Assembly: GCF_019931675.1 (NCBI RefSeq)
Contig: NZ_CP082922.1
Coordinates: forward strand, 1,751,001 to 1,815,000
Reading direction: 5' to 3'
Length of the DNA: 64,000 bases
Source: Nocardioides rotundus
Lineage (GTDB): Bacteria; Actinomycetota; Actinomycetes; Propionibacteriales; Nocardioidaceae
The notes under the pieces were generated by a model that was not told where the DNA came from, did no database searches, and saw only the letters and a program-made list of their open reading frames with translations. Both the position numbers and the translations under genes were made by a program. Shown here in pieces: positions 1 through 64,000 of this stretch (its first letter is position 1; each line of letters begins with the position of its first letter).

Positions 1-1068
1 CTCCACGTGCTCCAGCCGGTGCCGGGCCGCCCGGATCGCCTCGGGCCCCGCCGTCGAGGCCGCGCGCCGGAAGCCCTCCGCGACCGCGTCCATGGCCGCG
101 TCGCCGATGCAGTGGAAGCCCGCCTGCAGGCCGGACTCCGTGCACAGCAGCACGTGCTCGGCGATCTCCTCGGCGGTGAGATAGGCGTGCCCGGTGGTGC
201 CGGGCGCGTCGGTGTAGGGCTGGTGCAGGCAGGAGGTGCGCGAGCCCACCGCGCCGTCCACGTTGAGGTCACCGGCCAGCCCGGCCACCCCCAGTCGCTG
301 CGCGGCGTCCAGCGCGCCGGCCTCGCCCCAGTAGAGCGTGGCGTGCAGCCCGGTCTCCTCGGCGGCCTGGCGCACCAGGTCGAGCTCGTACTCCGGGCCG
401 ATGTGCGGGGCGGCGTTCTCGTGGAAGGCCACCACCCCCTGGCGGGCCATCAGCCGGCACGCGGCGCGGGCGGCGTCCAGCCGCTGGTCGGGGCCGATGA
501 GCGTGGCGAGCACGACCCGGACGGCGTGCGACGCCTCGCGGACCACGCGGCCGTCGTCGCTCCAGCCGTCCATCGACTCCAGGCCCGGCACGGAGGCGGT
601 CAGCGCCGGGGACAGCACCGAGGAGTGCCCGTCGACCCGGGTGAGGATCACTCGCGCGTCCGGCGCGGCCCGCTCGACCTCCGCGGCGGTCGGGGGTGTG
701 GCGTCCGGCCAGAGGGTCTCGTCCCAACCCTGCCCGACGATCACCGTGCCGTCGGCCGCGCGGGCGGCGTGCCCGGCCAGCCGGTCGAGCGCCTCTTCTC
801 GGGTCCGGCTGCCGGTGAGGTCCAGCCCGGTCTCGGCGAACCCGGTCTGCACGGCGTGCAGGTGCGCGTCCACGAAGCCGGGGCCGAGCCAGGCACCGCC
901 CAGGTCGATCGCGCGGTCGGCGTCGGCCCAGGCCGACGCCCCGTCCTCGTCGCCGATCCACGCGACCCGGCCGTCCTCGACGGCCACCGCGGACGGCGTC
1001 GTCGGGGAGTCCTCGTCCGGAGGGAGCGTGGTGTGGACGCGGGCGTTGCGGAGGAGGATGCGGGTCAC
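1..1068 (-). CDS. Amidohydrolase family protein (YtcJ-like), 3' end cut by window
   Basis: This is a metal-dependent amidohydrolase of the YtcJ/COG1574 type. The visible 355 or so residues start MTRILLRNARVHT and hold the metal-binding HLH motif (VDAHLHAV) near residues 69-71. Further conserved parts follow (GQGWDETLWP, FHENAAPHIGPEY, FHCIGDAAMD). The C-terminus lies outside the window. The start is GTG at 1068, overlapping the stop of kdd by 4 bp (GTGA), so the two are probably co-transcribed leftwards. The substrate cannot be read from sequence. Linkage to lysine-degradation genes may mean a role in amide or lactam turnover, but that is inference. Confidence 0.85.
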   Translation of the reverse strand, partial: MTRILLRNARVHTTLPPDEDSPTTPSAVAVEDGRVAWIGDEDGASAWADADRAIDLGGAWLGPGFVDAHLHAVQTGFAETGLDLTGSRTREEALDRLAGHAARAADGTVIVGQGWDETLWPDATPPTAAEVERAAPDARVILTRVDGHSSVLSPALTASVPGLESMDGWSDDGRVVREASHAVRVVLATLIGPDQRLDAARAACRLMARQGVVAFHENAAPHIGPEYELDLVRQAAEETGLHATLYWGEAGALDAAQRLGVAGLAGDLNVDGAVGSRTSCLHQPYTDAPGTTGHAYLTAEEIAEHVLLCTESGLQAGFHCIGDAAMDAVAEGFRRAASTAGPEAIRAARHRLEHVE

Positions 1069-2111
1069 GGCTCCAGTCTCCCCTCGAACAGGGACCGGAC
1101 GCCCTCCTCGGCGCGCAGGAGGTCCAGGGCGAATGCCGCGTGGCCGGGGACGTAGCCGTTGCCCACCAGCATCCGCACGTCGGCCGCGAGCCCCTCGGCC
1201 CCCAGCGCCGCCGCGGAGAACGAGGTGGCCATGGAGAAGAAGATCACCGTGCCGCCCTCGGCGGTGGCCAGGATCGCGCCGCCCTCGCAGCCGGGTACGT
1301 CGACGCACACGACCGTCACGTCCGCCGGTCCGCCCGCGCCGGCGACCGCGTCGCGGAGCGCCACCGGGTCCGTGGCGTCGGCCAGCACGACCTCGTCGGC
1401 CAGGCCGGTCGCCTTGAGCAGGGTGGCCTCGCGCTCGTTCGGTACGACCCCGATGGTGCGGGCCGCGCCGGCCCGGCGGGCCGCGGCCAGGCTGAGCGAG
1501 CCGGACTTCCCGGCCCCGCCGACCACGGCGACGGTCGGCCGCCCGGAGGCGCCGTACTCCTCCACGACGCGGGCGGTCAGCGCCGGCGCGCCGCAGACGT
1601 CCATGACCGCCAGGCTCAGCGCGGGGTCCAGGTCGTCGGGGATGACGGCGGCGATCGAGCGGCCGAACAGGACGGCGTACCCGTCGCACGGCACCTGCTC
1701 CGAGCGCCCGTCCCAGCCGGCGAGCCCGTCCTCGATCACCAGCGGGGTGAGGGTGAGGGAGACCAGCGTGGCGACACGGTCCCCGACCTGCAGGCCGAGC
1801 GGCGACTCGGGGCCGACCTCCTCGACCGTGCCGACCAGCATCCCGCCGGACCCGGTCTCGGGGTTCTGCATCTTCCCGCGCGAGGCCACGATGTCGAGGA
1901 CCGCGGCGCGCACCCGGTCTCCGTCCCCGTCGTGGGTGCGCTCGAGCTGGCGGAAGGACGCGGCGTCCAGGTTGAGCCGCTCGGTGCGGATCCGCACCTC
2001 GTCGGGCCACAGCTCCCGGGCGGTGTCGAGCCGCTGGGCCGCCTGCGGGAGCACCAGTCGGTCGTCGAGGACCCGGTGCAGGCCGGTCGGATCGCTGGGA
2101 CGGCGCGCCAT
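1065..2111 (-). CDS. kdd: L-erythro-3,5-diaminohexanoate dehydrogenase
   Basis: This enzyme oxidatively deaminates L-erythro-3,5-diaminohexanoate to 5-amino-3-oxohexanoate with NAD(P)+, in the lysine fermentation route. The 348-residue product carries the family signature RGKMQNPETGSGGM (78-91) and a Rossmann loop VVGGAGKSG (196-204). The ATG at 2111 is preceded by a GGA-type ribosome site. A much longer frame upstream on the same strand has no coding character. The gene is divergent from kamA, which makes the precursor beta-lysine, and overlaps the amidohydrolase start. kamDE, kce and kal, the other steps of the pathway, are not in the window. Confidence 0.9.
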   Translation of the reverse strand: MARRPSDPTGLHRVLDDRLVLPQAAQRLDTARELWPDEVRIRTERLNLDAASFRQLERTHDGDGDRVRAAVLDIVASRGKMQNPETGSGGMLVGTVEEVGPESPLGLQVGDRVATLVSLTLTPLVIEDGLAGWDGRSEQVPCDGYAVLFGRSIAAVIPDDLDPALSLAVMDVCGAPALTARVVEEYGASGRPTVAVVGGAGKSGSLSLAAARRAGAARTIGVVPNEREATLLKATGLADEVVLADATDPVALRDAVAGAGGPADVTVVCVDVPGCEGGAILATAEGGTVIFFSMATSFSAAALGAEGLAADVRMLVGNGYVPGHAAFALDLLRAEEGVRSLFEGRLEP

Positions 2112-2165
2112 GGTGAGATTCCTTCGCTTCAGAACGGTGCTGACGGGAAATCGTGCGGCGTTGCG

Positions 2166-2205
2166 TTGGACTTGCCGAACGTTCTCCTCGTACTCTGTCA
2201 GACAG
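2166..2205 (+). promoter_or_regulatory. Candidate kamA promoter with overlapping palindrome
   Basis: The 165-bp divergent gap between kdd and kamA holds TTGGAC (2166-2171), a 19-nt spacer and TACTCT (2191-2196). Overlapping the -10 box is a perfect short palindrome, CTGTC-A-GACAG (2195-2205), which could be an operator. No regulator gene lies next to it. The assignment is by motif only. Confidence 0.35.
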
Positions 2206-2276
2206 GTCAGGCACGTCACAACCGACGCGCCCGCCCGCACACGACCGCCCCGACCGGAGACACCCAGGGAGCAGCC

Positions 2277-3755
2277 ATGAGCATCGACACCCGCACGCCG
2301 CAGACCGGCACCGACGCGCACCACCCGACCGACGCGCAGCCCTACGTCTACGCGCGCCCCGAGGTGGTCGAGCCGGACTGGACGCGGTTCCCGGGGTGGC
2401 GCGACGTCACCGCCGAGGAGTGGGCGTCGGTGCAGTGGCAGCGGGCGCACTGCGTGAAGAACGTCAAGCAGCTGCGCGAGCTGATGGGCGACCTGCTGGA
2501 CGAGCGGTTCTACGCCGACCTTGAGCGCGACCAGGCCGAGCGCGCGACCATGTCGATGCTCGTGCCGCCGCAGATGATGAACACGATGGCGCCCACGGTC
2601 GCCCCGGCCGGGCCGGGCTCGCTGACCGAGGCGTTCTACGCCGACCCGGTGCGCCGCTACATGATCCCGGTCCTCTCCGACCGCCGTACCGACTGGCCCT
2701 CGCACCCGCACGCCACCCGCGACTCGCTGCACGAGCACGACATGTGGGCCACCGAGGGGCTCACCCACCGCTACCCCACCAAGGTGCTGGCCGAGCTGCT
2801 GCCGACCTGCCCGCAGTACTGCGGCCACTGCACCCGGATGGACCTGGTCGGCAACTCCACCGCCCAGGTGGACAAGCTGAAGTTCGTCGGGAAGCCGAAT
2901 GACCGCCTCGGCGACATGCTCGACTACCTGCGCCGTACGCCGACCGTGCGCGACGTGGTGGTCTCCGGCGGCGACGTGGCGAACATGCCCTGGCCCCGGC
3001 TTGAGGCGTTCCTGACCAGCCTGATGGAGGTCGAGAACATCCGCGACATCCGGCTGGCGACCAAGGCCCTCATGGGGCTGCCGCAGCACTGGCTGCAGCC
3101 CGACGTGGTCGAGGGCGTGGGCCGCGTGGCCTCCCTCGCCCGCTCGCGCGGGGTCAACCTGGCGATGCACACCCACGTCAACCACGCCAACCAGATCACC
3201 CCGTTGGTCGCGCAGGCGACCCGCGCGATGCTGGACGCCGGCCTGCGCGACGTCCGCAACCAGGGGGTGCTGATGGAGGGCGTCAACGCCGAACCGCACG
3301 CGCTGCTCGACCTGTGCTTCGGCCTGCTCGACGGCGCCGGGATCATGCCCTACTACTTCTACATGTGCGACATGATCCCGTTCTCCGAGCACTGGCGGGT
3401 CTCGGTCGCCGACGCGCAGCGGCTGCAGCACCACATCATGGGCTACCTGCCCGGTTTCGCCACCCCGCGGATCGTCTGCGACGTGCCGTTCGTCGGCAAG
3501 CGCTGGGTGCACCAGCTGGCCGACTACGACACCGAGCGCGGCATCTCCTACTGGACGAAGAACTACCGGACCTCCATCGAGGCCGGCGACGCCGAGGCGC
3601 TGACCCGCTACTACGAGTACTACGACCCGATCCACACCCTCCCGGCCGCCGGCCAGGAGTGGTGGGCCGAGCACGGCCGCCTCGACGAGTCCGCGCTCAA
3701 GGCCGCCGAGGTCGCCGAGGCGTCCCGCCGGCTCGCCGCGCTCCAGGCGCACTGA
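2277..3755 (+). CDS. kamA: Lysine 2,3-aminomutase (radical SAM, PLP)
   Basis: KamA converts L-lysine to L-beta-lysine, the first step of lysine fermentation. The 492-residue product has the radical SAM cluster motif CPQYCGHC (Cys178, 182, 185), the downstream VVVSGGDVANMPWP segment and a candidate PLP-lysine region VPFVGKRW. It is somewhat longer than many KamA proteins (about 420-470), mostly at the N-terminus. ATG at 2277 follows a GGGAGCAGCC ribosome site. Divergence from kdd strongly supports the KamA role over EpmB or glutamate mutase paralogues. Two long hairpins follow the gene. Confidence 0.93.
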   Translation: MSIDTRTPQTGTDAHHPTDAQPYVYARPEVVEPDWTRFPGWRDVTAEEWASVQWQRAHCVKNVKQLRELMGDLLDERFYADLERDQAERATMSMLVPPQMMNTMAPTVAPAGPGSLTEAFYADPVRRYMIPVLSDRRTDWPSHPHATRDSLHEHDMWATEGLTHRYPTKVLAELLPTCPQYCGHCTRMDLVGNSTAQVDKLKFVGKPNDRLGDMLDYLRRTPTVRDVVVSGGDVANMPWPRLEAFLTSLMEVENIRDIRLATKALMGLPQHWLQPDVVEGVGRVASLARSRGVNLAMHTHVNHANQITPLVAQATRAMLDAGLRDVRNQGVLMEGVNAEPHALLDLCFGLLDGAGIMPYYFYMCDMIPFSEHWRVSVADAQRLQHHIMGYLPGFATPRIVCDVPFVGKRWVHQLADYDTERGISYWTKNYRTSIEAGDAEALTRYYEYYDPIHTLPAAGQEWWAEHGRLDESALKAAEVAEASRRLAALQAH

Positions 3756-3807
3756 GGCTCCCCCGCTGCTCCCGGCAGCCGCGCCCTCGGTAGCTCGCCG
3801 ACCGGTC

Positions 3808-3854
3808 GACCGTGTGGCTTCGGAGTCATCCGATGGCCTCAAAGCCACACGGTC
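3808..3854. repeat. Long hairpin downstream of kamA
   Basis: A perfect 13-bp inverted repeat has arms GACCGTGTGGCTT (3808-3820) and AAGCCACACGGTC (3842-3854), with a 21-nt loop. One more C-G pair extends it outward. It lies about 50 bp after the kamA stop and may act as a terminator, although no U-tract follows. It forms a pair with the next hairpin in a 344-bp stretch (3756-4099) that contains no gene. Confidence 0.75.
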
Positions 3855-3924
3855 GGAGCGGGGGCGGCGGGCGATGGCGTACGGCCGCCCCGCGACGGCG
3901 TTCGCCTGCCCCACCCGGCCGACC

Positions 3925-3977
3925 GGAGGTAGCCCAGCCACCTGATCGGCGCCGTGGCGGGTGGCTGGGCTACCTCC
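3925..3977. repeat. 18-bp perfect inverted repeat upstream of dhaK
   Basis: The arms GGAGGTAGCCCAGCCACC (3925-3942) and its exact complement (3960-3977) enclose a 17-nt loop. Eighteen perfect pairs are far more than chance would give. It sits between the kamA-side hairpin and the dhaK promoter. It could be a terminator insulating dhaK, or a dispersed palindromic repeat of this genome. Confidence 0.8.
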
Positions 3978-4028
3978 CATCGCGGGCCAGGCGGGCGACG
4001 CGGGCGGGCGAGCGCGGACCGCGGACCC

Positions 4029-4058
4029 TTGTCCGCGCACTCCCGGCGCGCGTAGCGT
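4029..4058 (+). promoter_or_regulatory. Candidate dhaK promoter
   Basis: TTGTCC (4029-4034) and TAGCGT (4053-4058) are separated by 18 nt, giving a leader of about 35 nt before the dhaK ATG. A small inverted repeat GCGGAC...GTCCGC (4021-4036) overlaps the -35 box and could be an operator. The ribosome site GGGGCAGGAG precedes the start. Confidence 0.45.
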
Positions 4059-4099
4059 CCGACCCGAGTCGTCGAGCCGGTCGAGGGGCAGGAGCCGCC

Positions 4100-5092
4100 A
4101 TGAAGAAGCTGATCAACGACCCCGACCAGGTGGTCACCGACGCGCTCCGGGGGATGGCCGCGGCCCATCCCGAGCTGCGGGTCGACCTGGAGAACAAGGT
4201 GATCTTCCGCGGCGACGCACCGCGGCAGGGCAAGGTCGGGCTGGTCTCCGGCGGCGGCTCGGGCCACGAGCCCCTGCACGGCGGGTACGTCGGCCCCGGC
4301 ATGCTGGACGCCGCCGCTGCGGGCGAGGTCTTCACCTCCCCCGTCCCCGACCAGGTGATGGCCGCGACCCAGGGCGTCGACGGCGGCGCCGGCGTCCTGC
4401 ACATCGTGAAGAACTACACCGGCGACGTGATGAACTTCGAGATGGCCGCAGAGATGGCCGGCGACGTCGAGGTGGTCCAGGTCGTCACCCAGGACGACGT
4501 CGCCGTGCAGGACAGCCTCTACACCGTCGGCCGCCGCGGCGTGGGCGTCACCGTCTTCGTGGAGAAGCTCGCCGGCGCGGCCGCCGAGGAGGGGCGGGAC
4601 CTCCAGGCCGTCGCCGGGGTCGCCCAGGCGGCCAGCGACGCCGGGCGCAGCATGGGCATGGCGCTCACCTCCTCCACCGTGCCCTCGGCGGGCTCCCCGA
4701 CCTTCGAGATCGGGGACGAGGAGATGGAGATGGGCATCGGGATCCACGGGGAGCCCGGCCGGACCCGGATGCCGCTCGCCCCCGCCGGCGAGGTCGCGGC
4801 CATGCTCACCGAGCCCGTGGTCGACGACCTCGGCGTGGGCAGGGGCGACCTGGTGGTCGCGATGCTCAATGGCATGGGCGGTACACCGCTGCTGGAGCTC
4901 TACCTGATGTACGGCGAGGTCGCGACCATCTTGGACAAGGCCGGGATCACCGTCGCGCGGAACCTGGTGGGCGACTACATCACCAGCGTGGAGATGGCCG
5001 GCTGCTCGCTGACCCTGATGCGCGCCGACGACGAGATGCTCCGGCTCTGGGACGCACCGGTGAAGACCCCCGGCCTGCGCTGGGGGGTCTGA
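4100..5092 (+). CDS. dhaK: Dihydroxyacetone kinase subunit DhaK
   Basis: DhaK binds dihydroxyacetone in the PTS-dependent kinase, where phosphate passes from PEP through EI, HPr and DhaM to ADP bound on DhaL. The 330-residue product has the substrate pocket GGGSGHEPLHGGYVG (51-65) and the conserved His at 216 (GIHGEPG) that forms the hemiaminal with dihydroxyacetone. ATG at 4100 follows a strong ribosome site. dhaL follows after 3 bp. Length is normal for the family. Confidence 0.95.
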   Translation: MKKLINDPDQVVTDALRGMAAAHPELRVDLENKVIFRGDAPRQGKVGLVSGGGSGHEPLHGGYVGPGMLDAAAAGEVFTSPVPDQVMAATQGVDGGAGVLHIVKNYTGDVMNFEMAAEMAGDVEVVQVVTQDDVAVQDSLYTVGRRGVGVTVFVEKLAGAAAEEGRDLQAVAGVAQAASDAGRSMGMALTSSTVPSAGSPTFEIGDEEMEMGIGIHGEPGRTRMPLAPAGEVAAMLTEPVVDDLGVGRGDLVVAMLNGMGGTPLLELYLMYGEVATILDKAGITVARNLVGDYITSVEMAGCSLTLMRADDEMLRLWDAPVKTPGLRWGV

Positions 5093-5095
5093 GAC

Positions 5096-5723
5096 ATGCC
5101 CGACCTCACCGCGCTGCGCGCCTGGCTGGACGCCTTCGCCGCCGACGTACACGAGAACCGGGACCTGCTCACCCGCCTCGACGCCGACATCGGGGACGCC
5201 GACCACGGCAGCAACCTCGACCGGGGCATGGCCGCGGTGCTCGAGACGCTCGACGCCGGCCCGCCCGACTCCCCCGCCGCGCTGCTGAAGACGACCGGGA
5301 TGACCCTGGTGAGCAAGGTCGGCGGCGCGAGCGGCCCGCTCTACGGCACGCTGTTCCTCCGGATGGCCACGGCCGCCGGCGACGCCGACGAGCTCGACGC
5401 GGCCACGGTGGGCGTCCTCCTGCGGGCCGGCCTGGAAGGCGTGGTGGCCCGCGGCAAGGCCGAGGCGGGCGACAAGACGATGTACGACGCCCTCGAAGCC
5501 CGCGACCCGGGCCTACGACGACGCGGTGGCCGGCGGAGCCGCGACGGGCGACGCCCTGGACGCCGCCGCGCAGGCCGCGGCCGAGGGCCGCGACGCGACG
5601 ACCGCGATGCAGGCCCGCAAGGGCCGGGCGTCCTACCTCGGCGAGCGCAGCGTCGGGCACCAGGACCCGGGTGCCACGTCGATGGCGATGCTGGTCGCGG
5701 CCGCCGCCCGGACGCTGGGCTGA
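5096..5723 (+). pseudogene. dhaL: Dihydroxyacetone kinase subunit DhaL, single-base frameshift
   Basis: DhaL is the ADP-binding subunit that phosphorylates DhaK-bound dihydroxyacetone. The N-terminal part reads normally from ATG 5096, including GDADHGSNLDRGM and [10 protein letters not shown]. At 5495-5498 an extra A (GAAG where GAG restores the frame) shifts translation. Removing one A gives [16 protein letters not shown] and then the normal C-terminus with [12 protein letters not shown] and GHQDPGATS, ending at TGA 5721-5723, two bases before dhaM. In the unshifted frame the ribosome runs through into dhaM, which would give a 456-residue fusion product. This could be a sequencing error, a recent mutation or recoding. 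The sequence alone cannot decide. Confidence 0.85.
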
Positions 5724-5725
5724 GC

Positions 5726-6466
5726 ATGACCGGCATCGTGGTGGTCTCGCACAGCCGGGCGCTGGCCGACGCCGCGGTCGCGCTGGCGCAGGAGATGGCC
5801 TCGGGCGGCGAGGTGCGGGTCGAGGTGGCGGCGGGGCTGGTCGACGGCTCCTTCGGCACCGATGCGGCGGCGATCGCACAGGCGGTCGAGCGGGCCGCCG
5901 ACCGGGATGGCGCCGTGGTGCTGATGGACCTGGGCAGCGCCGTACTCTCCGCGGAGATGGCCCTGGAGTTGCTCGACCCGGAGACCGCCGACCGGGTGAT
6001 CCTCTCCCCCGCACCCCTGGTGGAGGGGCTGATGCTGGCCGTCGTCGCGGCCGCCGGGGGTGCGCCCGCGGCGCGGGTGGCTGCGGAGGCCTCCGGCGGG
6101 TTGCGGGCCAAGCAGGACCACCTGGGAGCGAGCCCGAACGCCGGCGCATCGCAGCCCTCGGCGGGTGAGGGCGGCGACGCCACGGTCACCCTCGAGCTGA
6201 CCACGGCGCACGGCCTGCACGCCCGCCCGGCCGCGAAGTTCGTCGCGCTCGCCCAGGAGTCGTTGGAGGGCGAGGTGGAGAGCATCACCGCCCGCAACGC
6301 CACCACCGGCGAGGGGCCGGTCGACGCGGACTCGATGCTCGGCGTGCTCACCCTCGGCGGCGAGCGCGGCCACCGGATCGAGGTGAGCGCAAGCGGGCCC
6401 GGCGCCGAGGCCGCGCTGCAGCGCTTCGTCGAGCTGAACGACGACCGGTTCGGGGAGAGCGAGTAG
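5726..6466 (+). CDS. dhaM: DhaM phosphotransferase subunit fused to HPr
   Basis: This is the phosphodonor subunit of dihydroxyacetone kinase. An N-terminal EIIA-mannose-like domain has the phospho-histidine H9 (VVVSHS) and the segment VVLMDLGSAVLSAEMA. After a linker comes an HPr domain with TTAHGLHARPAAKF (phospho-His165) and the Ser-region NATTGEGPVDADSML. The 246-residue DhaM-HPr layout is known in Actinobacteria. ATG 5726 lies 2 bp after the intended dhaL stop. General EI is not in the window. If the dhaL shift is real, dhaM may also be made as the C-terminal part of a read-through fusion. Confidence 0.92.
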   Translation: MTGIVVVSHSRALADAAVALAQEMASGGEVRVEVAAGLVDGSFGTDAAAIAQAVERAADRDGAVVLMDLGSAVLSAEMALELLDPETADRVILSPAPLVEGLMLAVVAAAGGAPAARVAAEASGGLRAKQDHLGASPNAGASQPSAGEGGDATVTLELTTAHGLHARPAAKFVALAQESLEGEVESITARNATTGEGPVDADSMLGVLTLGGERGHRIEVSASGPGAEAALQRFVELNDDRFGESE

Positions 6467-6469
6467 CCC

Positions 6470-6907
6470 TCAGGCCATCGGCCGGTTCTCGTACGGCGTG
6501 GACAGCACGATCGTCGTCCGGGTGGACACGTTCGCCTGCACCCGGATCCGGCTCAGCAGGTCCTCCAGGTCCGAGGGCACCGCGACCCGCACCTTGAGGA
6601 TGTAGGACTCATCGCCCGCGACCGACCAGCAGGACTCGATCTCGGGGATCGTGGCCAGCCGGTCGGGGTAGTCGTCGGGCTCGGAGGGGTCGAACGGCGT
6701 GATCGAGATGAACGCGGTGAGCGGCCGGCCCATCTGCTCGTGGTCGATGGTCGCGCCGTACCCCTTGATCAGGCCGCGCTGCTCCAGCCGCTTGACCCGC
6801 TGGTGGACAGCGGAGGTCGAGAGCCCCGTGGCCTTGCCCAGATCGGTGAAGGACATCCGGCCGTCGGTGGCCAGCAGGCTCAGGATCTTCCGGTCGGTCT
6901 CTTCCAC
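6470..6907 (-). CDS. Lrp/AsnC family transcriptional regulator
   Basis: A small DNA-binding regulator of 145 residues. It has an N-terminal winged HTH (TDRKILSLLATDGRMSFTDL, then GLSTSAVHQRVKRLEQRGLI) and a C-terminal RAM ligand domain (IESCWSVAGDESYILKVRV). I chose GTG 6907 over GTG 6916 because a TAGGGT -10 box ends exactly 7 nt before it and because the product then begins EETDRKI, as Lrp proteins do. The gene converges on dhaM with a 3-bp gap and is divergent from the exonuclease. It could respond to an amino acid and act on kamA/kdd, but no direct evidence is present. Confidence 0.9.
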   Translation of the reverse strand: MEETDRKILSLLATDGRMSFTDLGKATGLSTSAVHQRVKRLEQRGLIKGYGATIDHEQMGRPLTAFISITPFDPSEPDDYPDRLATIPEIESCWSVAGDESYILKVRVAVPSDLEDLLSRIRVQANVSTRTTIVLSTPYENRPMA

Positions 6908-6914
6908 GGCGGAC

Positions 6915-6920
6915 ACCCTA
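6915..6920 (-). promoter_or_regulatory. Leaderless -10 box of lrp-type gene
   Basis: TAGGGT on the minus strand is followed by 7 nt and then GTG (6907). This spacing predicts a transcript that starts at the start codon. Confidence 0.55.
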
Positions 6921-6928
6921 GCGGGCCC

Positions 6929-6934
6929 TACCAT
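6929..6934 (+). promoter_or_regulatory. Leaderless -10 box of exonuclease gene
   Basis: TACCAT is followed by 6 nt and ATG 6941. It lies back to back with the lrp-type -10 box, so the two divergent promoters overlap within about 30 bp. Confidence 0.55.
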
Positions 6935-6940
6935 CGGCTC

Positions 6941-7867
6941 ATGCCTGCCGACCGCCTGATGCTCCTCGACACCGCCTCGCTCTACTTCCGCGCCTTCTTC
7001 GGGATCAAGGGGGAGATCCTGGCGCCCGACGGCACTCCGGTGAACGCCGTACGCGGCCTGCTGGACTTCATCGCGCGCCTGGTGACCGACTACCGCCCCA
7101 CCCACCTGGTCTGCGCGTGGGACAACGACTGGCGGCCGCAGTGGCGGGTGGACCTGATCCCGTCCTACAAGGCGCATCGGGTGGTCGAGGAGGTGGCGGG
7201 CCCGGCGCCCGACGTCGAGGAGGTGCCCGACCCACTGGAGGTGCAGATCCCGGTGATCCTGGAGGTGCTCGACGCGCTGGGGATCACCGTGGTCGGCGCC
7301 GACGGCTACGAGGCCGACGACGTGATCGGGACCCTGGCCACCGGCGCCGGGATGCCGGTCGACGTGGTGACCGGCGACCGCGACCTCTTCCAGCTCGTCG
7401 ACGACGAGGCCGAGGTGCGGGTGCTCTACACCGCCCGTGGCGTGGGCCGGCACGAGCGGATCACCGACGATGTCGTGGTCGAGAAGTACGGCGTCCACGC
7501 GGCGCAGTACGCCGACATGGCGACCCTGCGCGGCGACGCCTCCGACGGCCTCCCCGGGGTCAAGGGCATCGGCGAGAAGACCGCGGCGACCCTGCTGCAG
7601 CGGTACGGCGACATGCCGGGCCTGCTCGCCGCCGCCGAGGACCCCGACAGCGACCTCGGCCCCAACCCGCGGGCCAAGATCCTCGCCGCGGCGGACTACC
7701 TCGCGGTCGCACCCCAGGTGGTGGCCGTCGCGCGGGACCTGGACCTCGGCGACGTGGACACCACGATGCCCCGCTCCCCCGCCGACCACGACCGGGTGCT
7801 CGCCCTGGCCGAGCGGTGGAACCTGGAGTCGTCCATGGCGCGTGCCGTCACCGCCCTCTCCGGCTGA
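6941..7867 (+). CDS. Stand-alone 5'-3' exonuclease (PolA N-terminal type)
   Basis: This 308-residue protein matches the 5'-nuclease domain of DNA polymerase I without polymerase domains. Visible features are the first acidic residue in LMLLDTASLYFRA, the VCAWDND segment, the GYEADDVIGTLA and VVTGDRDLFQLV acidic motifs, and the helix-hairpin-helix GLPGVKGIGEKTAATLL. It probably removes flaps and RNA primers. ATG 6941 is supported by a leaderless -10 box. The gene ends 5 bp before the 31-bp repeat array. Confidence 0.93.
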   Translation: MPADRLMLLDTASLYFRAFFGIKGEILAPDGTPVNAVRGLLDFIARLVTDYRPTHLVCAWDNDWRPQWRVDLIPSYKAHRVVEEVAGPAPDVEEVPDPLEVQIPVILEVLDALGITVVGADGYEADDVIGTLATGAGMPVDVVTGDRDLFQLVDDEAEVRVLYTARGVGRHERITDDVVVEKYGVHAAQYADMATLRGDASDGLPGVKGIGEKTAATLLQRYGDMPGLLAAAEDPDSDLGPNPRAKILAAADYLAVAPQVVAVARDLDLGDVDTTMPRSPADHDRVLALAERWNLESSMARAVTALSG

Positions 7868-7872
7868 CCGGC

Positions 7873-8192
7873 GACCAGGCATTTGATGCATCCAAACTCC
7901 GCCGACCGGGCATTTGATGCACCCAAGATCGGCCGACCGGGCACTTGATGCACCCAAGATCGGCCGACCGGGCACTTGATGCACCCAAGATCGGTCGACC
8001 GGGCAATTGATGCTTCCAGGTGCCTCCTGGTTAATGACATGGAATGCCCGGTCGGCGGGCTGTGGTGACATGGAATGCCCGGTGGCGGGTTATTGGGAGC
8101 ATGGAATGCCCGGTGGGCGGGATATGGGGACCTTTGATGCCCGGTGGGCGGGATATGGGGACCTTTGATGCCCGGTGGGCGGGATCAGTCGA
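7873..8192. repeat. Symmetric array of ten 31-bp repeats (five direct, five inverted)
   Basis: Five units start at 7873, 7904, 7935, 7966 and 7997. Each begins GACCRGGCANTTGATGC, apart from small changes. Five more start at 8038, 8069, 8100, 8131 and 8162 and carry the same core inverted (ATGCCCGGT). The period is exactly 31 bp in both halves and the symmetry centre is near 8025, where a small hairpin CCAGG...CCTGG (8016-8030) lies. The array fills the whole 317-bp gap between two convergent genes, and its last unit runs into the helicase stop codon. There are no unique spacers, so it is not CRISPR. Role unknown: bidirectional termination or a phased protein-binding array are options. Confidence 0.9.
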
Positions 8193-10989
8193 GGGAGCTG
8201 TAGGCCACGACCCCGCGGCGGACGGCGTCCACGACGCCCCGGGCGGTACGGCGCAGCGGGGAGTCGCCCGCGGCGTCGGCGACCTGCCCCGCGAGGTCGA
8301 TCAGCTGCTTGGTGGCCCGCACGAAGTCGCCGGCCGACAGCGGAGAGGCGCGCAGGATGTCGTCCAGGTCATCGCCGGACGCCCAGCGGTAGGCCGCCCA
8401 CGCGAACCCCGGGTCGGGCTCGCGGAGGAAGTCCAGCTTGTGCCGCGCCTCCACGTCCCGCAGGTCTCCCCACAGCGACTGCATCTCCGCCAGCACCTGC
8501 TCCACCCGCCCGCACGGGATCCGCGGCGGCTGGTCGGGGTCCCGGCGCGACTCGTAGACCAGCGCCGACAGCACGGCGGCCAGCTCCGGCACGGTGAGGT
8601 CGTCCCACAGCCCGAGTCGCAGCGACTCGGCGGCGAGCAGGTCCAGCTCGGAGTAGATCCGCCGCAGGCCGCGACCGCGCTCGGTCACCCGGCCCCCGTC
8701 GTCGTCCAGGTCGAGGTAGCCGAGCTCGGCGAGCACCTCGCACACCCGGTCGAAGGTCCGCGCCACCGTGTTGGTGCGTCGCTCGACCCGGCGCCGTAGC
8801 GTCTCGGCGTCCCGGTCGAGCTTGGACCAGCGGTCCGCCCAGCGCTGGTGGTCCTCCCGGTCGGGGCATCCGTGGCACGGGTGGGCCTTGAGCTCGGCGC
8901 GCAGCGCGTCCACCTCGTCCCGGGTCTCCTGGTCTATGCCGCGCCGCCGCTCGGCCGCCTGACGGGGGCGCTCCAGGTCGCGCGTCCGGTTGCGCAGCGC
9001 TCCGGCCAGATCCCGGCGCTGCTGCGGGTTGCGGGGGTTGAAGTTCCGCGGCACCTTCATCCGGGTCAGCGCGGTGACCGGGACGGGGAAGTCGATCATC
9101 GACAGCCGGCGCACCTGCCGGTCCAGGGTCAGCACCTGCGGCCGCGGCTGGTCGCCGTACCCCGGATCCAGCACCACCGCGAGCCCGGCGAACTTGCCCG
9201 TCGGCACGTCGATCACGTCGCCGGGGCGCAGCGCCGTCAGCGACGCCGCCGCCTCGTCGCGGCGCTCCGCCCGCTGCGCCTTCTTCGCGCCCTTCTCCAC
9301 CTCGCTGATCCGGCGCCGGAGGGCGGCGTACTCCATGAAGTCGCCGCGGTCGCAGTGCGCCGCCTCGGCGTATCCCTCCAGCGCGTTCTCCGCCTTCCGC
9401 AGCTGGCGCGCCAGCCCGACGACGGCCCGGTCGGCCTGGAACTGCGCGAAGGACATCTCCAGCAGCTCGCGCGAGCGCTCGCGGCCGAACTGGTTCACCA
9501 GGTTGACCGCCATGTTGTACGACGGCCGGAAGGACGACCGCAGCGGATAGGTCCGGGTCGAGGCGAGGCCGGCCACCTGCTGGGGGTTCATCCCCGGCTG
9601 CCACAGGACGACCGCATGGCCCTCGACGTCGAGACCGCGGCGGCCGGCGCGCCCGGTGAGCTGGGTGTACTCCCCCGGCGTCAGGTCGGCGTGCTCGCGC
9701 CCGTTCCACTTCGACAGCTTCTCGATCACCACCGTGCGAGCGGGCATGTTGATGCCCAGCGCCAGCGTCTCGGTGGCGAAGACGACCTTGCACAGCCCCC
9801 GGGTGAACAGCGTCTCGACGCACTCCTTGAAGGCGGGCAGCAGCCCGGCGTGGTGGGCCGCGACGCCGCGGGACAGCGCGTCGAGGAAGTCGTGGTAGCC
9901 GAGCACCTCGCGGTCCTCGCTGGGCAGGTGGGCGGTGGCGGCCTCGACGTACTCGATGATCTCGTCCCGCTCCTCCGGCGAGGTCAGCCGCACGTTCGCG
10001 TCCAGGCACTGCTGGACCGCCGCGTCGCAGCCCTTGCGGGAGAAGATGAAGTAGATCGCCGGCAGCAGCCGCTCGCGCTCGAGCCGCTCGACGACCTCGA
10101 CCCGGCTCGGGATCCACACCCGGCGGCCGTTGCCGACGTTGCGGCCGCGGTTGCTGCCCTTGCGGTGGTCCCCGCGCATCCGCTTGTCCTTGGGGACGCG
10201 CCGGTCCCGCATCCGGGTGGCGGCGAAGTCGTCGCGGGCGACGCGCATCAGCTCCGGGTTGACCGGGGCGCCCTCGCCGACGAAGCCCGCCGATGCCTGG
10301 TCATCGGAGTGGGCGAACAGGTCGTAGAGGCGCCGCCCCGCCATCACGTGCTGGAAGAGCGGCACCGGCCGCCGCTCCTCCACGATGGTGGTCATCTCGC
10401 CGCGGACCGTGCCCAGCCACTCCCCGAACTCCTCGGCGTTGGAGACCGTCGCGGACAGGGAGATCACCTGCACCGACTCGGGCAGATGGATGATCACCTC
10501 CTCCCAGACCGCGCCGCGGGCCCGGTCGGCGAGGTAGTGCACCTCGTCCATCACCACGAACGCCAGCCCGAGCAGGGTGGGCGACCCGGCGTAGAGCATG
10601 TTGCGCAGCACCTCGGTGGTCATCACGACCACCGGCGCCTCCCCGTTGACCGAGGTGTCGCCGGTCAGCAGCCCGACGTTCTCCGCGCCGTGCCGCTCGA
10701 CCAGGTCGTGGAACTTCTGGTTCGACAGCGCCTTGATCGGGGTGGTGTAGAAGCACTTGCGGCCGGTGGTGAGCGCGAGGAAGACCGCGAACTCGCCGAC
10801 GACCGTCTTGCCGGAGCCGGTGGGCGCGGCCACCAGCACCCCGCGCCCGTCCTCGACCTCCCGGCACGCCTCGAGCTGGAAGGGGTCGAGGCCGAAGTCG
10901 TAGAAGGAGGCGAACTCGTGCAGCACGGGGTAGCGCTGCGCGGTCCTGCTCGCGGCGTACCGCTCGGCCGGGGTCTGCTCGTCGCTCAT
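8185..10989 (-). CDS. DEAD/DEAH-box RNA helicase, HelY/Ski2-Mtr4-like
   Basis: A 934-residue superfamily 2 helicase of the actinobacterial HelY group. Motif I is APTGSGKT (55-62), motif II is MDEVHYLAD, and motif VI is QLTGRAGRRGLD. The C-terminal half carries the DSHCT region (DLTVPELAAVLSALVYESRR). It probably takes part in RNA turnover or ribosome maturation. ATG 10989 overlaps the lipid kinase stop by 4 bp (ATGA). The gene ends the long leftward block and its stop lies inside the 31-bp repeat array. Confidence 0.92.
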   Translation of the reverse strand: MSDEQTPAERYAASRTAQRYPVLHEFASFYDFGLDPFQLEACREVEDGRGVLVAAPTGSGKTVVGEFAVFLALTTGRKCFYTTPIKALSNQKFHDLVERHGAENVGLLTGDTSVNGEAPVVVMTTEVLRNMLYAGSPTLLGLAFVVMDEVHYLADRARGAVWEEVIIHLPESVQVISLSATVSNAEEFGEWLGTVRGEMTTIVEERRPVPLFQHVMAGRRLYDLFAHSDDQASAGFVGEGAPVNPELMRVARDDFAATRMRDRRVPKDKRMRGDHRKGSNRGRNVGNGRRVWIPSRVEVVERLERERLLPAIYFIFSRKGCDAAVQQCLDANVRLTSPEERDEIIEYVEAATAHLPSEDREVLGYHDFLDALSRGVAAHHAGLLPAFKECVETLFTRGLCKVVFATETLALGINMPARTVVIEKLSKWNGREHADLTPGEYTQLTGRAGRRGLDVEGHAVVLWQPGMNPQQVAGLASTRTYPLRSSFRPSYNMAVNLVNQFGRERSRELLEMSFAQFQADRAVVGLARQLRKAENALEGYAEAAHCDRGDFMEYAALRRRISEVEKGAKKAQRAERRDEAAASLTALRPGDVIDVPTGKFAGLAVVLDPGYGDQPRPQVLTLDRQVRRLSMIDFPVPVTALTRMKVPRNFNPRNPQQRRDLAGALRNRTRDLERPRQAAERRRGIDQETRDEVDALRAELKAHPCHGCPDREDHQRWADRWSKLDRDAETLRRRVERRTNTVARTFDRVCEVLAELGYLDLDDDGGRVTERGRGLRRIYSELDLLAAESLRLGLWDDLTVPELAAVLSALVYESRRDPDQPPRIPCGRVEQVLAEMQSLWGDLRDVEARHKLDFLREPDPGFAWAAYRWASGDDLDDILRASPLSAGDFVRATKQLIDLAGQVADAAGDSPLRRTARGVVDAVRRGVVAYSSLD

Positions 10990-11867
10990 GCGTACACCTT
11001 CAGCGCGCCGGGGGCGCAGTCGATCGTCAGGGGCAGGGGGCCGAAGCGCTCGCCGTCGGCATAGCCGGTGATCCCCTCCGAGGCAATGGTGACGCGTCGC
11101 ACCAGATGCCGGGAGAAGCGGGGGTGCGTGGTGTGCGTGCCGCGGAACAGCCGGGGGTAGGTCCGCACCAGCCCGGCCCGCGACATCGGCCCGATCACCA
11201 CCACGTCCAGCAGCCCGTCGGCCAGGTCCGCGCCCTCGGCGATCCGCAACCCGCCGCCGAAGGACGGGCCGTTGCCGACGGCCACCAGCATCGCCTCCAG
11301 CCGGTGCTCCACGCCGTCCAGCTCCAGCCGGTAGCGCAACGGTCGGAAGGTCCGCAGCTCGGCGAGGGTCGCGAGGTTGTAGCGCATCTGCCCGGCCGGC
11401 CAGGTCATGTGGTTGGCCCGCTCGTTGACCACCGCGTCGAAGCCGGCGGCGAGCACCGTGACGTAGTAGCGCTCCCCCGACCGCGCCAGGTCGATGGTCC
11501 GGCGACGGCCGGCGATCACCCGGTCGGCGGCGCCGGCGGGGTCGCGCTGCGGCAGGGACAGGTAGCGCGCCACGTCGTTGCCCGTGCCGGCCGGGATGAC
11601 CCCAAGGGGTACGTCGGTCCCGGCGAGCACCTGCGCGGCAAGGTGCACCATCCCGTCGCCACCGACGACGACCAGCCCCTCCACCCCGCCCGCAACGGCC
11701 CCACGTGCGAGCACGCCGGCCTCCTCGGCGTCGCGGCCCATCAGGTCGCGCACGACCAGGCCGCCCTCCCTCAGCCGGGTCAGTGCGGCGTCGCGCAACC
11801 GCACCGCCCGGCCCTTGCCGGCGGTGGGGTTGGTCAGCAGCGCGATCTCGCGGGGCGCGACGGGCAC
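10986..11867 (-). CDS. Diacylglycerol/lipid kinase family protein
   Basis: A 293-residue member of the DagK/YegS family, which phosphorylates diacylglycerol or related lipids. Typical motifs are NPTAGKG near the N-terminus, VVGGDGMVH, and GVIPAGTGNDVAR. C-terminal GNGPSFGGGLRI and DGLLDVVVI segments complete the fold. The GTG start at 11867 has a leaderless -10 box 6 nt upstream. The stop overlaps the helicase start, so translation is probably coupled. Confidence 0.9.
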   Translation of the reverse strand: MPVAPREIALLTNPTAGKGRAVRLRDAALTRLREGGLVVRDLMGRDAEEAGVLARGAVAGGVEGLVVVGGDGMVHLAAQVLAGTDVPLGVIPAGTGNDVARYLSLPQRDPAGAADRVIAGRRRTIDLARSGERYYVTVLAAGFDAVVNERANHMTWPAGQMRYNLATLAELRTFRPLRYRLELDGVEHRLEAMLVAVGNGPSFGGGLRIAEGADLADGLLDVVVIGPMSRAGLVRTYPRLFRGTHTTHPRFSRHLVRRVTIASEGITGYADGERFGPLPLTIDCAPGALKVYA

Positions 11868-11873
11868 CGGCCG

Positions 11874-11879
11874 AGGGTA
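11874..11879 (-). promoter_or_regulatory. Leaderless -10 box of lipid kinase gene
   Basis: TACCCT on the minus strand is followed by 6 nt and GTG 11867. Confidence 0.5.
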
Positions 11880-11888
11880 ACCGCCGGA

Positions 11889-12281
11889 TCAGCCCCCGAG
11901 GCGGAGCAGCGCGCTGACCTGCCGCTCCGGGGCACCGACCGCCTTGGCCAGTCGGGCCAGGGCGTCCAGGACGCCGTCGGCGGTGAAGCGGGTGCCGGGC
12001 ACGGCGAGCGCGAGCCGGCCGTCGTACTCGACCAGCTCCACCTGGCCGTGCTGCCAGGCCTGGTGCACCCGGGCGCGGGAGTCCGCGTCGGCCACCGGGC
12101 GGGGGTATGCCTCGTCGACGGCGAGCAGGTCGCAGGGGTGCTCGCCGCCGGAGCCGGTCAGCCGGCCGTGCACCAGGTGCCCTTCCCGCACGCCGTGCTC
12201 GGCCTCCCAGGTGACCGGCTCGGCACCGACCCACTCGGGCAGGTCGAAGGGGTCGACGAAGCTCAGCGTCGCGGGGGTCAC
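11889..12281 (-). CDS. Hypothetical protein between tatC and lipid kinase
   Basis: A 130-residue acidic protein of unknown function. It begins TPATLSFVDPFDLPEWVG and has no signal peptide, membrane segment or catalytic motif that I can recognise. GTG 12281 overlaps the tatC stop by 4 bp (GTGA), which argues for translational coupling and for a real gene. It is 10 bp upstream of the lipid kinase promoter box. Confidence 0.75.
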   Translation of the reverse strand: MTPATLSFVDPFDLPEWVGAEPVTWEAEHGVREGHLVHGRLTGSGGEHPCDLLAVDEAYPRPVADADSRARVHQAWQHGQVELVEYDGRLALAVPGTRFTADGVLDALARLAKAVGAPERQVSALLRLGG

Positions 12282-13114
12282 AGGACCGACGCCTCGTCCG
12301 GCCCCGGCCCGGCCTCCTGGGCCTCCTTCTTGCGGCGCTCGAGGACCCGGCAGACGAGCTCGGCGATGAAGAACAGCAGGCACATCGGCACGGCGAGGAA
12401 CAGCATGGTGAAGGGGTCGGTGGAGGGGGTGACGACCGCGGCGAAGACGAAGATGCCGACGATGAACCAGGCGCGATGGGTCGCCAGGGTGCGCGCGGGA
12501 AGCACGCCCACGAGGTTCAGCAGCACGATGAAGACCGGGATCTCGAAGGAGACGCCGAAGGCGAGCAGGGTGCGGGTGAAGAAGGTGACGTAGTCGTTGA
12601 ACTCCACCAGGTTGGTCAGGCCCTCGCGGGTGAAGCCGATCAGCACCTCCAGGCCCTTGGGCAGGGTCAGGTAGCCGACGACGACCCCGATGATGAAGAG
12701 CGGACCGGCGATCGCGGCGAAGACCCGGCTCCACTTGCGCTCGCCGGGGTGCAGGCCGGGCAGGATGAAGGCCCAGATCTGGTGCAGCCAGTAGGGGCTG
12801 GTGAGGATCACGCCCGCGAACCCGGAGAGCTTGAGGTAGGTCATCAGCGGCCCGCCGACGCCGTTGATCGTCGGCTGGCTCGTGACGTCGGTGCCCAGCG
12901 CCTGACGGGCCTGGTTGTAGGGGCCCAGCACCAGCTCGTAGAGATAGTCGAAGAAGACCAGGCACAGGGCGATGCCCAGGACCAGGGCGACGAGGATCCG
13001 CAGCACCCGCGCGCGCAGCTCGCGCAGGTGGTCCGAGAGCGCCATCCGCCCCTCGGCGTCGACGTCATGGTGCGGCTTGGTGGAGAAGGCTGCGCGCAGT
13101 CCTTTGAGGGCCAC
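12278..13114 (-). CDS. tatC: Sec-independent translocase subunit TatC
   Basis: TatC binds twin-arginine signal peptides in the cytoplasmic membrane. The 278-residue product has a cytoplasmic N-terminus (MALSDHLRELRARV), six predicted membrane segments and the conserved FxxPxxF-like region (FEIPVFIVLL). The start is GTG 13114 with GGAG upstream. tatA lies 32 bp upstream on the same strand, forming a tatAC unit in which TatA probably also replaces TatB or works with a distant tatB. Confidence 0.95.
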   Translation of the reverse strand: MALKGLRAAFSTKPHHDVDAEGRMALSDHLRELRARVLRILVALVLGIALCLVFFDYLYELVLGPYNQARQALGTDVTSQPTINGVGGPLMTYLKLSGFAGVILTSPYWLHQIWAFILPGLHPGERKWSRVFAAIAGPLFIIGVVVGYLTLPKGLEVLIGFTREGLTNLVEFNDYVTFFTRTLLAFGVSFEIPVFIVLLNLVGVLPARTLATHRAWFIVGIFVFAAVVTPSTDPFTMLFLAVPMCLLFFIAELVCRVLERRKKEAQEAGPGPDEASVL

Positions 13115-13146
13115 GTCGGTCGGTGCTCCGCTGAGTCCGCGGGGAC

Positions 13147-13428
13147 TCAGGCGGTGGTGCCGTCGTTGCGCTCCTGGCCGATCGGGCGGCCGTGCGCGTC
13201 CCGCGGCGGGTCGATCTCGCGCTGCGGCGTGGCCTCGGGCGTGGCGCTGCTCGGCGCGTCCTTCTCGTCGTCCTCGCGCATGCCCTTGGTCTCGGCCTTG
13301 AAGATGCGCAGCGCCTGACCGGAGCCCCGGGCGAGCTCGGGCAGCTTCTTCGCGCCGAACACCAAGATGATCACGAGGACGATGAGCACCAGCTCCCAGC
13401 CCTGCGGCACGCCAATCAGGGGGTACAT
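13147..13428 (-). CDS. tatA: Twin-arginine translocase subunit TatA
   Basis: A 93-residue pore-forming subunit with one N-terminal membrane helix (WELVLIVLVIILVFG), the FGAKKLPELARGSGQ amphipathic segment and an acidic, disordered tail. ATG 13428 has a GGAGGAG ribosome site. It precedes tatC and follows pafC in the same direction. Confidence 0.95.
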   Translation of the reverse strand: MYPLIGVPQGWELVLIVLVIILVFGAKKLPELARGSGQALRIFKAETKGMREDDEKDAPSSATPEATPQREIDPPRDAHGRPIGQERNDGTTA

Positions 13429-13476
13429 CGAACTGAACTCCTCCTCGTGGTTGCGAACGCCACCCAGTCTACGCGC

Positions 13477-14463
13477 TCATCCGTAGAGCCCGAGCGCCCC
13501 ACGGGCCGTGGCAAGCAAAGACTGGGCGAACTCCGGTGGACGAACGACCGACGCGTGAGGCGCGAGCCGCAGCAGCAGGCGCTCCAACCAGCGCGGATCG
13601 CCGACCCGGAGGGTGATCTCGACCGAGCCGTCGCGGAACCGTCGTACCTTCTCGGTGTCGTAGTACTCCGGCACCCAGGCCGCCGCCGGGGCGAGCCGCA
13701 GCACCACGGTCGCGGCGTCCGGCGCATGGGCGAAGAAGCCCGCCGACAGGTCGGGTGGGGGCTGCGGTGGCGCCTCGACGGCGGTGTCGAGCACCTCGGC
13801 GGCCTGGATGCGGTCCAGCCGGAAGAACCGCGGCGCCTCGGCGCGGTGGCACCACGCGTGGAGGTACGTCGCCCCGCCGGAGGTCAGGAGGCGGTAGGGG
13901 TCCACGACCCGCTCGGACTCCTCGTCCCGCGCGGGCACGAAGTAGGTCAGCCGCACCTGGCGGCCGTCGGCGATCGCCCGCTCCAGCTGTGGGCGCAGGC
14001 CGCCGACGGACTCGATCGCCGGGTCCAGGTCGGTGACCGCCACCCGGTCGGGGCTGCCGGCGTCCGCGGCGATCTCCAGCTTGGCCAGCGTGCGGTCCAC
14101 GATGGCGGCGGTCTCGGCGTCCGCGGAGTCGCGCAGCACCCGCAGCGCCACGATCAGCGCGCTGGCCTCGGTCGGGGTGAGCCGCAGCGGGCGGGCGAGG
14201 TAGTCGGCGTTGCCGAGCCGGATCACCCGGTCGCCGTCGGTGTCGAGGGCGTCGATGTCGACGTCGATCAGGTCGTCGGGGTAGCCACCCGGCAGCCCGC
14301 ACATGAAGAGCACGTTGAGGTCGCGCACCACCTGGTCCGGGCTGACGCCCAGCACCTCGGCGGCCTCCTCGACCCGGACCTCGTCCCGGGAGTGGACGTA
14401 GGGCACCAGCGCCAGCAGCCGGGCCAGCTGCGCACGGCTCCCGGCCAGCGCCTGGCTGCTCAT
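13477..14463 (-). CDS. pafC: WYL-domain transcriptional regulator PafC
   Basis: PafC pairs with PafB to activate the LexA-independent DNA damage response in mycobacteria. The 328-residue product has an N-terminal winged HTH (RDEVRVEEAAEVLGVSPDQV), a WYL domain with LTYFVPARDEESERVVDPYRL and HAWCHRAEAPRFFRLDRI, and a WCX tail. Its ATG at 14463 overlaps the pafB stop by 4 bp. The ligand of the WYL domain is probably single-stranded DNA, from family knowledge. Confidence 0.93.
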   Translation of the reverse strand: MSSQALAGSRAQLARLLALVPYVHSRDEVRVEEAAEVLGVSPDQVVRDLNVLFMCGLPGGYPDDLIDVDIDALDTDGDRVIRLGNADYLARPLRLTPTEASALIVALRVLRDSADAETAAIVDRTLAKLEIAADAGSPDRVAVTDLDPAIESVGGLRPQLERAIADGRQVRLTYFVPARDEESERVVDPYRLLTSGGATYLHAWCHRAEAPRFFRLDRIQAAEVLDTAVEAPPQPPPDLSAGFFAHAPDAATVVLRLAPAAAWVPEYYDTEKVRRFRDGSVEITLRVGDPRWLERLLLRLAPHASVVRPPEFAQSLLATARGALGLYG

Positions 14464-15425
14464 GACGCCTCCCCCACGACGGCCCGGAGCCGGGCGACGA
14501 CGTCGCGGCGCAGCGAGTCCGGGCTCACGACATAGGCGTCCTCGCCGTGGGCGAGCACCTCGCCCGCCAGGTCGGCGCGGGCCAGCACGAGCCGGTCCCA
14601 CCGGGAGCGCTCGTCGGGCCCGGGCACGCACGGCTCCACCTGCTCGGCCATCCGGCGCAGGCCGTGACCCGCGCCCTCACGGACCAGCACCTCGGCCGGC
14701 TCGGCCGGTGCCGATGGGGCGAGCCGGCGGGCGGTGGCAGCGACGTCGGTCCCCTCGGGCACGGAGAAGCTGCCGGGCTCGCCGTCGGTGCGCGGCTCGC
14801 CCACCACCCGGGAGAGCCGGAAGACCCGCTCGGCGTCCCGGTCGGTGTCGTGGCCGACGACGTACCACCGGCCGGAGAAGCGGACGACCCCCCACGGCTG
14901 CAGGTGCCGGGTGGCCGGCTGCTCGCCGGTCCGGCCGTAGTCGAAGGCCAGCGGGGTGCGGGTCGCCGTCGCCTCCCAGAAGGCGATGAAGGACGGCTCC
15001 TCGGCGCCGATCCGCGGCTGCACCAGGTCCAGCGCGCCCGGGTCCACGTCGACCCCCTGGGCGGCCAGCTTGCGGACCGCCTCGGTCGTGGCCTCCGCGA
15101 GCCGGGCGTGCTCCCAGACCTTGCCGGCCAGGCCGACCACGGACGCCTCGTCGGCGTCCAGCCGGATCTCGGGGAGCGCGAACTCGTCCGCCCGGATGCG
15201 GTAGCCCGGCTCGTCACCGAAGAACGGGTCGATCTGGCCCACCTCGACCGGGACGCCGAGGCTGCGCAGCTCCTCCTTGTCCCGCTCGAACTTCTTCTCG
15301 AAGGCGTCGTCGGACAGTCCGGGGTAGAGCGCGTCGCGGACCCGGCCCTTGTCCACGAAGTGCCGCTGCACCAGGAGCATGATGAGCAGCTTCATCAGCC
15401 GCTCGGTCTTGTCCGCCGTCACCAC
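14460..15425 (-). CDS. pafB: WYL-domain transcriptional regulator PafB
   Basis: Partner of PafC, 321 residues. The N-terminal HTH segment is ERLMKLLIMLLVQRHFVDKG with DDAFEKKFERDKEELRSLGV. The WYL domain shows LAFDYGRTGEQPATRHLQPWG and WYVVGHDTDRDAERVFRLSR. Two adjacent GTG codons (15425 and 15422) could start it. The gene begins 10 bp after the FKBP stop. PafB and PafC lie downstream of pafA as in mycobacteria. Confidence 0.93.
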   Translation of the reverse strand: MVTADKTERLMKLLIMLLVQRHFVDKGRVRDALYPGLSDDAFEKKFERDKEELRSLGVPVEVGQIDPFFGDEPGYRIRADEFALPEIRLDADEASVVGLAGKVWEHARLAEATTEAVRKLAAQGVDVDPGALDLVQPRIGAEEPSFIAFWEATATRTPLAFDYGRTGEQPATRHLQPWGVVRFSGRWYVVGHDTDRDAERVFRLSRVVGEPRTDGEPGSFSVPEGTDVAATARRLAPSAPAEPAEVLVREGAGHGLRRMAEQVEPCVPGPDERSRWDRLVLARADLAGEVLAHGEDAYVVSPDSLRRDVVARLRAVVGEAS

Positions 15426-15434
15426 GACTCCGGA

Positions 15435-16412
15435 CTACTGCACCGCGAGCACGTCGACCACGAAGTACATCGTGTCCGTGCCCTTGATGGTGTTGCCCTG
15501 GCCCTGCTTGCCGTAGCCGAGCTCCGGCGGGATGGCCAGCATCACCCGGCTGCCGGCGGGCACGCCCTCCAGGCCCTGGTCCCAGCCCTTCACCACGGCG
15601 CCCTGGCCCAGGGTGAAGGGGAACGGCTGACCGCGGGTGTACGACGCGTCGAACGGCTGGTCGCCGCCGTAGACCTGGCCGAGGTAGTTCACATAGATCT
15701 GGTCGCCGGCCTTGGCGACCTTCCCGTCGCCCTTGACCAGGTAGCCCTTCTGCAGCTCGTCCTTCGGCTTCGGCGTGCCCTGGAAGTCCAGCGCGGTGGG
15801 CACGCCGTCGGACTCGGTCACCGACGGCATCCAGCCGGCGGGCTGCTGCTCGCTGCCGGACGGCTCGGGAGAGACGATGTCGGTGACGTCGAGCACGAAG
15901 ACCACGGTGTCCTTGCCGTTGATCCCCATCTGCGGGTTGCCCTGGGAGCCGAAGGCGTCCTCGGGGGCGGCCGCCACCGCGATCCGGCTGCCGACCTTGG
16001 CCCCCTCGAGGTTGTCGGCGAGCGCCGGGATCAGCGAGTCGCTGACCGGCAGCAGGCTCGCGGCGCCCTTGAAGTCGCTGGAGACGACCTTCTTGGAGGC
16101 GCCGTTGGCCACCATGATGTGGGTCATCGCCAGGTCGCCGCTCTTCACCGTCGGACCGTCGCCCTCGACCACCGTCCGGGCCTGCGTCGTGCCCGTGGAG
16201 ACCGCCTTGTCCCACGTCAGCTTGGGCTCCTTGCCGACGTTGTCGCTGACGGTCAGGGACGAGAGTGCCTCGCCCGAGGAGCTGCCACCGCTCGAGGATG
16301 AGCTGTTGGAGGAGCTCTCGGACGAGCCGTCCTCCTCTCCGCAGGCGGCCAGCCCGCCGACGAGGACGGTGGCCACCAGGGGCGCGAGGATGCGGGTACG
16401 ACGTGAAGTCAT
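15435..16412 (-). CDS. FKBP-type peptidyl-prolyl isomerase lipoprotein
   Basis: A 325-residue secreted lipoprotein with signal peptide and lipobox LAAC (Cys24). A Ser/Gly-rich linker precedes two FKBP-like domains. The first (about 60-165) is degenerate. The second (about 225-325) keeps the FKBP core with VNYLGQVYGGDQPFDASYTR, FTLGQGAVVKGWDQGLEGV and PPELGYGKQG. It probably helps fold exported proteins. It lies between pafA and pafB, as is common in Actinobacteria. Confidence 0.93.
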   Translation of the reverse strand: MTSRRTRILAPLVATVLVGGLAACGEEDGSSESSSNSSSSSGGSSSGEALSSLTVSDNVGKEPKLTWDKAVSTGTTQARTVVEGDGPTVKSGDLAMTHIMVANGASKKVVSSDFKGAASLLPVSDSLIPALADNLEGAKVGSRIAVAAAPEDAFGSQGNPQMGINGKDTVVFVLDVTDIVSPEPSGSEQQPAGWMPSVTESDGVPTALDFQGTPKPKDELQKGYLVKGDGKVAKAGDQIYVNYLGQVYGGDQPFDASYTRGQPFPFTLGQGAVVKGWDQGLEGVPAGSRVMLAIPPELGYGKQGQGNTIKGTDTMYFVVDVLAVQ

Positions 16413-16454
16413 GCGGGGAGGTATCTCCTGAGTCCGGGGGACGGTCGACGGCCC

Positions 16455-16462
16455 AGCCTATA
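16455..16462 (-). promoter_or_regulatory. Candidate -10 box of FKBP gene
   Basis: TATAGGCT on the minus strand lies about 45 bp upstream of the FKBP start, within the 88-bp gap after pafA. A GGAG ribosome site is present before ATG 16412, so this transcript would have a normal leader. Confidence 0.4.
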
Positions 16463-16500
16463 AGGCGACCCTGAGGATTCCCGGCGGCCGCGCCCGTTCC

Positions 16501-17862
16501 TCACATGCCGTCGATCAGGCGCTGCACGCGCTCGTCCACCGAGCGGAACGGGTCCTTGCACAGCACGGTGCGCTGGGCCTGGTCGTTGAGCTTGAGGTGC
16601 ACCCAGTCGACGGTGAAGTCGCGGCGCCGCTCCTGCGCCGTACGGATGAACTCGCCGCGCAGCCGGGCCCGGGTGGTCTGCGGCGGCACCGACTTGGCCT
16701 CGAAGGTGCGCAGGTCGGTCGTCGCCCGGGCGACCGCGCCGCGCTTCTCCAGCAGGTAGTAGAGGCCGCGGCCGCGGTGGATGTCGTGGTAGGCGAGGTC
16801 CAGCTGCGCGACCCGGGGGTGCCCCAGCGTCAGGCCGTGCTTGGCCCGGTAGCGCTCGATCAGCTTCCACTTGATCACCCAGTCCAGCTCCCGGTCGACC
16901 AGACCGAGGTCGTCGGACTCGACCGCCTTCAGCGACCGCTCCCACAGGTCCAGGACCTGCTCGAGGACGGGGGTGGAGATCTGCCTGCGGTCCACGAAGT
17001 CGCGCGCCTTGGCGAGGTACTCCCCCTGGATCTCCAGGGCGCTGGCCTCGCGGCCGTTGGACAGCCGCACCTTGCGGCGGCCGGTCATGTCGTGGCTGAT
17101 CTCGCGGATCGCCCGGATCGGGTTCTCCAGGGTGAGGTCGCGCATCACGACCCCCTCCTCCACCATCCGCAGCACCAGGTCGCAGGAGGCGACCTTGAGC
17201 AGCGTGGTCGTCTCGCTCATGTTGGAGTCCCCGACGATCACGTGCAGCCGGCGGAACCGCTCGGCGTCCGCGTGCGGCTCGTCGCGGGTGTTGATGATCG
17301 GCCGGCTGCGGGTGGTGGCGCTGGAGACGCCCTCCCAGATGTGCTCCGCGCGCTGGGAGACCGAGTACGACGCCCCGCGCGGCGTCTGCACGACCTTGCC
17401 CGCGCCGACCATGATCTGCCGGGTCACCAGGAACGGGATCAGCACGTCGGCGAGGCGGGTGAACTCGCCCTGCCGTCCGACCAGGTAGTTCTCATGGCAA
17501 CCGTAGGAGTTGCCGGCGGAGTCGGTGTTGTTCTTGAACAGGTAGATGTCACCGGCGATGCCCTCGTCGTGCAGCCGCTGCTCGGCGTCGAGGAGCAGCC
17601 CCTCGAGGATCCGCTCGCCCGCCTTGTCGTGGGTGACCAGGCTGAGCACGTCGTCGCACTCGGGCGTGGCGTACTCCGGGTGGCTGCCCACGTCGAGGTA
17701 GAGCCGGGCGCCGTTGCGGAGGAAGACGTTGCTGGAGCGGCCCCAGCTCACCACCTTGCGGAAGAGGTAGCGCGCGACCTCGTCGGGGCTGAGGCGTCGC
17801 TGACCCCGGAACGTGCACGTGACGCCGTACTCGTTCTCGATGCCGAAGATCCGCCGGTCCAC
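16501..17862 (-). CDS. pafA: Pup-protein ligase PafA
   Basis: PafA uses ATP to link the C-terminal Glu of Pup to lysines of target proteins. The 453-residue product belongs to the glutamine synthetase-like carboxylate-amine ligases. Motifs are [11 protein letters not shown] at the N-terminus, [38 protein letters not shown] and [11 protein letters not shown]. The start is GTG 17862, supported by a leaderless TAGGGT box. It is paralogous to dop in the same block. Confidence 0.96.
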
Positions 17863-17868
17863 GTCACC

Positions 17869-17874
17869 ACCCTA
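17869..17874 (-). promoter_or_regulatory. Leaderless -10 box of pafA
   Basis: TAGGGT on the minus strand is followed by 6 nt and GTG 17862. It lies just after the prcA-side hairpin, so pafA can be transcribed separately. Confidence 0.55.
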
Positions 17875-18008
17875 CGGGTCGGCTCCGTGACTCGACCGGA
17901 TGTCGGACAGCGAAACCCGCCGCATCTCATCCTTTAGTCGCATCAGGATCGCGTCAGCGTCCCGTCTCGTCCGCGAGGGGGCTGACGCGGAACTTCGATT
18001 CCCGCGCC

Positions 18009-18045
18009 GGGTGGTGTTGCCGAGTTGGGGGTGGCAACACCACCC
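18009..18045. terminator. Hairpin terminator after prcA
   Basis: A perfect 13-bp stem GGGTGGTGTTGCC (18009-18021) and its complement (18033-18045) encloses an 11-nt loop. It is about 40 bp beyond the prcA stop on the minus strand and separates the prcBA unit from pafA. No U-tract follows, as is usual in high-GC genomes. Confidence 0.65.
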
Positions 18046-18086
18046 ATCCAGGCCGGTTCGGTCCGGGTGAGGTCGAGTCGGGGGGC

Positions 18087-19154
18087 TCAGACCTGGCCCG
18101 GACCGGGCTGGGGGCGGTTCGGGTCGGGCGGCGGGGGGCCGCCCGGCTCGGGCCCCGGACCGGGAGACGGGGGCTGGCCGGGGTCCGGCCGGTCGGGCTG
18201 CGGCGCGGGGGGCGTCGCATCGCCCGGGTCGACCGGGTCCGGGGCGGGGGGCTGGCCGCCGCCCGGCCCGGACGGCGGGGCGACCGGGGGCTTTCCCGGC
18301 TCGCCGGTGACGGGGTTCTCCAGGGGCGGCGTCGCGCCGCTGACCTGGTCGGTGGGGTCCTGCGGGTCGTCGGTCCCCGACTGGGAGGGAGCCTTGCCCG
18401 GCTCCGCGTCCTCCGGCACCGGCGGGGCGGCCTGCTCCGGGCCCCGGTCGGCCAGCATCCTCTCCAGCCGCTCGCCGCGGATGCGGACGAACTTACGCGG
18501 CTGGGTGCGGTTGCGGTCCAGCACCGCGACCTCGAGGTCGGAGGTCGGGATCACTCGGTCGGTCGGCTTGCCCTGGTCGTCCAGGGTGTGCCCCAGCGCC
18601 GCCACGGCCGTCCGCAGCGCCGGCTCGAGCGCCGCGCCCGGCGCATAGTTGTCCTTGAGGTACGTCGTCACCGCGTCGGCCTGGCCGCCCATGACGGCGT
18701 ACCCGTGCGCGTCGGCGACCTGCCCCTGGTAGGTGAGCCGGTAGATCTGGTCCTCCTCCGGCGTCCGCCCGACCTCGGCGACGAAGATCTCGACCTCGTA
18801 TGGCTTCTCGCCACCGGAGGAGAAGATCGTGCCCAGCGTCTGGGCGTAGGCGTTGGCCAGGGCGCGCGCGGTCACGTCGCGGCGGTCGTAGGCGTAGCCG
18901 CGCATGTCGGCCAGCCGCACCCCGGCGATCCGCAGGTTCTCGAACTCGTTGTAGCGACCCACCGCCGCGAAGGCGATCCGGTCGTAGATCTCCGAGATCT
19001 TGTGCAGCGCCTGGGAGGGGTTCTCCGCGACCAGCAGGATGCCGTCGGCGTACTCCAGCGCGACGACCGAGCGTCCCCGGGCGATGCCCTTCTGCGCGAA
19101 GTCCGCCCGGTCCTTCATCAGCTGCTCGGGCGAGACGTAGAACGGGGTGCTCAC
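18087..19154 (-). CDS. prcA: Proteasome alpha subunit PrcA with long proline-rich tail
   Basis: PrcA forms the outer rings and gate of the 20S core. The first 240 or so residues are a standard alpha subunit ([59 protein letters not shown]). After them comes a tail of about 110 residues rich in Pro, Gly and Asp, which most PrcA proteins lack or have much shorter. GTG 19154 overlaps the prcB stop by 4 bp. The tail is in frame with no sign of a shift, so it is probably a genuine disordered extension. Confidence 0.95.
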
Positions 19155-20035
19155 TGCTCCTCCTCCACCTCGTCGCCCACGACCGGGGCGTCGGGACTGG
19201 TCACCAGCGGGGCCTCCGGGCCGTCGGGCCGGCGCATCCGGCCGGCGAGCATCCGGTCCGCGATCCGGGCGACCTCGTCGTCGGGCAGCTGCCGCCCACC
19301 CTCGTCGGTGATCACCTGCACCACCGGGAAGATCCGCCGGGTGAGGTCGGGGCCGCCGGTGGCCGAGTCGTCGTCGGCGGCGTCGTAGAGCGCCTGCACG
19401 ACGGCCATCACGCACTCGTCCTCGGTGAGGTCCTCGCGGTAGAGCTTCTTCAGCGAGCCGCGGGCGAACAGCGACCCGGAGCCGACGGAGTGGAAGGCGG
19501 TCTCCTCGTACTTCCCGCCGGTGACGTCGTAGGAGAAGATCCGGCCCTGCTCGGCGTCGGGGTCGAAGCCGGCGAAGAGCGGGACCACCGCCAGCCCCTG
19601 CATGGCCAGCCCGAGGTTGGCCCGGATGAGGGCGGCCAGCCGGTTGGCCTTGCCGTCGACGGAGAGGGTGACGCCCTCGATCTTCTCGTAGTGCTCCAGC
19701 TCGGTCTGGAACAGCCGGACCATCTCCACGGCGAGGCCGGCCGTGCCGGCGATGCCGACGCAGCTGTACTCGTCGGCGGGAAAGACCTTCTGGATGTCCC
19801 GCTGGGCGATGACGCTGCCCATGGTGGCGCGCCGGTCGCCGGCCATCACGACCCCTCCGGCGAAGGAGGCCGCCACGATCGTGGTGGCGTGGGGGGCCAG
19901 GTCGCCGGCGTTCCCCTGCGGGAGGCTCCGCCGCGCCGGCAGCAGGTCCGGGGCGTGCTCGGAGAGGAAGTCGGAGAAGGAGGAGGTTCCGGGGTTGAGG
20001 TAGGACGTGGGCAGGCGGGGGCTCTCGGCACTCAC
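19151..20035 (-). CDS. prcB: Proteasome beta subunit PrcB
   Basis: PrcB is the catalytic subunit of the 20S core. A propeptide of 50 residues precedes the nucleophile Thr51 (HATTIVAAS). Counting from it, Asp17 (AGDRRAT) and Lys33 (QKVFPADE) are in place, as are [12 protein letters not shown] and a C-terminal acidic tail. GTG 20035 lies 4 bp after the pup stop. The gene is the direct comparison for the phage-borne Ntn hydrolase at 61681. Confidence 0.97.
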
Positions 20036-20039
20036 AGGC

Positions 20040-20237
20040 TCACTGACCGCCCTTCTGGATGAACGACTTCACGAAGTCCTCGGCGTTGGTCTCGAGCACG
20101 TCGTCGATCTCGTCGAGGATGGAGTCGACGTCCTCGTCCAGCGCCTCCTTGCGCTCGGCGACGTCGGTCTCGGGCGCGGTCTCGGTGACCTCCTCGGTCT
20201 CCGAGGACTTCCGCGGCTGCTTCTGCTCCTGGGCCAT
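20040..20237 (-). CDS. pup: Prokaryotic ubiquitin-like protein Pup
   Basis: A 65-residue, highly acidic, disordered tag. The C-terminus is KSFIQKGGQ, so Dop must deamidate the final Gln to Glu before ligation. The central segment [18 protein letters not shown] is the Mpa/Arc-binding helix. It is placed directly before prcB and after dop, the canonical order. The ATG has a leaderless -10 box. Confidence 0.97.
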
Positions 20238-20244
20238 GTCACCG

Positions 20245-20250
20245 ACCCTA
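20245..20250 (-). promoter_or_regulatory. Leaderless -10 box of pup
   Basis: TAGGGT on the minus strand is followed by 7 nt and ATG 20237. It gives pup-prcBA a promoter of its own downstream of dop. Confidence 0.55.
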
Positions 20251-20292
20251 GCGCTCAGGTCGGCGCCAGCGGGATAACCCCGAAGGGCGTGG

Positions 20293-21801
20293 TCAGCGGG
20301 TGAGACCGCGCAGCAGCTCGGCGGCGGTCTCGCTCCGGTCGACCAGCTCCCCGACGTGCGCGCGGCTGCCCCGGAGCGGGTCCAGGGTGGGCACGCGCTG
20401 CAGCGACTCGCGGCCGGGGAGGTCGAAGATGACCGAGTCCCACGACGCGGCGGCGACCTGGTCGCCGTACTTCTCCAGGCAGCGGCCGCGGAACCACGCG
20501 CGCGTGTCCTCGGGTGGCTCGTGCATGGCGGTCTCCACCTGCTCGTCGGTGAGCAGCCGGCGGATCCGGCCGGCCCGCACCAGACGGTGGTAGAGGCCCT
20601 TCTCGGGGCGTACGTCGGAGTACTGCAGGTCGATCAGGTGCAGCTTGGCGTCGTCCCACGCCAGCCCGTCGCGGGCGCGGTACTGCTCCAGCAGGCGCAG
20701 CTTGGCCACCCAGTCCAGCTCTTCTGCGCACTCCATCGGGTCGCGGGCCAGCCGGTCGAGCACGGACTCCCAGCGGTCCAGCACGTCGACGGTCTGCGGG
20801 TCGGCGTCCTCGCCGAGGCGCTCCTCGACGTAGGCGCGGGCCAGGTCGAGGTACTCCCGCTGCAGCTCGATCGCGGTCAGGTGCCGGCCGTCGCGCAGCA
20901 CCAGCTTGTGCTCCAGCGTGGGGTCGTGGGACACCGCCCGCAGGGCGGCGACCGGGGTCTCGACGCTGAGATCGCGGTCGATGAAGCGGTCCTCGATCAT
21001 CGCCAGCACCAGCGAGGTCGTGCCGACCTTGAGGTAGGTCGAGATCTCGGCCAGGTTGGCGTCGCCGATGATCACGTGCAGCCGGCGATAGAGGTCGGGG
21101 TCGGCGTGCGGCTCGTCGCGGGTGTTGATGATCGGCCGCTTGAGCGTGGTCTCCAGGCCGACCTCCACCTCGAAGAAGTCGGCGCGCTGGCTGAGCTGGA
21201 AGCCCTGTCCCCGGCCGTCCTGCCCGGTGCCGACGCGACCCGCGCCGGTGACGACCTGGCGGGAGACGAAGAACGGGGTGAGGTGGCGCACGATGTCCGC
21301 GAACGGGGTGCTGCGGCGCATCAGGTAGTTCTCATGGGCGCCGTAGGACGCGCCCTTGTTGTCGGTGTTGTTCTTGTACAGGTTGATCGGCGCCTGCCCG
21401 GGCGTCTGCGCGGCGAAGCGCGCGGCGTCGAGCATCACCTGCTCCCCCGCCTTGTCCCACCGCACGACGTCCAGGGGCGTGGTGACCTCGGGGGTGGAGT
21501 ACTCCGGGTGCGCGTGGTCGACGTAGAGCCTAGCCCCGTTGGTGAGGATGACGTTGGCCAGCCCGAGGTCCTCGTCGGTCAGCTGGCTGGGGTCGGCCAC
21601 CGCCCGGGACATGTCGAATCCGCGGGCGTCCCGCAGCGGGGACTCCTCCTCGAAGTCCCAGCGGGCCCGGCGCGCGTGCACGGTGGCCGACGCATAGGCG
21701 TTGACCACCTGCGAGGAGGCCACCATCGGGTTGGCCAGGGGCTGCCCGTGCACCGAGATGCCGTACTCCACCTCGGTGCCCATGACGCGTCGTACCGACA
21801 T
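20293..21801 (-). CDS. dop: Pup deamidase/depupylase Dop
   Basis: Dop deamidates Pup and removes it from substrates. The 502-residue product resembles PafA but has the Dop-specific N-terminus [11 protein letters not shown] and a longer loop near [20 protein letters not shown]. Other motifs are [36 protein letters not shown] and [14 protein letters not shown] 21801 has a leaderless TAGGCT box 7 nt upstream. The long frame further upstream has no coding character. Confidence 0.96.
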
Positions 21802-21808
21802 GCTCGCC

Positions 21809-21814
21809 AGCCTA
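21809..21814 (-). promoter_or_regulatory. Leaderless -10 box of dop
   Basis: TAGGCT on the minus strand is followed by 7 nt and ATG 21801. Confidence 0.55.
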
Positions 21815-21851
21815 CGGGTCGCGGGCTGAGGCGGAGCGGGGCCGTCCGCGG

Positions 21852-21932
21852 TCAGCGGCGGCGGTTGCGGATCATCGGGATCAGCGCGAGGACCGCGAGC
21901 ACGACGAGAATGATGAGCAGGACCTTCACCAT
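21852..21932 (-). CDS. 26-residue single-span membrane microprotein
   Basis: A short gene with ATG 21932 and an excellent ribosome site (AGGAGG, 6 nt from the start). The product starts [19 protein letters not shown] and ends in a basic tail (RNRRR), so it is one hydrophobic helix with the positive end probably in the cytoplasm. It lies between dop and a small membrane-protein gene. No function is known to me. A second microprotein of the same length lies at 22453. Confidence 0.7.
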
Positions 21933-21953
21933 GGAGCACCTCCTCCGTCTCAG

Positions 21954-21967
21954 GGGACCATGGTCCC
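21954..21967. promoter_or_regulatory. Perfect 14-bp palindrome upstream of microprotein gene
   Basis: GGGACCATGGTCCC is a complete palindrome 22 bp before the microprotein start on its upstream side. It may be an operator. Confidence 0.35.
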
Positions 21968-21993
21968 ATGCGCTGGTGGGACGAGCAGGTCGT

Positions 21994-22028
21994 GCCGCTC
22001 GGATTACCTGGTAAATAGACCGAGCGGC
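21994..22028. terminator. Nested hairpin after the 22043-22420 gene
   Basis: Nine-bp arms GCCGCTCGG (21994-22002) and CCGAGCGGC (22020-22028) enclose a 17-nt A+T-rich loop. The loop itself holds a smaller repeat TTACC-T-GGTAA (22004-22014). It follows the stop of the upstream gene on the minus strand and so is a likely terminator. The inner repeat could instead be an operator for the microprotein gene. Confidence 0.5.
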
Positions 22029-22042
22029 CCGGGCGCGGCGGC

Positions 22043-22420
22043 TCAGTCGGTGCGGCGGCGCGGGCCGTTGACCACCGAGGCGTGGGCGGCGTTCACGCCG
22101 GCGAGCCCGAGCCACGCCAGGGCCACGGTTCCCACGCTGGGCTGGTCCGGCCCCACAGTGGCCACCACGGTGATGGGGATGCCCGCGACCACCGAGACCA
22201 GGCCGAGCACGAACTGGCGGGTGCGTCCGGTCTGCTGGTGTCGCGCCTCGCTGCGCTGGTGCCGGTCCCGGCTCGCGACCTCGGCACGGTCGCGCGCGGC
22301 GATGGCCTGCTCGACCCGATCGGTGAAGGAGGCGACGAGCGCGGCGTCGTACTCCTCCCCCAGCTCCCGGCGGGTCGACAGCAGCGCCTCGATGTCGCTG
22401 CGCTCCACCGGCTCGGCCAT
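22043..22420 (-). CDS. Small membrane protein with coiled-coil N-terminus
   Basis: A 125-residue protein. The first 75 residues are charged and helical ([32 protein letters not shown]). Two hydrophobic segments follow ([20 protein letters not shown] and [15 protein letters not shown]), giving a hairpin in the membrane with both ends in the cytoplasm. ATG 22420 has a leaderless TAGGCT box 6 nt upstream. I do not recognise the family. It sits between the two microprotein genes in the proteasome locus. Confidence 0.75.
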
Positions 22421-22426
22421 GCACCG

Positions 22427-22432
22427 AGCCTA
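22427..22432 (-). promoter_or_regulatory. Leaderless -10 box of 22420 gene
   Basis: TAGGCT on the minus strand is followed by 6 nt and ATG 22420. Confidence 0.5.
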
Positions 22433-22452
22433 GACCTTCCCGGGGGTGGCCG

Positions 22453-22533
22453 TCAGCGCTTGGAGGCCCACTTCATCAGCAGCACCAGCAGGCCGATCAC
22501 GATGACGGCGACGAACAGCGTGTCGGCCGGCAT
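22453..22533 (-). CDS. Second 26-residue membrane microprotein, coupled to arc
   Basis: The ATG at 22533 shares one base with the arc stop codon (TGATG), which points to translational re-initiation after Arc. The product begins [20 protein letters not shown] and ends KWASKR, a single membrane helix with a basic C-terminus. It has no annotated family that I know. Coupling to the proteasomal ATPase is the main evidence that it is real. Confidence 0.65.
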   Translation of the reverse strand: MPADTLFVAVIVIGLLVLLMKWASKR

Positions 22534-24275
22534 CAGAGGTACTGCCCGGTGTTGGCCACCGTGTCGATGGAGCGACCGGGCTCGCTGCCCTCCTTGCCGC
22601 TGATCAGGGTCCGGATGAAGACGATCCGCTCGCCCTTCTTGCCCGAGATCCGCGCCCAGTCGTCGGGGTTGGTGGTGTTGGGCAGGTCCTCGTTCTCCTT
22701 GAACTCGTCCAGGCAGGCCCGCAGCAGGTGCTGCACCCGCAGGCCGTGCGAGTCGTGCTCGAGGTGGTCCTTGATCGCCATCTTCTTCGCCCGGTCCACG
22801 ATGTTCTGGATCATCGCGCCGGAGTTGAAGTCCTTGAAGTAGAGGATCTCCTTGTCGCCGTTGGCGTAGGTGACCTCGAGGAAGCGGTTGTCGTCGGACT
22901 CGGAGTACATCCGCTCGACGGTCGCCTGGATCATCCCGTCGGCGGTGGCCGTGCGGTCGCCGCCGAACTCGGCGAGGTCGTCGGCGTGCAGCGGCAGGTC
23001 GGGCGTGAGGTACTTGCTGAAGATGTCCCGGGCCGACTCGGCGTCGGGCCGCTCGATCTTGATCTTCACGTCCAGCCGGCCGGGCCGCAGGATCGCCGGG
23101 TCGATCATGTCCTCGCGGTTGGAGGCGCCGATGACCAGCACGTTCTCCAGCAGCTCGACGCCGTCGATCTCGCTGAGCAGCTGCGGGACGATGGTGTTCT
23201 CCACGTCGGAGGACACCCCGGAGCCGCGGGTGCGGAAGAGCGAGTCCATCTCGTCGAAGAACACGATGACCGGCGTGCCCTCCGACGCCTTCTCGCGGGC
23301 CCGCTGGAAGACCAGCCGGATGTGCCGCTCGGTCTCGCCGACGTACTTGTTGAGCAGCTCGGGGCCCTTGATGTTGAGGAAGTAGGACTTTCCCTCCTGG
23401 CCGGTCTTGGCCGCGACCTTCTTGGCCAGCGAGTTCGCCACCGCCTTGGCGATCAGCGTCTTGCCGCAGCCGGGAGGGCCGTAGAGCAGCACGCCCTTGG
23501 GCGGCTTGAGCTGGTGCTCCTTGAACAGGTCGGGGTGCAGGTAGGGCAGCTCGACCGCGTCGCGGATCTGGTCGATCTGGTTGATCAGCCCGCCGATCGA
23601 CTCGTACTCGATGTCGGGGACCTCCTCGAGCACCAGCTCCTCGACCTCGGACTTGGGCACGCGCTCGTAGACGTAGGAGGCGCGGCCGTCCATCAGCAGG
23701 GACTCGCCGGCGCGGAGCGACTGGCCGATCAGCGGCTGCGCGAGCCGGACGACCTTCTCCTCGTCGGCGTTGGCGATCACCAGGGCCCGCTCGCCGTCGG
23801 CGAGCAGCTCCTTGAACATCACCACCTCGCCGACCCGCTCGAACTCCAGCGCCGAGACGACGTTGAGCGCCTCGTTGAGCATGATCTCCTGGCCGGGCAC
23901 CAGGGCGTCCAGGTCGACCGCCGGGCTGGCGCTGACCCGCAGCTTGCGGCCGCCGGTCCACACGTCCAGCGAGTCGTCCTCGTTGCGGCTGAGGAAGGTG
24001 CCGAAGCCGGCGGGCGGCTGGGCCAGCCGGTCGACCTCCTCCTTGAGCCGGGTGATCTGGTCGCGCGCCTCGCGGAGGGTCTGGGCCAGCCGCTCGTTCT
24101 GGGCGGTGACCGCGGACAGCGAGCGCTGGGTCTCCGCGAGCCGGAGCTCCAGGCCGCGCGCGGACCCGGGGGCGTCGCTGAGGCGGCGTCGGAGGCTGGA
24201 CACCTCGGCCTCCAGGAAGCGCACTTGGTCCAGCAGGGCGGCCCGGTCCTCGGGTCGATCTTCGGGTGCGGACAT
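22533..24275 (-). CDS. arc: Proteasome-associated AAA+ ATPase Arc/Mpa
   Basis: The ring ATPase that unfolds pupylated proteins and feeds them to the 20S core. The 580-residue product has an N-terminal coiled coil (about 15-90) that binds Pup, OB domains (about 95-240), and an AAA module with Walker A GPPGCGKT and Walker [13 protein letters not shown]. The last residues are GQYL, the C-terminal motif that docks into the alpha ring. ATG 24275 has an AGGAGG ribosome site. trmI lies upstream and the microprotein gene is coupled downstream. Confidence 0.97.
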
Positions 24276-24298
24276 GTCGTCACCTCCTGTGTGTTTCG

Positions 24299-24325
24299 AC
24301 CCTACCCGCGAAGGGGCGGAATCAA
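24299..24325 (-). promoter_or_regulatory. Candidate arc promoter
   Basis: On the minus strand TTGATT (24320-24325) and TAGGGT (24299-24304) are 15 nt apart (16 nt if the -35 is read as TTTGAT). The leader would be about 18 nt, long enough to include the AGGAGG site. The 119-bp gap before arc holds no gene. Confidence 0.5.
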
Positions 24326-24394
24326 ACGGCCGCACGCGCCGATCGGGTCACGATGCGAGACGGTCGCACACGTCGGGGTGAGCGGGCCGCGGCC

Positions 24395-26535
<2,141 letters not shown>

Positions 26536-26541
26536 GCGTCG

Positions 26542-26547
26542 AGGCTA
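26542..26547 (-). promoter_or_regulatory. Leaderless -10 box of M50 protease gene
   Basis: TAGCCT on the minus strand is followed by 6 nt and GTG 26535. Confidence 0.5.
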
Positions 26548-26578
26548 GCCGACGGCGCGGACTGTCCCCGGTGGCTCC

Positions 26579-26584
26579 TAGGCT
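26579..26584 (+). promoter_or_regulatory. -10 box of RecB-family gene, very short leader
   Basis: TAGGCT is followed by 9 nt and ATG 26594, so the leader is at most a few bases. It is divergent from the M50 promoter. Confidence 0.45.
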
Positions 26585-26593
26585 GGGAGCATC

Positions 26594-27499
26594 ATGACGT
26601 CATCGCCCCTGCCTGGTGCCTCCCGGCCCGAGCCGGCGTCGGGCGGGTCCCCGGCCGAGGGGCGCGGGCGTCCGGTGGACGGCGTCGAGGTGCTGGGCGC
26701 GCTGTCCCCGAGCCGGGCGGCCGACTTCTTGACCTGCCCGCTGCTCTACCGGTTCCGCACCATCGACCGGCTCCCGGAGCCGCCCTCGGCCGACGCGACC
26801 CGCGGGACACTGGTGCACAAGGTGCTGGAGGACCTCTTCGACCTGCCGGCGGCCGAGCGCACCCCCGAGCAGGCGCGGGAGATGCTGTCCCCCGCCTGGT
26901 CGACCCTGCTGGAGGCCGAGCCCGAGCTGGCGGAGATGTTCGGCGGTGAGGGCCCGGACGTCGCGATGTGGATGCGGACCTGCCGACAGGTGCTCGACCG
27001 CTACTTCACCCTGGAGGACCCGCGCCGGCTCGAGCCGGCCGAGCGCGAGCTCTACGTCGAGGCGCTGCTGGACTCCAAGCTGCTGCTCCGCGGGTTCGTC
27101 GACCGCCTCGACGAGGCTCCCGACGGGGCGCTCCGGGTGGTCGACTACAAGAGCGGCCGCAGTCCCGGGGTCGGGTTCGAGGCCAAGGCGCTGTTCCAGA
27201 TGAAGTTCTACGCCCTCGTCCTGTGGCGCACCCGGGGCGTCGTGCCCGCGGTGTTGCAGCTGGTCTATCTCGGCAACGGGGAGATCCTGCGCTACGTCCC
27301 CGACGAGCAGGACCTGCGAGCCACCGAGCGCAAGGTCGAGGCGATCTGGCGGGCGATCCGGGTCGCCGAGGACAGCGGCGACTGGCGGCCCCGGGAGAGC
27401 GCGCTGTGCTCCTGGTGCGCGCACCAGGCGCTGTGCCCCGCGAAGGGCGGCACTCCCCCGCCGCTGCCGGTCGCCGACCTCCCCACGCCGTCGGCCTGA
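26594..27499 (+). CDS. RecB-family PD-(D/E)XK exonuclease with cysteine cluster
   Basis: A 301-residue nuclease of the RecB/Cas4 group. The active site is seen in LRVVDYKSGRSP and the QMKFYALVLWR motif. One Cys near the N-terminus (FLTCPLLYRFR) and three near the C-terminus (CSWCAHQALC) match the four-cysteine iron-sulphur site of AddB/Cas4-type nucleases. The gene stands alone, with no helicase partner or CRISPR array nearby, and converges on the ABC transporter genes with a 27-bp gap. Role is probably DNA repair. Confidence 0.88.
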   Translation: MTSSPLPGASRPEPASGGSPAEGRGRPVDGVEVLGALSPSRAADFLTCPLLYRFRTIDRLPEPPSADATRGTLVHKVLEDLFDLPAAERTPEQAREMLSPAWSTLLEAEPELAEMFGGEGPDVAMWMRTCRQVLDRYFTLEDPRRLEPAERELYVEALLDSKLLLRGFVDRLDEAPDGALRVVDYKSGRSPGVGFEAKALFQMKFYALVLWRTRGVVPAVLQLVYLGNGEILRYVPDEQDLRATERKVEAIWRAIRVAEDSGDWRPRESALCSWCAHQALCPAKGGTPPPLPVADLPTPSA

Positions 27500-27526
27500 G
27501 GCGGAGCAGGCGCGTTGGGTCGCCGG

Positions 27527-28858
27527 TCAGGGGGCGGGCGGGGTGTCCTCGTCGGTACGGCGGCCCGGCTGGTCGCCGTACAGGACGCACGCGACCTCGA
27601 CGTCGCCGACCGGCCGGAGCCCGGGGTCGACGGGCTGGTGGAAGCGCACCGTGACCTCGCCCGAGCCCGTGTCGATCGCGCGGACGCCCCGCCAGAACGG
27701 GTCGTCGGGCTGCTCGGCCCGGATCCGCTCGAGCAGGTCGCGGGTGGCGGCCGGGTCGCTGGTGCGGATCACGGCGTCGGTGGAGGGCGTGTCCAGCCTG
27801 TCCAGGTCGCCGACCAGGCGGCTCTCCCGCTCGTAGACCTCCGGGTCCTGGCGGGTCCAGTGGTCCTCCAGCGCGACCCGCAGGTCCCGCGACTCCCACC
27901 CGCAGTCCTGGGTCGCCACCGGGCACCGCGGGTGGAAGGAGCAGCCCAGCGGCGGCTGGGCGGCGTCCGGGATCTCGCCGCGCGGCAGGTCGCGGGGCAC
28001 CATCCGCTCCGGGTCCGGCTCGGGGATCGCCTCGAGCAGCGCCCTGGTGTACGGGTGCCGCGGGTGGGCGAAGATCTCCTCGGTGGGGCCGATCTCGACG
28101 ACGCGGCCCAGGTACATGATCGCCACCCGGTCGCAGAAGAACTTCGCGCTGGCCAGGTCGTGGGTGATGTAGACGTAGGTCAGCCCCAGATCCCGCTTGA
28201 GGTCGAGCATCAGCTGCAGGATCTTCGACCGCACGCTCATGTCCAGCGCCGAGACCGGCTCGTCAGCGACCAGCACCTGGGGGTCGAGCACGATCGCCCG
28301 GGCGATCACCGCGCGCTGCTTCTGGCCGCCGGAGAGGTCGGAGGGGTATTTCTCCAGGTACTGCTCGGCCGGGGAGAGCCCGACCTTCTCCAGTACGTCG
28401 ACCACGCGGCGGCGCAGCTCGTCGCCGGACGCGATGCCGTGGATCTTCAACGGGTGGCCGACGGCGGTCTCGATGTTCATCGCCGGGTTGAGCGCGGCGT
28501 GCGGGTCCTGGAAGACCATCTGGATGTCGGTGCGCAGCCGCCGCAGCGGGGCGCCCTTCATCGTGGAGACCTCCGCGGTCCCCTCGGCGCCGTGGTAGGT
28601 GATCGACCCCTGCGTCGCGGGCGCCAGCCCGAGCAGGGAGCGCCCGAGCGTGGTCTTGCCCGATCCCGACTCCCCCACCAGGCCGAGCACCTCGCCGCGG
28701 CGCAGCTGCAGTGAGACGCCGTCCACGGCCTTGACGGTGCGGCCGCCGATCCCGAAGAGGCGGGACAGCGCGCTGCCGCCCAATTGGTAGTGCACCTCCA
28801 GGTCGTCCAGCTCGACGACCGGCTCGGTGCCGAGACTCGCCTCAGGCTTCGTCGGCAA
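27527..28858 (-). CDS. Oligopeptide ABC transporter ATP-binding protein (DppF-like)
   Basis: The second ATPase of a peptide importer. It carries Walker [12 protein letters not shown], signature LSGGQKQR, Walker [13 protein letters not shown] and the C-terminal oligopeptide-type cysteine region (CSFHPRCP). At 443 residues it is longer than usual because of an extra tail of about 80 residues. I chose TTG 28858, which overlaps the dppD stop by 17 bp and has GGAG 8 nt upstream. No ATG or GTG is placed better. It is the last gene of the operon. Confidence 0.9.
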
Positions 28859-29918
28859 CGGAGATCTCCTCTCTCGGCATCGGGGTCCGGTCGGCCTCGG
28901 ACAGGTCGACCACTCCCGCCGCCAGGTCCGCGGCCCAGCACTCGACCCGGGATCCGTTGGGCAGCTTCCGGTCGCCCGGGCGCTCACGACCGCAGATCGC
29001 CATCGCGTCGGGGCAGCGCGGGTGGAAGGCACAGCCGGATGGCGGATCGACCAGGTCCGGCGGAGAGCCCGGGATGTAGTTCAGCCCGGTGGTGGACAGC
29101 GAGATGGTCGAGCGCAGCAGCTCGCGGGTGTAGGGGTGCTGGGGGTCTGCGAAGACGGTGCGCGCGTCGCCGATCTCGACGATCCGGCCGGCATACATCA
29201 CCGCCACCCGGTCGCAGGCCTCGGCCACGATCCCCAGGTTGTGGGTGATCAGCAGCATCGAGGTGTCGTACTCGTTCTTCAGGTTCTGCAGGATCCGGAT
29301 GATCTGCGCCTCGACCAGCACGTCCAGCGCGGTGGTCGGCTCGTCGGCGACCACGAACGCCGGGCGCAGCACCAGCGCGAGCGCGATCATCAGCCGCTGC
29401 CGCATGCCGCCGGAGAACTCGTGGGGGTACGCCGTGTAGCGGGTCGGCGGGATGCCCATGACCCGGAGCACGTCCAACGCCCGCCGGTCCATCTCGGCCC
29501 TGTCCAGGTCGGGGTGGTGCACCTTGAGCGTCTCGCGGAAGTGGTCGGAGATCCGTAGGACCGGGTTCAGCCGGGTCAGCGGCTCCTGGAAGATCATCCC
29601 GAGCTGGGAGCCGCGGCGGGCGAAGAGCTCCTTGCGGGGCAGCGCCAGCAGGTCCTCCCCCTGGAAGAGCAGCGTCCCGTCCATCTTCGCGCCGTCGGGC
29701 AGCAGCCCGAGCAGACCGCGCCCCAGGGTCGACTTGCCGGAGCCGGACTCGCCGACCAGCCCGAGGATCTCGCCCTTGCGGAGCTCGAAGCTCACGCCGT
29801 CGACGGCCCGCACCGGGCCGCGGGCGCTGCCGTACCAGACCCGGAGGTCCTCGGCCTCGATCACCGGGCCGTCGTACACCCGGTCCTGGTCGACCAACTC
29901 CTTGCGCTGCCGCCTCAT
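28842..29918 (-). CDS. Oligopeptide ABC transporter ATP-binding protein (DppD-like)
   Basis: First ATPase of the importer, 358 residues. Walker A is GESGSGKSTLG, the signature SGGMRQRLM and Walker B FVVADEPTTALD. A C-terminal oligopeptide/dipeptide extension has CAFHPRCPDAMAIC, which in some relatives binds an iron-sulphur cluster. ATG 29918 overlaps the permease stop by 4 bp. Confidence 0.93.
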   Translation of the reverse strand: MRRQRKELVDQDRVYDGPVIEAEDLRVWYGSARGPVRAVDGVSFELRKGEILGLVGESGSGKSTLGRGLLGLLPDGAKMDGTLLFQGEDLLALPRKELFARRGSQLGMIFQEPLTRLNPVLRISDHFRETLKVHHPDLDRAEMDRRALDVLRVMGIPPTRYTAYPHEFSGGMRQRLMIALALVLRPAFVVADEPTTALDVLVEAQIIRILQNLKNEYDTSMLLITHNLGIVAEACDRVAVMYAGRIVEIGDARTVFADPQHPYTRELLRSTISLSTTGLNYIPGSPPDLVDPPSGCAFHPRCPDAMAICGRERPGDRKLPNGSRVECWAADLAAGVVDLSEADRTPMPREEISVADEA

Positions 29919-30862
29919 CGGGGATCACCCTCCACCAGCGCCGTCGTCGGCTCGTTCTTGGGGAACTCGACCTTGCGGATCCGGCGCTTGCGCAGGGTCG
30001 GGTTGACGGTCTCGTTCAGCCCCTCCCCGACCAGGGTCAGCGCCGTCACCAGGAACACGATGGCCAGGCCCGGGAACAGCCCGGTCCACCAGATGCCGGC
30101 CGAGGTGTCGTCCAGCGCGCGGCTGAGGTCGTACCCCCACTCGGCCGCCTCGGTGGGCTGGATGCCCAGACCGAGGAAGCCCAGCGCCGCCAGGGTGCCC
30201 AGGGCATCCGCGGCGTTGAGGGTGCCGATCACCGGCACCGACTGGATCACGTTCCCGAACAGGTAGCGGCTCATGATCGTGCCGTTCTTCGCGCCGATCG
30301 CGCGGGCGGCCTCGACGTACGTCGCCTCCCGCGCCGCCACCGTGGTGTTGCGCACGACCCGGAAGTACTGCGGGATGTAGACCACGGTGAGCGACAGGGC
30401 CGCCGCGACCACGCCCCCGCCCAGCGGACCGCGGAGCAGGAAGGCGAAGACGATCGCCAGCAACAGCGACGGGAAGGCGTAGAGCGCGTCCATCACGAAG
30501 ACCAGTAGCCGGTCCAACCAGCCGCCGATGAAGCCGGACACGATGCCCAGCGGCACGCCGATCACCACCGTCAGCAGGACGGAGAGGAGGATGACCTGCA
30601 GCGCCGTGCGGGCGCCCCAGATCACCCGGGACAGCACGTCGTAGAACTGGTCGTTCGTGCCCAGCCAGTGCTCGCCGCTCGGCGGCGCCATCTTGGGGAA
30701 CTTCACCCCGTCGACACTGCGCTGGTTGAAGTCGTACGGCGCGATCCAGGGAGCGAACAGCGCGAAGAGCACGTAGACGAGGGTGATCACCACGCCGGTG
30801 AGCAGCAGCCAGCGGGCGACGCCGGTGGTCTCCCGGAACGGGGCGAGGAGCCTGCGCAGCAT
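29915..30862 (-). CDS. Oligopeptide ABC transporter permease (DppC-like)
   Basis: A 315-residue inner-membrane permease with an N-terminal membrane helix, a cytoplasmic segment and five further helices. The EAA loop is YVEAARAIGAKNGTIMSRYLF. The start ATG 30862 shares a base with the upstream permease stop (TGATG), showing tight coupling. Confidence 0.93.
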   Translation of the reverse strand: MLRRLLAPFRETTGVARWLLLTGVVITLVYVLFALFAPWIAPYDFNQRSVDGVKFPKMAPPSGEHWLGTNDQFYDVLSRVIWGARTALQVILLSVLLTVVIGVPLGIVSGFIGGWLDRLLVFVMDALYAFPSLLLAIVFAFLLRGPLGGGVVAAALSLTVVYIPQYFRVVRNTTVAAREATYVEAARAIGAKNGTIMSRYLFGNVIQSVPVIGTLNAADALGTLAALGFLGLGIQPTEAAEWGYDLSRALDDTSAGIWWTGLFPGLAIVFLVTALTLVGEGLNETVNPTLRKRRIRKVEFPKNEPTTALVEGDPR

Positions 30863-31884
30863 CAGTACCTCACTCGGGGGTCGACGATGGCGTTGATGAC
30901 GTCCACGGCCAGGCTGACCACGACCACCACCACGGCGAAGAAGGTGACGATGCCCTGCACGGCTGCGTAGTCCCGGGCGGTGATGTAGTCGATCAGCTCC
31001 AGGCCCAGGCCCGGCCAGCTGAAGGTGGACTCGGTGAGCACCGCCCCGGACAGGGTGAGGGCGACCTGGAGTCCGACCACGGTCACGACGGGGACGAGCG
31101 CGTTGCGGAAGGCGTGCCGGCGCACGACGTACTTCTCCGGGATCCCGCGCGCCCGGGCGGCCTCGACGTAGTCGCCCTTGAGTGCCTGGAGGACGTTGAC
31201 CCGCACCAACCGGATGATCACGCCCGCGAGCAGCAGGCCGAGGGTCAGGCACGGCAGCAGGTGGTGCTTGAGCACGTCGATCGTCGCATCCCAGTTGCCG
31301 GCGATGATCGCGTCGAGCAGCAGGATGTGGGTGACCGGCTGGACCTCGAACTTGGTGATCGGCGAGGCGATCTCGAAGGTCGGCCAGCCGAGGGGTGCGG
31401 CGATCAGGATCACCAGCAGGCCGGTCCAGAACACCGGCGCGGCGTAGGTGAAGATCCCGAACAGCCGGATCCCGACGTCGGCCGCGCTGTCCCGCTTGCG
31501 CCCGGCCAGCAGCCCGAGCGGGATGCCCACCAGCAGGGCGATCAGGAAGGCGCCGACGGTCAGCGACAGGGTGGCCCCGCCGTTGTCCCGGATCACCGCC
31601 AGCACGGGACGGTTGTCCGAGAGGGTGGTGCCGAAGTCGAAGCGGGCGACCGAGCCGAGGTAGTCGAGGTACTGCACGATCAGCGGCCGGTCCAGGCCGA
31701 GTGCGGCGCGGCGGGCATCGATCGCCTCGGGGCTGAGCTTGTCGCCGACGGCCGCGGTCACCGGGTCGCCGGGGGCGACGCGCAACAGCAGGAAGACGAG
31801 GGTCAGCAGCACCCAGATCATCGGGATGATCAGCAGCAGCCGCTGGAGGATGTAGCGGGTCAAAGAGCCCGAGCCGGAACTCAT
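30862..31884 (-). CDS. Oligopeptide ABC transporter permease (DppB-like)
   Basis: A 340-residue permease. It has the N-terminal helix LQRLLLIIPMIWVLLTLVFL, the APGDP motif typical of DppB, and the EAA loop YVEAARARGIPEKYVVRRHA. ATG 31884 has AAAGG upstream. A strong hairpin separates it from the binding-protein gene, so it is probably expressed at a lower level than that gene. Confidence 0.93.
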   Translation of the reverse strand: MSSGSGSLTRYILQRLLLIIPMIWVLLTLVFLLLRVAPGDPVTAAVGDKLSPEAIDARRAALGLDRPLIVQYLDYLGSVARFDFGTTLSDNRPVLAVIRDNGGATLSLTVGAFLIALLVGIPLGLLAGRKRDSAADVGIRLFGIFTYAAPVFWTGLLVILIAAPLGWPTFEIASPITKFEVQPVTHILLLDAIIAGNWDATIDVLKHHLLPCLTLGLLLAGVIIRLVRVNVLQALKGDYVEAARARGIPEKYVVRRHAFRNALVPVVTVVGLQVALTLSGAVLTESTFSWPGLGLELIDYITARDYAAVQGIVTFFAVVVVVVSLAVDVINAIVDPRVRY

Positions 31885-31931
31885 GGGCGGGACCTTTCGA
31901 GGTGGACGGGGAGGGGCGGGGTGCGCGACGA

Positions 31932-31960
31932 GGGAGGGCACGCACCCGGCGTGCCCTCCC
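31932..31960. terminator. Intra-operon hairpin between binding protein and permease
   Basis: Perfect 12-bp arms GGGAGGGCACGC (31932-31943) and complement (31949-31960) enclose a 5-nt loop, directly after the binding-protein stop. It may partly terminate transcription and protect the 3' end of the upstream mRNA, which would let the binding protein be made in excess. Confidence 0.7.
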
Positions 31961-31969
31961 CCATCGGCG

Positions 31970-33595
31970 TCAGCCCTGCTTGGTGATCATCCAGAAGCGG
32001 AAGATGTACGTCGGGTCGAGGGTCTCCTCGACGCCCTCCATCTGCTTCGAGGCGACCGCGATGTTCTCGCCGTTCCACGACGGGATGATCGGCACGTCCT
32101 CGGCCACGATGTCCTGGATCTCGCCCAGGGTCTTCTCCCGGGCGGCGGTGTCGGTCTCCGCGAGCTCGGAGTCGAGCAGCTTGTTGACCTTCGGGCTGTT
32201 GTAGTTGTTCGCGTAGAAGCCGCCCTCACGCAAGAACGGGGTGAGGTAGTTGTCGGCGTCCAGGATGTCGGGGTACCAGCCCAGGATGAACAGGTCGTAG
32301 GCGTTCTCCTTGTACGCCGTCTGGTACTCCTCCCACTCCGCGTCCTGGGTGGTCACGTTGAACAGGCCGCTCTCGTCCAGCTGCGCCTTGAGCTCGGTGG
32401 CCTCGTCGACCGCGTTCGGACCGTAGCGGGTGGGCGTGTAGCCGAGGGTGAGGTCGACCGGCGTCTGGACGCCCGCGTCCTCCAGGATCTGCTTGGCCTT
32501 CTCGACCGAGGGCTCGCCGTACCGCTCCTTGAAGGAGTCCTTCTGTCCCTCGAAGCCCGGGGGGACGATGGAGTAGGACGGGGTCACGGTGCCGTCATAG
32601 GCGTCCTGGGCGATGGTCTCGCGGTCGATGAGCTGGGCGGCCGCCTGGCGGATCGCCTTGTTCTTGCCGACCTCGGTGCCCAGCTGCCAGACCCAGTAGC
32701 GGAACTCCGAGCCCTCGCCGCGCAACACGTCGACCTTGCCGCCCTGCTCCAGGTCGGTGATGTCGGTCGGGCTCAGGGTGCGCCAGGCGATGTCGACCTG
32801 GCCGCTCTCGACGGCGGTCTTCAGCGCCGACGGCTCGCTGAGGTACTGCACGAAGATCTGCGGGCTGGAGGGCTTGTTGGGCCCGTCGTAGTCGGGGTTG
32901 GCCGTCAGCGTCGCCTGCTCGCCGGCCTTGTACTGCTCGAGCTGGTAGGGACCGGAGCCGACGACCTGGTCGTCGGCGAGCAGCTTGTCGGCGGGGAAGG
33001 TCTCCTCGTCGACGATCGAGGTGGTCGCCGTGGACAGCAGTCGGAGGAACGTGGTGTCGGGGCTGTTGAGGTTGAAGACGACGGTGGTGTCGTCGGGCGT
33101 CTCGATCGCGCCGTCGGCCAGCGTCGGGTTCTTCTCATCGCCGTTGCTCAGCTGGCCCAGCAACACCGAGGAGCCGTTGGGATCGGCGATCTCGATGTTG
33201 CGCTGGAAGGAGAAGAGCACGTCGGAGGAGGTGATCTCGTTGCCGTTGGTGAACTTTTTGCCCTCGACGAGGGTGCAGGTGATGGTCTGCGGGTCGTCGT
33301 ACTCACACGACTCGGCCAGCGAGCCGACCGGCTCGGTCTCCCCCGCCGGGATCGTCACGAGCTGCTCGAAGATGTTGTACTGCAAGTTCCACGAGCCGAA
33401 GTCGTAGGACCCTGCCGGGTCGATGGAGGTCACCGACTCCGTGGTGCCGAGGATCCAAGGCTCTCCCTCGCCTCCTCCGCCGCTGCCACTGCCGTTGCCG
33501 CTGCTGTCGCCGGACTGGCCACCGCAGGCGGCCAGGGAGACCGTCAGGGCTCCGGCAGCCACGAGCGCCAGGGTGTTCTTCGAACGCAACACCAC
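31970..33595 (-). CDS. Oligopeptide-binding lipoprotein (SBP family 5)
   Basis: The extracellular receptor of the importer. A signal peptide with lipobox LAAC precedes a Gly/Ser-rich linker. The mature family-5 fold has TTESVTSIDPAGSYDF, FTNGNEITSSDVLFSFQRN, and the IIPSWNGENIAV region near the C-terminus. GTG at 33595 is favoured because GAGAGG lies 5 nt upstream. GTG 33601 lacks a properly spaced site. The substrate is probably peptides, but related systems carry other cargo. Confidence 0.92.
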   Translation of the reverse strand: MVLRSKNTLALVAAGALTVSLAACGGQSGDSSGNGSGSGGGGEGEPWILGTTESVTSIDPAGSYDFGSWNLQYNIFEQLVTIPAGETEPVGSLAESCEYDDPQTITCTLVEGKKFTNGNEITSSDVLFSFQRNIEIADPNGSSVLLGQLSNGDEKNPTLADGAIETPDDTTVVFNLNSPDTTFLRLLSTATTSIVDEETFPADKLLADDQVVGSGPYQLEQYKAGEQATLTANPDYDGPNKPSSPQIFVQYLSEPSALKTAVESGQVDIAWRTLSPTDITDLEQGGKVDVLRGEGSEFRYWVWQLGTEVGKNKAIRQAAAQLIDRETIAQDAYDGTVTPSYSIVPPGFEGQKDSFKERYGEPSVEKAKQILEDAGVQTPVDLTLGYTPTRYGPNAVDEATELKAQLDESGLFNVTTQDAEWEEYQTAYKENAYDLFILGWYPDILDADNYLTPFLREGGFYANNYNSPKVNKLLDSELAETDTAAREKTLGEIQDIVAEDVPIIPSWNGENIAVASKQMEGVEETLDPTYIFRFWMITKQG

Positions 33596-33628
33596 GTCCA
33601 CCTCTCGCTGTGCTGGGCCCGGACCACC

Positions 33629-33652
33629 CGGGCCGATAACGGCCCGACACTA
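33629..33652 (-). promoter_or_regulatory. Candidate -10 box and leader hairpin of transporter operon
   Basis: On the minus strand TAGTGT (33647-33652) is a possible -10. Directly downstream is a 7-bp stem CGGGCCG/CGGCCCG (33629-33635 and 33640-33646) with loop ATAA. A perfect TTGACA lies at 33678-33683 but is 25 nt from the box, too far to pair with it. Confidence 0.35.
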
Positions 33653-33754
33653 GACCCCGGCGAGTGACCCGGGCCACTGTCAACCTCCGTCAGGGTGGTC
33701 CCGAATGGGTAACGATCTCCCGCCGGCGCGTCCGGATTCCGGATCGGCGGGTGG

Positions 33755-34411
33755 TCACGCCTCGTCGGCGAGCTCGGCCAACGAGGTCGGGGTGAGCCCC
33801 TCGAGCGTGCCGCGCAGCACGGTGCGCGGAGCCGGGGGTACGACGACGTGCAGCGGCACCACGACCACGCGGCAGCCCGCCGCCTGGGCCGACCGGGCGC
33901 CGGTGAGCGAGTCCTCGATCGCGATGCAGTCCTCGGGAGCCACGTTCAGCGCGCGGGCCGCGGCGAGGTAGGGCTCGGGGTGCGGCTTGCCCTCGGCCAC
34001 CTCGTCGCCGGTCACGGTCACGTCGAAGGAGCCGGGCGGCAGCGCCTCGATCACCGGGGCGGCGAACCGGCGCCAGGACATCGTCACCAGCGCAGTCGGC
34101 ACACCCTCGGCCCGCAGCGCCGCGAGCAGCTCCCGCGCCCCGGGCCGCCACGGCACCTCGCGGGTCACCCGCTCGGTGACGTCGTCGAGCAGCGCATCCA
34201 CGATCTCCCGGGGCGTCAGGTCGATGCCCATGTGCTCGCGCATGTAGGCGCCCGAGCCCATCAGCTCGTGCCCGATCAGGTGCTCGGCGTGCTCCTCGCT
34301 CCACGTGCCGCCGTGCCGTGCGGCCAGCGCGAACTCGGCGTCGATCCAGTAGGGCTCGGTGTCGACCAGGGTGCCGTCCATGTCCCAGAGCACCGCGGCA
34401 GGCAGGGTCAC
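33755..34411 (-). CDS. HAD family phosphatase
   Basis: A 218-residue haloacid dehalogenase-type hydrolase. Motif I is VLWDMDGTLVDTEP, motif II ALVTMSW, motif III-IV EGKPHPEPYLAAA and IEDSLTGARSAQAAG. This is the beta-phosphoglucomutase-like subgroup with an alpha-helical cap. GTG 34411 lies one base after a copy of the metH stop codon, so the gene was originally joined directly to metH. It is now separated from metH by an insert of about 760 bp. Confidence 0.92.
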   Translation of the reverse strand: MTLPAAVLWDMDGTLVDTEPYWIDAEFALAARHGGTWSEEHAEHLIGHELMGSGAYMREHMGIDLTPREIVDALLDDVTERVTREVPWRPGARELLAALRAEGVPTALVTMSWRRFAAPVIEALPPGSFDVTVTGDEVAEGKPHPEPYLAAARALNVAPEDCIAIEDSLTGARSAQAAGCRVVVVPLHVVVPPAPRTVLRGTLEGLTPTSLAELADEA

Positions 34412-34412
34412 G

Positions 34413-34456
34413 TCAGTCCTCCGGCTCGTATCCGAGGTTCGGGCTGAGCCACTGCT
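34413..34456. repeat. Displaced copy of metH 3' end (left direct repeat)
   Basis: These 44 bp are identical to 35176-35219. They encode the last 14 codons and stop of metH on the minus strand ([13 protein letters not shown]). A further 9 bp (AGGGTCACG, 34404-34412) is also shared, offset by one base, with 35166-35174. The copy is joined to the HAD gene in what looks like the original arrangement. Confidence 0.92.
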
Positions 34457-35175
34457 TGAGTGCCAATTCCTTCAGACTGTCACGCGGTTCGGCGAGGATA
34501 CACGTGACCCTTCCGCTGGACGAACACCCACTGGCGCTTCGGATCGTTCCACCGTGCCCTTGCCACGACTCGCTTGGTGCACGCCTGTCGCTGAGTTGAC
34601 CAGCGGTAGCGGTAACGCTCCCAGTAGACTGGGCGTCGATAGAAGTCCACCCGCATCCATCCCGTGTGGCGTGCCTTGATTGTCCGGGTCCACGTCCTAG
34701 AGCCTGTAACGCTGGCGGTGGTGACGTACGCTCTGCCATACTTGCCCTGTACATCGGCTTTCACTGCTTTCCAGTCGAAACCAGCGTTGGCGCCTATCTC
34801 CCAGTTCTTGGTTACCCCTCGACTCACGGTGTAGCCCATAGATATCTGATCCGTGACCGACGTGGGCTGGTCGTTCCAAATCGACTCTTCGCTAACCGCC
34901 CGCGCGATGACATAGGGGTTCCCCTTCCACATCCGTTTGAAAAGCGTAGGCGAGCAGGATGTCGCCTCCGCAGGCTGGGCGTTTGCTACTCCGACCGCGA
35001 CGAGCAGTGGTACAACCAGCAGAATTGCGAGTAGGGCGCGGCGCACAGTGTCTCCCGAGTCTTAGAACGGCGATGGATGATCAACGTATCGCTGTCTAGA
35101 CGTGATGTCTGTAGTTGTCGGGGCTTGCGAATCTCTACCCCTCGTGAGCGCCCGCGAGACCGGGAAGGGTCACGC
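34457..35175. mobile_element. Small lower-GC insert between HAD gene and metH
   Basis: The segment is bounded by the 44-bp direct repeats and contains one gene, the secreted protein at 34480-35046. A hand count of two 60-base lines gives 55% and 60% GC, well below the roughly 70-75% of flanking genes. It holds no integrase or transposase. It may be a cassette mobilised in trans, or the remnant of a larger element that used the metH 3' end as its attachment site. Confidence 0.65.
34480..35046 (-). CDS. Secreted protein of unknown family, beta-rich
   Basis: A 188-residue protein with an N-terminal signal peptide (LLAILLVVPLLVAVGVANA) and no lipobox. The mature part is rich in aromatic and basic residues and in alternating polar/hydrophobic stretches (SMGYTVSRGVTKNWEIG, ARHTGWMRVDFYRRPVYWER), suggesting beta strands. 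Two Cys are present in the mature part (SCSP and QACTK), which could form one disulphide. It loosely recalls small actinobacterial secreted beta proteins, but I cannot name a family. It is the only gene of the metH insert. Confidence 0.7.
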   Translation of the reverse strand: MRRALLAILLVVPLLVAVGVANAQPAEATSCSPTLFKRMWKGNPYVIARAVSEESIWNDQPTSVTDQISMGYTVSRGVTKNWEIGANAGFDWKAVKADVQGKYGRAYVTTASVTGSRTWTRTIKARHTGWMRVDFYRRPVYWERYRYRWSTQRQACTKRVVARARWNDPKRQWVFVQRKGHVYPRRTA

Positions 35176-38901
<3,726 letters not shown>

Positions 38902-39043
38902 GAAGGCTCCTCCCGGTCGAGCGGCGTGGCCTGGGCCGCGCCGGCGCACGTGCTCCTCAGCGTACGGACGCCGTCCGAGTCGTGGACGGCCTTCCCAGAT
39001 CGTGACACTCGCCGCGGCGTCCGGCGAAATCCCGGCGCGCGAG

Positions 39044-39049
39044 TAGGCT
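39044..39049 (+). promoter_or_regulatory. Leaderless -10 box of PAC2 gene
   Basis: TAGGCT is followed by 6 nt and GTG 39056. Confidence 0.55.
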
Positions 39050-39055
39050 GGTGAG

Positions 39056-39907
39056 GTGATCGAGATCGACGATGTCCCCGACCTGGTGGACCCCGTGGTC
39101 ATCGCGGCCTTCGAGGGCTGGAACGACGCGGCCGAGTCGGCCTCCGCGGTCGTCGACCACCTGATGGAGGCGTGGAGCGCACGGGTGGTGGGCGCCATCG
39201 ACCCGGAGGAGTTCTACGACTTCCAGGTCAACCGGCCGCACGTCGGGACCGACCTCAACGGGCACCGCCGCCTGACCTGGCCCTCGACCCAGATCGCCGT
39301 GGCGTCGCCGCCGGAGCTCGACCGCGACGTCATCCTCATCCGCGGGATCGAGCCGAACATGCGCTGGCGCCAGTTCTGCGCCGAGCTGCTCGCCGCCTGC
39401 GGCGAGCTCGGGGCCGAGATGGTCGTGACCCTGGGGGCGCTGCTGGCCGACACGCCGCACACCCGGCCCATCCCGATCACCGGGAGCGCGACCGAGCCGG
39501 ACCTGCAGGACCGGATGAAGTTCGACCAGTCCACCTACGAGGGGCCGACCGGGATCGTGGGCGTCTTCCAGGACGCCTGCGTGCGGCTGGACTTCCCCGC
39601 GGTGTCCTACTGGGCCGCCGTTCCGCACTACGTCGCCCAGCCCCCCTGCCCGAAGGCCACCCTCGCCCTGGTCGGGGCGCTGGAGACGCTCTTCGAGACC
39701 GGGCTGCCGCTCGGCGACCTGCCGGAGGACGCCAAGGCGTGGGAGCGCGGCGTCGACGAGCTCGCCGAGGAGGACGAGGAGATCGCGGAGTACATCCACT
39801 CCCTGGAGGAGACCCGCGACACCGCCGAGCTCCCCGAGGCCTCCGGCGAGGCGATCGCCCGGGAGTTCGAGCGGTTCCTCAAGCGCAACCGCGGCGACGA
39901 CGCCTGA
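39056..39907 (+). CDS. PAC2 family protein
   Basis: A 283-residue member of the PAC2 (proteasome assembly chaperone 2) superfamily, common in Actinobacteria. Typical parts are [19 protein letters not shown] near the N-terminus, [19 protein letters not shown] and [16 protein letters not shown]. The C-terminal 60 residues are acidic and helical. Its bacterial role is not known. GTG 39056 is supported by the leaderless box. It converges on mshC across a repeat-rich gap. Confidence 0.88.
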
Positions 39908-39945
39908 CGGGGCCGCCCGCCTACCCTCCGCCGCGGGGTCCGGAC

Positions 39946-40111
39946 GTTGTGGTGCGGGTGCTGCCACATCCCACGGCCGGTGGAGCGCAGGTTGTGGTGC
40001 GGGTGCTGCCACATCCGCCCGAGGACCACCGGGGTTCTGGTAGGTCGCGCACCACAACGCCGTCTCCGAGCACCCCGGGTTGTGAGAGGTGACCCGCCAG
40101 AACCCCTGGGG
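39946..40111. repeat. Four-copy repeat cluster between convergent genes
   Basis: Two identical 26-bp copies start GTTGTGGTGCGGGTGCTGCC at 39946 and 39991. A third, inverted copy ends at 40058 (on the minus strand GTTGTGGTGCGCGACCTACC). A fourth, diverged copy starts at 40079 (GTTGTGAGAGG). Copies 3 and 4 share the tail CCAGAACCCC. Copies 2 and 3 can pair over 17 of 21 positions and form a large hairpin. The 279-bp gap (39908-40186) holds no gene. A bidirectional terminator or a protein-binding cluster is possible. Confidence 0.75.
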
Positions 40112-40186
40112 CAAATGGTCGCGCCGCCACCAGCGAGGCCGGTGAGGAAGCGAGCGAGGAGGAGTACGCCGGCCGGCGCGGTCCGC

Positions 40187-41434
40187 TCAGACGCGGAGGC
40201 CGAGCGCGGCGTCCGCGAGGTCGGCGACCAGCGCGGGCGCCGCGGGGTCGAGCGCATCCGAGGAGTCCGCGGAATCCGCGGAGGCGGCAGAGGCGGCCGC
40301 CCACGCGTCGATCGCGGCGAGCGCGCGGGGCGCGTCCAAGTCGTCGGCGAGCGCGCCGAGCACCTCCTCGGTGACGGGGCCGGCCGGAGCTCCGGCCGGC
40401 GCGGAGAAGGCCGAGCGCCACCGGGTGAGCGTCGCGACCGCGTCGTCGAGCTCGGCGTCGGTCCACTCCCAGTCGTCGCGGTAGTGGTGGCGCAGCAGCG
40501 CCAGCCGGATCGCCATCGGGTCGGTCCCGGCCTCGCGCAGCCGGGAGACGAAGACCAGGTTGCCGCGCGACTTCGACATCTTCTCGCCGTCGTAGCCGAC
40601 CATCCCGGCGTGCGTGTACACCTTGGCGAAGCGGGACCCGGGGTGGGCCAGCTGCCCCTCGCCCGCGCTCATCTCGTGGTGCGGGAACACCAGGTCGCTC
40701 CCGCCGCCCTGCACGTCGAAGTCCATGCCGAGGTGCTCCAGCGCGATCGCGGCGCACTCCACGTGCCAGCCCGGGCGGCCGGGACCCAGAGGACTGTCCC
40801 ACGACGGCTCGCCCTCGCGCCTCCCCCGCCAGACCACGGCGTCCAGCGGGTCGCGCTTGCCGGCCCGGTCGGGGTCTCCCCCGCGCTCGGGATAGACCTC
40901 GAGCATCTCCTCGCGGCTCCAGCCGGACACCTCGCCGAACGCGGGGTCGGCGTCGACGGCGTGGTAGAGGTCGTCCTCGAGGCGGTAGACGGCGCCGGCC
41001 TTCTCCATCCGCTGGACCAGGTCCACCACGAGCGGGATCGCCTCGACCGCGCCGATGTAGTTCTCGGGCGGCAGGACCCGCAGCGCGACCATGTCCTCGC
41101 GGAACAGCTCGGTCTGCTGCTCGGCCAGCTCGCGCCAGTCCACACCGGTCGCCTCGGCCCGCTCCAGCAGCGGGTCGTCGACGTCGGTGACGTTCTGGAC
41201 GTAGTGCACCTCGTGGCCGGCGTTGCGCCAGGCCCGGTTGAGCAGGTCGAAGGCCAGATAGGTCGCCGCGTGCCCGAGGTGGGTGGCGTCGTAGGGCGTG
41301 ATCCCGCAGACGTAGAGCCGCGCGGGGCCCTCGGGCCGGGTCGGGACGACCTCACGGGTCCGGGTGTCGTGCAGCCGGACCTCGGGCCCCGGGACCGGCA
41401 ACGACGGGACCTCGGGTGCGCGCCACGACTCCAT
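40187..41434 (-). CDS. mshC: Mycothiol biosynthesis ligase MshC
   Basis: MshC joins cysteine to GlcN-inositol in mycothiol synthesis. It is a class I cysteinyl-tRNA synthetase homologue. The 415-residue product has the HIGH-like motif [10 protein letters not shown], the zinc-binding CGITPYD and HVECAAIA regions, and EKMSKSRGN. It lacks a tRNA anticodon-binding domain. ATG 41434 is favoured by a TATGCT box 7 nt upstream. It heads or ends a conserved block with the next three genes. Confidence 0.96.
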
Positions 41435-41441
41435 GAGGGCG

Positions 41442-41447
41442 AGCATA
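41442..41447 (-). promoter_or_regulatory. Leaderless -10 box of mshC
   Basis: TATGCT on the minus strand is followed by 7 nt and ATG 41434, and decides this start over ATG 41446. Confidence 0.5.
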
Positions 41448-41485
41448 CGAGGGAGTACGCCGCCGCCGGGCGGCCGGTCAGCCGG

Positions 41486-42235
41486 TCAGAACGGCGGCCA
41501 CGGGATGCTCGGCCAGCTCCCGCCGGGCGACGGGAAGGCACCCACCGAGAGCAGGTCCTCGCAGCGCTGGAAGAGCGCGTCGACCTCGATCACCGCCAGC
41601 AGCTCCTCCAGGCGGTCGGTGAGGGCCCGGTCCTCCAGGATCCGGCGTACGCCGTCCAGCTCGGGCCCGCTGAGCGGCTCGCTCAGCCACCCCCACAGCA
41701 CCGTGCGCAGCTTGGGGTCGACGTGGAAGGCGACGCCGTGGTCCACGCCGTACCGGTGCCCGTCGGGCATCGCGAGGACGTGGCCGCCCTTGCGGTCGGC
41801 GTTGTTGATGACGATGTCGAAGACCGCCATCCGGCGCAGCGCCTCGGAGTCCTCGTGCACCAGGGAGACGGGCTGCTCGTGCTCGTCCAGGCCGTCGAAG
41901 ACGTCGAGCCACCCGGCCGGGACCATGCCGGCTCGCACCACGTCCACCGCCGTGGAGGTCTCGTCCACGTCGTGCCAGCGCTGCACCATGCCGGGGCCGT
42001 GCGGCCCGTCGCGCAGGACCGTCTCCGGGACGATGCCCCAGCCGGTCGCCTCGGAGACGAGGTACGCCGCGCGCTCACGGTGGGCGAGGGTGCCGTCGGG
42101 GAAGTCCCACAGCGGGCGCTCCCCGCGGATCGGCTTGTAGACGACCCGCACGCCGTCGACCTCGGCCAGGAACGTCGCGTTGGAGGCCGGCATGATCCGG
42201 CCCTGCAGCGTCAGCTCGCCCTCCGGGAGCGTCAT
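41486..42235 (-). CDS. SCO1664 family protein (phosphoinositide-kinase-like fold)
   Basis: A 249-residue protein of the SCO1664 family found next to mshC in Actinobacteria. It has a kinase-like segment VRVVYKPIRGERPLWDF (candidate ATP Lys), VFDIVINNADRKGGHVL and GVDHGVAFH, which resemble catalytic and metal-binding loops of PI3/4-kinases. The substrate is unknown. The gene begins 7 bp after DUF3090 ends, in the same direction. Confidence 0.88.
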   Translation of the reverse strand: MTLPEGELTLQGRIMPASNATFLAEVDGVRVVYKPIRGERPLWDFPDGTLAHRERAAYLVSEATGWGIVPETVLRDGPHGPGMVQRWHDVDETSTAVDVVRAGMVPAGWLDVFDGLDEHEQPVSLVHEDSEALRRMAVFDIVINNADRKGGHVLAMPDGHRYGVDHGVAFHVDPKLRTVLWGWLSEPLSGPELDGVRRILEDRALTDRLEELLAVIEVDALFQRCEDLLSVGAFPSPGGSWPSIPWPPF

Positions 42236-42242
42236 CGGCCGA

Positions 42243-42824
42243 TCAGGGTTCCCGGCGCTTGAAGCCGTTGGCCCGCACGCACAGGTGTCCCTCGGGGTCC
42301 ATCGGCTCGCCGCAGAACGGGCAGTCGGGTCGCCCGGCCTCGATCACCCGCTCGGCGCGCTGGACGAACGCCCGGGCCGCGCCGGGGCTGAGCTTGACCA
42401 GGAAGATCTCCTCCGGCTCTGGCTCCTCCAGGTCCTCCCCGACCTGGTCGGGTGCCACCACGGCCGCCTCGCTGAAGGGGTAGACCTCCACGACCACGCG
42501 CCGCGCCTCGGGGTCCCAGGACAGCGTCATCGTGCCGGCGCGGAACTCCTCCTCGATCGGCTGCTCGAGGGGCTCGTCGTCGGTCAGCTCGAGCGGGGCC
42601 ACGGCCGGGACGACCACGCCGCCGCCCGAGGACTGGCTCTGCATCACCTCGTCCAGCATCTCGTCGAGCCGCTCGGCCAGCACCTGCACCTGCTGCTTCT
42701 CCAGGGACACGCTGACCACGCGGGCGCCCTCCCGTGCCTGCAGGAAGAACGTCCGCTGGCCCGGCGGGCCGACGGTGCCGGCGACGAAGCGCTCGGGAGG
42801 ATCGAAGCCGTGGATCAAGGGCAT
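42243..42824 (-). CDS. DUF3090 family protein
   Basis: A 193-residue conserved actinobacterial protein. The N-terminus FDPPERFVAGTVGPPGQRTF and the C-terminal zinc-ribbon-like CPFCGEPMDPEGHLC are typical of DUF3090. Function is unknown. ATG 42824 has a leaderless TAAGGT box. Position between the phosphatase and SCO1664 genes is conserved. Confidence 0.9.
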   Translation of the reverse strand: MPLIHGFDPPERFVAGTVGPPGQRTFFLQAREGARVVSVSLEKQQVQVLAERLDEMLDEVMQSQSSGGGVVVPAVAPLELTDDEPLEQPIEEEFRAGTMTLSWDPEARRVVVEVYPFSEAAVVAPDQVGEDLEEPEPEEIFLVKLSPGAARAFVQRAERVIEAGRPDCPFCGEPMDPEGHLCVRANGFKRREP

Positions 42825-42830
42825 GAGGAC

Positions 42831-42836
42831 ACCTTA
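42831..42836 (-). promoter_or_regulatory. Leaderless -10 box of DUF3090 gene
   Basis: TAAGGT on the minus strand is followed by 6 nt and ATG 42824. It overlaps the stop region of the phosphatase gene. Confidence 0.5.
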
Positions 42837-43553
42837 GGCACCCGCCGAAGAGCCGGGTCCCGCGCCACCGCCGACGACCGCGTCGTCGGACCGCTTCCGT
42901 CGCCGCGAGCGCTTCGGCGGGACCAGCCAGCCGAGGTCGCCGTCGTGGGTGTTCGTGGCCAGGACGGCCGGGCGGGAGGCGCCGTACCGCACGACGGAGA
43001 TGGAGGCGGGGTCGACGTTGAGCCGCTGGAAGAGGTCCAGGTGCATGCCCAGCGCGTCGGCCAGGATGCTCTTGATCACGTCGCCGTGGCTGACCGCGAC
43101 CCAGACGGCGTCCGGCCCGTGGGCGGCCTCGATGTCGCGGTCCCAGCGGCGCACCGCCTCGACCGCGCGGGCCTGCATGTGCGTCAGCGTCTCCCCGCCG
43201 GGGAAGCCGGCCGCCGACGGCTGCTGCTGGACCACCTTCCACAGTTTCTCCCGGGCCAGGGTGCTCAGCCTGCCGCCCTGCCACTCGCCGTAGTCGCACT
43301 CGTTGAGCCCGTTGTCGCGCTCGATGGCGGGGCGGCCCTCCCCCGCCTTCGCGATCGCCTGGGCGGTCTGGCGGCATCGCTGGAGCGGGCTGGAGACGAT
43401 CGCGACCAGCGGCACGGCCGCGAGCCGCTCACCGCTGCGGGCCGCCTGCTTCCGGCCGGTCTCGTCCAGGGACACCCCCGGGCTGCGGCCGGCGAGGATC
43501 CCGCTGGCGTTGGCCGTGGTGCGTCCGTGCCGCACCAGCACCAGAGTCGACAT
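42834..43553 (-). CDS. Histidine phosphatase family protein
   Basis: A 239-residue phosphoglycerate mutase-like enzyme. The catalytic RHG lies in LVLVRHGRTTANA. The second His is in AVSHGDVIKSI and the acidic residue in LNECDYGEWQG. It belongs to the MSMEG_4193-like group linked to mshC. ATG 43553 is chosen over GTG 43562 because a TACGGT box lies 7 nt upstream. The C-terminus is basic and glycine-rich. Confidence 0.9.
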   Translation of the reverse strand: MSTLVLVRHGRTTANASGILAGRSPGVSLDETGRKQAARSGERLAAVPLVAIVSSPLQRCRQTAQAIAKAGEGRPAIERDNGLNECDYGEWQGGRLSTLAREKLWKVVQQQPSAAGFPGGETLTHMQARAVEAVRRWDRDIEAAHGPDAVWVAVSHGDVIKSILADALGMHLDLFQRLNVDPASISVVRYGASRPAVLATNTHDGDLGWLVPPKRSRRRKRSDDAVVGGGAGPGSSAGA

Positions 43554-43560
43554 GCGTGCC

Positions 43561-43566
43561 ACCGTA
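43561..43566 (-). promoter_or_regulatory. Leaderless -10 box of histidine phosphatase gene
   Basis: TACGGT on the minus strand is followed by 7 nt and ATG 43553. Confidence 0.5.
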
Positions 43567-43578
43567 GCCCTCGCCGGT

Positions 43579-43584
43579 TAGCCT
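43579..43584 (+). promoter_or_regulatory. Leaderless -10 box of corA
   Basis: TAGCCT is followed by 6 nt and ATG 43591. It is divergent from the phosphatase box with 12 bp between them. Confidence 0.5.
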
Positions 43585-43590
43585 GCGCGG

Positions 43591-44568
43591 ATGATCGTCG
43601 ACAGTGCCGTCTACCGCGACGGGGTCCGGGTGCCGGTGGACTGCGCCCCCACGGACGCCAACGCGCTGCGCCAGGCCGCGGAGTCCGGGGACTTCGTCTG
43701 GATGGGCCTCTACCAGCCGACCCAGGAGGAGCTGGAGGACGTCTCGGTGGCCTTCGCGCTGCATCCGCTCGCGGTCGAGGACGCCGTGAACGCCCACCAG
43801 CGGCCGAAGCTCGACGTCTACGACGACAGCCTGTTCCTCACCCTGAAGACGCTCTGGTACGTCGATGAGCAGGACGCCGTCGAGACCGGCGAGATCAACA
43901 TGTTCGTCGGCCACGACTTCGTCATCACCGTCCGGCACGGCGAGGGGGCCGAGCTGGCGTCGGCGCGCACCTGGCTGGAGTCGAACAAGGACGTCCTGGA
44001 GCACGGGCCCTCGGCGGTGGTGTACGCCGTCTCCGACCGGGTCGTGGACGGCTACGAGGCGGTGGGGAAGGCGCTGGAGGAGGACGTGGACGAGGTGGAG
44101 AGCTCGGTCTTCTCTCCCGAGCGCACCAACGACTCGGCGCGGATCTACGTGCTCAAGCGGGAGCTGGCCGAGATGCGTCGCGCGGTGCTGCCGCTGCGCG
44201 AGCCGATGCGCCGCTTCGCGACCGGCGACGTCCCGGTGATCGACCCGGAGTCCGAGCCCTACTTCCGCGACGTGCTGGACCACCTCTCCCGCGCGGCGGA
44301 GAGCATCGACACCCTGGAGGGCCTGCTCTCCTCCGCGTTCGACGCCCACCTGGCCCAGATCCAGGTGCAGCAGAACGAGGACATGCGCAAGATCTCCGCC
44401 GGCGCCGCGCTGGTCGTCGTACCGACCCTGATCGCCGGCATCTACGGGATGAACTTCGAGCACATGCCCGAGCTCGGGTGGACCTTCGGCTACGCCTACG
44501 CGCTGCTGCTGATGCTCGGCACGTCCCTGGGGCTGCTCTGGCTGTTCAAGAAGTCCGGCTGGCTGTGA
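43591..44568 (+). CDS. corA: Magnesium/cobalt transporter CorA
   Basis: A pentameric divalent cation channel of 325 residues. The cytoplasmic N-terminal domain ends in a long stalk helix. Two C-terminal membrane helices (AALVVVPTLIAGIYGMNFEH and YALLLMLGTSLGLLWLF) carry the family motif YGMNFEHMPEL. The C-terminus is basic (KKSGWL). It converges on uppP with a 3-bp gap. Confidence 0.94.
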   Translation: MIVDSAVYRDGVRVPVDCAPTDANALRQAAESGDFVWMGLYQPTQEELEDVSVAFALHPLAVEDAVNAHQRPKLDVYDDSLFLTLKTLWYVDEQDAVETGEINMFVGHDFVITVRHGEGAELASARTWLESNKDVLEHGPSAVVYAVSDRVVDGYEAVGKALEEDVDEVESSVFSPERTNDSARIYVLKRELAEMRRAVLPLREPMRRFATGDVPVIDPESEPYFRDVLDHLSRAAESIDTLEGLLSSAFDAHLAQIQVQQNEDMRKISAGAALVVVPTLIAGIYGMNFEHMPELGWTFGYAYALLLMLGTSLGLLWLFKKSGWL

Positions 44569-44571
44569 GGT

Positions 44572-45396
44572 TCAGGCGCTGAGCACGCCGGTGGCCAGGA
44601 GCACCAGGGTCGCCGTACCCAACAGCACCCGGTAGATCACGAACGGGGTGTAGGAGCGGGTGGAGACGTAGCGCAGCAGCCAGGCGATGGCGGCGTACCC
44701 CACGACGAAGGAGACGACGGTGGCCAGGATCGTCGGGCCCCAGCCGAAGTCGTTGTGCCCGTTGGGGATCTCCTTGAGCTCGAAGAGCCCGGCGCCGATG
44801 ACGGCCGGGATCGCCAGGAGGAAGGCGTAGCGGGTGGCCGTCTCGCGCTCGTAGCCGAGGAAGCGGCCCATCGAGATGGTCGCGCCGGAGCGGGACACAC
44901 CGGGGATGAGGGCGCAGGCCTGGGCGAGCCCCATGAGCACCGCGTCGCGGATGCCGAGCTGCTTGAGGGTCTTGCTGGTCGACCCGACCCGGTCGGCGAT
45001 GCCGAGCACGACGCCCAGCACGATCAGCGTGGTGCCGATGATCCACAGGTTGCGGAAGTCCTGCTCGATCACGTCCTTGAAGATCACGCCCAGGACCACG
45101 ATCGGCAGCGAGCCGATGATGATGTACCAGCCCATCCGCGCGTCGAGATGGCCGCGGAGCTCGGGCCGGAACAGCGACCGGACCCAGGCCGAGCCGATCC
45201 GCCAGATGTCCTTGCGGAAGTAGATGAGGACCGCGAGCTCGGTGCCGATCTGGATGACCGCGGTGAAGGCGGCGCCCGGGTCGCCCCAGCCGAAGAGCTC
45301 GGGGAAGATCCGCAGGTGAGCGCTGCTGGAGATGGGGAGGAACTCCGTGAGGCCCTGGAGGAGTCCGAGGAAGGCGGCCTTGAGCAGGTCGATCAC
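44572..45396 (-). CDS. uppP: Undecaprenyl-diphosphatase UppP (BacA)
   Basis: Recycles the lipid carrier of cell-wall synthesis by removing one phosphate. The 274-residue membrane protein has the motif LQGLTEFLPISSSAHL at the N-terminus and the second motif PGVSRSGATI. Eight or so membrane segments are evident. The GTG start at 45396 has a leaderless TAGGCT box. Confidence 0.95.
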   Translation of the reverse strand: MIDLLKAAFLGLLQGLTEFLPISSSAHLRIFPELFGWGDPGAAFTAVIQIGTELAVLIYFRKDIWRIGSAWVRSLFRPELRGHLDARMGWYIIIGSLPIVVLGVIFKDVIEQDFRNLWIIGTTLIVLGVVLGIADRVGSTSKTLKQLGIRDAVLMGLAQACALIPGVSRSGATISMGRFLGYERETATRYAFLLAIPAVIGAGLFELKEIPNGHNDFGWGPTILATVVSFVVGYAAIAWLLRYVSTRSYTPFVIYRVLLGTATLVLLATGVLSA

Positions 45397-45403
45397 GGCG
45401 GCG

Positions 45404-45409
45404 AGCCTA
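45404..45409 (-). promoter_or_regulatory. Leaderless -10 box of uppP
   Basis: TAGGCT on the minus strand is followed by 7 nt and GTG 45396. Confidence 0.5.
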
Positions 45410-45454
45410 CAAGCGGTACGGCGAGCCTCGAGGATCGCCTTGCCGGGCGCCGGA

Positions 45455-45460
45455 TAACCT
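45455..45460 (+). promoter_or_regulatory. Leaderless -10 box of aldo-keto reductase gene
   Basis: TAACCT is followed by 7 nt and ATG 45468. Confidence 0.5.
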
Positions 45461-45467
45461 GCCTCCC

Positions 45468-46424
45468 ATGCAGGTGCGCAGGCTGGGCCGCTCGGGGCTC
45501 GAGGTCTCCCGACTGGGTCTGGGCACGCTCACCTGGGGTCACAGCACCGACGAGCACGAGGCGCGCGAGCTGCTGGTGTCGTTCGTCGATGCGGGCGGGA
45601 CGCTGCTGGACACCTCGGCCAGCTATGGCGACGGCGCCTCGGAGTCCCTGCTCGGCTCGCTGATCGGCGACACGGTGCGGCGCGACGAGGTGGTGCTGGC
45701 GACCAAGGCCGGCATCGACCGCAGCGGCTCGGGCCGGCGTACCGACACCTCGCGCGGCTTCCTCCTCGACACCCTCGATGCCTCCCTGGGCCGGCTCGGG
45801 ACCGACCACGTGGACCTGTGGCAGGTGCACGTGTGGGACGACCGCACCCCGATCGAGGAGACGCTCTCGGCGCTGGACATCGCCGTCGCCTCCGGGCGGG
45901 CCCGCTATGCCGGGATCTCCAACTACGCCGGCTGGCAGACCGCGCAGGCCGCGACCTGGCAGGTCGCCGCGCCGGGCCGCACGCCCCTGGTCTCGACCCA
46001 GGTCGAGTACTCCCTGCTCAACCGTGAGGTCGAGCACGAGGTGATCCCCGCAGCCGAGGCACTCGGGCTCGGGGTGCTGCCCTGGTCGCCGCTGGGGCGC
46101 GGCGTGCTGACCGGGAAGTATCGCCACGGCACTCCTGCGGACTCGCGCGCGGCGAGCCAGGCGTTCGCCCGCTACGTCGGGGAGTACCTCGGCGACGAGG
46201 AGGAGGGCATCGTCGAGGCGGTCGCCCGCGCGGCCGACGGGCTGGGCTGGACGCCGGCCGAGGTCGCGCTCGCCTGGGTACGCGACCGGCCCGGGGTCAC
46301 CGCCCCGATCATCGGCCCGCGCACCGCGGCGCAGCTCGAGCAGATCCTCCCGGTGGAGGACAAGACACTCCCGGCTCAGCTGGTGGCCGCGCTGGACGAC
46401 GTGAGCGCGGGAGAGCCGGCATGA
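45468..46424 (+). CDS. Aldo/keto reductase
   Basis: A 318-residue NADPH-dependent oxidoreductase. Visible parts are the catalytic Asp and Tyr region (AGGTLLDTSASYGDGASESL), the Lys in VLATKAG, and the DHVDLWQVHVWD strand. It most resembles the Kvbeta/YajO-like AKR subgroup. The substrate is unknown. The next gene overlaps by 4 bp. Confidence 0.92.
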   Translation: MQVRRLGRSGLEVSRLGLGTLTWGHSTDEHEARELLVSFVDAGGTLLDTSASYGDGASESLLGSLIGDTVRRDEVVLATKAGIDRSGSGRRTDTSRGFLLDTLDASLGRLGTDHVDLWQVHVWDDRTPIEETLSALDIAVASGRARYAGISNYAGWQTAQAATWQVAAPGRTPLVSTQVEYSLLNREVEHEVIPAAEALGLGVLPWSPLGRGVLTGKYRHGTPADSRAASQAFARYVGEYLGDEEEGIVEAVARAADGLGWTPAEVALAWVRDRPGVTAPIIGPRTAAQLEQILPVEDKTLPAQLVAALDDVSAGEPA

Positions 46425-46657
46425 GCCCGCGGGTGGATCGCCGTGCTCCGCGACCGGGCGTGGAGTGGGAGTTCCAGCAGGTCACCTACTCCCGGGACTT
46501 CTCCCGCAACGTGGTGACCCGCCTGCTGGTGGACCGCGCCGAGCACGGCGGCTGGGTCCTCGACCGGGTCCGGATCACCCCCGACGGCACCCGCAAGGTG
46601 GTGCTCAAGCGGAAGATCATCCGCCAGCGCCGGCTCGGCGAGATCCCGATCCTGTAG
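46421..46657 (+). CDS. DUF5703 family protein
   Basis: A 78-residue basic protein with the DUF5703 signature SRDFSRNVVTRLLVDRAEHG, then VLDRVRITPDGTRKVVLKRK. Function is unknown. ATG 46421 overlaps the reductase stop (ATGA). The gene ends 2 bp before the convergent peptidase stop. Confidence 0.88.
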   Translation: MSPRVDRRAPRPGVEWEFQQVTYSRDFSRNVVTRLLVDRAEHGGWVLDRVRITPDGTRKVVLKRKIIRQRRLGEIPIL

Positions 46658-46659
46658 CC

Positions 46660-47991
46660 CTACAGCTCGCCGAGGAAGCGGTCCATCACCTTCGCGCCGA
46701 ACTCCAGGGAGTCGGTCGGGACGCGCTCGTCCACGCCGTGGAAGAGGGCGGTGAAGTCCAGGTCCTCGGGCAGTCGCAGCGGTGCGAAGCCGTAGCTGCG
46801 CATCCCGAGCTTGCGGAAGTGCTTGGCGTCGGTGCCGCCGCTCATCAGGTACGGCGCGACCAGGGCGTCCTCGTCCTCGGCGAGGAGCGAGCGGGTCATC
46901 GCGGCGACCAGGTCGCCGTCGTACGGCGTCTCCCAGGGCTGCTGGTGGGAGAGGAACTCCCACTCGATCTCGGGACCGCAGAGCTCGCGCATGGTGGCGA
47001 AGAACTCGTCCTCGAAGCCGGGGAGGAACCGGCCGTCCACGTGGGCGGTCGCCTCGGTCGGGATCACGTTGACCTTGTAGCCCGCGTCGAGCTGGGTGGG
47101 GTTGGCGGTGTTGCGGATGACCGCGCCGAGCATCCGCGCGCCGCTGCCGAACTCCTCGATCAGGTCGGCGGCGTTCTCCGGGGTCGCCTCGACGCCGGCG
47201 AGCTCGCCGACGGTGGCCAGGAGGACCTCCATGGTCGGGGTGAGCCGGATCGGCCACTCGTGCGCGCCGATCCGCGCGACGGCTCCCGCCAGCTCGGTGA
47301 CCGCGTTCTCCCCGTTGATCATCGAGCCGTGGCCGGCCCGGCCGCGCGCGGTGAGCTTCATCCAGGCCATGCCCTTCTCGGCGGCCTCGATCAGGTAGAT
47401 ACGGCGCCCGTTCACGGTCGCGCTGAAGCCGCCCACCTCGCCGACGGCCTCGGTGCAGTCGGCCAGCCAGTCCGGGTGCTGCTCGACCAGCACCTGCGCG
47501 CCGTGATGGCCGCCCGCCTCCTCGTCGGCGGTGAAGGCCAGCACCACCGGCCGGTCCGGCAGCACCCCGGCGCGGGTGCGCGCCCGGATGACCGAGAGCA
47601 GCATCGCGTCGAAGTCCTTCATGTCCACCGCGCCCCGGCCCCAGACGTAGCCGTCCTGGACCTCCCCGGAGAACGGATGCACCTGCCAGTCCTCGGCCGC
47701 GGCGGGCACCACGTCGAGGTGCCCGTGCAGCAGGATCGGCGGCTTGCCGGAGCTCTCGTCGCCCCAGCGCGCGAGGAGCGACGTACGCCCCGGGGTCCCT
47801 TCGACCAGCGTCGAGTCGATGCCGACCTCGTCGAGCAGGGTCGCCACGTGCTCGGCGGCCTTGCGCTCCCCCGGCCCCTCCTGGTCGCCGTAGTTGGAGG
47901 TGTCGATCCTGATCAGGTCCCGGCACAGGTCCACGACCTCGGCCGAGGGGTCGTACGGCGGCGCAACCGGGACGTCGGAGGAGTCAGCCAT
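46660..47991 (-). CDS. M20 family metallopeptidase
   Basis: A 443-residue zinc peptidase/deacylase. Metal-ligand motifs are LHGHLDVVPA, VWGRGAVDMKD and TADEEAGG, followed by a dimerisation domain and MSGGTDAKHFRKLG with the last His. It belongs to the cytosolic M20/DapE-like group active on dipeptides or N-acyl amino acids. ATG 47991 is chosen. A few more residues upstream are possible from TTG 48003. Confidence 0.92.
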   Translation of the reverse strand: MADSSDVPVAPPYDPSAEVVDLCRDLIRIDTSNYGDQEGPGERKAAEHVATLLDEVGIDSTLVEGTPGRTSLLARWGDESSGKPPILLHGHLDVVPAAAEDWQVHPFSGEVQDGYVWGRGAVDMKDFDAMLLSVIRARTRAGVLPDRPVVLAFTADEEAGGHHGAQVLVEQHPDWLADCTEAVGEVGGFSATVNGRRIYLIEAAEKGMAWMKLTARGRAGHGSMINGENAVTELAGAVARIGAHEWPIRLTPTMEVLLATVGELAGVEATPENAADLIEEFGSGARMLGAVIRNTANPTQLDAGYKVNVIPTEATAHVDGRFLPGFEDEFFATMRELCGPEIEWEFLSHQQPWETPYDGDLVAAMTRSLLAEDEDALVAPYLMSGGTDAKHFRKLGMRSYGFAPLRLPEDLDFTALFHGVDERVPTDSLEFGAKVMDRFLGEL

Positions 47992-48073
47992 GCAACCAGT
48001 CAAACACGGTGCGTGAGGGGCCGTCCCGATGCAGGTTCCGGGGTCCGGTTTTGCTACAGTTCACGACGCACTC

Positions 48074-48162
48074 GTCCGGGTGGCGGAATAGGCAGACGCG
48101 CTAGCTTGAGGTGCTAGTCCCCGTATTAGGGGGTGGGGGTTCAAGTCCCCCCTCGGACACCA
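48074..48162 (+). tRNA. tRNA-Leu (anticodon GAG)
   Basis: An 89-nt class II tRNA. The acceptor stem GTCCGGG pairs with CTCGGAC, with one G-T pair. The anticodon stem CTAGC/GCTAG encloses loop TTGAGGT (anticodon GAG). A long variable arm and the T-loop GGTTCAAGTCC follow. CCA is encoded (48160-48162). The phage-like element begins directly after it. Confidence 0.95.
48127..48162. other. Putative attL core in tRNA-Leu 3' end
   Basis: The integrase gene and foreign genes begin directly downstream of the tRNA. Tyrosine integrases commonly use the T-arm and acceptor 3' half of tRNA genes as the crossover site. The matching attR is outside the window, so the exact core cannot be set. Confidence 0.4.
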
Positions 48163-48230
48163 TCGCGGCCCCGGGTTTCTGCAGGTCAGAGGCTCGGGGC
48201 TTCGTCATGACCCCTCCGATTCGGGGCTCG

Positions 48231-48247
48231 TGATACCCGTTTGATAC
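48231..48247 (+). other. Possible integrase arm-type sites
   Basis: TGATAC occurs twice, 11 bp apart (48231-48236 and 48242-48247), between the tRNA and the first element gene. Direct short repeats here fit arm-binding sites of tyrosine integrases. Confidence 0.35.
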
Positions 48248-48255
48248 TTCGAGGA

Positions 48256-48564
48256 TTACGACTCGTCTCCCAGGAGCGCTCGCTCGACGTCATCGAGGTT
48301 CAGCCCGTACCCCGACTGGTAACCGTGGGCTGCCAGACCGCCGGTCGCGATGTGGACGAGCTGATAGGTGCCGTAGTCCAGGGCGCGGGGGTCCCGTCGC
48401 CTGGATCGCTCTAGTCGGAGGCCCTGGCGGTCGGCCATGCGGCGGAGCCGATTCTCTCGGACCTTGTCATGACGGCTGCCATTCTCCTCCGGGGTGCCTC
48501 GGGGGGTGTCGCTCATGCGGGCCGCTGCTTGCTTCTTAGCTCCATTGGTCATGCTGGAAAGCAT
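48256..48564 (-). CDS. Hypothetical basic protein next to integrase
   Basis: A protein of about 102 residues. The central part (RENRLRRMADRQGLRLERSR, then RRRDPRALDYGTYQLV) resembles small conserved proteins often found beside integrases of actinobacterial elements. Function is unknown. ATG 48564 is chosen because TAGATT lies 5 nt upstream. TTG 48570 is an alternative. A short inverted repeat GCATA...TATGC (48561-48578) spans the start and may be an operator. Confidence 0.65.
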   Translation of the reverse strand: MLSSMTNGAKKQAAARMSDTPRGTPEENGSRHDKVRENRLRRMADRQGLRLERSRRRDPRALDYGTYQLVHIATGGLAAHGYQSGYGLNLDDVERALLGDES

Positions 48565-48663
48565 ACCCAAATCTATGCCAGAAGCAATGCCCTAAGGTGT
48601 GCCGCAGGCGCCCAACTGTGCGAAGCGACGACAGGGACCGCTCGCTCGATGGTCGCAGGCGCA

Positions 48664-49878
48664 TCACGCGCCGCCCTTCACGATCGCCGCGAACCGTGCC
48701 GCGGCCTCGGCCTGGCGGCCCGGCATCACGTGCTCGTAGATCTCGTGAGTGATCGCCACGCTCGCGTGACCGAGTCGCTCCGAGACGACCTTCACCTGCT
48801 CTCCTGCCGCCAGCAGGAGCGAGGCGTGCGTGTGCCGGAGGTCGTGGAGGTGGATCCGCGGCGGCGGTTCCCCCTCGACCTTCCGCCGGCACTGGTCGAG
48901 CTTCTCCACGAACCGCGCCGAGAACCGCTCCGGATGCAGGTGCTCGCCCTCGAGCGTGCCGAAGATCAACGCGTCGTGTCGCGCCAGTTGCAGCGCCAAC
49001 TCACCACGCTCGACCCGCCATGCCTTCAGCAGAGCGACCGTGTCGGGATCGAGATCGATCACCCGCGGCCGCGAGCTCTTCGTCGGGCCCTCCAAGACCT
49101 GGGACGGCTGACCCTTCACCTTCACCACCCCGACCGACCGACGTACCGCCAGCCGGCCAGCGTCCATGTTGAGGTCGCGCCAGCGGAGCGCGAGAAGCTC
49201 ACCGCGCCGCATCCCCGTGAAGGCGAGCACGTGGTAGGCCGTCGCGTGGGCAGCCCCGCTCTCGCGGCACCAGGTCAGGAACGTGGAGAGCTGGGGACCT
49301 GACCAGGGGTGGATCTCGGGCGACTTCGCTGCCCGGGCCGCCGGAGGCTTGGCCTTGTCGGCGGGGTTGCTGGCGATGATGCCCTGGTCGACGGCGTCAC
49401 GCAGCGCGGCCTTGAGGATCGTGTGGATGTAGCGCACGGTCCTGGCCGACAGGCCGGCGCCGCTCTGGTGGTCGCGCCGGCCGCTACGTTCCAGATCGCG
49501 GTACAGGGTCGAGATCCTGGCCCCGGTCAGGTGCTGGAGCTGGATCTGGCCGAGCACCGGCGCGATGTGGATCCTGACATTTTTGGCGTACGAGGCGCGG
49601 GTCGACGGGGCGAGCTGCAACCCGGCCAGCCACTCGTCGAGCCACGCGCCGAGAGTGACCTTGCTCGGGGCCACGTGTTCGCCGCGGTCGACCTTGGCGA
49701 GCTCGTCGCGGAGGTACTTCGCGGCGGCGGCGCGGGTGGCGTGCCCGCGCTTGAGGAGCACCTTCCGGGTGCCGTCGGGCTGGCGCACGGAGTACTTCGT
49801 CAGGTAGCGGGTGCCGGCGTTGGTCTCGTAGGCGGAGATCCCGCCCTCCCCCGCCTGACGGCGACGCGGCTTGGTCAT
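48664..49878 (-). CDS. int: Tyrosine-type site-specific integrase
   Basis: A 404-residue phage integrase. It has an N-terminal arm-binding domain (RYLTKYSVRQPDGTRKV), a SAM-like core-binding domain (TLGAWLDEWLAGLQLAPSTR) and a catalytic domain with Arg in FTGMRRGELLALRW, HDLRHTHAS, ERLGHAS and Tyr in ITHEIYEHVMPG. ATG 49878 follows GGAGGAAGC. It points toward tRNA-Leu, the expected attachment site. It overlaps the upstream HTH gene stop by 4 bp. Confidence 0.96.
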   Translation of the reverse strand: MTKPRRRQAGEGGISAYETNAGTRYLTKYSVRQPDGTRKVLLKRGHATRAAAAKYLRDELAKVDRGEHVAPSKVTLGAWLDEWLAGLQLAPSTRASYAKNVRIHIAPVLGQIQLQHLTGARISTLYRDLERSGRRDHQSGAGLSARTVRYIHTILKAALRDAVDQGIIASNPADKAKPPAARAAKSPEIHPWSGPQLSTFLTWCRESGAAHATAYHVLAFTGMRRGELLALRWRDLNMDAGRLAVRRSVGVVKVKGQPSQVLEGPTKSSRPRVIDLDPDTVALLKAWRVERGELALQLARHDALIFGTLEGEHLHPERFSARFVEKLDQCRRKVEGEPPPRIHLHDLRHTHASLLLAAGEQVKVVSERLGHASVAITHEIYEHVMPGRQAEAAARFAAIVKGGA

Positions 49879-50633
49879 GCTTCCTCCTCTCGTGGGAGGA
49901 GGCCGCGATCGCGGCACGCCTCTCGCCACCTGTAGGCCGTGGTTCTGGAGACATTCACGCGGCGCGCCGTCCTCGACATCGAGCCGTGTTCGCCCCGATC
50001 TAGCTCCTCCAGATACGCCTTAGCGAAAGCTCGCAGGTCTTCCAGACTCGGAGCCTGGCCCCGCGTGGCGCGAAGGTCGTTCGGCTCTGCGTCAGCCACC
50101 CGGGCGGCGAAGTCCTGCACGCGACCCCACTCCCAGACGAGGTCGTGCCAGACGTCGGCGCGGTACTTGAACTTGACTCCGTCGGTCGCAGGCTCTGCGG
50201 GGAACTGCGCCGCCAGTTCAGCGCGCACCTGCTTCTCGATCTCACCGGTACGGACCGTGCGCAGCGTCGACGCCGACACCTTCAGTCCGTAGTCGATGTG
50301 CAGCCCGATCACGTGGAGCGCGGATCCGACACGTCCAATCTTCACGTCGACCGGTTGATCCAGCGACTCTCCGGAGACGGAGCACCAGGCATCGCCCAGC
50401 GGGTGGTTGGGACTCAGGTCTACCTGCAGCCGGGGCCGCGGCTGCCGCCGCATCCGTGCTGGCCTCCCTGCTGCGACCCACTCATCGAACGCGTCGAGCT
50501 CGCCGGCCGACGCTTCGTCTGCGTCCATCCCGCCTGCGAACTCGCGAAAGAGAGCCACCGGGTCCTGAACGCCGTCTGCCCGCAGGCGGCTCGCAGTGGA
50601 GCGCCAGCGGACGTCCAACGGATCTTCAACCAC
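49875..50633 (-). CDS. HTH protein upstream of integrase, possible lysogeny regulator
   Basis: A 252-residue protein. The C-terminal 45 residues form a helix-turn-helix (MSRTARRVNVSRTTAYRWRE). The N-terminal two-thirds are unassigned. GTG 50633 is chosen because a strong promoter (TTGCAT, 17 nt, TACATT) places the transcript start at this codon. ATGA overlap with int implies co-expression. It is divergent from a Cro/XRE-like gene, the layout of a phage immunity region. A repressor role is inference. Confidence 0.7.
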   Translation of the reverse strand: MVEDPLDVRWRSTASRLRADGVQDPVALFREFAGGMDADEASAGELDAFDEWVAAGRPARMRRQPRPRLQVDLSPNHPLGDAWCSVSGESLDQPVDVKIGRVGSALHVIGLHIDYGLKVSASTLRTVRTGEIEKQVRAELAAQFPAEPATDGVKFKYRADVWHDLVWEWGRVQDFAARVADAEPNDLRATRGQAPSLEDLRAFAKAYLEELDRGEHGSMSRTARRVNVSRTTAYRWREACRDRGLLPREEEA

Positions 50634-50639
50634 ACCCGC

Positions 50640-50668
50640 AATGTAGCGGTCATGTAGTGCGTATGCAA
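50640..50668 (-). promoter_or_regulatory. Strong leaderless promoter of HTH-integrase unit
   Basis: On the minus strand TTGCAT (50663-50668) and TACATT (50640-50645) are exactly 17 nt apart, and GTG follows the -10 box by 6 nt. Beyond the -35 is a small palindrome ACTG-TC-CAGT (50681-50690), a candidate operator in the divergent gap. Confidence 0.65.
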
Positions 50669-50789
50669 CAGGTGAGCGTAACTGTCCAGTGGGACGCGTG
50701 ACGAAGGACGGATCTTCTCCCCGAAGTGCTCGCCCGACCGCGCTACGCGGATGTTCGCTGACTGCAGCACGAAATCCCAGGAGGACACC

Positions 50790-51020
50790 GTGAGCGACCT
50801 GATCGCCGACGTTCGAGCAGCACGAAGGCTCCCCAGCCACAACATGGCCAGGGCGATCCGCGAGAACGCCTCGGTTACGCAGCAGCAACTCGCCGACGCG
50901 GTCGGGGTTCACAGAGTCACGCTCGCACGATGGGAGGCGGGGACCACTCTCCCGCGAGGCAAGCTGCGGGCCAGGTACGCCCGGTTGCTCGCGGAACTCC
51001 AGCGGGAGCTGGCCGCATGA
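50790..51020 (+). CDS. XRE-family HTH protein
   Basis: A 76-residue protein, nearly all helix-turn-helix (SVTQQQLADAVGVHRVTLAR, then WEAGTTLPRG). It probably acts as a Cro-like or early regulator. GTG 50790 has an AGGAGG ribosome site. It overlaps the next gene by 4 bp and is divergent from the HTH-integrase unit. Confidence 0.88.
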   Translation: MSDLIADVRAARRLPSHNMARAIRENASVTQQQLADAVGVHRVTLARWEAGTTLPRGKLRARYARLLAELQRELAA

Positions 51021-51346
51021 CCACCCAGATGCCCGATCCAATGCCGCTATTCCTGCGGGTCGCCCAGGTCGCCGAGCTCCTCGAGGTCGACCCACGGACA
51101 GTACGACGCGCGATCGACGAGAACGACCTCCCCGCCGTCCGCGTCGCACAGACCATCCGCATCCCCACCGGCGAGTTCCTCGCCTGGGCCCACCTGACCC
51201 CCGACAGCAGCGAGGCCGGACCCGCCAGTCCGGCCACCGCCTCACCGCTGCGCCCCTCCGACCAACCCGAAGGAGCACACCACGATGGTGACCCCGACAC
51301 CACAGCCACCGCAAGCAACGCCCTCCGCGTCGTCTCCGGCGACTGA
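51017..51346 (+). CDS. Excisionase-like HTH protein
   Basis: A 109-residue protein with a MerR/AlpA-type winged HTH at the N-terminus (FLRVAQVAELLEVDPRTVRR, IPTGEFLAW). The C-terminal half is Ser/Ala/Thr-rich and probably disordered. It probably controls excision or early transcription. ATG 51017 overlaps the previous stop. Confidence 0.82.
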   Translation: MTTQMPDPMPLFLRVAQVAELLEVDPRTVRRAIDENDLPAVRVAQTIRIPTGEFLAWAHLTPDSSEAGPASPATASPLRPSDQPEGAHHDGDPDTTATASNALRVVSGD

Positions 51347-51614
51347 CGCCACCCAGACTCCCGGCCCGCCGTCAGCCTCGACCCCTTCCGGCGGGCCGGG
51401 ACCCCGTCCCCAGGTGCGCATCCCCGACGCGCTCGCCGTCCGCGGCCCCACCGTGCACGTGGTCCGGTGGCCACGCCGAGACGGCCGCTCGGTCTACTCC
51501 CGGTTCTACTTCCGCAAGGCCTCCGCCCTCGCGAAAGCCGGCCGACTCGCCGGCGACGGCGTGCCCGTCCGCGTGTTCACGACCAACGTCACCTGGCGGG
51601 AGGTCGAACTCTGA
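51285..51614 (+). CDS. Hypothetical protein with Pro/Thr-rich N-terminus
   Basis: A 109-residue protein. The first 45 residues are Pro/Ser/Thr-rich. The rest is basic and aromatic (VHVVRWPRRDGRSVYSRFYF). It overlaps the excisionase-like gene by 62 bp, but GAAGGAG 9 nt upstream of ATG 51285 supports this start. It is followed by TGATG coupling to the next gene. Function unknown. Confidence 0.6.
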   Translation: MVTPTPQPPQATPSASSPATDATQTPGPPSASTPSGGPGPRPQVRIPDALAVRGPTVHVVRWPRRDGRSVYSRFYFRKASALAKAGRLAGDGVPVRVFTTNVTWREVEL

Positions 51615-51844
51615 TGGCCAGCCCCTCCAGAACCCGGCGGCGGCAGACGCTCCGTCAGCTGCTGCGCTGCCCGGACTGCCGCAGCTCCAGCCGCCTCGGC
51701 GCCGCACCCACGGGTGCCGAGCTCTACGCGCAGATCAGGCACGACCCGACCTGTCCCTGGTGGCTGCGGCACTCCGCCGGCGGGCGCCACCCCAGGGTTC
51801 GCGTCCGCGCCGTAGCCGTCCTCACCGACGTGGAGTGCCCGTGA
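51614..51844 (+). CDS. Small zinc-ribbon-like protein
   Basis: A 76-residue basic protein. Cysteines in LRCPDCRSS and DPTCPWW could bind zinc. ATG 51614 shares a base with the previous stop, and the next gene overlaps by 4 bp. Function unknown. Probably an early-region phage protein. Confidence 0.65.
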   Translation: MASPSRTRRRQTLRQLLRCPDCRSSSRLGAAPTGAELYAQIRHDPTCPWWLRHSAGGRHPRVRVRAVAVLTDVECP

Positions 51845-52311
51845 GCAACCGTCGCCGTCCCTCCTCCCGGCGCGCCCGACCGACCAGGCACCACGAGCGC
51901 CCCCAGCCAGCCACCGTGGCGAGCGCGGTCCAGCGGTGGCTTCGCGAAGCAGACCATCACGGCCCCGGGGACGCCGGCCCGGTCGGCCTCGACCTGATGG
52001 CGAAGTTCGTCGACGCGATCAACAGCGACGTCACACCGTGCACGCACGTCGAGCTCGCCGGCGACGGCGACGTCAGCAGCGTCCTCGGCCAAGCCGACGG
52101 GATCGCGTTCTGGGTCGCCGCCCACCCCACGGGAGTCCGCTGCTGGGCATGCACCCTCGCGCTCGGCCGACCGACAGTGTGCGACCACTGCCACCGCCCG
52201 GCCGTCCTACGCGACCGCCCCATGGCCCTCGGACCCCGGCTGGTCATGCTGGCCCGGCTCTGCCCCGGCTGCAGTCGCGGATGGGGTCGGCAGGACGGAG
52301 GCGCTCCGTGA
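51841..52311 (+). CDS. Cysteine-rich hypothetical protein
   Basis: A 156-residue protein with several Cys pairs (RCWACTLA, CDHCHR, LCPGCSRGW) that suggest two zinc sites in the C-terminal half. The N-terminus is very basic. GTG 51841 and its GTGA overlap on both sides place it in the early operon. Function unknown. Confidence 0.65.
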   Translation: MSNRRRPSSRRARPTRHHERPQPATVASAVQRWLREADHHGPGDAGPVGLDLMAKFVDAINSDVTPCTHVELAGDGDVSSVLGQADGIAFWVAAHPTGVRCWACTLALGRPTVCDHCHRPAVLRDRPMALGPRLVMLARLCPGCSRGWGRQDGGAP

Positions 52312-52640
52312 CCCGACGAATTCCTCTCGCCTCGGCCACGCCGGCCGACTTTGCTTTCAGGGTGCTGCGTGACGTGTGGCTCGACGCCGACGCTGCCTAC
52401 TGGCTCCGCCGCGCCGCAGCGTTCGAAGCGGCCGCCCCACGACCCGGCGACCACCCCGGCCGCGCAACCCCGCAGCAGATCGAGGAAGCACGCCGCCGCT
52501 GCCAGGAGACCGCGGCCGCCTGCCGGGCACGCGCCAGCCTCACCGCCGCTAGCGACCAGGTGTTCGTCGACACCCTCGCCGCCGTCGCCCTGTCCCCCGA
52601 CCGACTCCTCGAACCCGCCGAAGGAGCCGCCGCAGCATGA
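52308..52640 (+). CDS. Hypothetical helical protein of early region
   Basis: A 110-residue, Ala/Arg-rich, mostly helical protein (DAAYWLRRAAAFEAA, QIEEARRRCQETAAACRAR). No motif is recognised. GTG 52308 overlaps the previous stop, and its own stop overlaps the RepA-like gene start. Confidence 0.6.
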   Translation: MTRRIPLASATPADFAFRVLRDVWLDADAAYWLRRAAAFEAAAPRPGDHPGRATPQQIEEARRRCQETAAACRARASLTAASDQVFVDTLAAVALSPDRLLEPAEGAAAA

Positions 52641-53968
52641 CGCCACCCGTCGAGATCAGCCCCGACTTCGGTCACGACCACGAGCTGCACGCAGTCACCC
52701 CCACCGACGACGACCTCGCCGAACACGACGCCGCCTTCGAGCGAGAGAACGACGCCGCGGCCTACTTCGCCAAGGAAGTGGCCAGCGAGGTAATGCGTCA
52801 ACGCGTCCGCGAAGAAGCCCGCCGCCGCCTCGCCGCCGAAGAACGTGCCACCGCCAGCCGGCCGCGCCCGATACGACTCGACGACTTCCTCGCACGGACC
52901 TTCGACAGCGCCACCTACCGGATCAGTGAACTCTGGCCCACCGGAGGCAGGGTCATGCTCGCCGCCCAATGGAAGGCCGGCAAGACCACCCTCGTCAGCA
53001 ACGCCATCCGCGCCCTGGTCGACAACGCCACGTTCCTCGGCCGCTTCGACACCACCCCCGGCGCCCGCGTGTGCCTCATCGACAACGAGCTCGACCCCCG
53101 ATTCCTCCACCAATGGCTCAGCGACCAGGGCATCACCAACACCCGCGACGTCAGCGTCATCACACTCCGCGGCCGTGTCGCCACCTTCGACATCCTCGAC
53201 CCCGACACCCGCACCGAGTGGGCCCGCGAGCTCGCCGGGCACGACGTGATCATCCTCGACTGCCTCCGCCCCGTCCTCGACGCACTCAACCTCTCCGAAG
53301 ACAAGGACGGCGGCCGATTCCTCGTCGCCTTCGACGCCCTCCTCGCCGAAGCCGGAGCCAACGAAGCACTCGTCGTCCACCACATGGGCCACCACGGCGA
53401 ACGATCCCGCGGCGACTCGCGCCTCCAGGACTGGCCCGACGCCCTCTGGAAACTCGTCCGAGACAAGGACGCCGACGACGACCAACTCGACGACCCCACC
53501 GGCTCCCGCTACTTCTCCGCCTTCGGCCGCGACGTGAACGTCACCCAGGCCGAACTCACCTACCAGCCCGACACCCGACACCTCACCCTCGGCGAAGCCG
53601 CCCTCACCCGCCGCGAAGCCTCCGCCCGCCGTCGCAGCGAGCAACTCGACCAAGCCGTCATCGATGCCGTCGGAGAACACCCCGGCATCAACAAGACCAA
53701 GCTCCGCTACGACGTACGCAACCGCGGCATCGGACGCAACGAAGACATCGACCGCGCCGTAGAACGCACCGTCGAACGAGGCCTCATCACCCGCCGCAAG
53801 GTCGGCAACACCTGGCAGCACTACCCCGGCGAGGAACCCCTACCTGCCCAACCTGCCCAACCTGCCCCAGACCCGCCCGGGCATGCGGGCAAGTACATGC
53901 CCGCCCGCCCTATAGGGGCGGGCATGAACATGCACACCCCCAACCCCACCGATGGAGACCACCAATGA
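52637..53968 (+). CDS. RepA-like AAA ATPase/helicase with winged helix
   Basis: A 443-residue ATPase of the RepA/AAA_25 type (hexameric RecA-like). Walker A is AAQWKAGKTTL, Walker B VIILDCLRPVLD, and sensor region ALVVHHMGHHGERSRGDS. A C-terminal winged helix (GINKTKLRYDVRNRG) follows. It probably starts replication of the element. The tail has AQPAQPAP repeats and then CXC-free low-complexity sequence. The neighbouring operon is tightly overlapped. Confidence 0.88.
   Translation: MTPPVEISPDFGHDHELHAVTPTDDDLAEHDAAFERENDAAAYFAKEVASEVMRQRVREEARRRLAAEERATASRPRPIRLDDFLARTFDSATYRISELWPTGGRVMLAAQWKAGKTTLVSNAIRALVDNATFLGRFDTTPGARVCLIDNELDPRFLHQWLSDQGITNTRDVSVITLRGRVATFDILDPDTRTEWARELAGHDVIILDCLRPVLDALNLSEDKDGGRFLVAFDALLAEAGANEALVVHHMGHHGERSRGDSRLQDWPDALWKLVRDKDADDDQLDDPTGSRYFSAFGRDVNVTQAELTYQPDTRHLTLGEAALTRREASARRRSEQLDQAVIDAVGEHPGINKTKLRYDVRNRGIGRNEDIDRAVERTVERGLITRRKVGNTWQHYPGEEPLPAQPAQPAPDPPGHAGKYMPARPIGAGMNMHTPNPTDGDHQ
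53896..53926. repeat. 11-bp hairpin inside the 3' end of the RepA-like gene
   Basis: Arms CATGCCCGCCC (53896-53906) and complement (53916-53926) enclose a 9-nt loop, within the last 25 codons. It may be an early terminator or an mRNA stabiliser. Just upstream, three 9-bp tandem units ACCTGCCCA (53842-53868) encode the AQPAQP tail. Confidence 0.55.
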
Positions 53969-54106
53969 TCGCCCGATCCCAAGCGCCCGCTCCAAGACTC
54001 CGAGCTGACGCCGACATGCAGACTCCCCGTGGAGGACCTAACCCCACGCCCTGGACTCGCGGCGCGCAGCCGCACGCCATGGATGCCCACGGGAGGGGGC
54101 GGGCTC

Positions 54107-54673
54107 ATGGATGACGAGCGTCGGTGCAGAGCGACGTCGAAGCAGAGCGGCGAACGGTGCAAGCGTGCCGCGATCCCCGGCGGCCGCGTGTGCGTCATGC
54201 ACGGCGGCGCAACGAGGGCAGCCCGGGCAGCGGCCGAGGCCCGACTCGCGCAGGCAGAGGCGACGCGGATGTTGGAGCTGATCTGGGATCCGGAGGCGGA
54301 GCCGGTGACGGACGCGGTGCAGGCGCTGCAACGCCTGGCCGGCCAGCTGCAGCACGCTGCCGATGTGCTGGGAGCGCGCCTTTCCTCGGCGAATCTCGAT
54401 AGCGCCACCGGCGTCGCGTGGACGCGCGTGGTCCGAGAGCTACGCATGTCACTGGAGGGGGTGCAGAGGCTGGGTCTCGAGGAGAAGCACGTCCAGCTGG
54501 AGCACGAGAAGGCGGTGCTGGTGAGCCAAGCGTTCCAGGCGGTCATGGACGCGTTGGCGTTGTCGCCTGCAGACAGGGACCGGGCGATCCGGACCTTTCT
54601 TGAGCAACTCCGGACGCCACTTCTGGACCCGGTCGGCAGCCCGCCGGTGCTCATGGCGGAGGGCGACGGATGA
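54107..54673 (+). CDS. HGG-motif phage protein, possible small terminase
   Basis: A 188-residue protein. The N-terminal zinc-finger-like stretch (RRCRATSKQSGERCKRAAIP, then GGRVCVMHGG) is the HGG motif common in phage genes next to terminase. The rest is a helical coil (LQRLAGQLQHAADVLGARL). It may be the DNA-recognising small terminase, but no large terminase follows. ATG 54107 has a GGGAGGGGGC ribosome site. The 138-bp gap before it holds no gene. Confidence 0.7.
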   Translation: MDDERRCRATSKQSGERCKRAAIPGGRVCVMHGGATRAARAAAEARLAQAEATRMLELIWDPEAEPVTDAVQALQRLAGQLQHAADVLGARLSSANLDSATGVAWTRVVRELRMSLEGVQRLGLEEKHVQLEHEKAVLVSQAFQAVMDALALSPADRDRAIRTFLEQLRTPLLDPVGSPPVLMAEGDG

Positions 54674-55023
54674 CGCCGTCCCGGCCCGACCCCCGTGCGG
54701 TCGCGCGGCGGCGTGCGTTGGACATCATCGACGTCGCGGGGCGGGCGGGGTCGGCTGGTGCTGCTGAGCAGGCGGTGCGTGGCCGGCTGGACATGTCGTC
54801 GCGGGAGGTCCTGGCCGAACAGCTGGAGGCGGTGGTCGTGGAGCTGCTGCATGGGCTGCTCGACCACCGGGAGCGGGTCGAGTTGCTGTATCGGCTAGGG
54901 AGCCGGCGGCTGGGTCTGGATCTGGAGCGGCGGCGTTCGGCTCGTGCCGCTGTTCCCGCGTTGCCGCCGCGGCGTCCTGGCCGGCCGATGGGGCCGGCGG
55001 GTGGTGGTCCGGATGCGTCGTGA
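54670..55023 (+). CDS. Hypothetical protein
   Basis: A 117-residue protein, helical in the middle (VLAEQLEAVVVELLHGLLDH), with a Pro/Arg/Gly-rich tail. ATGA overlap with the HGG gene indicates coupling. Function unknown. Confidence 0.6.
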   Translation: MTPSRPDPRAVARRRALDIIDVAGRAGSAGAAEQAVRGRLDMSSREVLAEQLEAVVVELLHGLLDHRERVELLYRLGSRRLGLDLERRRSARAAVPALPPRRPGRPMGPAGGGPDAS

Positions 55024-55095
55024 GGGACCCGTTTCGGGGTGGCGGGGTATCACGGCCGGGATCACGGGCCGCGGCGACGGGGTGCGTTGGCGCTG

Positions 55096-55117
55096 TGACC
55101 TGCGGGGATGCAGGTCA
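55096..55117. terminator. Bidirectional hairpin between convergent genes
   Basis: Perfect 8-bp arms TGACCTGC (55096-55103) and GCAGGTCA (55110-55117) enclose a 6-nt loop, midway between two convergent stop codons (55023 and 55154). Confidence 0.6.
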
Positions 55118-55153
55118 GCGGGGGCGGATCAGAAGTCCCCCCTCGCTGCCGGA

Positions 55154-55885
55154 TCAGCCGCCGCCCCCGATCTGCTTGAACCCCTCCTGCACGAGTGCCT
55201 TCCCGATCTCCGTGCTCGTGCCGGTCATGAACCCGGTTCCGATCATCTTCGCCCCGGACCGCCAGCGCTTGGCCATCGTGGTGTCGCGGTCACCCTCTGC
55301 CCGATCCGCCTGAAGGTGCATCGCGCCGCTGAGTTCGAGGGCGACAGAGCGGACGGTCTCGGCTCCGTACTTGTCGAGGTTCTCAACGAGGAAGCGGGCT
55401 CGCTGGATGAGCGCCGCCAGGTAACGCTGAGCGTCCACGGGGATCTTGTCGACGTCGTCTTGGAGGATCTTCTCGGCTTCCTCGAGAACGTCGGCAAGCG
55501 ACCGGCGCTCGTCTTCGCCGATCACGAGGTGGGGCTGGGCGTCGATCAACAGTCCGAGCGACTTGAGCATGTTCAGCGACGGGGGGTCGCAGGCCACCCT
55601 GTTCTTGCTGATCCCGTTGTCCCATGGCGTCTTGGCCATGTAGACGCCTCGGTACCAGTGCGGCAGCGCGTTGCGGAAGATCGTCGTGTCGGTGCCGGTC
55701 GCCTCCATCCCGTCGAGGGTCGCATGCAGCTGTTGGACGGCCGCGAGCTCCGCCATGTGGTGACGCCAATGGTTGGAATCGAGCCCCCTGGGATCGAAGC
55801 CGTGGACCGTCTGTGGCAAGGTCCCGGAGGGCACCTCGAGCTCCTCAAGCATCTCGGCCACAAGGTGGGCCACGTTCTTGGGCAT
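55154..55885 (-). CDS. Lone reverse-strand gene in the element (moron candidate)
   Basis: A 243-residue soluble, mostly helical protein. Segments include TVHGFDPRGLDSNHWRHHMA, FRNALPHWYRGVYMAKTPWD and VDAQRYLAALIQRARFLVEN. The C-terminal end is Gly-rich (GTGFMTGTSTEIGKA, GGGG). It runs against the surrounding genes, has its own GAGGAG ribosome site and a terminator, and has lower GC. That is the usual setting of a lysogenic-conversion or anti-phage gene. No family recognised. Confidence 0.75.
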   Translation of the reverse strand: MPKNVAHLVAEMLEELEVPSGTLPQTVHGFDPRGLDSNHWRHHMAELAAVQQLHATLDGMEATGTDTTIFRNALPHWYRGVYMAKTPWDNGISKNRVACDPPSLNMLKSLGLLIDAQPHLVIGEDERRSLADVLEEAEKILQDDVDKIPVDAQRYLAALIQRARFLVENLDKYGAETVRSVALELSGAMHLQADRAEGDRDTTMAKRWRSGAKMIGTGFMTGTSTEIGKALVQEGFKQIGGGG

Positions 55886-55971
55886 GTTGTCTCCTCTCGT
55901 CGGCGCGCCCCACTTCGGGTGCGGTTGGCTCGGAGACTAGACGCGACCACCGACACTCCCGAGGCAGCGAC

Positions 55972-56268
55972 GTGCTGACGGGCCCGGACGTTGTGGTCGA
56001 ACGGCTGATCCCGGCAGGCGCGGGGGCCGAGTGGGCGGCGCTGTCGGCGGCGCTGCTGGAGCTGGACGGCGGGCCGGCGTGCCGCCGGGAGCCGGAGGTG
56101 TGGTGGGTGACGCGGTCGGCGGCGCTGGAGGCTGCTGCACGTCGGTGCTTCGGGTGTCCGGTGATCCGGGAGTGCGGCGCGTACGCGGTCGCTGCCCGCG
56201 AACGAGAGGGCGTGTGGGGCGGGATGACGCCGGCCGAGCGGGACGAAGTGCGGCAGGGGGCGGCGTGA
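55972..56268 (+). CDS. WhiB family iron-sulphur regulator
   Basis: A 98-residue Wbl protein. The four cluster Cys are in PACRRE, CFGC and REC, with the CxxCxxxxxC spacing. The Wbl turn GVWGGMTPAERD follows. WhiB proteins bind the primary sigma factor, and phage copies can block host WhiB2 or redirect transcription. GTG 55972 has GAGG upstream. Its stop overlaps the next start by 4 bp. Confidence 0.9.
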   Translation: MLTGPDVVVERLIPAGAGAEWAALSAALLELDGGPACRREPEVWWVTRSAALEAAARRCFGCPVIRECGAYAVAAREREGVWGGMTPAERDEVRQGAA

Positions 56269-56714
56269 GCGACCGGAGGCCGCTCTTGTCCGCGATGGTG
56301 CCGCCGTACGCGGCGCTGGTGCTGGACCGTGAGGTAGGCGAGGCGCTGGTGCGGCGTGCCCGGGACCTGGAGGGGCTGCGCCAGGGGGAGGCGGCGCGAC
56401 AGCTGAGGGTCGCGGCTGCCCAGTTGCGGGAGGCGGCGCGGCAGTTGCAGGAGGTGCAGGCCCGGGCTGCCGTTGCCGACGACGGCAGTACGGCAGTGCC
56501 GTCGGGTGATCGGGGCGCAGACTCGGAGAGTCCTCCTTGGACTGGAGTAACAACCCGGGTGGCCGCCGAGCGGCTGGGCGTGAAGGAGCGGCAGGTGCGC
56601 AATCTGATCCGTGACGGCCAGCTCTCGGCGGACCGGGGGCCGGGGAGGGCGTGGCTGGTGGCCGAGGAGTCGCTGGCCGCGGAGATCGAGCGCAGGCGAG
56701 GAGTCGACCAGTGA
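56265..56714 (+). CDS. HTH-domain protein
   Basis: A 149-residue protein. An N-terminal coiled coil (QLRVAAAQLREAARQLQEVQ) is followed by an excisionase-like HTH (VTTRVAAERLGVKERQVRNL). It may recognise DNA for packaging or regulation. GTG 56265 overlaps the WhiB stop. Confidence 0.72.
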   Translation: MSDRRPLLSAMVPPYAALVLDREVGEALVRRARDLEGLRQGEAARQLRVAAAQLREAARQLQEVQARAAVADDGSTAVPSGDRGADSESPPWTGVTTRVAAERLGVKERQVRNLIRDGQLSADRGPGRAWLVAEESLAAEIERRRGVDQ

Positions 56715-57031
56715 TCAAGGGCGATGGCGACCCGTTGGCGGAGGCCTTCGCGGACGCTGGCCTCGGAATGATGAGCTGCCGGGAGGCGGCTCGCCTCGTG
56801 CGTTCCACGGGGATGAGCTTCGAGACGGCTGCCGTGCTCGGTCAGAGGCTCGGCGAGAAGTCCGAGGCGACGTCGGAGCGGATTCGAGAGGCCGCAAGCG
56901 TCTATCGCGGCCAACGGGATGCGGCGCGTCCGCGGAGCGCGTGGAAGCGGCAAGGCGAGGCGTCGTCGACGCGTCTGCAGGAGCGCGACGTCCCGCGGTC
57001 GCCGTGGGGCCGTCCCCTGCAGGAGGGGTGA
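56711..57031 (+). CDS. Hypothetical protein
   Basis: A 106-residue charged protein with the segment DAGLGMMSCREAARLVRSTG. No motif is recognised. GTG 56711 overlaps the previous stop by 4 bp. A 50-bp gap without gene follows. Confidence 0.55.
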   Translation: MIKGDGDPLAEAFADAGLGMMSCREAARLVRSTGMSFETAAVLGQRLGEKSEATSERIREAASVYRGQRDAARPRSAWKRQGEASSTRLQERDVPRSPWGRPLQEG

Positions 57032-57081
57032 CGTCGTGCGCTGGGTGAGTGGCGATCTGGTGTTGAGGGGGGAGATCTGAC

Positions 57082-57495
57082 GTGGCGGGCAACGAGGTCT
57101 TTCGCGACGGGGACTGCGTGTCGGTGCCGGTGCCTGTCGGGACGAGGGCAGGTGACCCGGTTCGGGTGCGGGGTCTGAACGGGTGGGCGCAGACGGATCG
57201 TGCGAACGCGTCGGTGTCGCCGATGAACGCGGACGGTAGCCGGAACGTCGCGTACAACTACGGCGGCGGCAACCCGGACGGCCACGCGACGGTGTGGCTG
57301 CGTGGAGCCCCCGTGTTCGAGGTCGACTTCGCGGTCAAGGCCGGGGATCCGGTGTTCATCACCGTGGACGGCACGAACAGGCTCGCGGGTGCTGCCGGTG
57401 AGGGGCTGGTGCGGTACGGGCATGCGCTCGCCGCGAAGCCGGCTGGGGTGGGGGCGTTGGCGGTGCGGGTGAGCAACGCCCGGGAGTCGTCGTGA
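57082..57495 (+). CDS. DUF2190-like capsid decoration/fibre protein
   Basis: A 137-residue beta-rich protein. RDGDCVSVPVPVGTRAGDPV, the central VNGT-type turns and GEGLVRYGHALAAKPAGVGA resemble DUF2190 head-decoration proteins. It would sit on the capsid surface, although no major capsid gene is seen. GTG 57082 follows a GGGGGGAG site. Confidence 0.6.
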   Translation: MAGNEVFRDGDCVSVPVPVGTRAGDPVRVRGLNGWAQTDRANASVSPMNADGSRNVAYNYGGGNPDGHATVWLRGAPVFEVDFAVKAGDPVFITVDGTNRLAGAAGEGLVRYGHALAAKPAGVGALAVRVSNARESS

Positions 57496-57839
57496 TCTGG
57501 GGCTGGCGTCGGGACAGGTGGCGGCGGTCGCTTCGGGCGGAGTTGGCGGAGCGTGACCGGGAGGTCCGCACGCTGCGCCGCGAGCTCGAGGCGGTGAAGG
57601 CTCGCGCGGCTCGGCAGCAGGCGGCGGCCGCGGCCGCTGCGCAGGCTGCGCGGGCGCGTGAGGAGGCCCGCGGGGTGATCGCTGAGGCGGGCGGGCTGCG
57701 GTTCAACCTGCTGCAGGTGCGGGGGCTGCTGGTGGATCTGCCGATGGATGACCGTGGCCGCCTGGATGTGGCGGCGTTCGCGGTGCGGGTGTTCGACGCG
57801 GCCGCGGAGATCAGGGACAGCGAGGAGAGTGCGCGATGA
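57492..57839 (+). CDS. Coiled-coil protein in structural region
   Basis: A 115-residue protein with a long basic coiled coil (ELAERDREVRTLRRELEAVK). GTGA overlap with the DUF2190-like gene and ATGA overlap with the next gene suggest co-translation. A scaffold role is possible but unproven. Confidence 0.6.
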   Translation: MIWGWRRDRWRRSLRAELAERDREVRTLRRELEAVKARAARQQAAAAAAAQAARAREEARGVIAEAGGLRFNLLQVRGLLVDLPMDDRGRLDVAAFAVRVFDAAAEIRDSEESAR

Positions 57840-58705
57840 CGAACCGGAAGACGCTGCAGGCGGCCGTGGCCGCGGCGGAGTCGCAGCTGGTGGAGGCCCG
57901 CGGGGTGCTGGGCCAGTGGCGTGACCGGACCGCGGACGCGGTGGCCGACCTGGCGCGGGTGGAGGCGTTGTCGGGTGATGAGCTCCTCGACGACGCCGAG
58001 GCGGCGGCTGCGTGGCCGGTGCGGGTCCGGGAGGCGCGGGACGCGGTGACGGTCGCGGAGCGCGCCACGGAGGCGCAGGAGCGGCGCGTGCTGGTCGCGG
58101 AGCGTGTCTGGCTGGGCGCGCAGGCGGCGCTGTTGCAGGCCGTGGAGGTGGAGCCGGCGGCGGCGGCGCTGAAGGGGCACACCGACCGGACGGCGGAGCT
58201 GCTGGCCGCGTTGGAGGAGCACGACGGCCCCTACGTGCACCGGTCCCGGGTGGCGGCGCTGGAGCGGACGCCGGGACAGCCGACCGTGATCGACGTGCCG
58301 AAGAGTCGCCCGCTGGCGCAGGCGGCCCGTCTCGCGGAGCTGCGTCACCAGGTGCTGGTGGCGATGGCGGCCGGGGAGGATCCGGCCGGCGTGGTCGCGG
58401 CCCGTGGCGAGGACTTCGTCGAGGACGACTGCTACCCGGCGTGTGTGCAGGCGACGGGTCTGGTGCCGGCGCCGGCGTACGTGGCTCGGGTGGAGGCTGT
58501 GCGGGTGCGGGTGGCCGAGCTGGAGGCTCTGCCCGGGCAGATCGCCGCGGAGGTCGAGGCGCTCCCCGAGCGGGCGGCCCGTGAGGGGTGGTCCGCGGAG
58601 GTCCTGGCCCAGGCGGAGGAGCGGCGACGGGCACGGGTCGAGGACATCCCCGGCGAGCTCGACGAGGCCCGCGAAGCCCTGTCGGCGTTGACCGGCGGGT
58701 CCTGA
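57836..58705 (+). CDS. Long coiled-coil protein in structural region
   Basis: A 289-residue, Ala/Glu/Arg-rich protein, largely coiled coil. A less helical middle part (GPYVHRSRVAALERTPGQPT) and a CYPACVQATG cysteine pair are the only distinct spots. Function unknown. A scaffold or tail-assembly role fits its position. Confidence 0.6.
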   Translation: MTNRKTLQAAVAAAESQLVEARGVLGQWRDRTADAVADLARVEALSGDELLDDAEAAAAWPVRVREARDAVTVAERATEAQERRVLVAERVWLGAQAALLQAVEVEPAAAALKGHTDRTAELLAALEEHDGPYVHRSRVAALERTPGQPTVIDVPKSRPLAQAARLAELRHQVLVAMAAGEDPAGVVAARGEDFVEDDCYPACVQATGLVPAPAYVARVEAVRVRVAELEALPGQIAAEVEALPERAAREGWSAEVLAQAEERRRARVEDIPGELDEAREALSALTGGS

Positions 58706-58724
58706 ACGGGAGGAGGCGTCGAGC

Positions 58725-59087
58725 GTGGGTGCGCGTCTGGACCAGAGCCAGCTGGAGCGGTTCGCCGTCGACCTGCACGCCGCCGGGTCTCGTGCTGATG
58801 TGCGTCTGGGGCAGGCGGTGAGGCGGTTCGTGTTCGAGGTCGAGGCGGCCGCGAAGGTCACGGCGCCGGTCGACACCGGCGCCCTCCGCTCCTCCATCGG
58901 TGGGGCGTCGAAGACGGGCGTGGGGCGGCATGTCGGCGCCGTGGACGCGACGGTCGGCTATGCCGGGTTCGTCGAGTACGGCACCTCGACGCAGGCGCCG
59001 CAGCCGTTCCTCGGGCCCGCGTTCGACGGTGCGGTGCCGGGGCTGGTGCAGGCGGCGCTGCGGATCGGGGCGGAGGCGATCCAGTGA
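58725..59087 (+). CDS. HK97 gp10-like head-tail/tail completion protein
   Basis: A 120-residue protein with the gp10-family features APVDTGALRSSI, VGYAGFVEYGT and PQPFLGPAFD. These proteins form the tail end or head-tail joint of siphophages. GTG 58725. It overlaps the tape measure start by 4 bp. No tail tube gene lies between them, which is unusual. Confidence 0.85.
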   Translation: MGARLDQSQLERFAVDLHAAGSRADVRLGQAVRRFVFEVEAAAKVTAPVDTGALRSSIGGASKTGVGRHVGAVDATVGYAGFVEYGTSTQAPQPFLGPAFDGAVPGLVQAALRIGAEAIQ

Positions 59088-61684
59088 CAGACGATGCACG
59101 CCGGATCCGGGTTGTCCTGACGCTGGAGAACTCCGCGTACCTCCGCAACGTCAAGGCGTCCGGCCAGACCACCGACGCCACGATCGCGAAGAACCGCGCG
59201 GCCGTCGCCGGCCTCGGCGACGACTTCGACGCCACCACCCGTTCGGTGCGTGATCTGTCCACCGAGATCGGCCGCAGCGAGCGCGCCATCGACTCCTTCT
59301 CCGGGCGGGCCGGGATCGTTGGCGACGCCCTCCTCACCCTTGGCCCTGCGGCGATCCCGGCACTCGCCGCGACTGCGCCGCTGGTCGGGGCCCTCGGTGA
59401 GTCCCTCGGCACCGCAGCCCTGGCCGGCGGCACCGCCGCGTTGGCGTTCCGCGGCGTCGGGGACGCCCTGGGCGCGGTCCAGAAGGCGAAGCTGGAACCA
59501 ACCGTTGCGAACCTCGCGGCCGCCCGGCAGGAACTGCAGCAGCTCTCACCGCCGGCGCGAGCGTTCGTGCTCGAGCTGTCCCGCCTCTCCCCCGTCGTGA
59601 ACAGCCTGACCGGGGCCGCCGCCTCCGGGCTGTTCCCCGGCCTGACCAGCGCGCTGACCACGATGGCTGATGCTGCGCCGCGGGCTCGGGAGTTCCTCCG
59701 CGAGGTCGGCGACGCCACCGGCGACGTCGCTGCCGCGTCGGCCGCGGATCTGACGTCGGGGCGTTGGTCGGACTTTGTCGACTTCCTCCAGGCCGACGCC
59801 CGCCCCAACATGCAGTTGACCGCCGAGGCCGCGCTCGACCTCGGCCACGGCCTCTCCGAGCTGTGGATGCAGTTCTCACCGGCGAACAACGCGGGGATGC
59901 AGTCGATCGCCGACGCCGCCGACGCGTTCGACCGGTGGGCCAGCTCTGCCCAAGGGGCCCAGGCGGTCAACCAGGTGATGGGCTACATGCGCGAGGTCGG
60001 TCCCGAGGTCGCTGAGGCAACCGTCGCGATCGCGTCGGGACTCAGCGGGATCGTAGAGGCTGCGGCCCCGCTCGGTGGGCCGGCGTTGAACGCCCTGGAG
60101 GCGTTCTCCAACGTCGTCGGCGGCCTCGCCCGATCCGACCTCGGCACGCCCCTACTGGCCGGGCTCGCCGCGTGGCGGCTCTACACGCGTGCCACCCAGT
60201 CCTACGACGCAGTGCTGCGGTCCGGACCGTTGACCTCCACCCGCGAGTTCCTCACCCAGGCCCGCACCGGCGTACCGACCATGGCCCAGTTCAGTGCCGT
60301 CCTGACCAGGGCCGGCCAGTCCGCGCAGTTCCAAACCGCGCAGACCCGTGAAGCACGAGCCGCCGTCGGCGGCTACCTGCGCCAGTTCTCCGGCACCGCC
60401 GGCGCCGTCGCCCAGGTCGGCACCCTCACCGCCGTCACCTCCGGCCTGACCGACAAGCTCGGCGTCACCAACACCGCATCCCTCGCCCTGGCCGGGTCGA
60501 TGGCCGGGCCCCTCGGCGCCGCGGTGGGCGGCGTGGTCGGTGGCTTCCTCGACATCCGCAAGGCCGGCGAACCCGCCCGCAACGCCATCGAGGGCATCAA
60601 CGAGGCGATCGCCTCCGGCGACCTCCGCGCCCTGCAGGACAACCTCCGCGCCGCCCGCACCGAGCTCGCCGACCTCGAGGACTTCGGGTCCGGGTTCGGT
60701 GACTTCTTCAGCGACGTCGGCAAGATCCTGGCCGCCGGGCCACGGGACGCCTGGCGTGAGACCACGAAGCTGGAGAGTTCCACGATCGCGGCATCCAACG
60801 CGATCGCGCACATGCGCGCCAACTCCGGCGGCATCGGCGACATCTTCGCCCGCGACCTGGGGGTGACGAACCGTGCGCTTGTGGTCGCCACCGGCAGCGC
60901 ACGGGAGTTCCGTGCTGCCATGGCGTCGGTCAACGCGACGCTGTCCGGGCGGGCGTCGATGCGGGACTACGAGGCTGCCCTGGACAACCTTCGTGCCACC
61001 TGGGCCCAGTTCGGCAACCGCGACTTCGTGAAGAACAACGGCAAGTTCAAGATCGGCCTCGAGGGTGGACGACAAGTCGAAGCGGCGCTCGACAACATCG
61101 CCGCTGAGTCGCTGCGGGTCGCGGAGAACTTCAAGGGCATGGACCGGGTGCGGTTCATGCGGCGGGCCCGAGCCGACTTCATTGAGAACGCACGACTCCT
61201 CGACCTCAATGCCGGCCAGGCGCGTCAGCTGGCCACCGAACTCGGCCTGTTGGGCAACAAGAAGGCCAAGCCCGGTGTCGACCTGATGGACGCACCCTTC
61301 CGCAACAAGCTCCGCGGCGCCGAGCGCGGCGTGAACGAGTTCGACCGGAAGAAGGGCACCGCGACGATCGACGGCAACAACAAGCCGGCATCCGCCCGCC
61401 TCTCTGCCGCGGAGCGTCGTCTGGCCGCCTGGAACAGGGCCCTCGGCATGGCCGAGGTCGACGCCAAGGACAACGCGTCGAACACCATTGCTGCCGTCGG
61501 GGCGAGGCTGCGGGCTCTGGACGGCAACCGGGCGCGGACCTACGTCGAGACCGTGTACACCTCCTCGGGCAAGCGGTTCAAGGACGTCCCCAGCGGAGTG
61601 CCAGCAGCGGCCGCCGGCCCTGCGGTCAGACTCCCGGGGGCTCCGCCGTATCCGTCGCCGTTCGACCAGGAGCCCGCAGCATGA
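59084..61684 (+). CDS. Phage tail tape measure protein
   Basis: An 866-residue, Ala-rich helical protein that sets tail length. The start has a TMP-like beta/coil segment (RIRVVLTLENSAYLRNVKAS) and GDDFDATTRSVRDLSTEIGR. Hydrophobic segments (AAIPALAATAPLVGALG, GSMAGPLGAAVGGVVGGFL) fit membrane insertion during DNA ejection. The C-terminal part has a repeated RLSAAERRLAAWN-type unit. It lacks a peptidase or lysozyme domain. The next gene overlaps by 4 bp. Confidence 0.9.
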   Translation: MTDDARRIRVVLTLENSAYLRNVKASGQTTDATIAKNRAAVAGLGDDFDATTRSVRDLSTEIGRSERAIDSFSGRAGIVGDALLTLGPAAIPALAATAPLVGALGESLGTAALAGGTAALAFRGVGDALGAVQKAKLEPTVANLAAARQELQQLSPPARAFVLELSRLSPVVNSLTGAAASGLFPGLTSALTTMADAAPRAREFLREVGDATGDVAAASAADLTSGRWSDFVDFLQADARPNMQLTAEAALDLGHGLSELWMQFSPANNAGMQSIADAADAFDRWASSAQGAQAVNQVMGYMREVGPEVAEATVAIASGLSGIVEAAAPLGGPALNALEAFSNVVGGLARSDLGTPLLAGLAAWRLYTRATQSYDAVLRSGPLTSTREFLTQARTGVPTMAQFSAVLTRAGQSAQFQTAQTREARAAVGGYLRQFSGTAGAVAQVGTLTAVTSGLTDKLGVTNTASLALAGSMAGPLGAAVGGVVGGFLDIRKAGEPARNAIEGINEAIASGDLRALQDNLRAARTELADLEDFGSGFGDFFSDVGKILAAGPRDAWRETTKLESSTIAASNAIAHMRANSGGIGDIFARDLGVTNRALVVATGSAREFRAAMASVNATLSGRASMRDYEAALDNLRATWAQFGNRDFVKNNGKFKIGLEGGRQVEAALDNIAAESLRVAENFKGMDRVRFMRRARADFIENARLLDLNAGQARQLATELGLLGNKKAKPGVDLMDAPFRNKLRGAERGVNEFDRKKGTATIDGNNKPASARLSAAERRLAAWNRALGMAEVDAKDNASNTIAAVGARLRALDGNRARTYVETVYTSSGKRFKDVPSGVPAAAAGPAVRLPGAPPYPSPFDQEPAA

Positions 61685-62613
61685 CCCTGCTCGCCTTCGC
61701 GCTCTACGACGACCGAGCCGAACTCCTCACCGACACCCTGTCCTACAGCCTGAACGTCAGCAGCCTCGGCCACCACACCAAGCTGATGCCGCTGACGCAC
61801 CTGGACTGCGTGATCGCCACCGCGGGCGATCACGAGTTCGGAACCGACGTCCGGCTAGGCCTGGCGCACCTCGGCGCGAAGATGGAGACCTTCGACGACC
61901 TCGTCGAGCACACCCCCGCTGTCCTCAGGGCGCTGCACGAAGACGCCCCAGCGCTCACCTGCAGCACCGTGTTCCTGCTCGGCTACTCCCCCGCGGCGGA
62001 GAGGTTCACCGCGCACGTCTACGCCAACGACGACGACTTCACGCCGCTGCAGGTGACCAGGCCGTGGGTGATGCCCGCACCCTGGGTAGTGCGGCCAACC
62101 GACCTCGAAGTGAGCCGCCTCAAGGCACAACCTGATGACGGCAGCTTCGAACGTCTGGGAGAGCAAGACGCTGAGACCTGGCAGGCCCGTCCACCCCTGG
62201 ATCCTCCTGCAGACGTCGATGAGTGGATCATGCTCGCCGAACTCGCTCGCGCACACCGCGCACTCGACGGCCCCTTCCACACCTGCATCGGCGGCCAACT
62301 GCTGCTCACCCGCATCTGGCAAGGCGCCCAGACCACCGAACGAGTCGGGACGTTCAACGACACCGGCGAGGAGCTCCTCAAGCTCGTCCAGTGGACCCGC
62401 CACCCACTCGCTCAGGAGCAACCCTGCTGGTGCGGCTCCGGCCACCGCTTCGTCGAGTGCGCCCTCCGCGACGAGTGGGGCGAACCCTGCCTGTGCAAGA
62501 GCGGCCTGACGTTCCGCGACTGCTGCCGCATTCCCGCGGACGAGACCGTCCCACACGTCCATGACCCGACCGCCGTCCAGCAGCGGCCGCTGCCCGAGAA
62601 GGAGCAGGCATGA
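61681..62613 (+). CDS. Proteasome-beta-like Ntn hydrolase fused to SEC-C zinc motifs
   Basis: A 310-residue protein directly after the tape measure gene. With Met removed, Thr1 is exposed, and D17 (LLTDTLS) and K33 (HHTKLMP) match the proteasome triad seen in PrcB of this genome. Cys42-Val43 and the following ATAGD also align with PrcB. So the first 200 or so residues are probably an Ntn hydrolase without propeptide. The C-terminus has two SEC-C-like motifs: CWCGSG...C (Cys249, 251, 260) and CLCKSG...CC (Cys270, 272, 281, 282). Activity and target are unknown. The family is inferred from motifs alone. Confidence 0.7.
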   Translation: MTLLAFALYDDRAELLTDTLSYSLNVSSLGHHTKLMPLTHLDCVIATAGDHEFGTDVRLGLAHLGAKMETFDDLVEHTPAVLRALHEDAPALTCSTVFLLGYSPAAERFTAHVYANDDDFTPLQVTRPWVMPAPWVVRPTDLEVSRLKAQPDDGSFERLGEQDAETWQARPPLDPPADVDEWIMLAELARAHRALDGPFHTCIGGQLLLTRIWQGAQTTERVGTFNDTGEELLKLVQWTRHPLAQEQPCWCGSGHRFVECALRDEWGEPCLCKSGLTFRDCCRIPADETVPHVHDPTAVQQRPLPEKEQA

Positions 62614-63194
62614 CCGAGACGACCGACCAGGCCCTCACCGATGACGCCGACTGGAGCATCGACGACCTCCTCGACGAGTTCCGCCCCGCTGAGACTGTCG
62701 CCCGGTTCGTCCTGCGCCACGACCTTGCCGCCGCCAGGGGCGACATCGCCGCGGAGCTGGGCACCCTCCTCACACCATTCGGAACCCCCCGACCTGGCCG
62801 CGAGGACGATGTGCGCCGGCTGGCTGCCCGCCTCGTCGACGTCGACCAGCAACTCGAGCAGAGCCGACGAGCCATCCGGTTCCGGGGCCTGAACGCCGCC
62901 GACCTGGAACAGTTCGAACGCAAGCACCACCCGGACCACCAGCCCGACGCGGAGGGCCGCACCTTCCTGCTCCAGCTCGCCGCCGAGACCGCGATCGCGC
63001 CTCCCCTGACCGTGGCGGACCTGCAGAAGCTGCAGAACGCGTTGCCCGCTGCGGCGATCTCGGAGATCTTCGACAAGGCCCGGGCGGCGTCGTACGGCGT
63101 CGACGACGCCACGCGGCTGCCCGCCGCGGTACTGCGGCTGGCCGCGGGATCGGAGCCCGACGAGGAGCAGGAGTCGGCTAACTCGGACGAGTGA
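62610..63194 (+). CDS. Phage tail assembly chaperone
   Basis: A 194-residue protein. The core IRFRGLNAADLEQFERKHHP with ALTV-type segment PPLTVADLQKLQNALPAAAI matches siphophage tail assembly chaperones. These normally lie before the tape measure gene. Here it lies after the Ntn hydrolase gene. ATG 62610 overlaps the previous stop. Its last 17 bp overlap the convergent HIRAN gene. Confidence 0.75.
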   Translation: MTETTDQALTDDADWSIDDLLDEFRPAETVARFVLRHDLAAARGDIAAELGTLLTPFGTPRPGREDDVRRLAARLVDVDQQLEQSRRAIRFRGLNAADLEQFERKHHPDHQPDAEGRTFLLQLAAETAIAPPLTVADLQKLQNALPAAAISEIFDKARAASYGVDDATRLPAAVLRLAAGSEPDEEQESANSDE

Positions 63195-63999
63195 TCTGCT
63201 CCCACAAGTCCGGCGTCGTCACCAGCACATGCGGATTCGTCGACCGCCCGATCCCGGGGCCCGGCCCGTGCATGGTGACCGCCACCAGCTCGGTGCCGCC
63301 GTCAAGGAGCTTCGCTAGACGCTTCGCCTTCCCACGCATCACGTACGCCCACGGCGTGGTGCTGCTCGGCTCGCACAGCTTGATGGCGTTGGGGTCGTGT
63401 GGGTTCGTCGGCTCCCGCACCAGGTCGACGGCGTTCCCCGGACGCAGGTCCGCCGCCGCGAACGCCGGCTGATGGTGTTCCTGGCCGCCACGTGCAGTGA
63501 CGATGTGGATCCCTGTCCGCCAGATCCCGGTGCTTCGCGGGTTGATGATCTGTCCGGTCCTGGTTGACACGAGCACGAGCCGGTCGGCGTCCGGTAGTTC
63601 GATCAGCCGCAGCGCGACGGAGCCGTCGGCGTCGGGCTCGAAGAGCGCGGGTTCCTCCGCCTTGGGTGCGTAGTCGCGGCGGCCGATCTGGAGACCGGCA
63701 GGCTCGTCGTCCTCATCGAGTTCAGCTGCCCACGCCAGTTCCTCGCGCTCCAGCTCAGCAGCAGCCTCGCGGTCGAGCTTCTCGACGAGGGCTTCGGCCT
63801 CGGCGTCGATCTGGGCGTTGAGCCGAGCCAGCTCGGCCTCGTAGTCGAAAGGCTCCGCGTCAGGGGCCGGCTTGGGTTCCGCTACGGGAGCCGGGTCGTC
63901 GAAGAGGGACGACGTCTGTTGCTGCTCCGGTGCAGGGTCTTCGCCCTGGGGTGTGGTGTCGCCGCTTGGGATCGGTTCCGAACGAAGCACCTGGACCAC
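63178..63999 (-). CDS. HIRAN-domain protein, may extend past window
   Basis: At least 273 residues. A disordered acidic N-terminus is followed by a coiled coil (YEAELARLNAQIDAEAEALV) and a C-terminal HIRAN domain (LRPGNAVDLVREPTNPHDPN, YVMRGKAKRLAKLLDGG). HIRAN domains bind single-stranded 3' DNA ends and occur in repair proteins and mobile elements. GTG 63999 is the first start visible, but the true start may lie beyond the window. It converges on the tail chaperone gene. Confidence 0.78.
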   Translation of the reverse strand: MVQVLRSEPIPSGDTTPQGEDPAPEQQQTSSLFDDPAPVAEPKPAPDAEPFDYEAELARLNAQIDAEAEALVEKLDREAAAELEREELAWAAELDEDDEPAGLQIGRRDYAPKAEEPALFEPDADGSVALRLIELPDADRLVLVSTRTGQIINPRSTGIWRTGIHIVTARGGQEHHQPAFAAADLRPGNAVDLVREPTNPHDPNAIKLCEPSSTTPWAYVMRGKAKRLAKLLDGGTELVAVTMHGPGPGIGRSTNPHVLVTTPDLWEQITRPS

Positions 64000-64000
64000 G

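Follow-up and report, generated by a model that had tools for sequence, protein, structure and literature searches.

A predicted proteasome-type Ntn hydrolase with SEC-C motifs encoded directly downstream of the tape measure gene in small integrated elements

Within a 64,000-nucleotide stretch of the Nocardioides rotundus genome (the window), a forward-strand reading frame with an ATG start (61681..62613) encodes a 310-residue protein, P0001, which combines a predicted proteasome-type Ntn hydrolase domain with C-terminal SEC-C zinc motifs (the Ntn-SEC-C protein). Its start overlaps the stop of a tape measure protein (TMP) gene by 4 nt. The fold, the catalytic residues, the anatomy of the carrier element and the pairing with the TMP gene are supported by structure prediction and conservation. 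We tentatively favor a reading, about which we retain considerable doubt, in which this enzyme is the signature gene of satellite-like, TMP-carrying elements and acts on the TMP or a tail protein.

The first-pass annotation had observed that the protein begins with Met-Thr and that, with Thr2 counted as residue 1, an aspartate falls at position 17 and a lysine at position 33, and both observations were confirmed. In the full-length protein these residues are Thr2, Asp18 and Lys34 (codons at 61684..61686, 61732..61734 and 61780..61782, all on the + strand), the latter two corresponding to Asp17 and Lys33 of the proteasome. The triad of the host PrcB (19151-20035, - strand), namely T51, D67 and K83, indeed has the same spacing. 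Thr2 is the predicted N-terminal nucleophile, and would be exposed by ordinary removal of the initiator Met with no propeptide involved. In an alignment of 131 homologous sequences these positions do not vary freely: where a residue is present, it is Asp at 18 in 126/126, Lys at 34 in 126/126 and Ser or Thr at 2 in 119/120. The conservation of Ser/Thr2, Asp18 and Lys34, taken together with the predicted fold, is more than chance. Gly49 (48 in the Thr-based numbering), found in 129/129, is one residue off the oxyanion-hole Gly47 of proteasome-like Ntn hydrolases. A Cys-Val pair had also been put forward as shared with PrcB; PrcB does have it at Thr-numbered positions 42-43, but we rejected it as evidence because Cys43 occurs in only 3 of the 12 SEC-C members, which are mutually close relatives (the window protein plus two counterparts that are 98% and 84% identical to it).

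Comparison of the structure predicted for P0001 with solved structures recovered the alpha-beta-beta-alpha fold of proteasome and Anbu subunits, so that the proposed Ntn fold is supported at the level of the model and no other fold was predicted. When solved structures were searched by sequence, using P0001, an alignment of SEC-C-free relatives (A6) and an alignment of SEC-C forms (A9), no proteasome chain was drawn in, and it is therefore the fold comparison that carries the likeness to the proteasome. Thus, while alike in predicted fold, the Ntn-SEC-C protein differs from Anbu and proteasome beta subunits in lacking sequence similarity to the solved proteasome chains, in its SEC-C tail, in having no propeptide and in its location in mobile elements. 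Among phage protein profiles, phrog_13702 (218 positions, labeled terminase large subunit) matched P0011, a SEC-C-free relative, over 204 residues when its first Met was omitted (E 1.2e-30), and residues 1-127 of P0001 (E 4.1e-5); the profile stops before the SEC-C part, and we dropped its terminase label, which conflicts with the predicted fold. Across 396 genomes from the phylum it was matched in two, the host genome (G000) and G650, and in 0 of 14 controls. Tblastn searches of 50,697 phage records found no match for P0001, P0061, P0083 or P0036; those with P0011 without its first Met returned two records of a single phage at E 0.4, which we took as chance. Scans with P0001, A2, P0011 and P0009 gave no confirmed locus.

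The two SEC-C-like motifs noted earlier at the C-terminus were corroborated by PF02810, which matched P0001 in two stretches (E 1.1e-7, scoring 32 bits where the cut-off is 20.4). The second motif (residues 270-282; 62488..62526, +) is complete, with the ligands Cys270, Cys272, Cys281 and Cys282 all present. The first (residues 249-261; 62425..62463, +) retains Cys249, Cys251 and Cys260, and has Ala261 at the fourth ligand position, where most relatives carry Cys or His. Among nine other SEC-C-type members scanned (a set without P0002 and the G650 member), PF02810 scored above its cut-off in P0003, P0005, P0009 and the G251 protein and below it in P0006, P0008 and P0010, with no match in P0004 and P0007. 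The PADLOC 'E2' and NCBIfam matches of P0001 both rest on its SEC-C part, and were set aside.

The gene resides in a discrete element possessing an integrase and attachment sites. An exact 28-bp direct repeat forms attL (48139..48166) over the 3' end of a tRNA-Leu(GAG) gene (48074-48162), and its second copy lies at 66100-66127, 2.1 kb beyond the window end. Between them are genes for a 404-aa tyrosine integrase (48664..49878, -; PF00589 E 2.6e-21; phrog_1 E 1e-67), an HTH_17 protein, perhaps an excisionase (51017..51346, +; PF12728 E 1.3e-10), with 30% identity over 67 aa to a protein of the element in genome G251, and a helicase/primase-like AAA_25 protein (52637..53968, +; PF13481 E 6.6e-18; phrog_239 E 4.9e-6). 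Two uncharacterized proteins shared with the G251 element follow, one of 134 aa with an uncertain start (54269..54673, +; 50% identity over 104 aa) and one of 243 aa (55154..55885, -; 40% over 240 aa). Next come a frame of uncertain start with a weak, sub-cut-off phage cement match (57082..57495, +, or from the shorter start 57223; PF09956 E 0.019), a 289-aa uncharacterized protein found in the same place in the G251 element (57836..58705, +; 35% over 183 aa), an HK97-gp10-like tail completion protein (58725..59087, +; PF04883 E 3.7e-10; phrog_5 E 2.1e-20) and the 866-aa TMP (59084..61684, +; phrog_167 E 7.6e-13; the G012 element's TMP shares 34% identity with it over 441 aa). The stop of the Ntn-SEC-C gene overlaps by 4 nt a gene for a 194-aa protein (62610..63194, +) with no family match in profile scans of PHROG, Pfam, PADLOC and NCBIfam.

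Neither the PF04860 portal nor the PF05065 HK97-type capsid profile found a match anywhere in G000, which therefore has no resident helper of the portal/HK97-capsid type. Matches to phrog_2 occur in 4 of the 5 element genomes, all outside the elements, and this loose profile also hits 11 of 14 control genomes. The description of the gene as belonging to a phage tail operon is thus partly retained: HK97-gp10-like and tape measure genes do precede it, but 'phage-borne' needs changing because of the genome-wide lack of portal and HK97-type capsid matches. The gene's carrier resembles a small integrated element lacking a capsid more than it does a full phage.

A TMP gene lies directly upstream in all five intact SEC-C-fused loci read in context, which cover 5 of the 12 SEC-C-type sequences (P0002-P0006, P0009 and P0010 lacked DNA context); for the G251 TMP, the PHROG match used the C-terminal 486 of its 849 residues. 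The Ntn-SEC-C gene may typify satellite-like integrated elements of roughly 10-19 kb that combine an integrase, a TMP and this enzyme without a recognized portal or HK97-type capsid gene. The enzyme would be translated together with the element's own TMP, and the SEC-C motifs would keep it near its substrate. It could then either trim the element's own TMP or remove that of a helper and thereby have tails assembled on the TMP that the element supplies. We infer the proteolytic activity, the substrate, the role of SEC-C and the dependence on a helper. Of the roles suggested by the first-pass annotation (tail-maturation protease, decoy of the host proteasome, self-defense enzyme), the tail-linked protease fits best with the TMP pairing and the decoy has been weakened.

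The wider family includes members from Pseudomonas and enterobacteria. At 28 of 54 loci the Ntn gene is on the opposite strand and touches a lambda-K-like tail gene, the arrangement to be expected if it were a moron expressed on its own, and a panel of tail profiles found no match at 20 of the 54. Some SEC-C-free relatives have no tail genes nearby, including an Escherichia coli copy beside an integrase and ygiQ, one on a conjugative plasmid and one in G415 beside an IS-like gene and dnaB, and some are in loci that look chromosomal; hence the job of the core domain need not be tail-specific. It should be noted that two of the scans scored 5 first-look candidates per genome, and a miss in them does not equal a clean absence. 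Matches in G153, G219, G232, G304, G453, G813 and contig 35 of G837 begin only at about position 201 of the model, so that they cover mainly the SEC-C part; they were left out of the counts, as were apparent fragments of the Ntn gene in G004 and G1125, the latter about 4 kb from an unannotated 900-aa gene. On contig 45 of G837 the Ntn domain was matched in a 265-aa frame that looks SEC-C-free.

These placements bear on a possible, though doubtful, alternative, in which the protein is an anti-phage moron: a protease, expressed separately, that would protect the lysogen by cleaving some protein of an invading phage, possibly one of the tail. The opposite-strand copies and the cargo-like positions of relatives in prophages, beside the E. 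coli integrase and on the plasmid are consistent with it, as is one relative near what we take to be an FRG-like gene. Precedents exist in Tab, which acts on the TMP and in JBD26 is a moron on the minus strand driven by a promoter of its own (PMC10884400), and Tai, which blocks tail assembly (PMC11364771); both are prophage-encoded, and Tai also satellite-encoded. However, Tab is an 83-residue protein encoded between the small and large terminase genes (PMC10884400), whereas the Ntn-SEC-C protein has 310 residues and follows the TMP, and 'proteas' occurs 0 times in PMC10884400 and 'protease' 0 times in PMC11364771. Against the moron reading, the genes for the SEC-C forms are arranged in tandem with the TMP gene and coupled to it, and P0001 was the sole PADLOC match among 8 family members scanned, through its SEC-C part only.

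At the level of the elements, and compatible with the other readings, the elements are unlikely to be prophages in decay that have by chance retained the TMP and Ntn genes. The leftover-like genes would fit such decay (HK97-gp10-like in the window and G251, small-terminase-like in G027, weak cement-like in the window), but five elements, from two genera that belong to different classes, share one minimal gene set whose frames are long and intact, flanking repeats were found in the four elements tested for them (all but G650), and the window and G251 elements have helicase/primase genes. Tail chaperone genes often lie next to the TMP gene, and a catalytically dead Ntn scaffold acting as a tail chaperone would suit the location; it is nevertheless very unlikely given that Ser/Thr2, Asp18 and Lys34 are kept with a single exception at residue 2. 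Connectase, a protein ligase, shares this fold (PMC8665760), raising the highly improbable prospect of an enzyme that joins, crosslinks or tags tail proteins. The P0001 model, as its secondary structure was read, has no connectase-type two-helix S3/S4 insertion. Despite the identical catalytic spacing and the host prcB in the window, adjoined by what we recognize as prcA, pup and dop, a decoy or poison that joins or blocks PrcAB rings is barely credible because the family occurs in Pseudomonas and enterobacteria, which to our knowledge have no Pup-proteasome, and does not resemble solved proteasome chains in sequence.

The annotation's statement that no such layout had been described also needs qualification: the open-access literature, by title and abstract start for SEC-C motifs and phages, yielded no SEC-C-Ntn fusion, but Fuchs et al. 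2021 (PMC8665760) had already cataloged phage proteasome homologs (PPH, AAH and others), and theirs was the only relevant article that searches of that literature on Ntn hydrolases, Anbu or proteasome homologs and phages brought up. Those families are likewise spread in part by phages, share Thr/Ser1-Asp17-Lys33 and have no established role; the authors found no genomic context that pointed to a function for their new families, and the main text uses neither 'SEC-C' nor 'zinc' (0 occurrences of each). PPH has about 140 residues and no helix H2 (PMC8665760), in contrast to the 310-residue Ntn-SEC-C protein, whose model has helices at 51-65 and 71-88 that we read as the H1/H2 region. The cf-PICI and Mulch/Flayer satellites are also small elements relying on a helper, which for window-type elements would be our supposition, but they bring their own genes for capsid and packaging and for the most part take tails from elsewhere (PMC10690885), whereas window-type elements have their own TMP and no recognized portal or capsid. 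Searches of open-access papers, among them passages of PMC10690885 and PMC4936722, turned up no description of a TMP-carrying satellite. In its boldest form, a long shot in our estimation, our favored reading of a TMP-directed enzyme would define a new class of capsid-less actinobacterial satellites that hijack helper tails through their own TMP and a SEC-C-guided, proteasome-fold protease from the same operon, which destroys or reprocesses the helper TMP so that helper tails follow the satellite's specification.

The position of the SEC-C-fused branch directly after the TMP gene in five loci offers a first testable substrate for proteasome-like families. If the favored reading is true, the proteasome fold would gain a connection with virion assembly or with rivalry among mobile elements, and there would be reason to look for a type of satellite that captures tails instead of capsids. 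Given that the TMP sets the length of the phage tail, this coupling hints that tail assembly may be handled or hijacked in a manner not yet studied.

The ORF at 61681-62613 (+) encodes 310 residues, the first two being Met-Thr. With Thr2 taken as 1, the Asp and Lys of the proteasome-type triad lie at 17 and 33, the spacing proposed in the first-pass annotation, and Thr51, Asp67 and Lys83 are likewise present in the host PrcB (19151-20035, -). The Cys-Val pair common to both proteins, to which that annotation had also pointed, proved uninformative in a single alignment of 131 sequences (12 SEC-C-type and 119 others), from which all conservation counts derive. The expectation that the three catalytic positions would be conserved in homologues was borne out: Asp18 and Lys34 never vary among the 126 sequences having the column, Gly49 is kept in 129/129, and 119/120 have Ser or Thr as residue 2, with a gap in 11 further sequences, mostly short or late-starting predictions. 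Residue 2 is Thr in all 12 SEC-C members, and the 119 others comprise Ser (99), Thr (8), Val (1) and the 11 gaps. For the two proposed SEC-C-like motifs, two stretches match Pfam PF02810 (32 bits, cut-off 20.4); motif 2 is complete, and in motif 1 Ala261 takes the place of the Cys or His found in most relatives. Conservation and structure prediction together support an Ntn protein of the proteasome type that has kept its active-site residues intact and bears zinc motifs.

Direct searches recovered few SEC-C relatives (5 matches, then 6, overlapping). A search from P0011, a shorter SEC-C-free relative (220 aa; genome G415), recovered a large family of 118 matches, none with a precomputed Pfam domain. 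Comparison of profiles from the SEC-C-type (11 rows) and SEC-C-free (16 rows) alignments united the two across 208 columns in the Ntn region (probability 99.8, E 1.5e-29). P0011 minus its first Met matches PHROG 13702 (E 1.2e-30), as does window segment 61681-62061; this PHROG is the SEC-C-free family. Its label, 'terminase large subunit', is probably a mislabel, its members having a predicted proteasome fold, and would mis-annotate prophages. The main text of Fuchs et al. 2021 (PMC8665760) describes 22 proteasome-like subfamilies, with PPH and AAH in phages and no function given, and does not mention SEC-C. Hence the fold class is already known, whereas the SEC-C fusion, the coupling to the tape measure protein (TMP) and the element type are new as far as literature searches show. 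The window protein differs from PPH in size and helix count and is thus not a PPH, a difference that says nothing on AAH, DAH or GPH.

Counting the window's own genome each time, matches to the gene were found in 4/96 genomes of relatives (one a fragment), in 9/391 of the order (four intact and SEC-C-fused, one SEC-C-free in G415, four with the SEC-C part only) and in 5/394 of the class, where only the window's genome has an intact fused gene; the remaining class matches are a seemingly SEC-C-free gene (G837), a fragment (G1125) and two with the SEC-C part only. The Ntn-domain-like fragment of G1125 (L111, about 9410-9535) lies ~4 kb from a 900-aa gene (2444-5146) and near an integrase-like gene, and may represent a decayed member of the group that includes the window element.

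The window element runs past the window end, with a 28-bp repeat at 48139-48166 (tRNA-Leu 3' end) and a second copy at 66100-66127, 17,961 bp from start to start and 17,989 bp from first to last repeat base. It encodes a tyrosine integrase, an HTH protein, an AAA_25 protein, an HK97-gp10-like protein, a TMP and the Ntn-SEC-C protein. A 194-aa gene (62610-63194), which shares 4 nt with the end of the Ntn-SEC-C gene and has no family match, could encode a partner. Intact fused genes also occur in three genomes of the window's genus (G012, G251, and G027, whose protein P0008 carries the label Nocardioides sp. Kera G14) and in G650 from another class, in similar neighbourhoods of integrase, small genes, TMP and Ntn-SEC-C. 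The flanking-repeat search, covering the window, G012, G027 and G251 elements, found direct repeats of 26 bp (13.9 kb apart; G012), 21 bp (10.3 kb; G027) and 23 bp at tRNA-Asp (18.8 kb; G251). TMPs were called via PHROGs in these four (in G251 from 486 of 849 residues) and in G650 by similarity to the G251 TMP (46% over 382 aa). In four elements the end of the TMP gene and the start of the Ntn gene share 4 nt; in G650 the Ntn start lies 5 nt after the TMP end. Between pairs of the five elements the Ntn gene was detected in 10/10 cases and the TMP in 4/10; no other called gene was common to all pairs. Besides the Ntn gene, PHROGs covered 10/21 called genes of the window element, 10/21 in G251, 7/16 in G012, 3/11 in G027 and 0 in G650. 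Phage_portal and Phage_capsid models matched nothing anywhere in the window's genome, each matching 4/14 genomes in control runs; the terminase profile phrog_2 gave a single weak match in the window's genome, 1.8 Mb away. A G251 portal match (contig 42) and a G012 capsid match (1.60 Mb) are both external to the elements, and a small-terminase-like gene (phrog_1496) is present in G027. Conservation and prediction support the carriers being discrete elements in which no portal or HK97 capsid was recognised and Ntn-SEC-C is tied to the TMP.

The SEC-C-free relatives were read at 54 loci, 19 from genome contigs and 35 from viral contigs, at least 4 pairs of which look like one prophage present in both sets. 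We take the tail family names K, L and J to be those of the lambda genes. In 28/54 loci the Ntn gene touches a lambda-K-like tail gene encoded on the opposite strand, and in 5 a lambda-K-like gene lies 1.3-3.2 kb off; one has a TMP match alone, and 20 showed no match to the panel, which comprised K, L, M and TMP proteins. PHROGs identified K (phrog_30), L (phrog_18) and TMP (phrog_24) families in L040, and a J-like protein and a TMP adjoining the Ntn gene in L047 and L043, respectively. Searches of isolated phage records gave no convincing match. Other copies of the SEC-C-free gene lie outside phages: it is present in 10/5,426 E. coli genomes, and of three of these loci that were read, two lie by an integrase and truncated ygiQ and one on a 31.6-kb conjugative plasmid. 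The genes in these integrase/ygiQ or plasmid contexts, annotated 'hypothetical protein', span L098 12001-12600, L100 10001-10600 and L099 15021-15612. Some MAG loci look chromosomal, judged from gene starts. In a Woeseiaceae MAG, a presumably FRG-like gene (L029, 9092-9832) lies near the Ntn gene, a possible defence neighbourhood; in G415 a dnaB-like gene with a stretch we take to be intein-like (L016, 2005-3336) adjoins it.

We propose that methionine aminopeptidase would expose the Thr, and that the Ntn-SEC-C protein would then act proteolytically with the TMP as substrate. From the general roles of SEC-C modules, these motifs may serve as a tether. In lambda and T5 the TMP is reported to be cleaved as tails are formed (PMC10038345), and the tail-assembly blocker Tab is described as a prophage protein acting through the TMP (PMC10884400). 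That SEC-C-free relatives have spread as cargo points to an activity that works autonomously and that may have been redirected to the TMP in the SEC-C branch. The main rival is that the family as a whole serves in defence.
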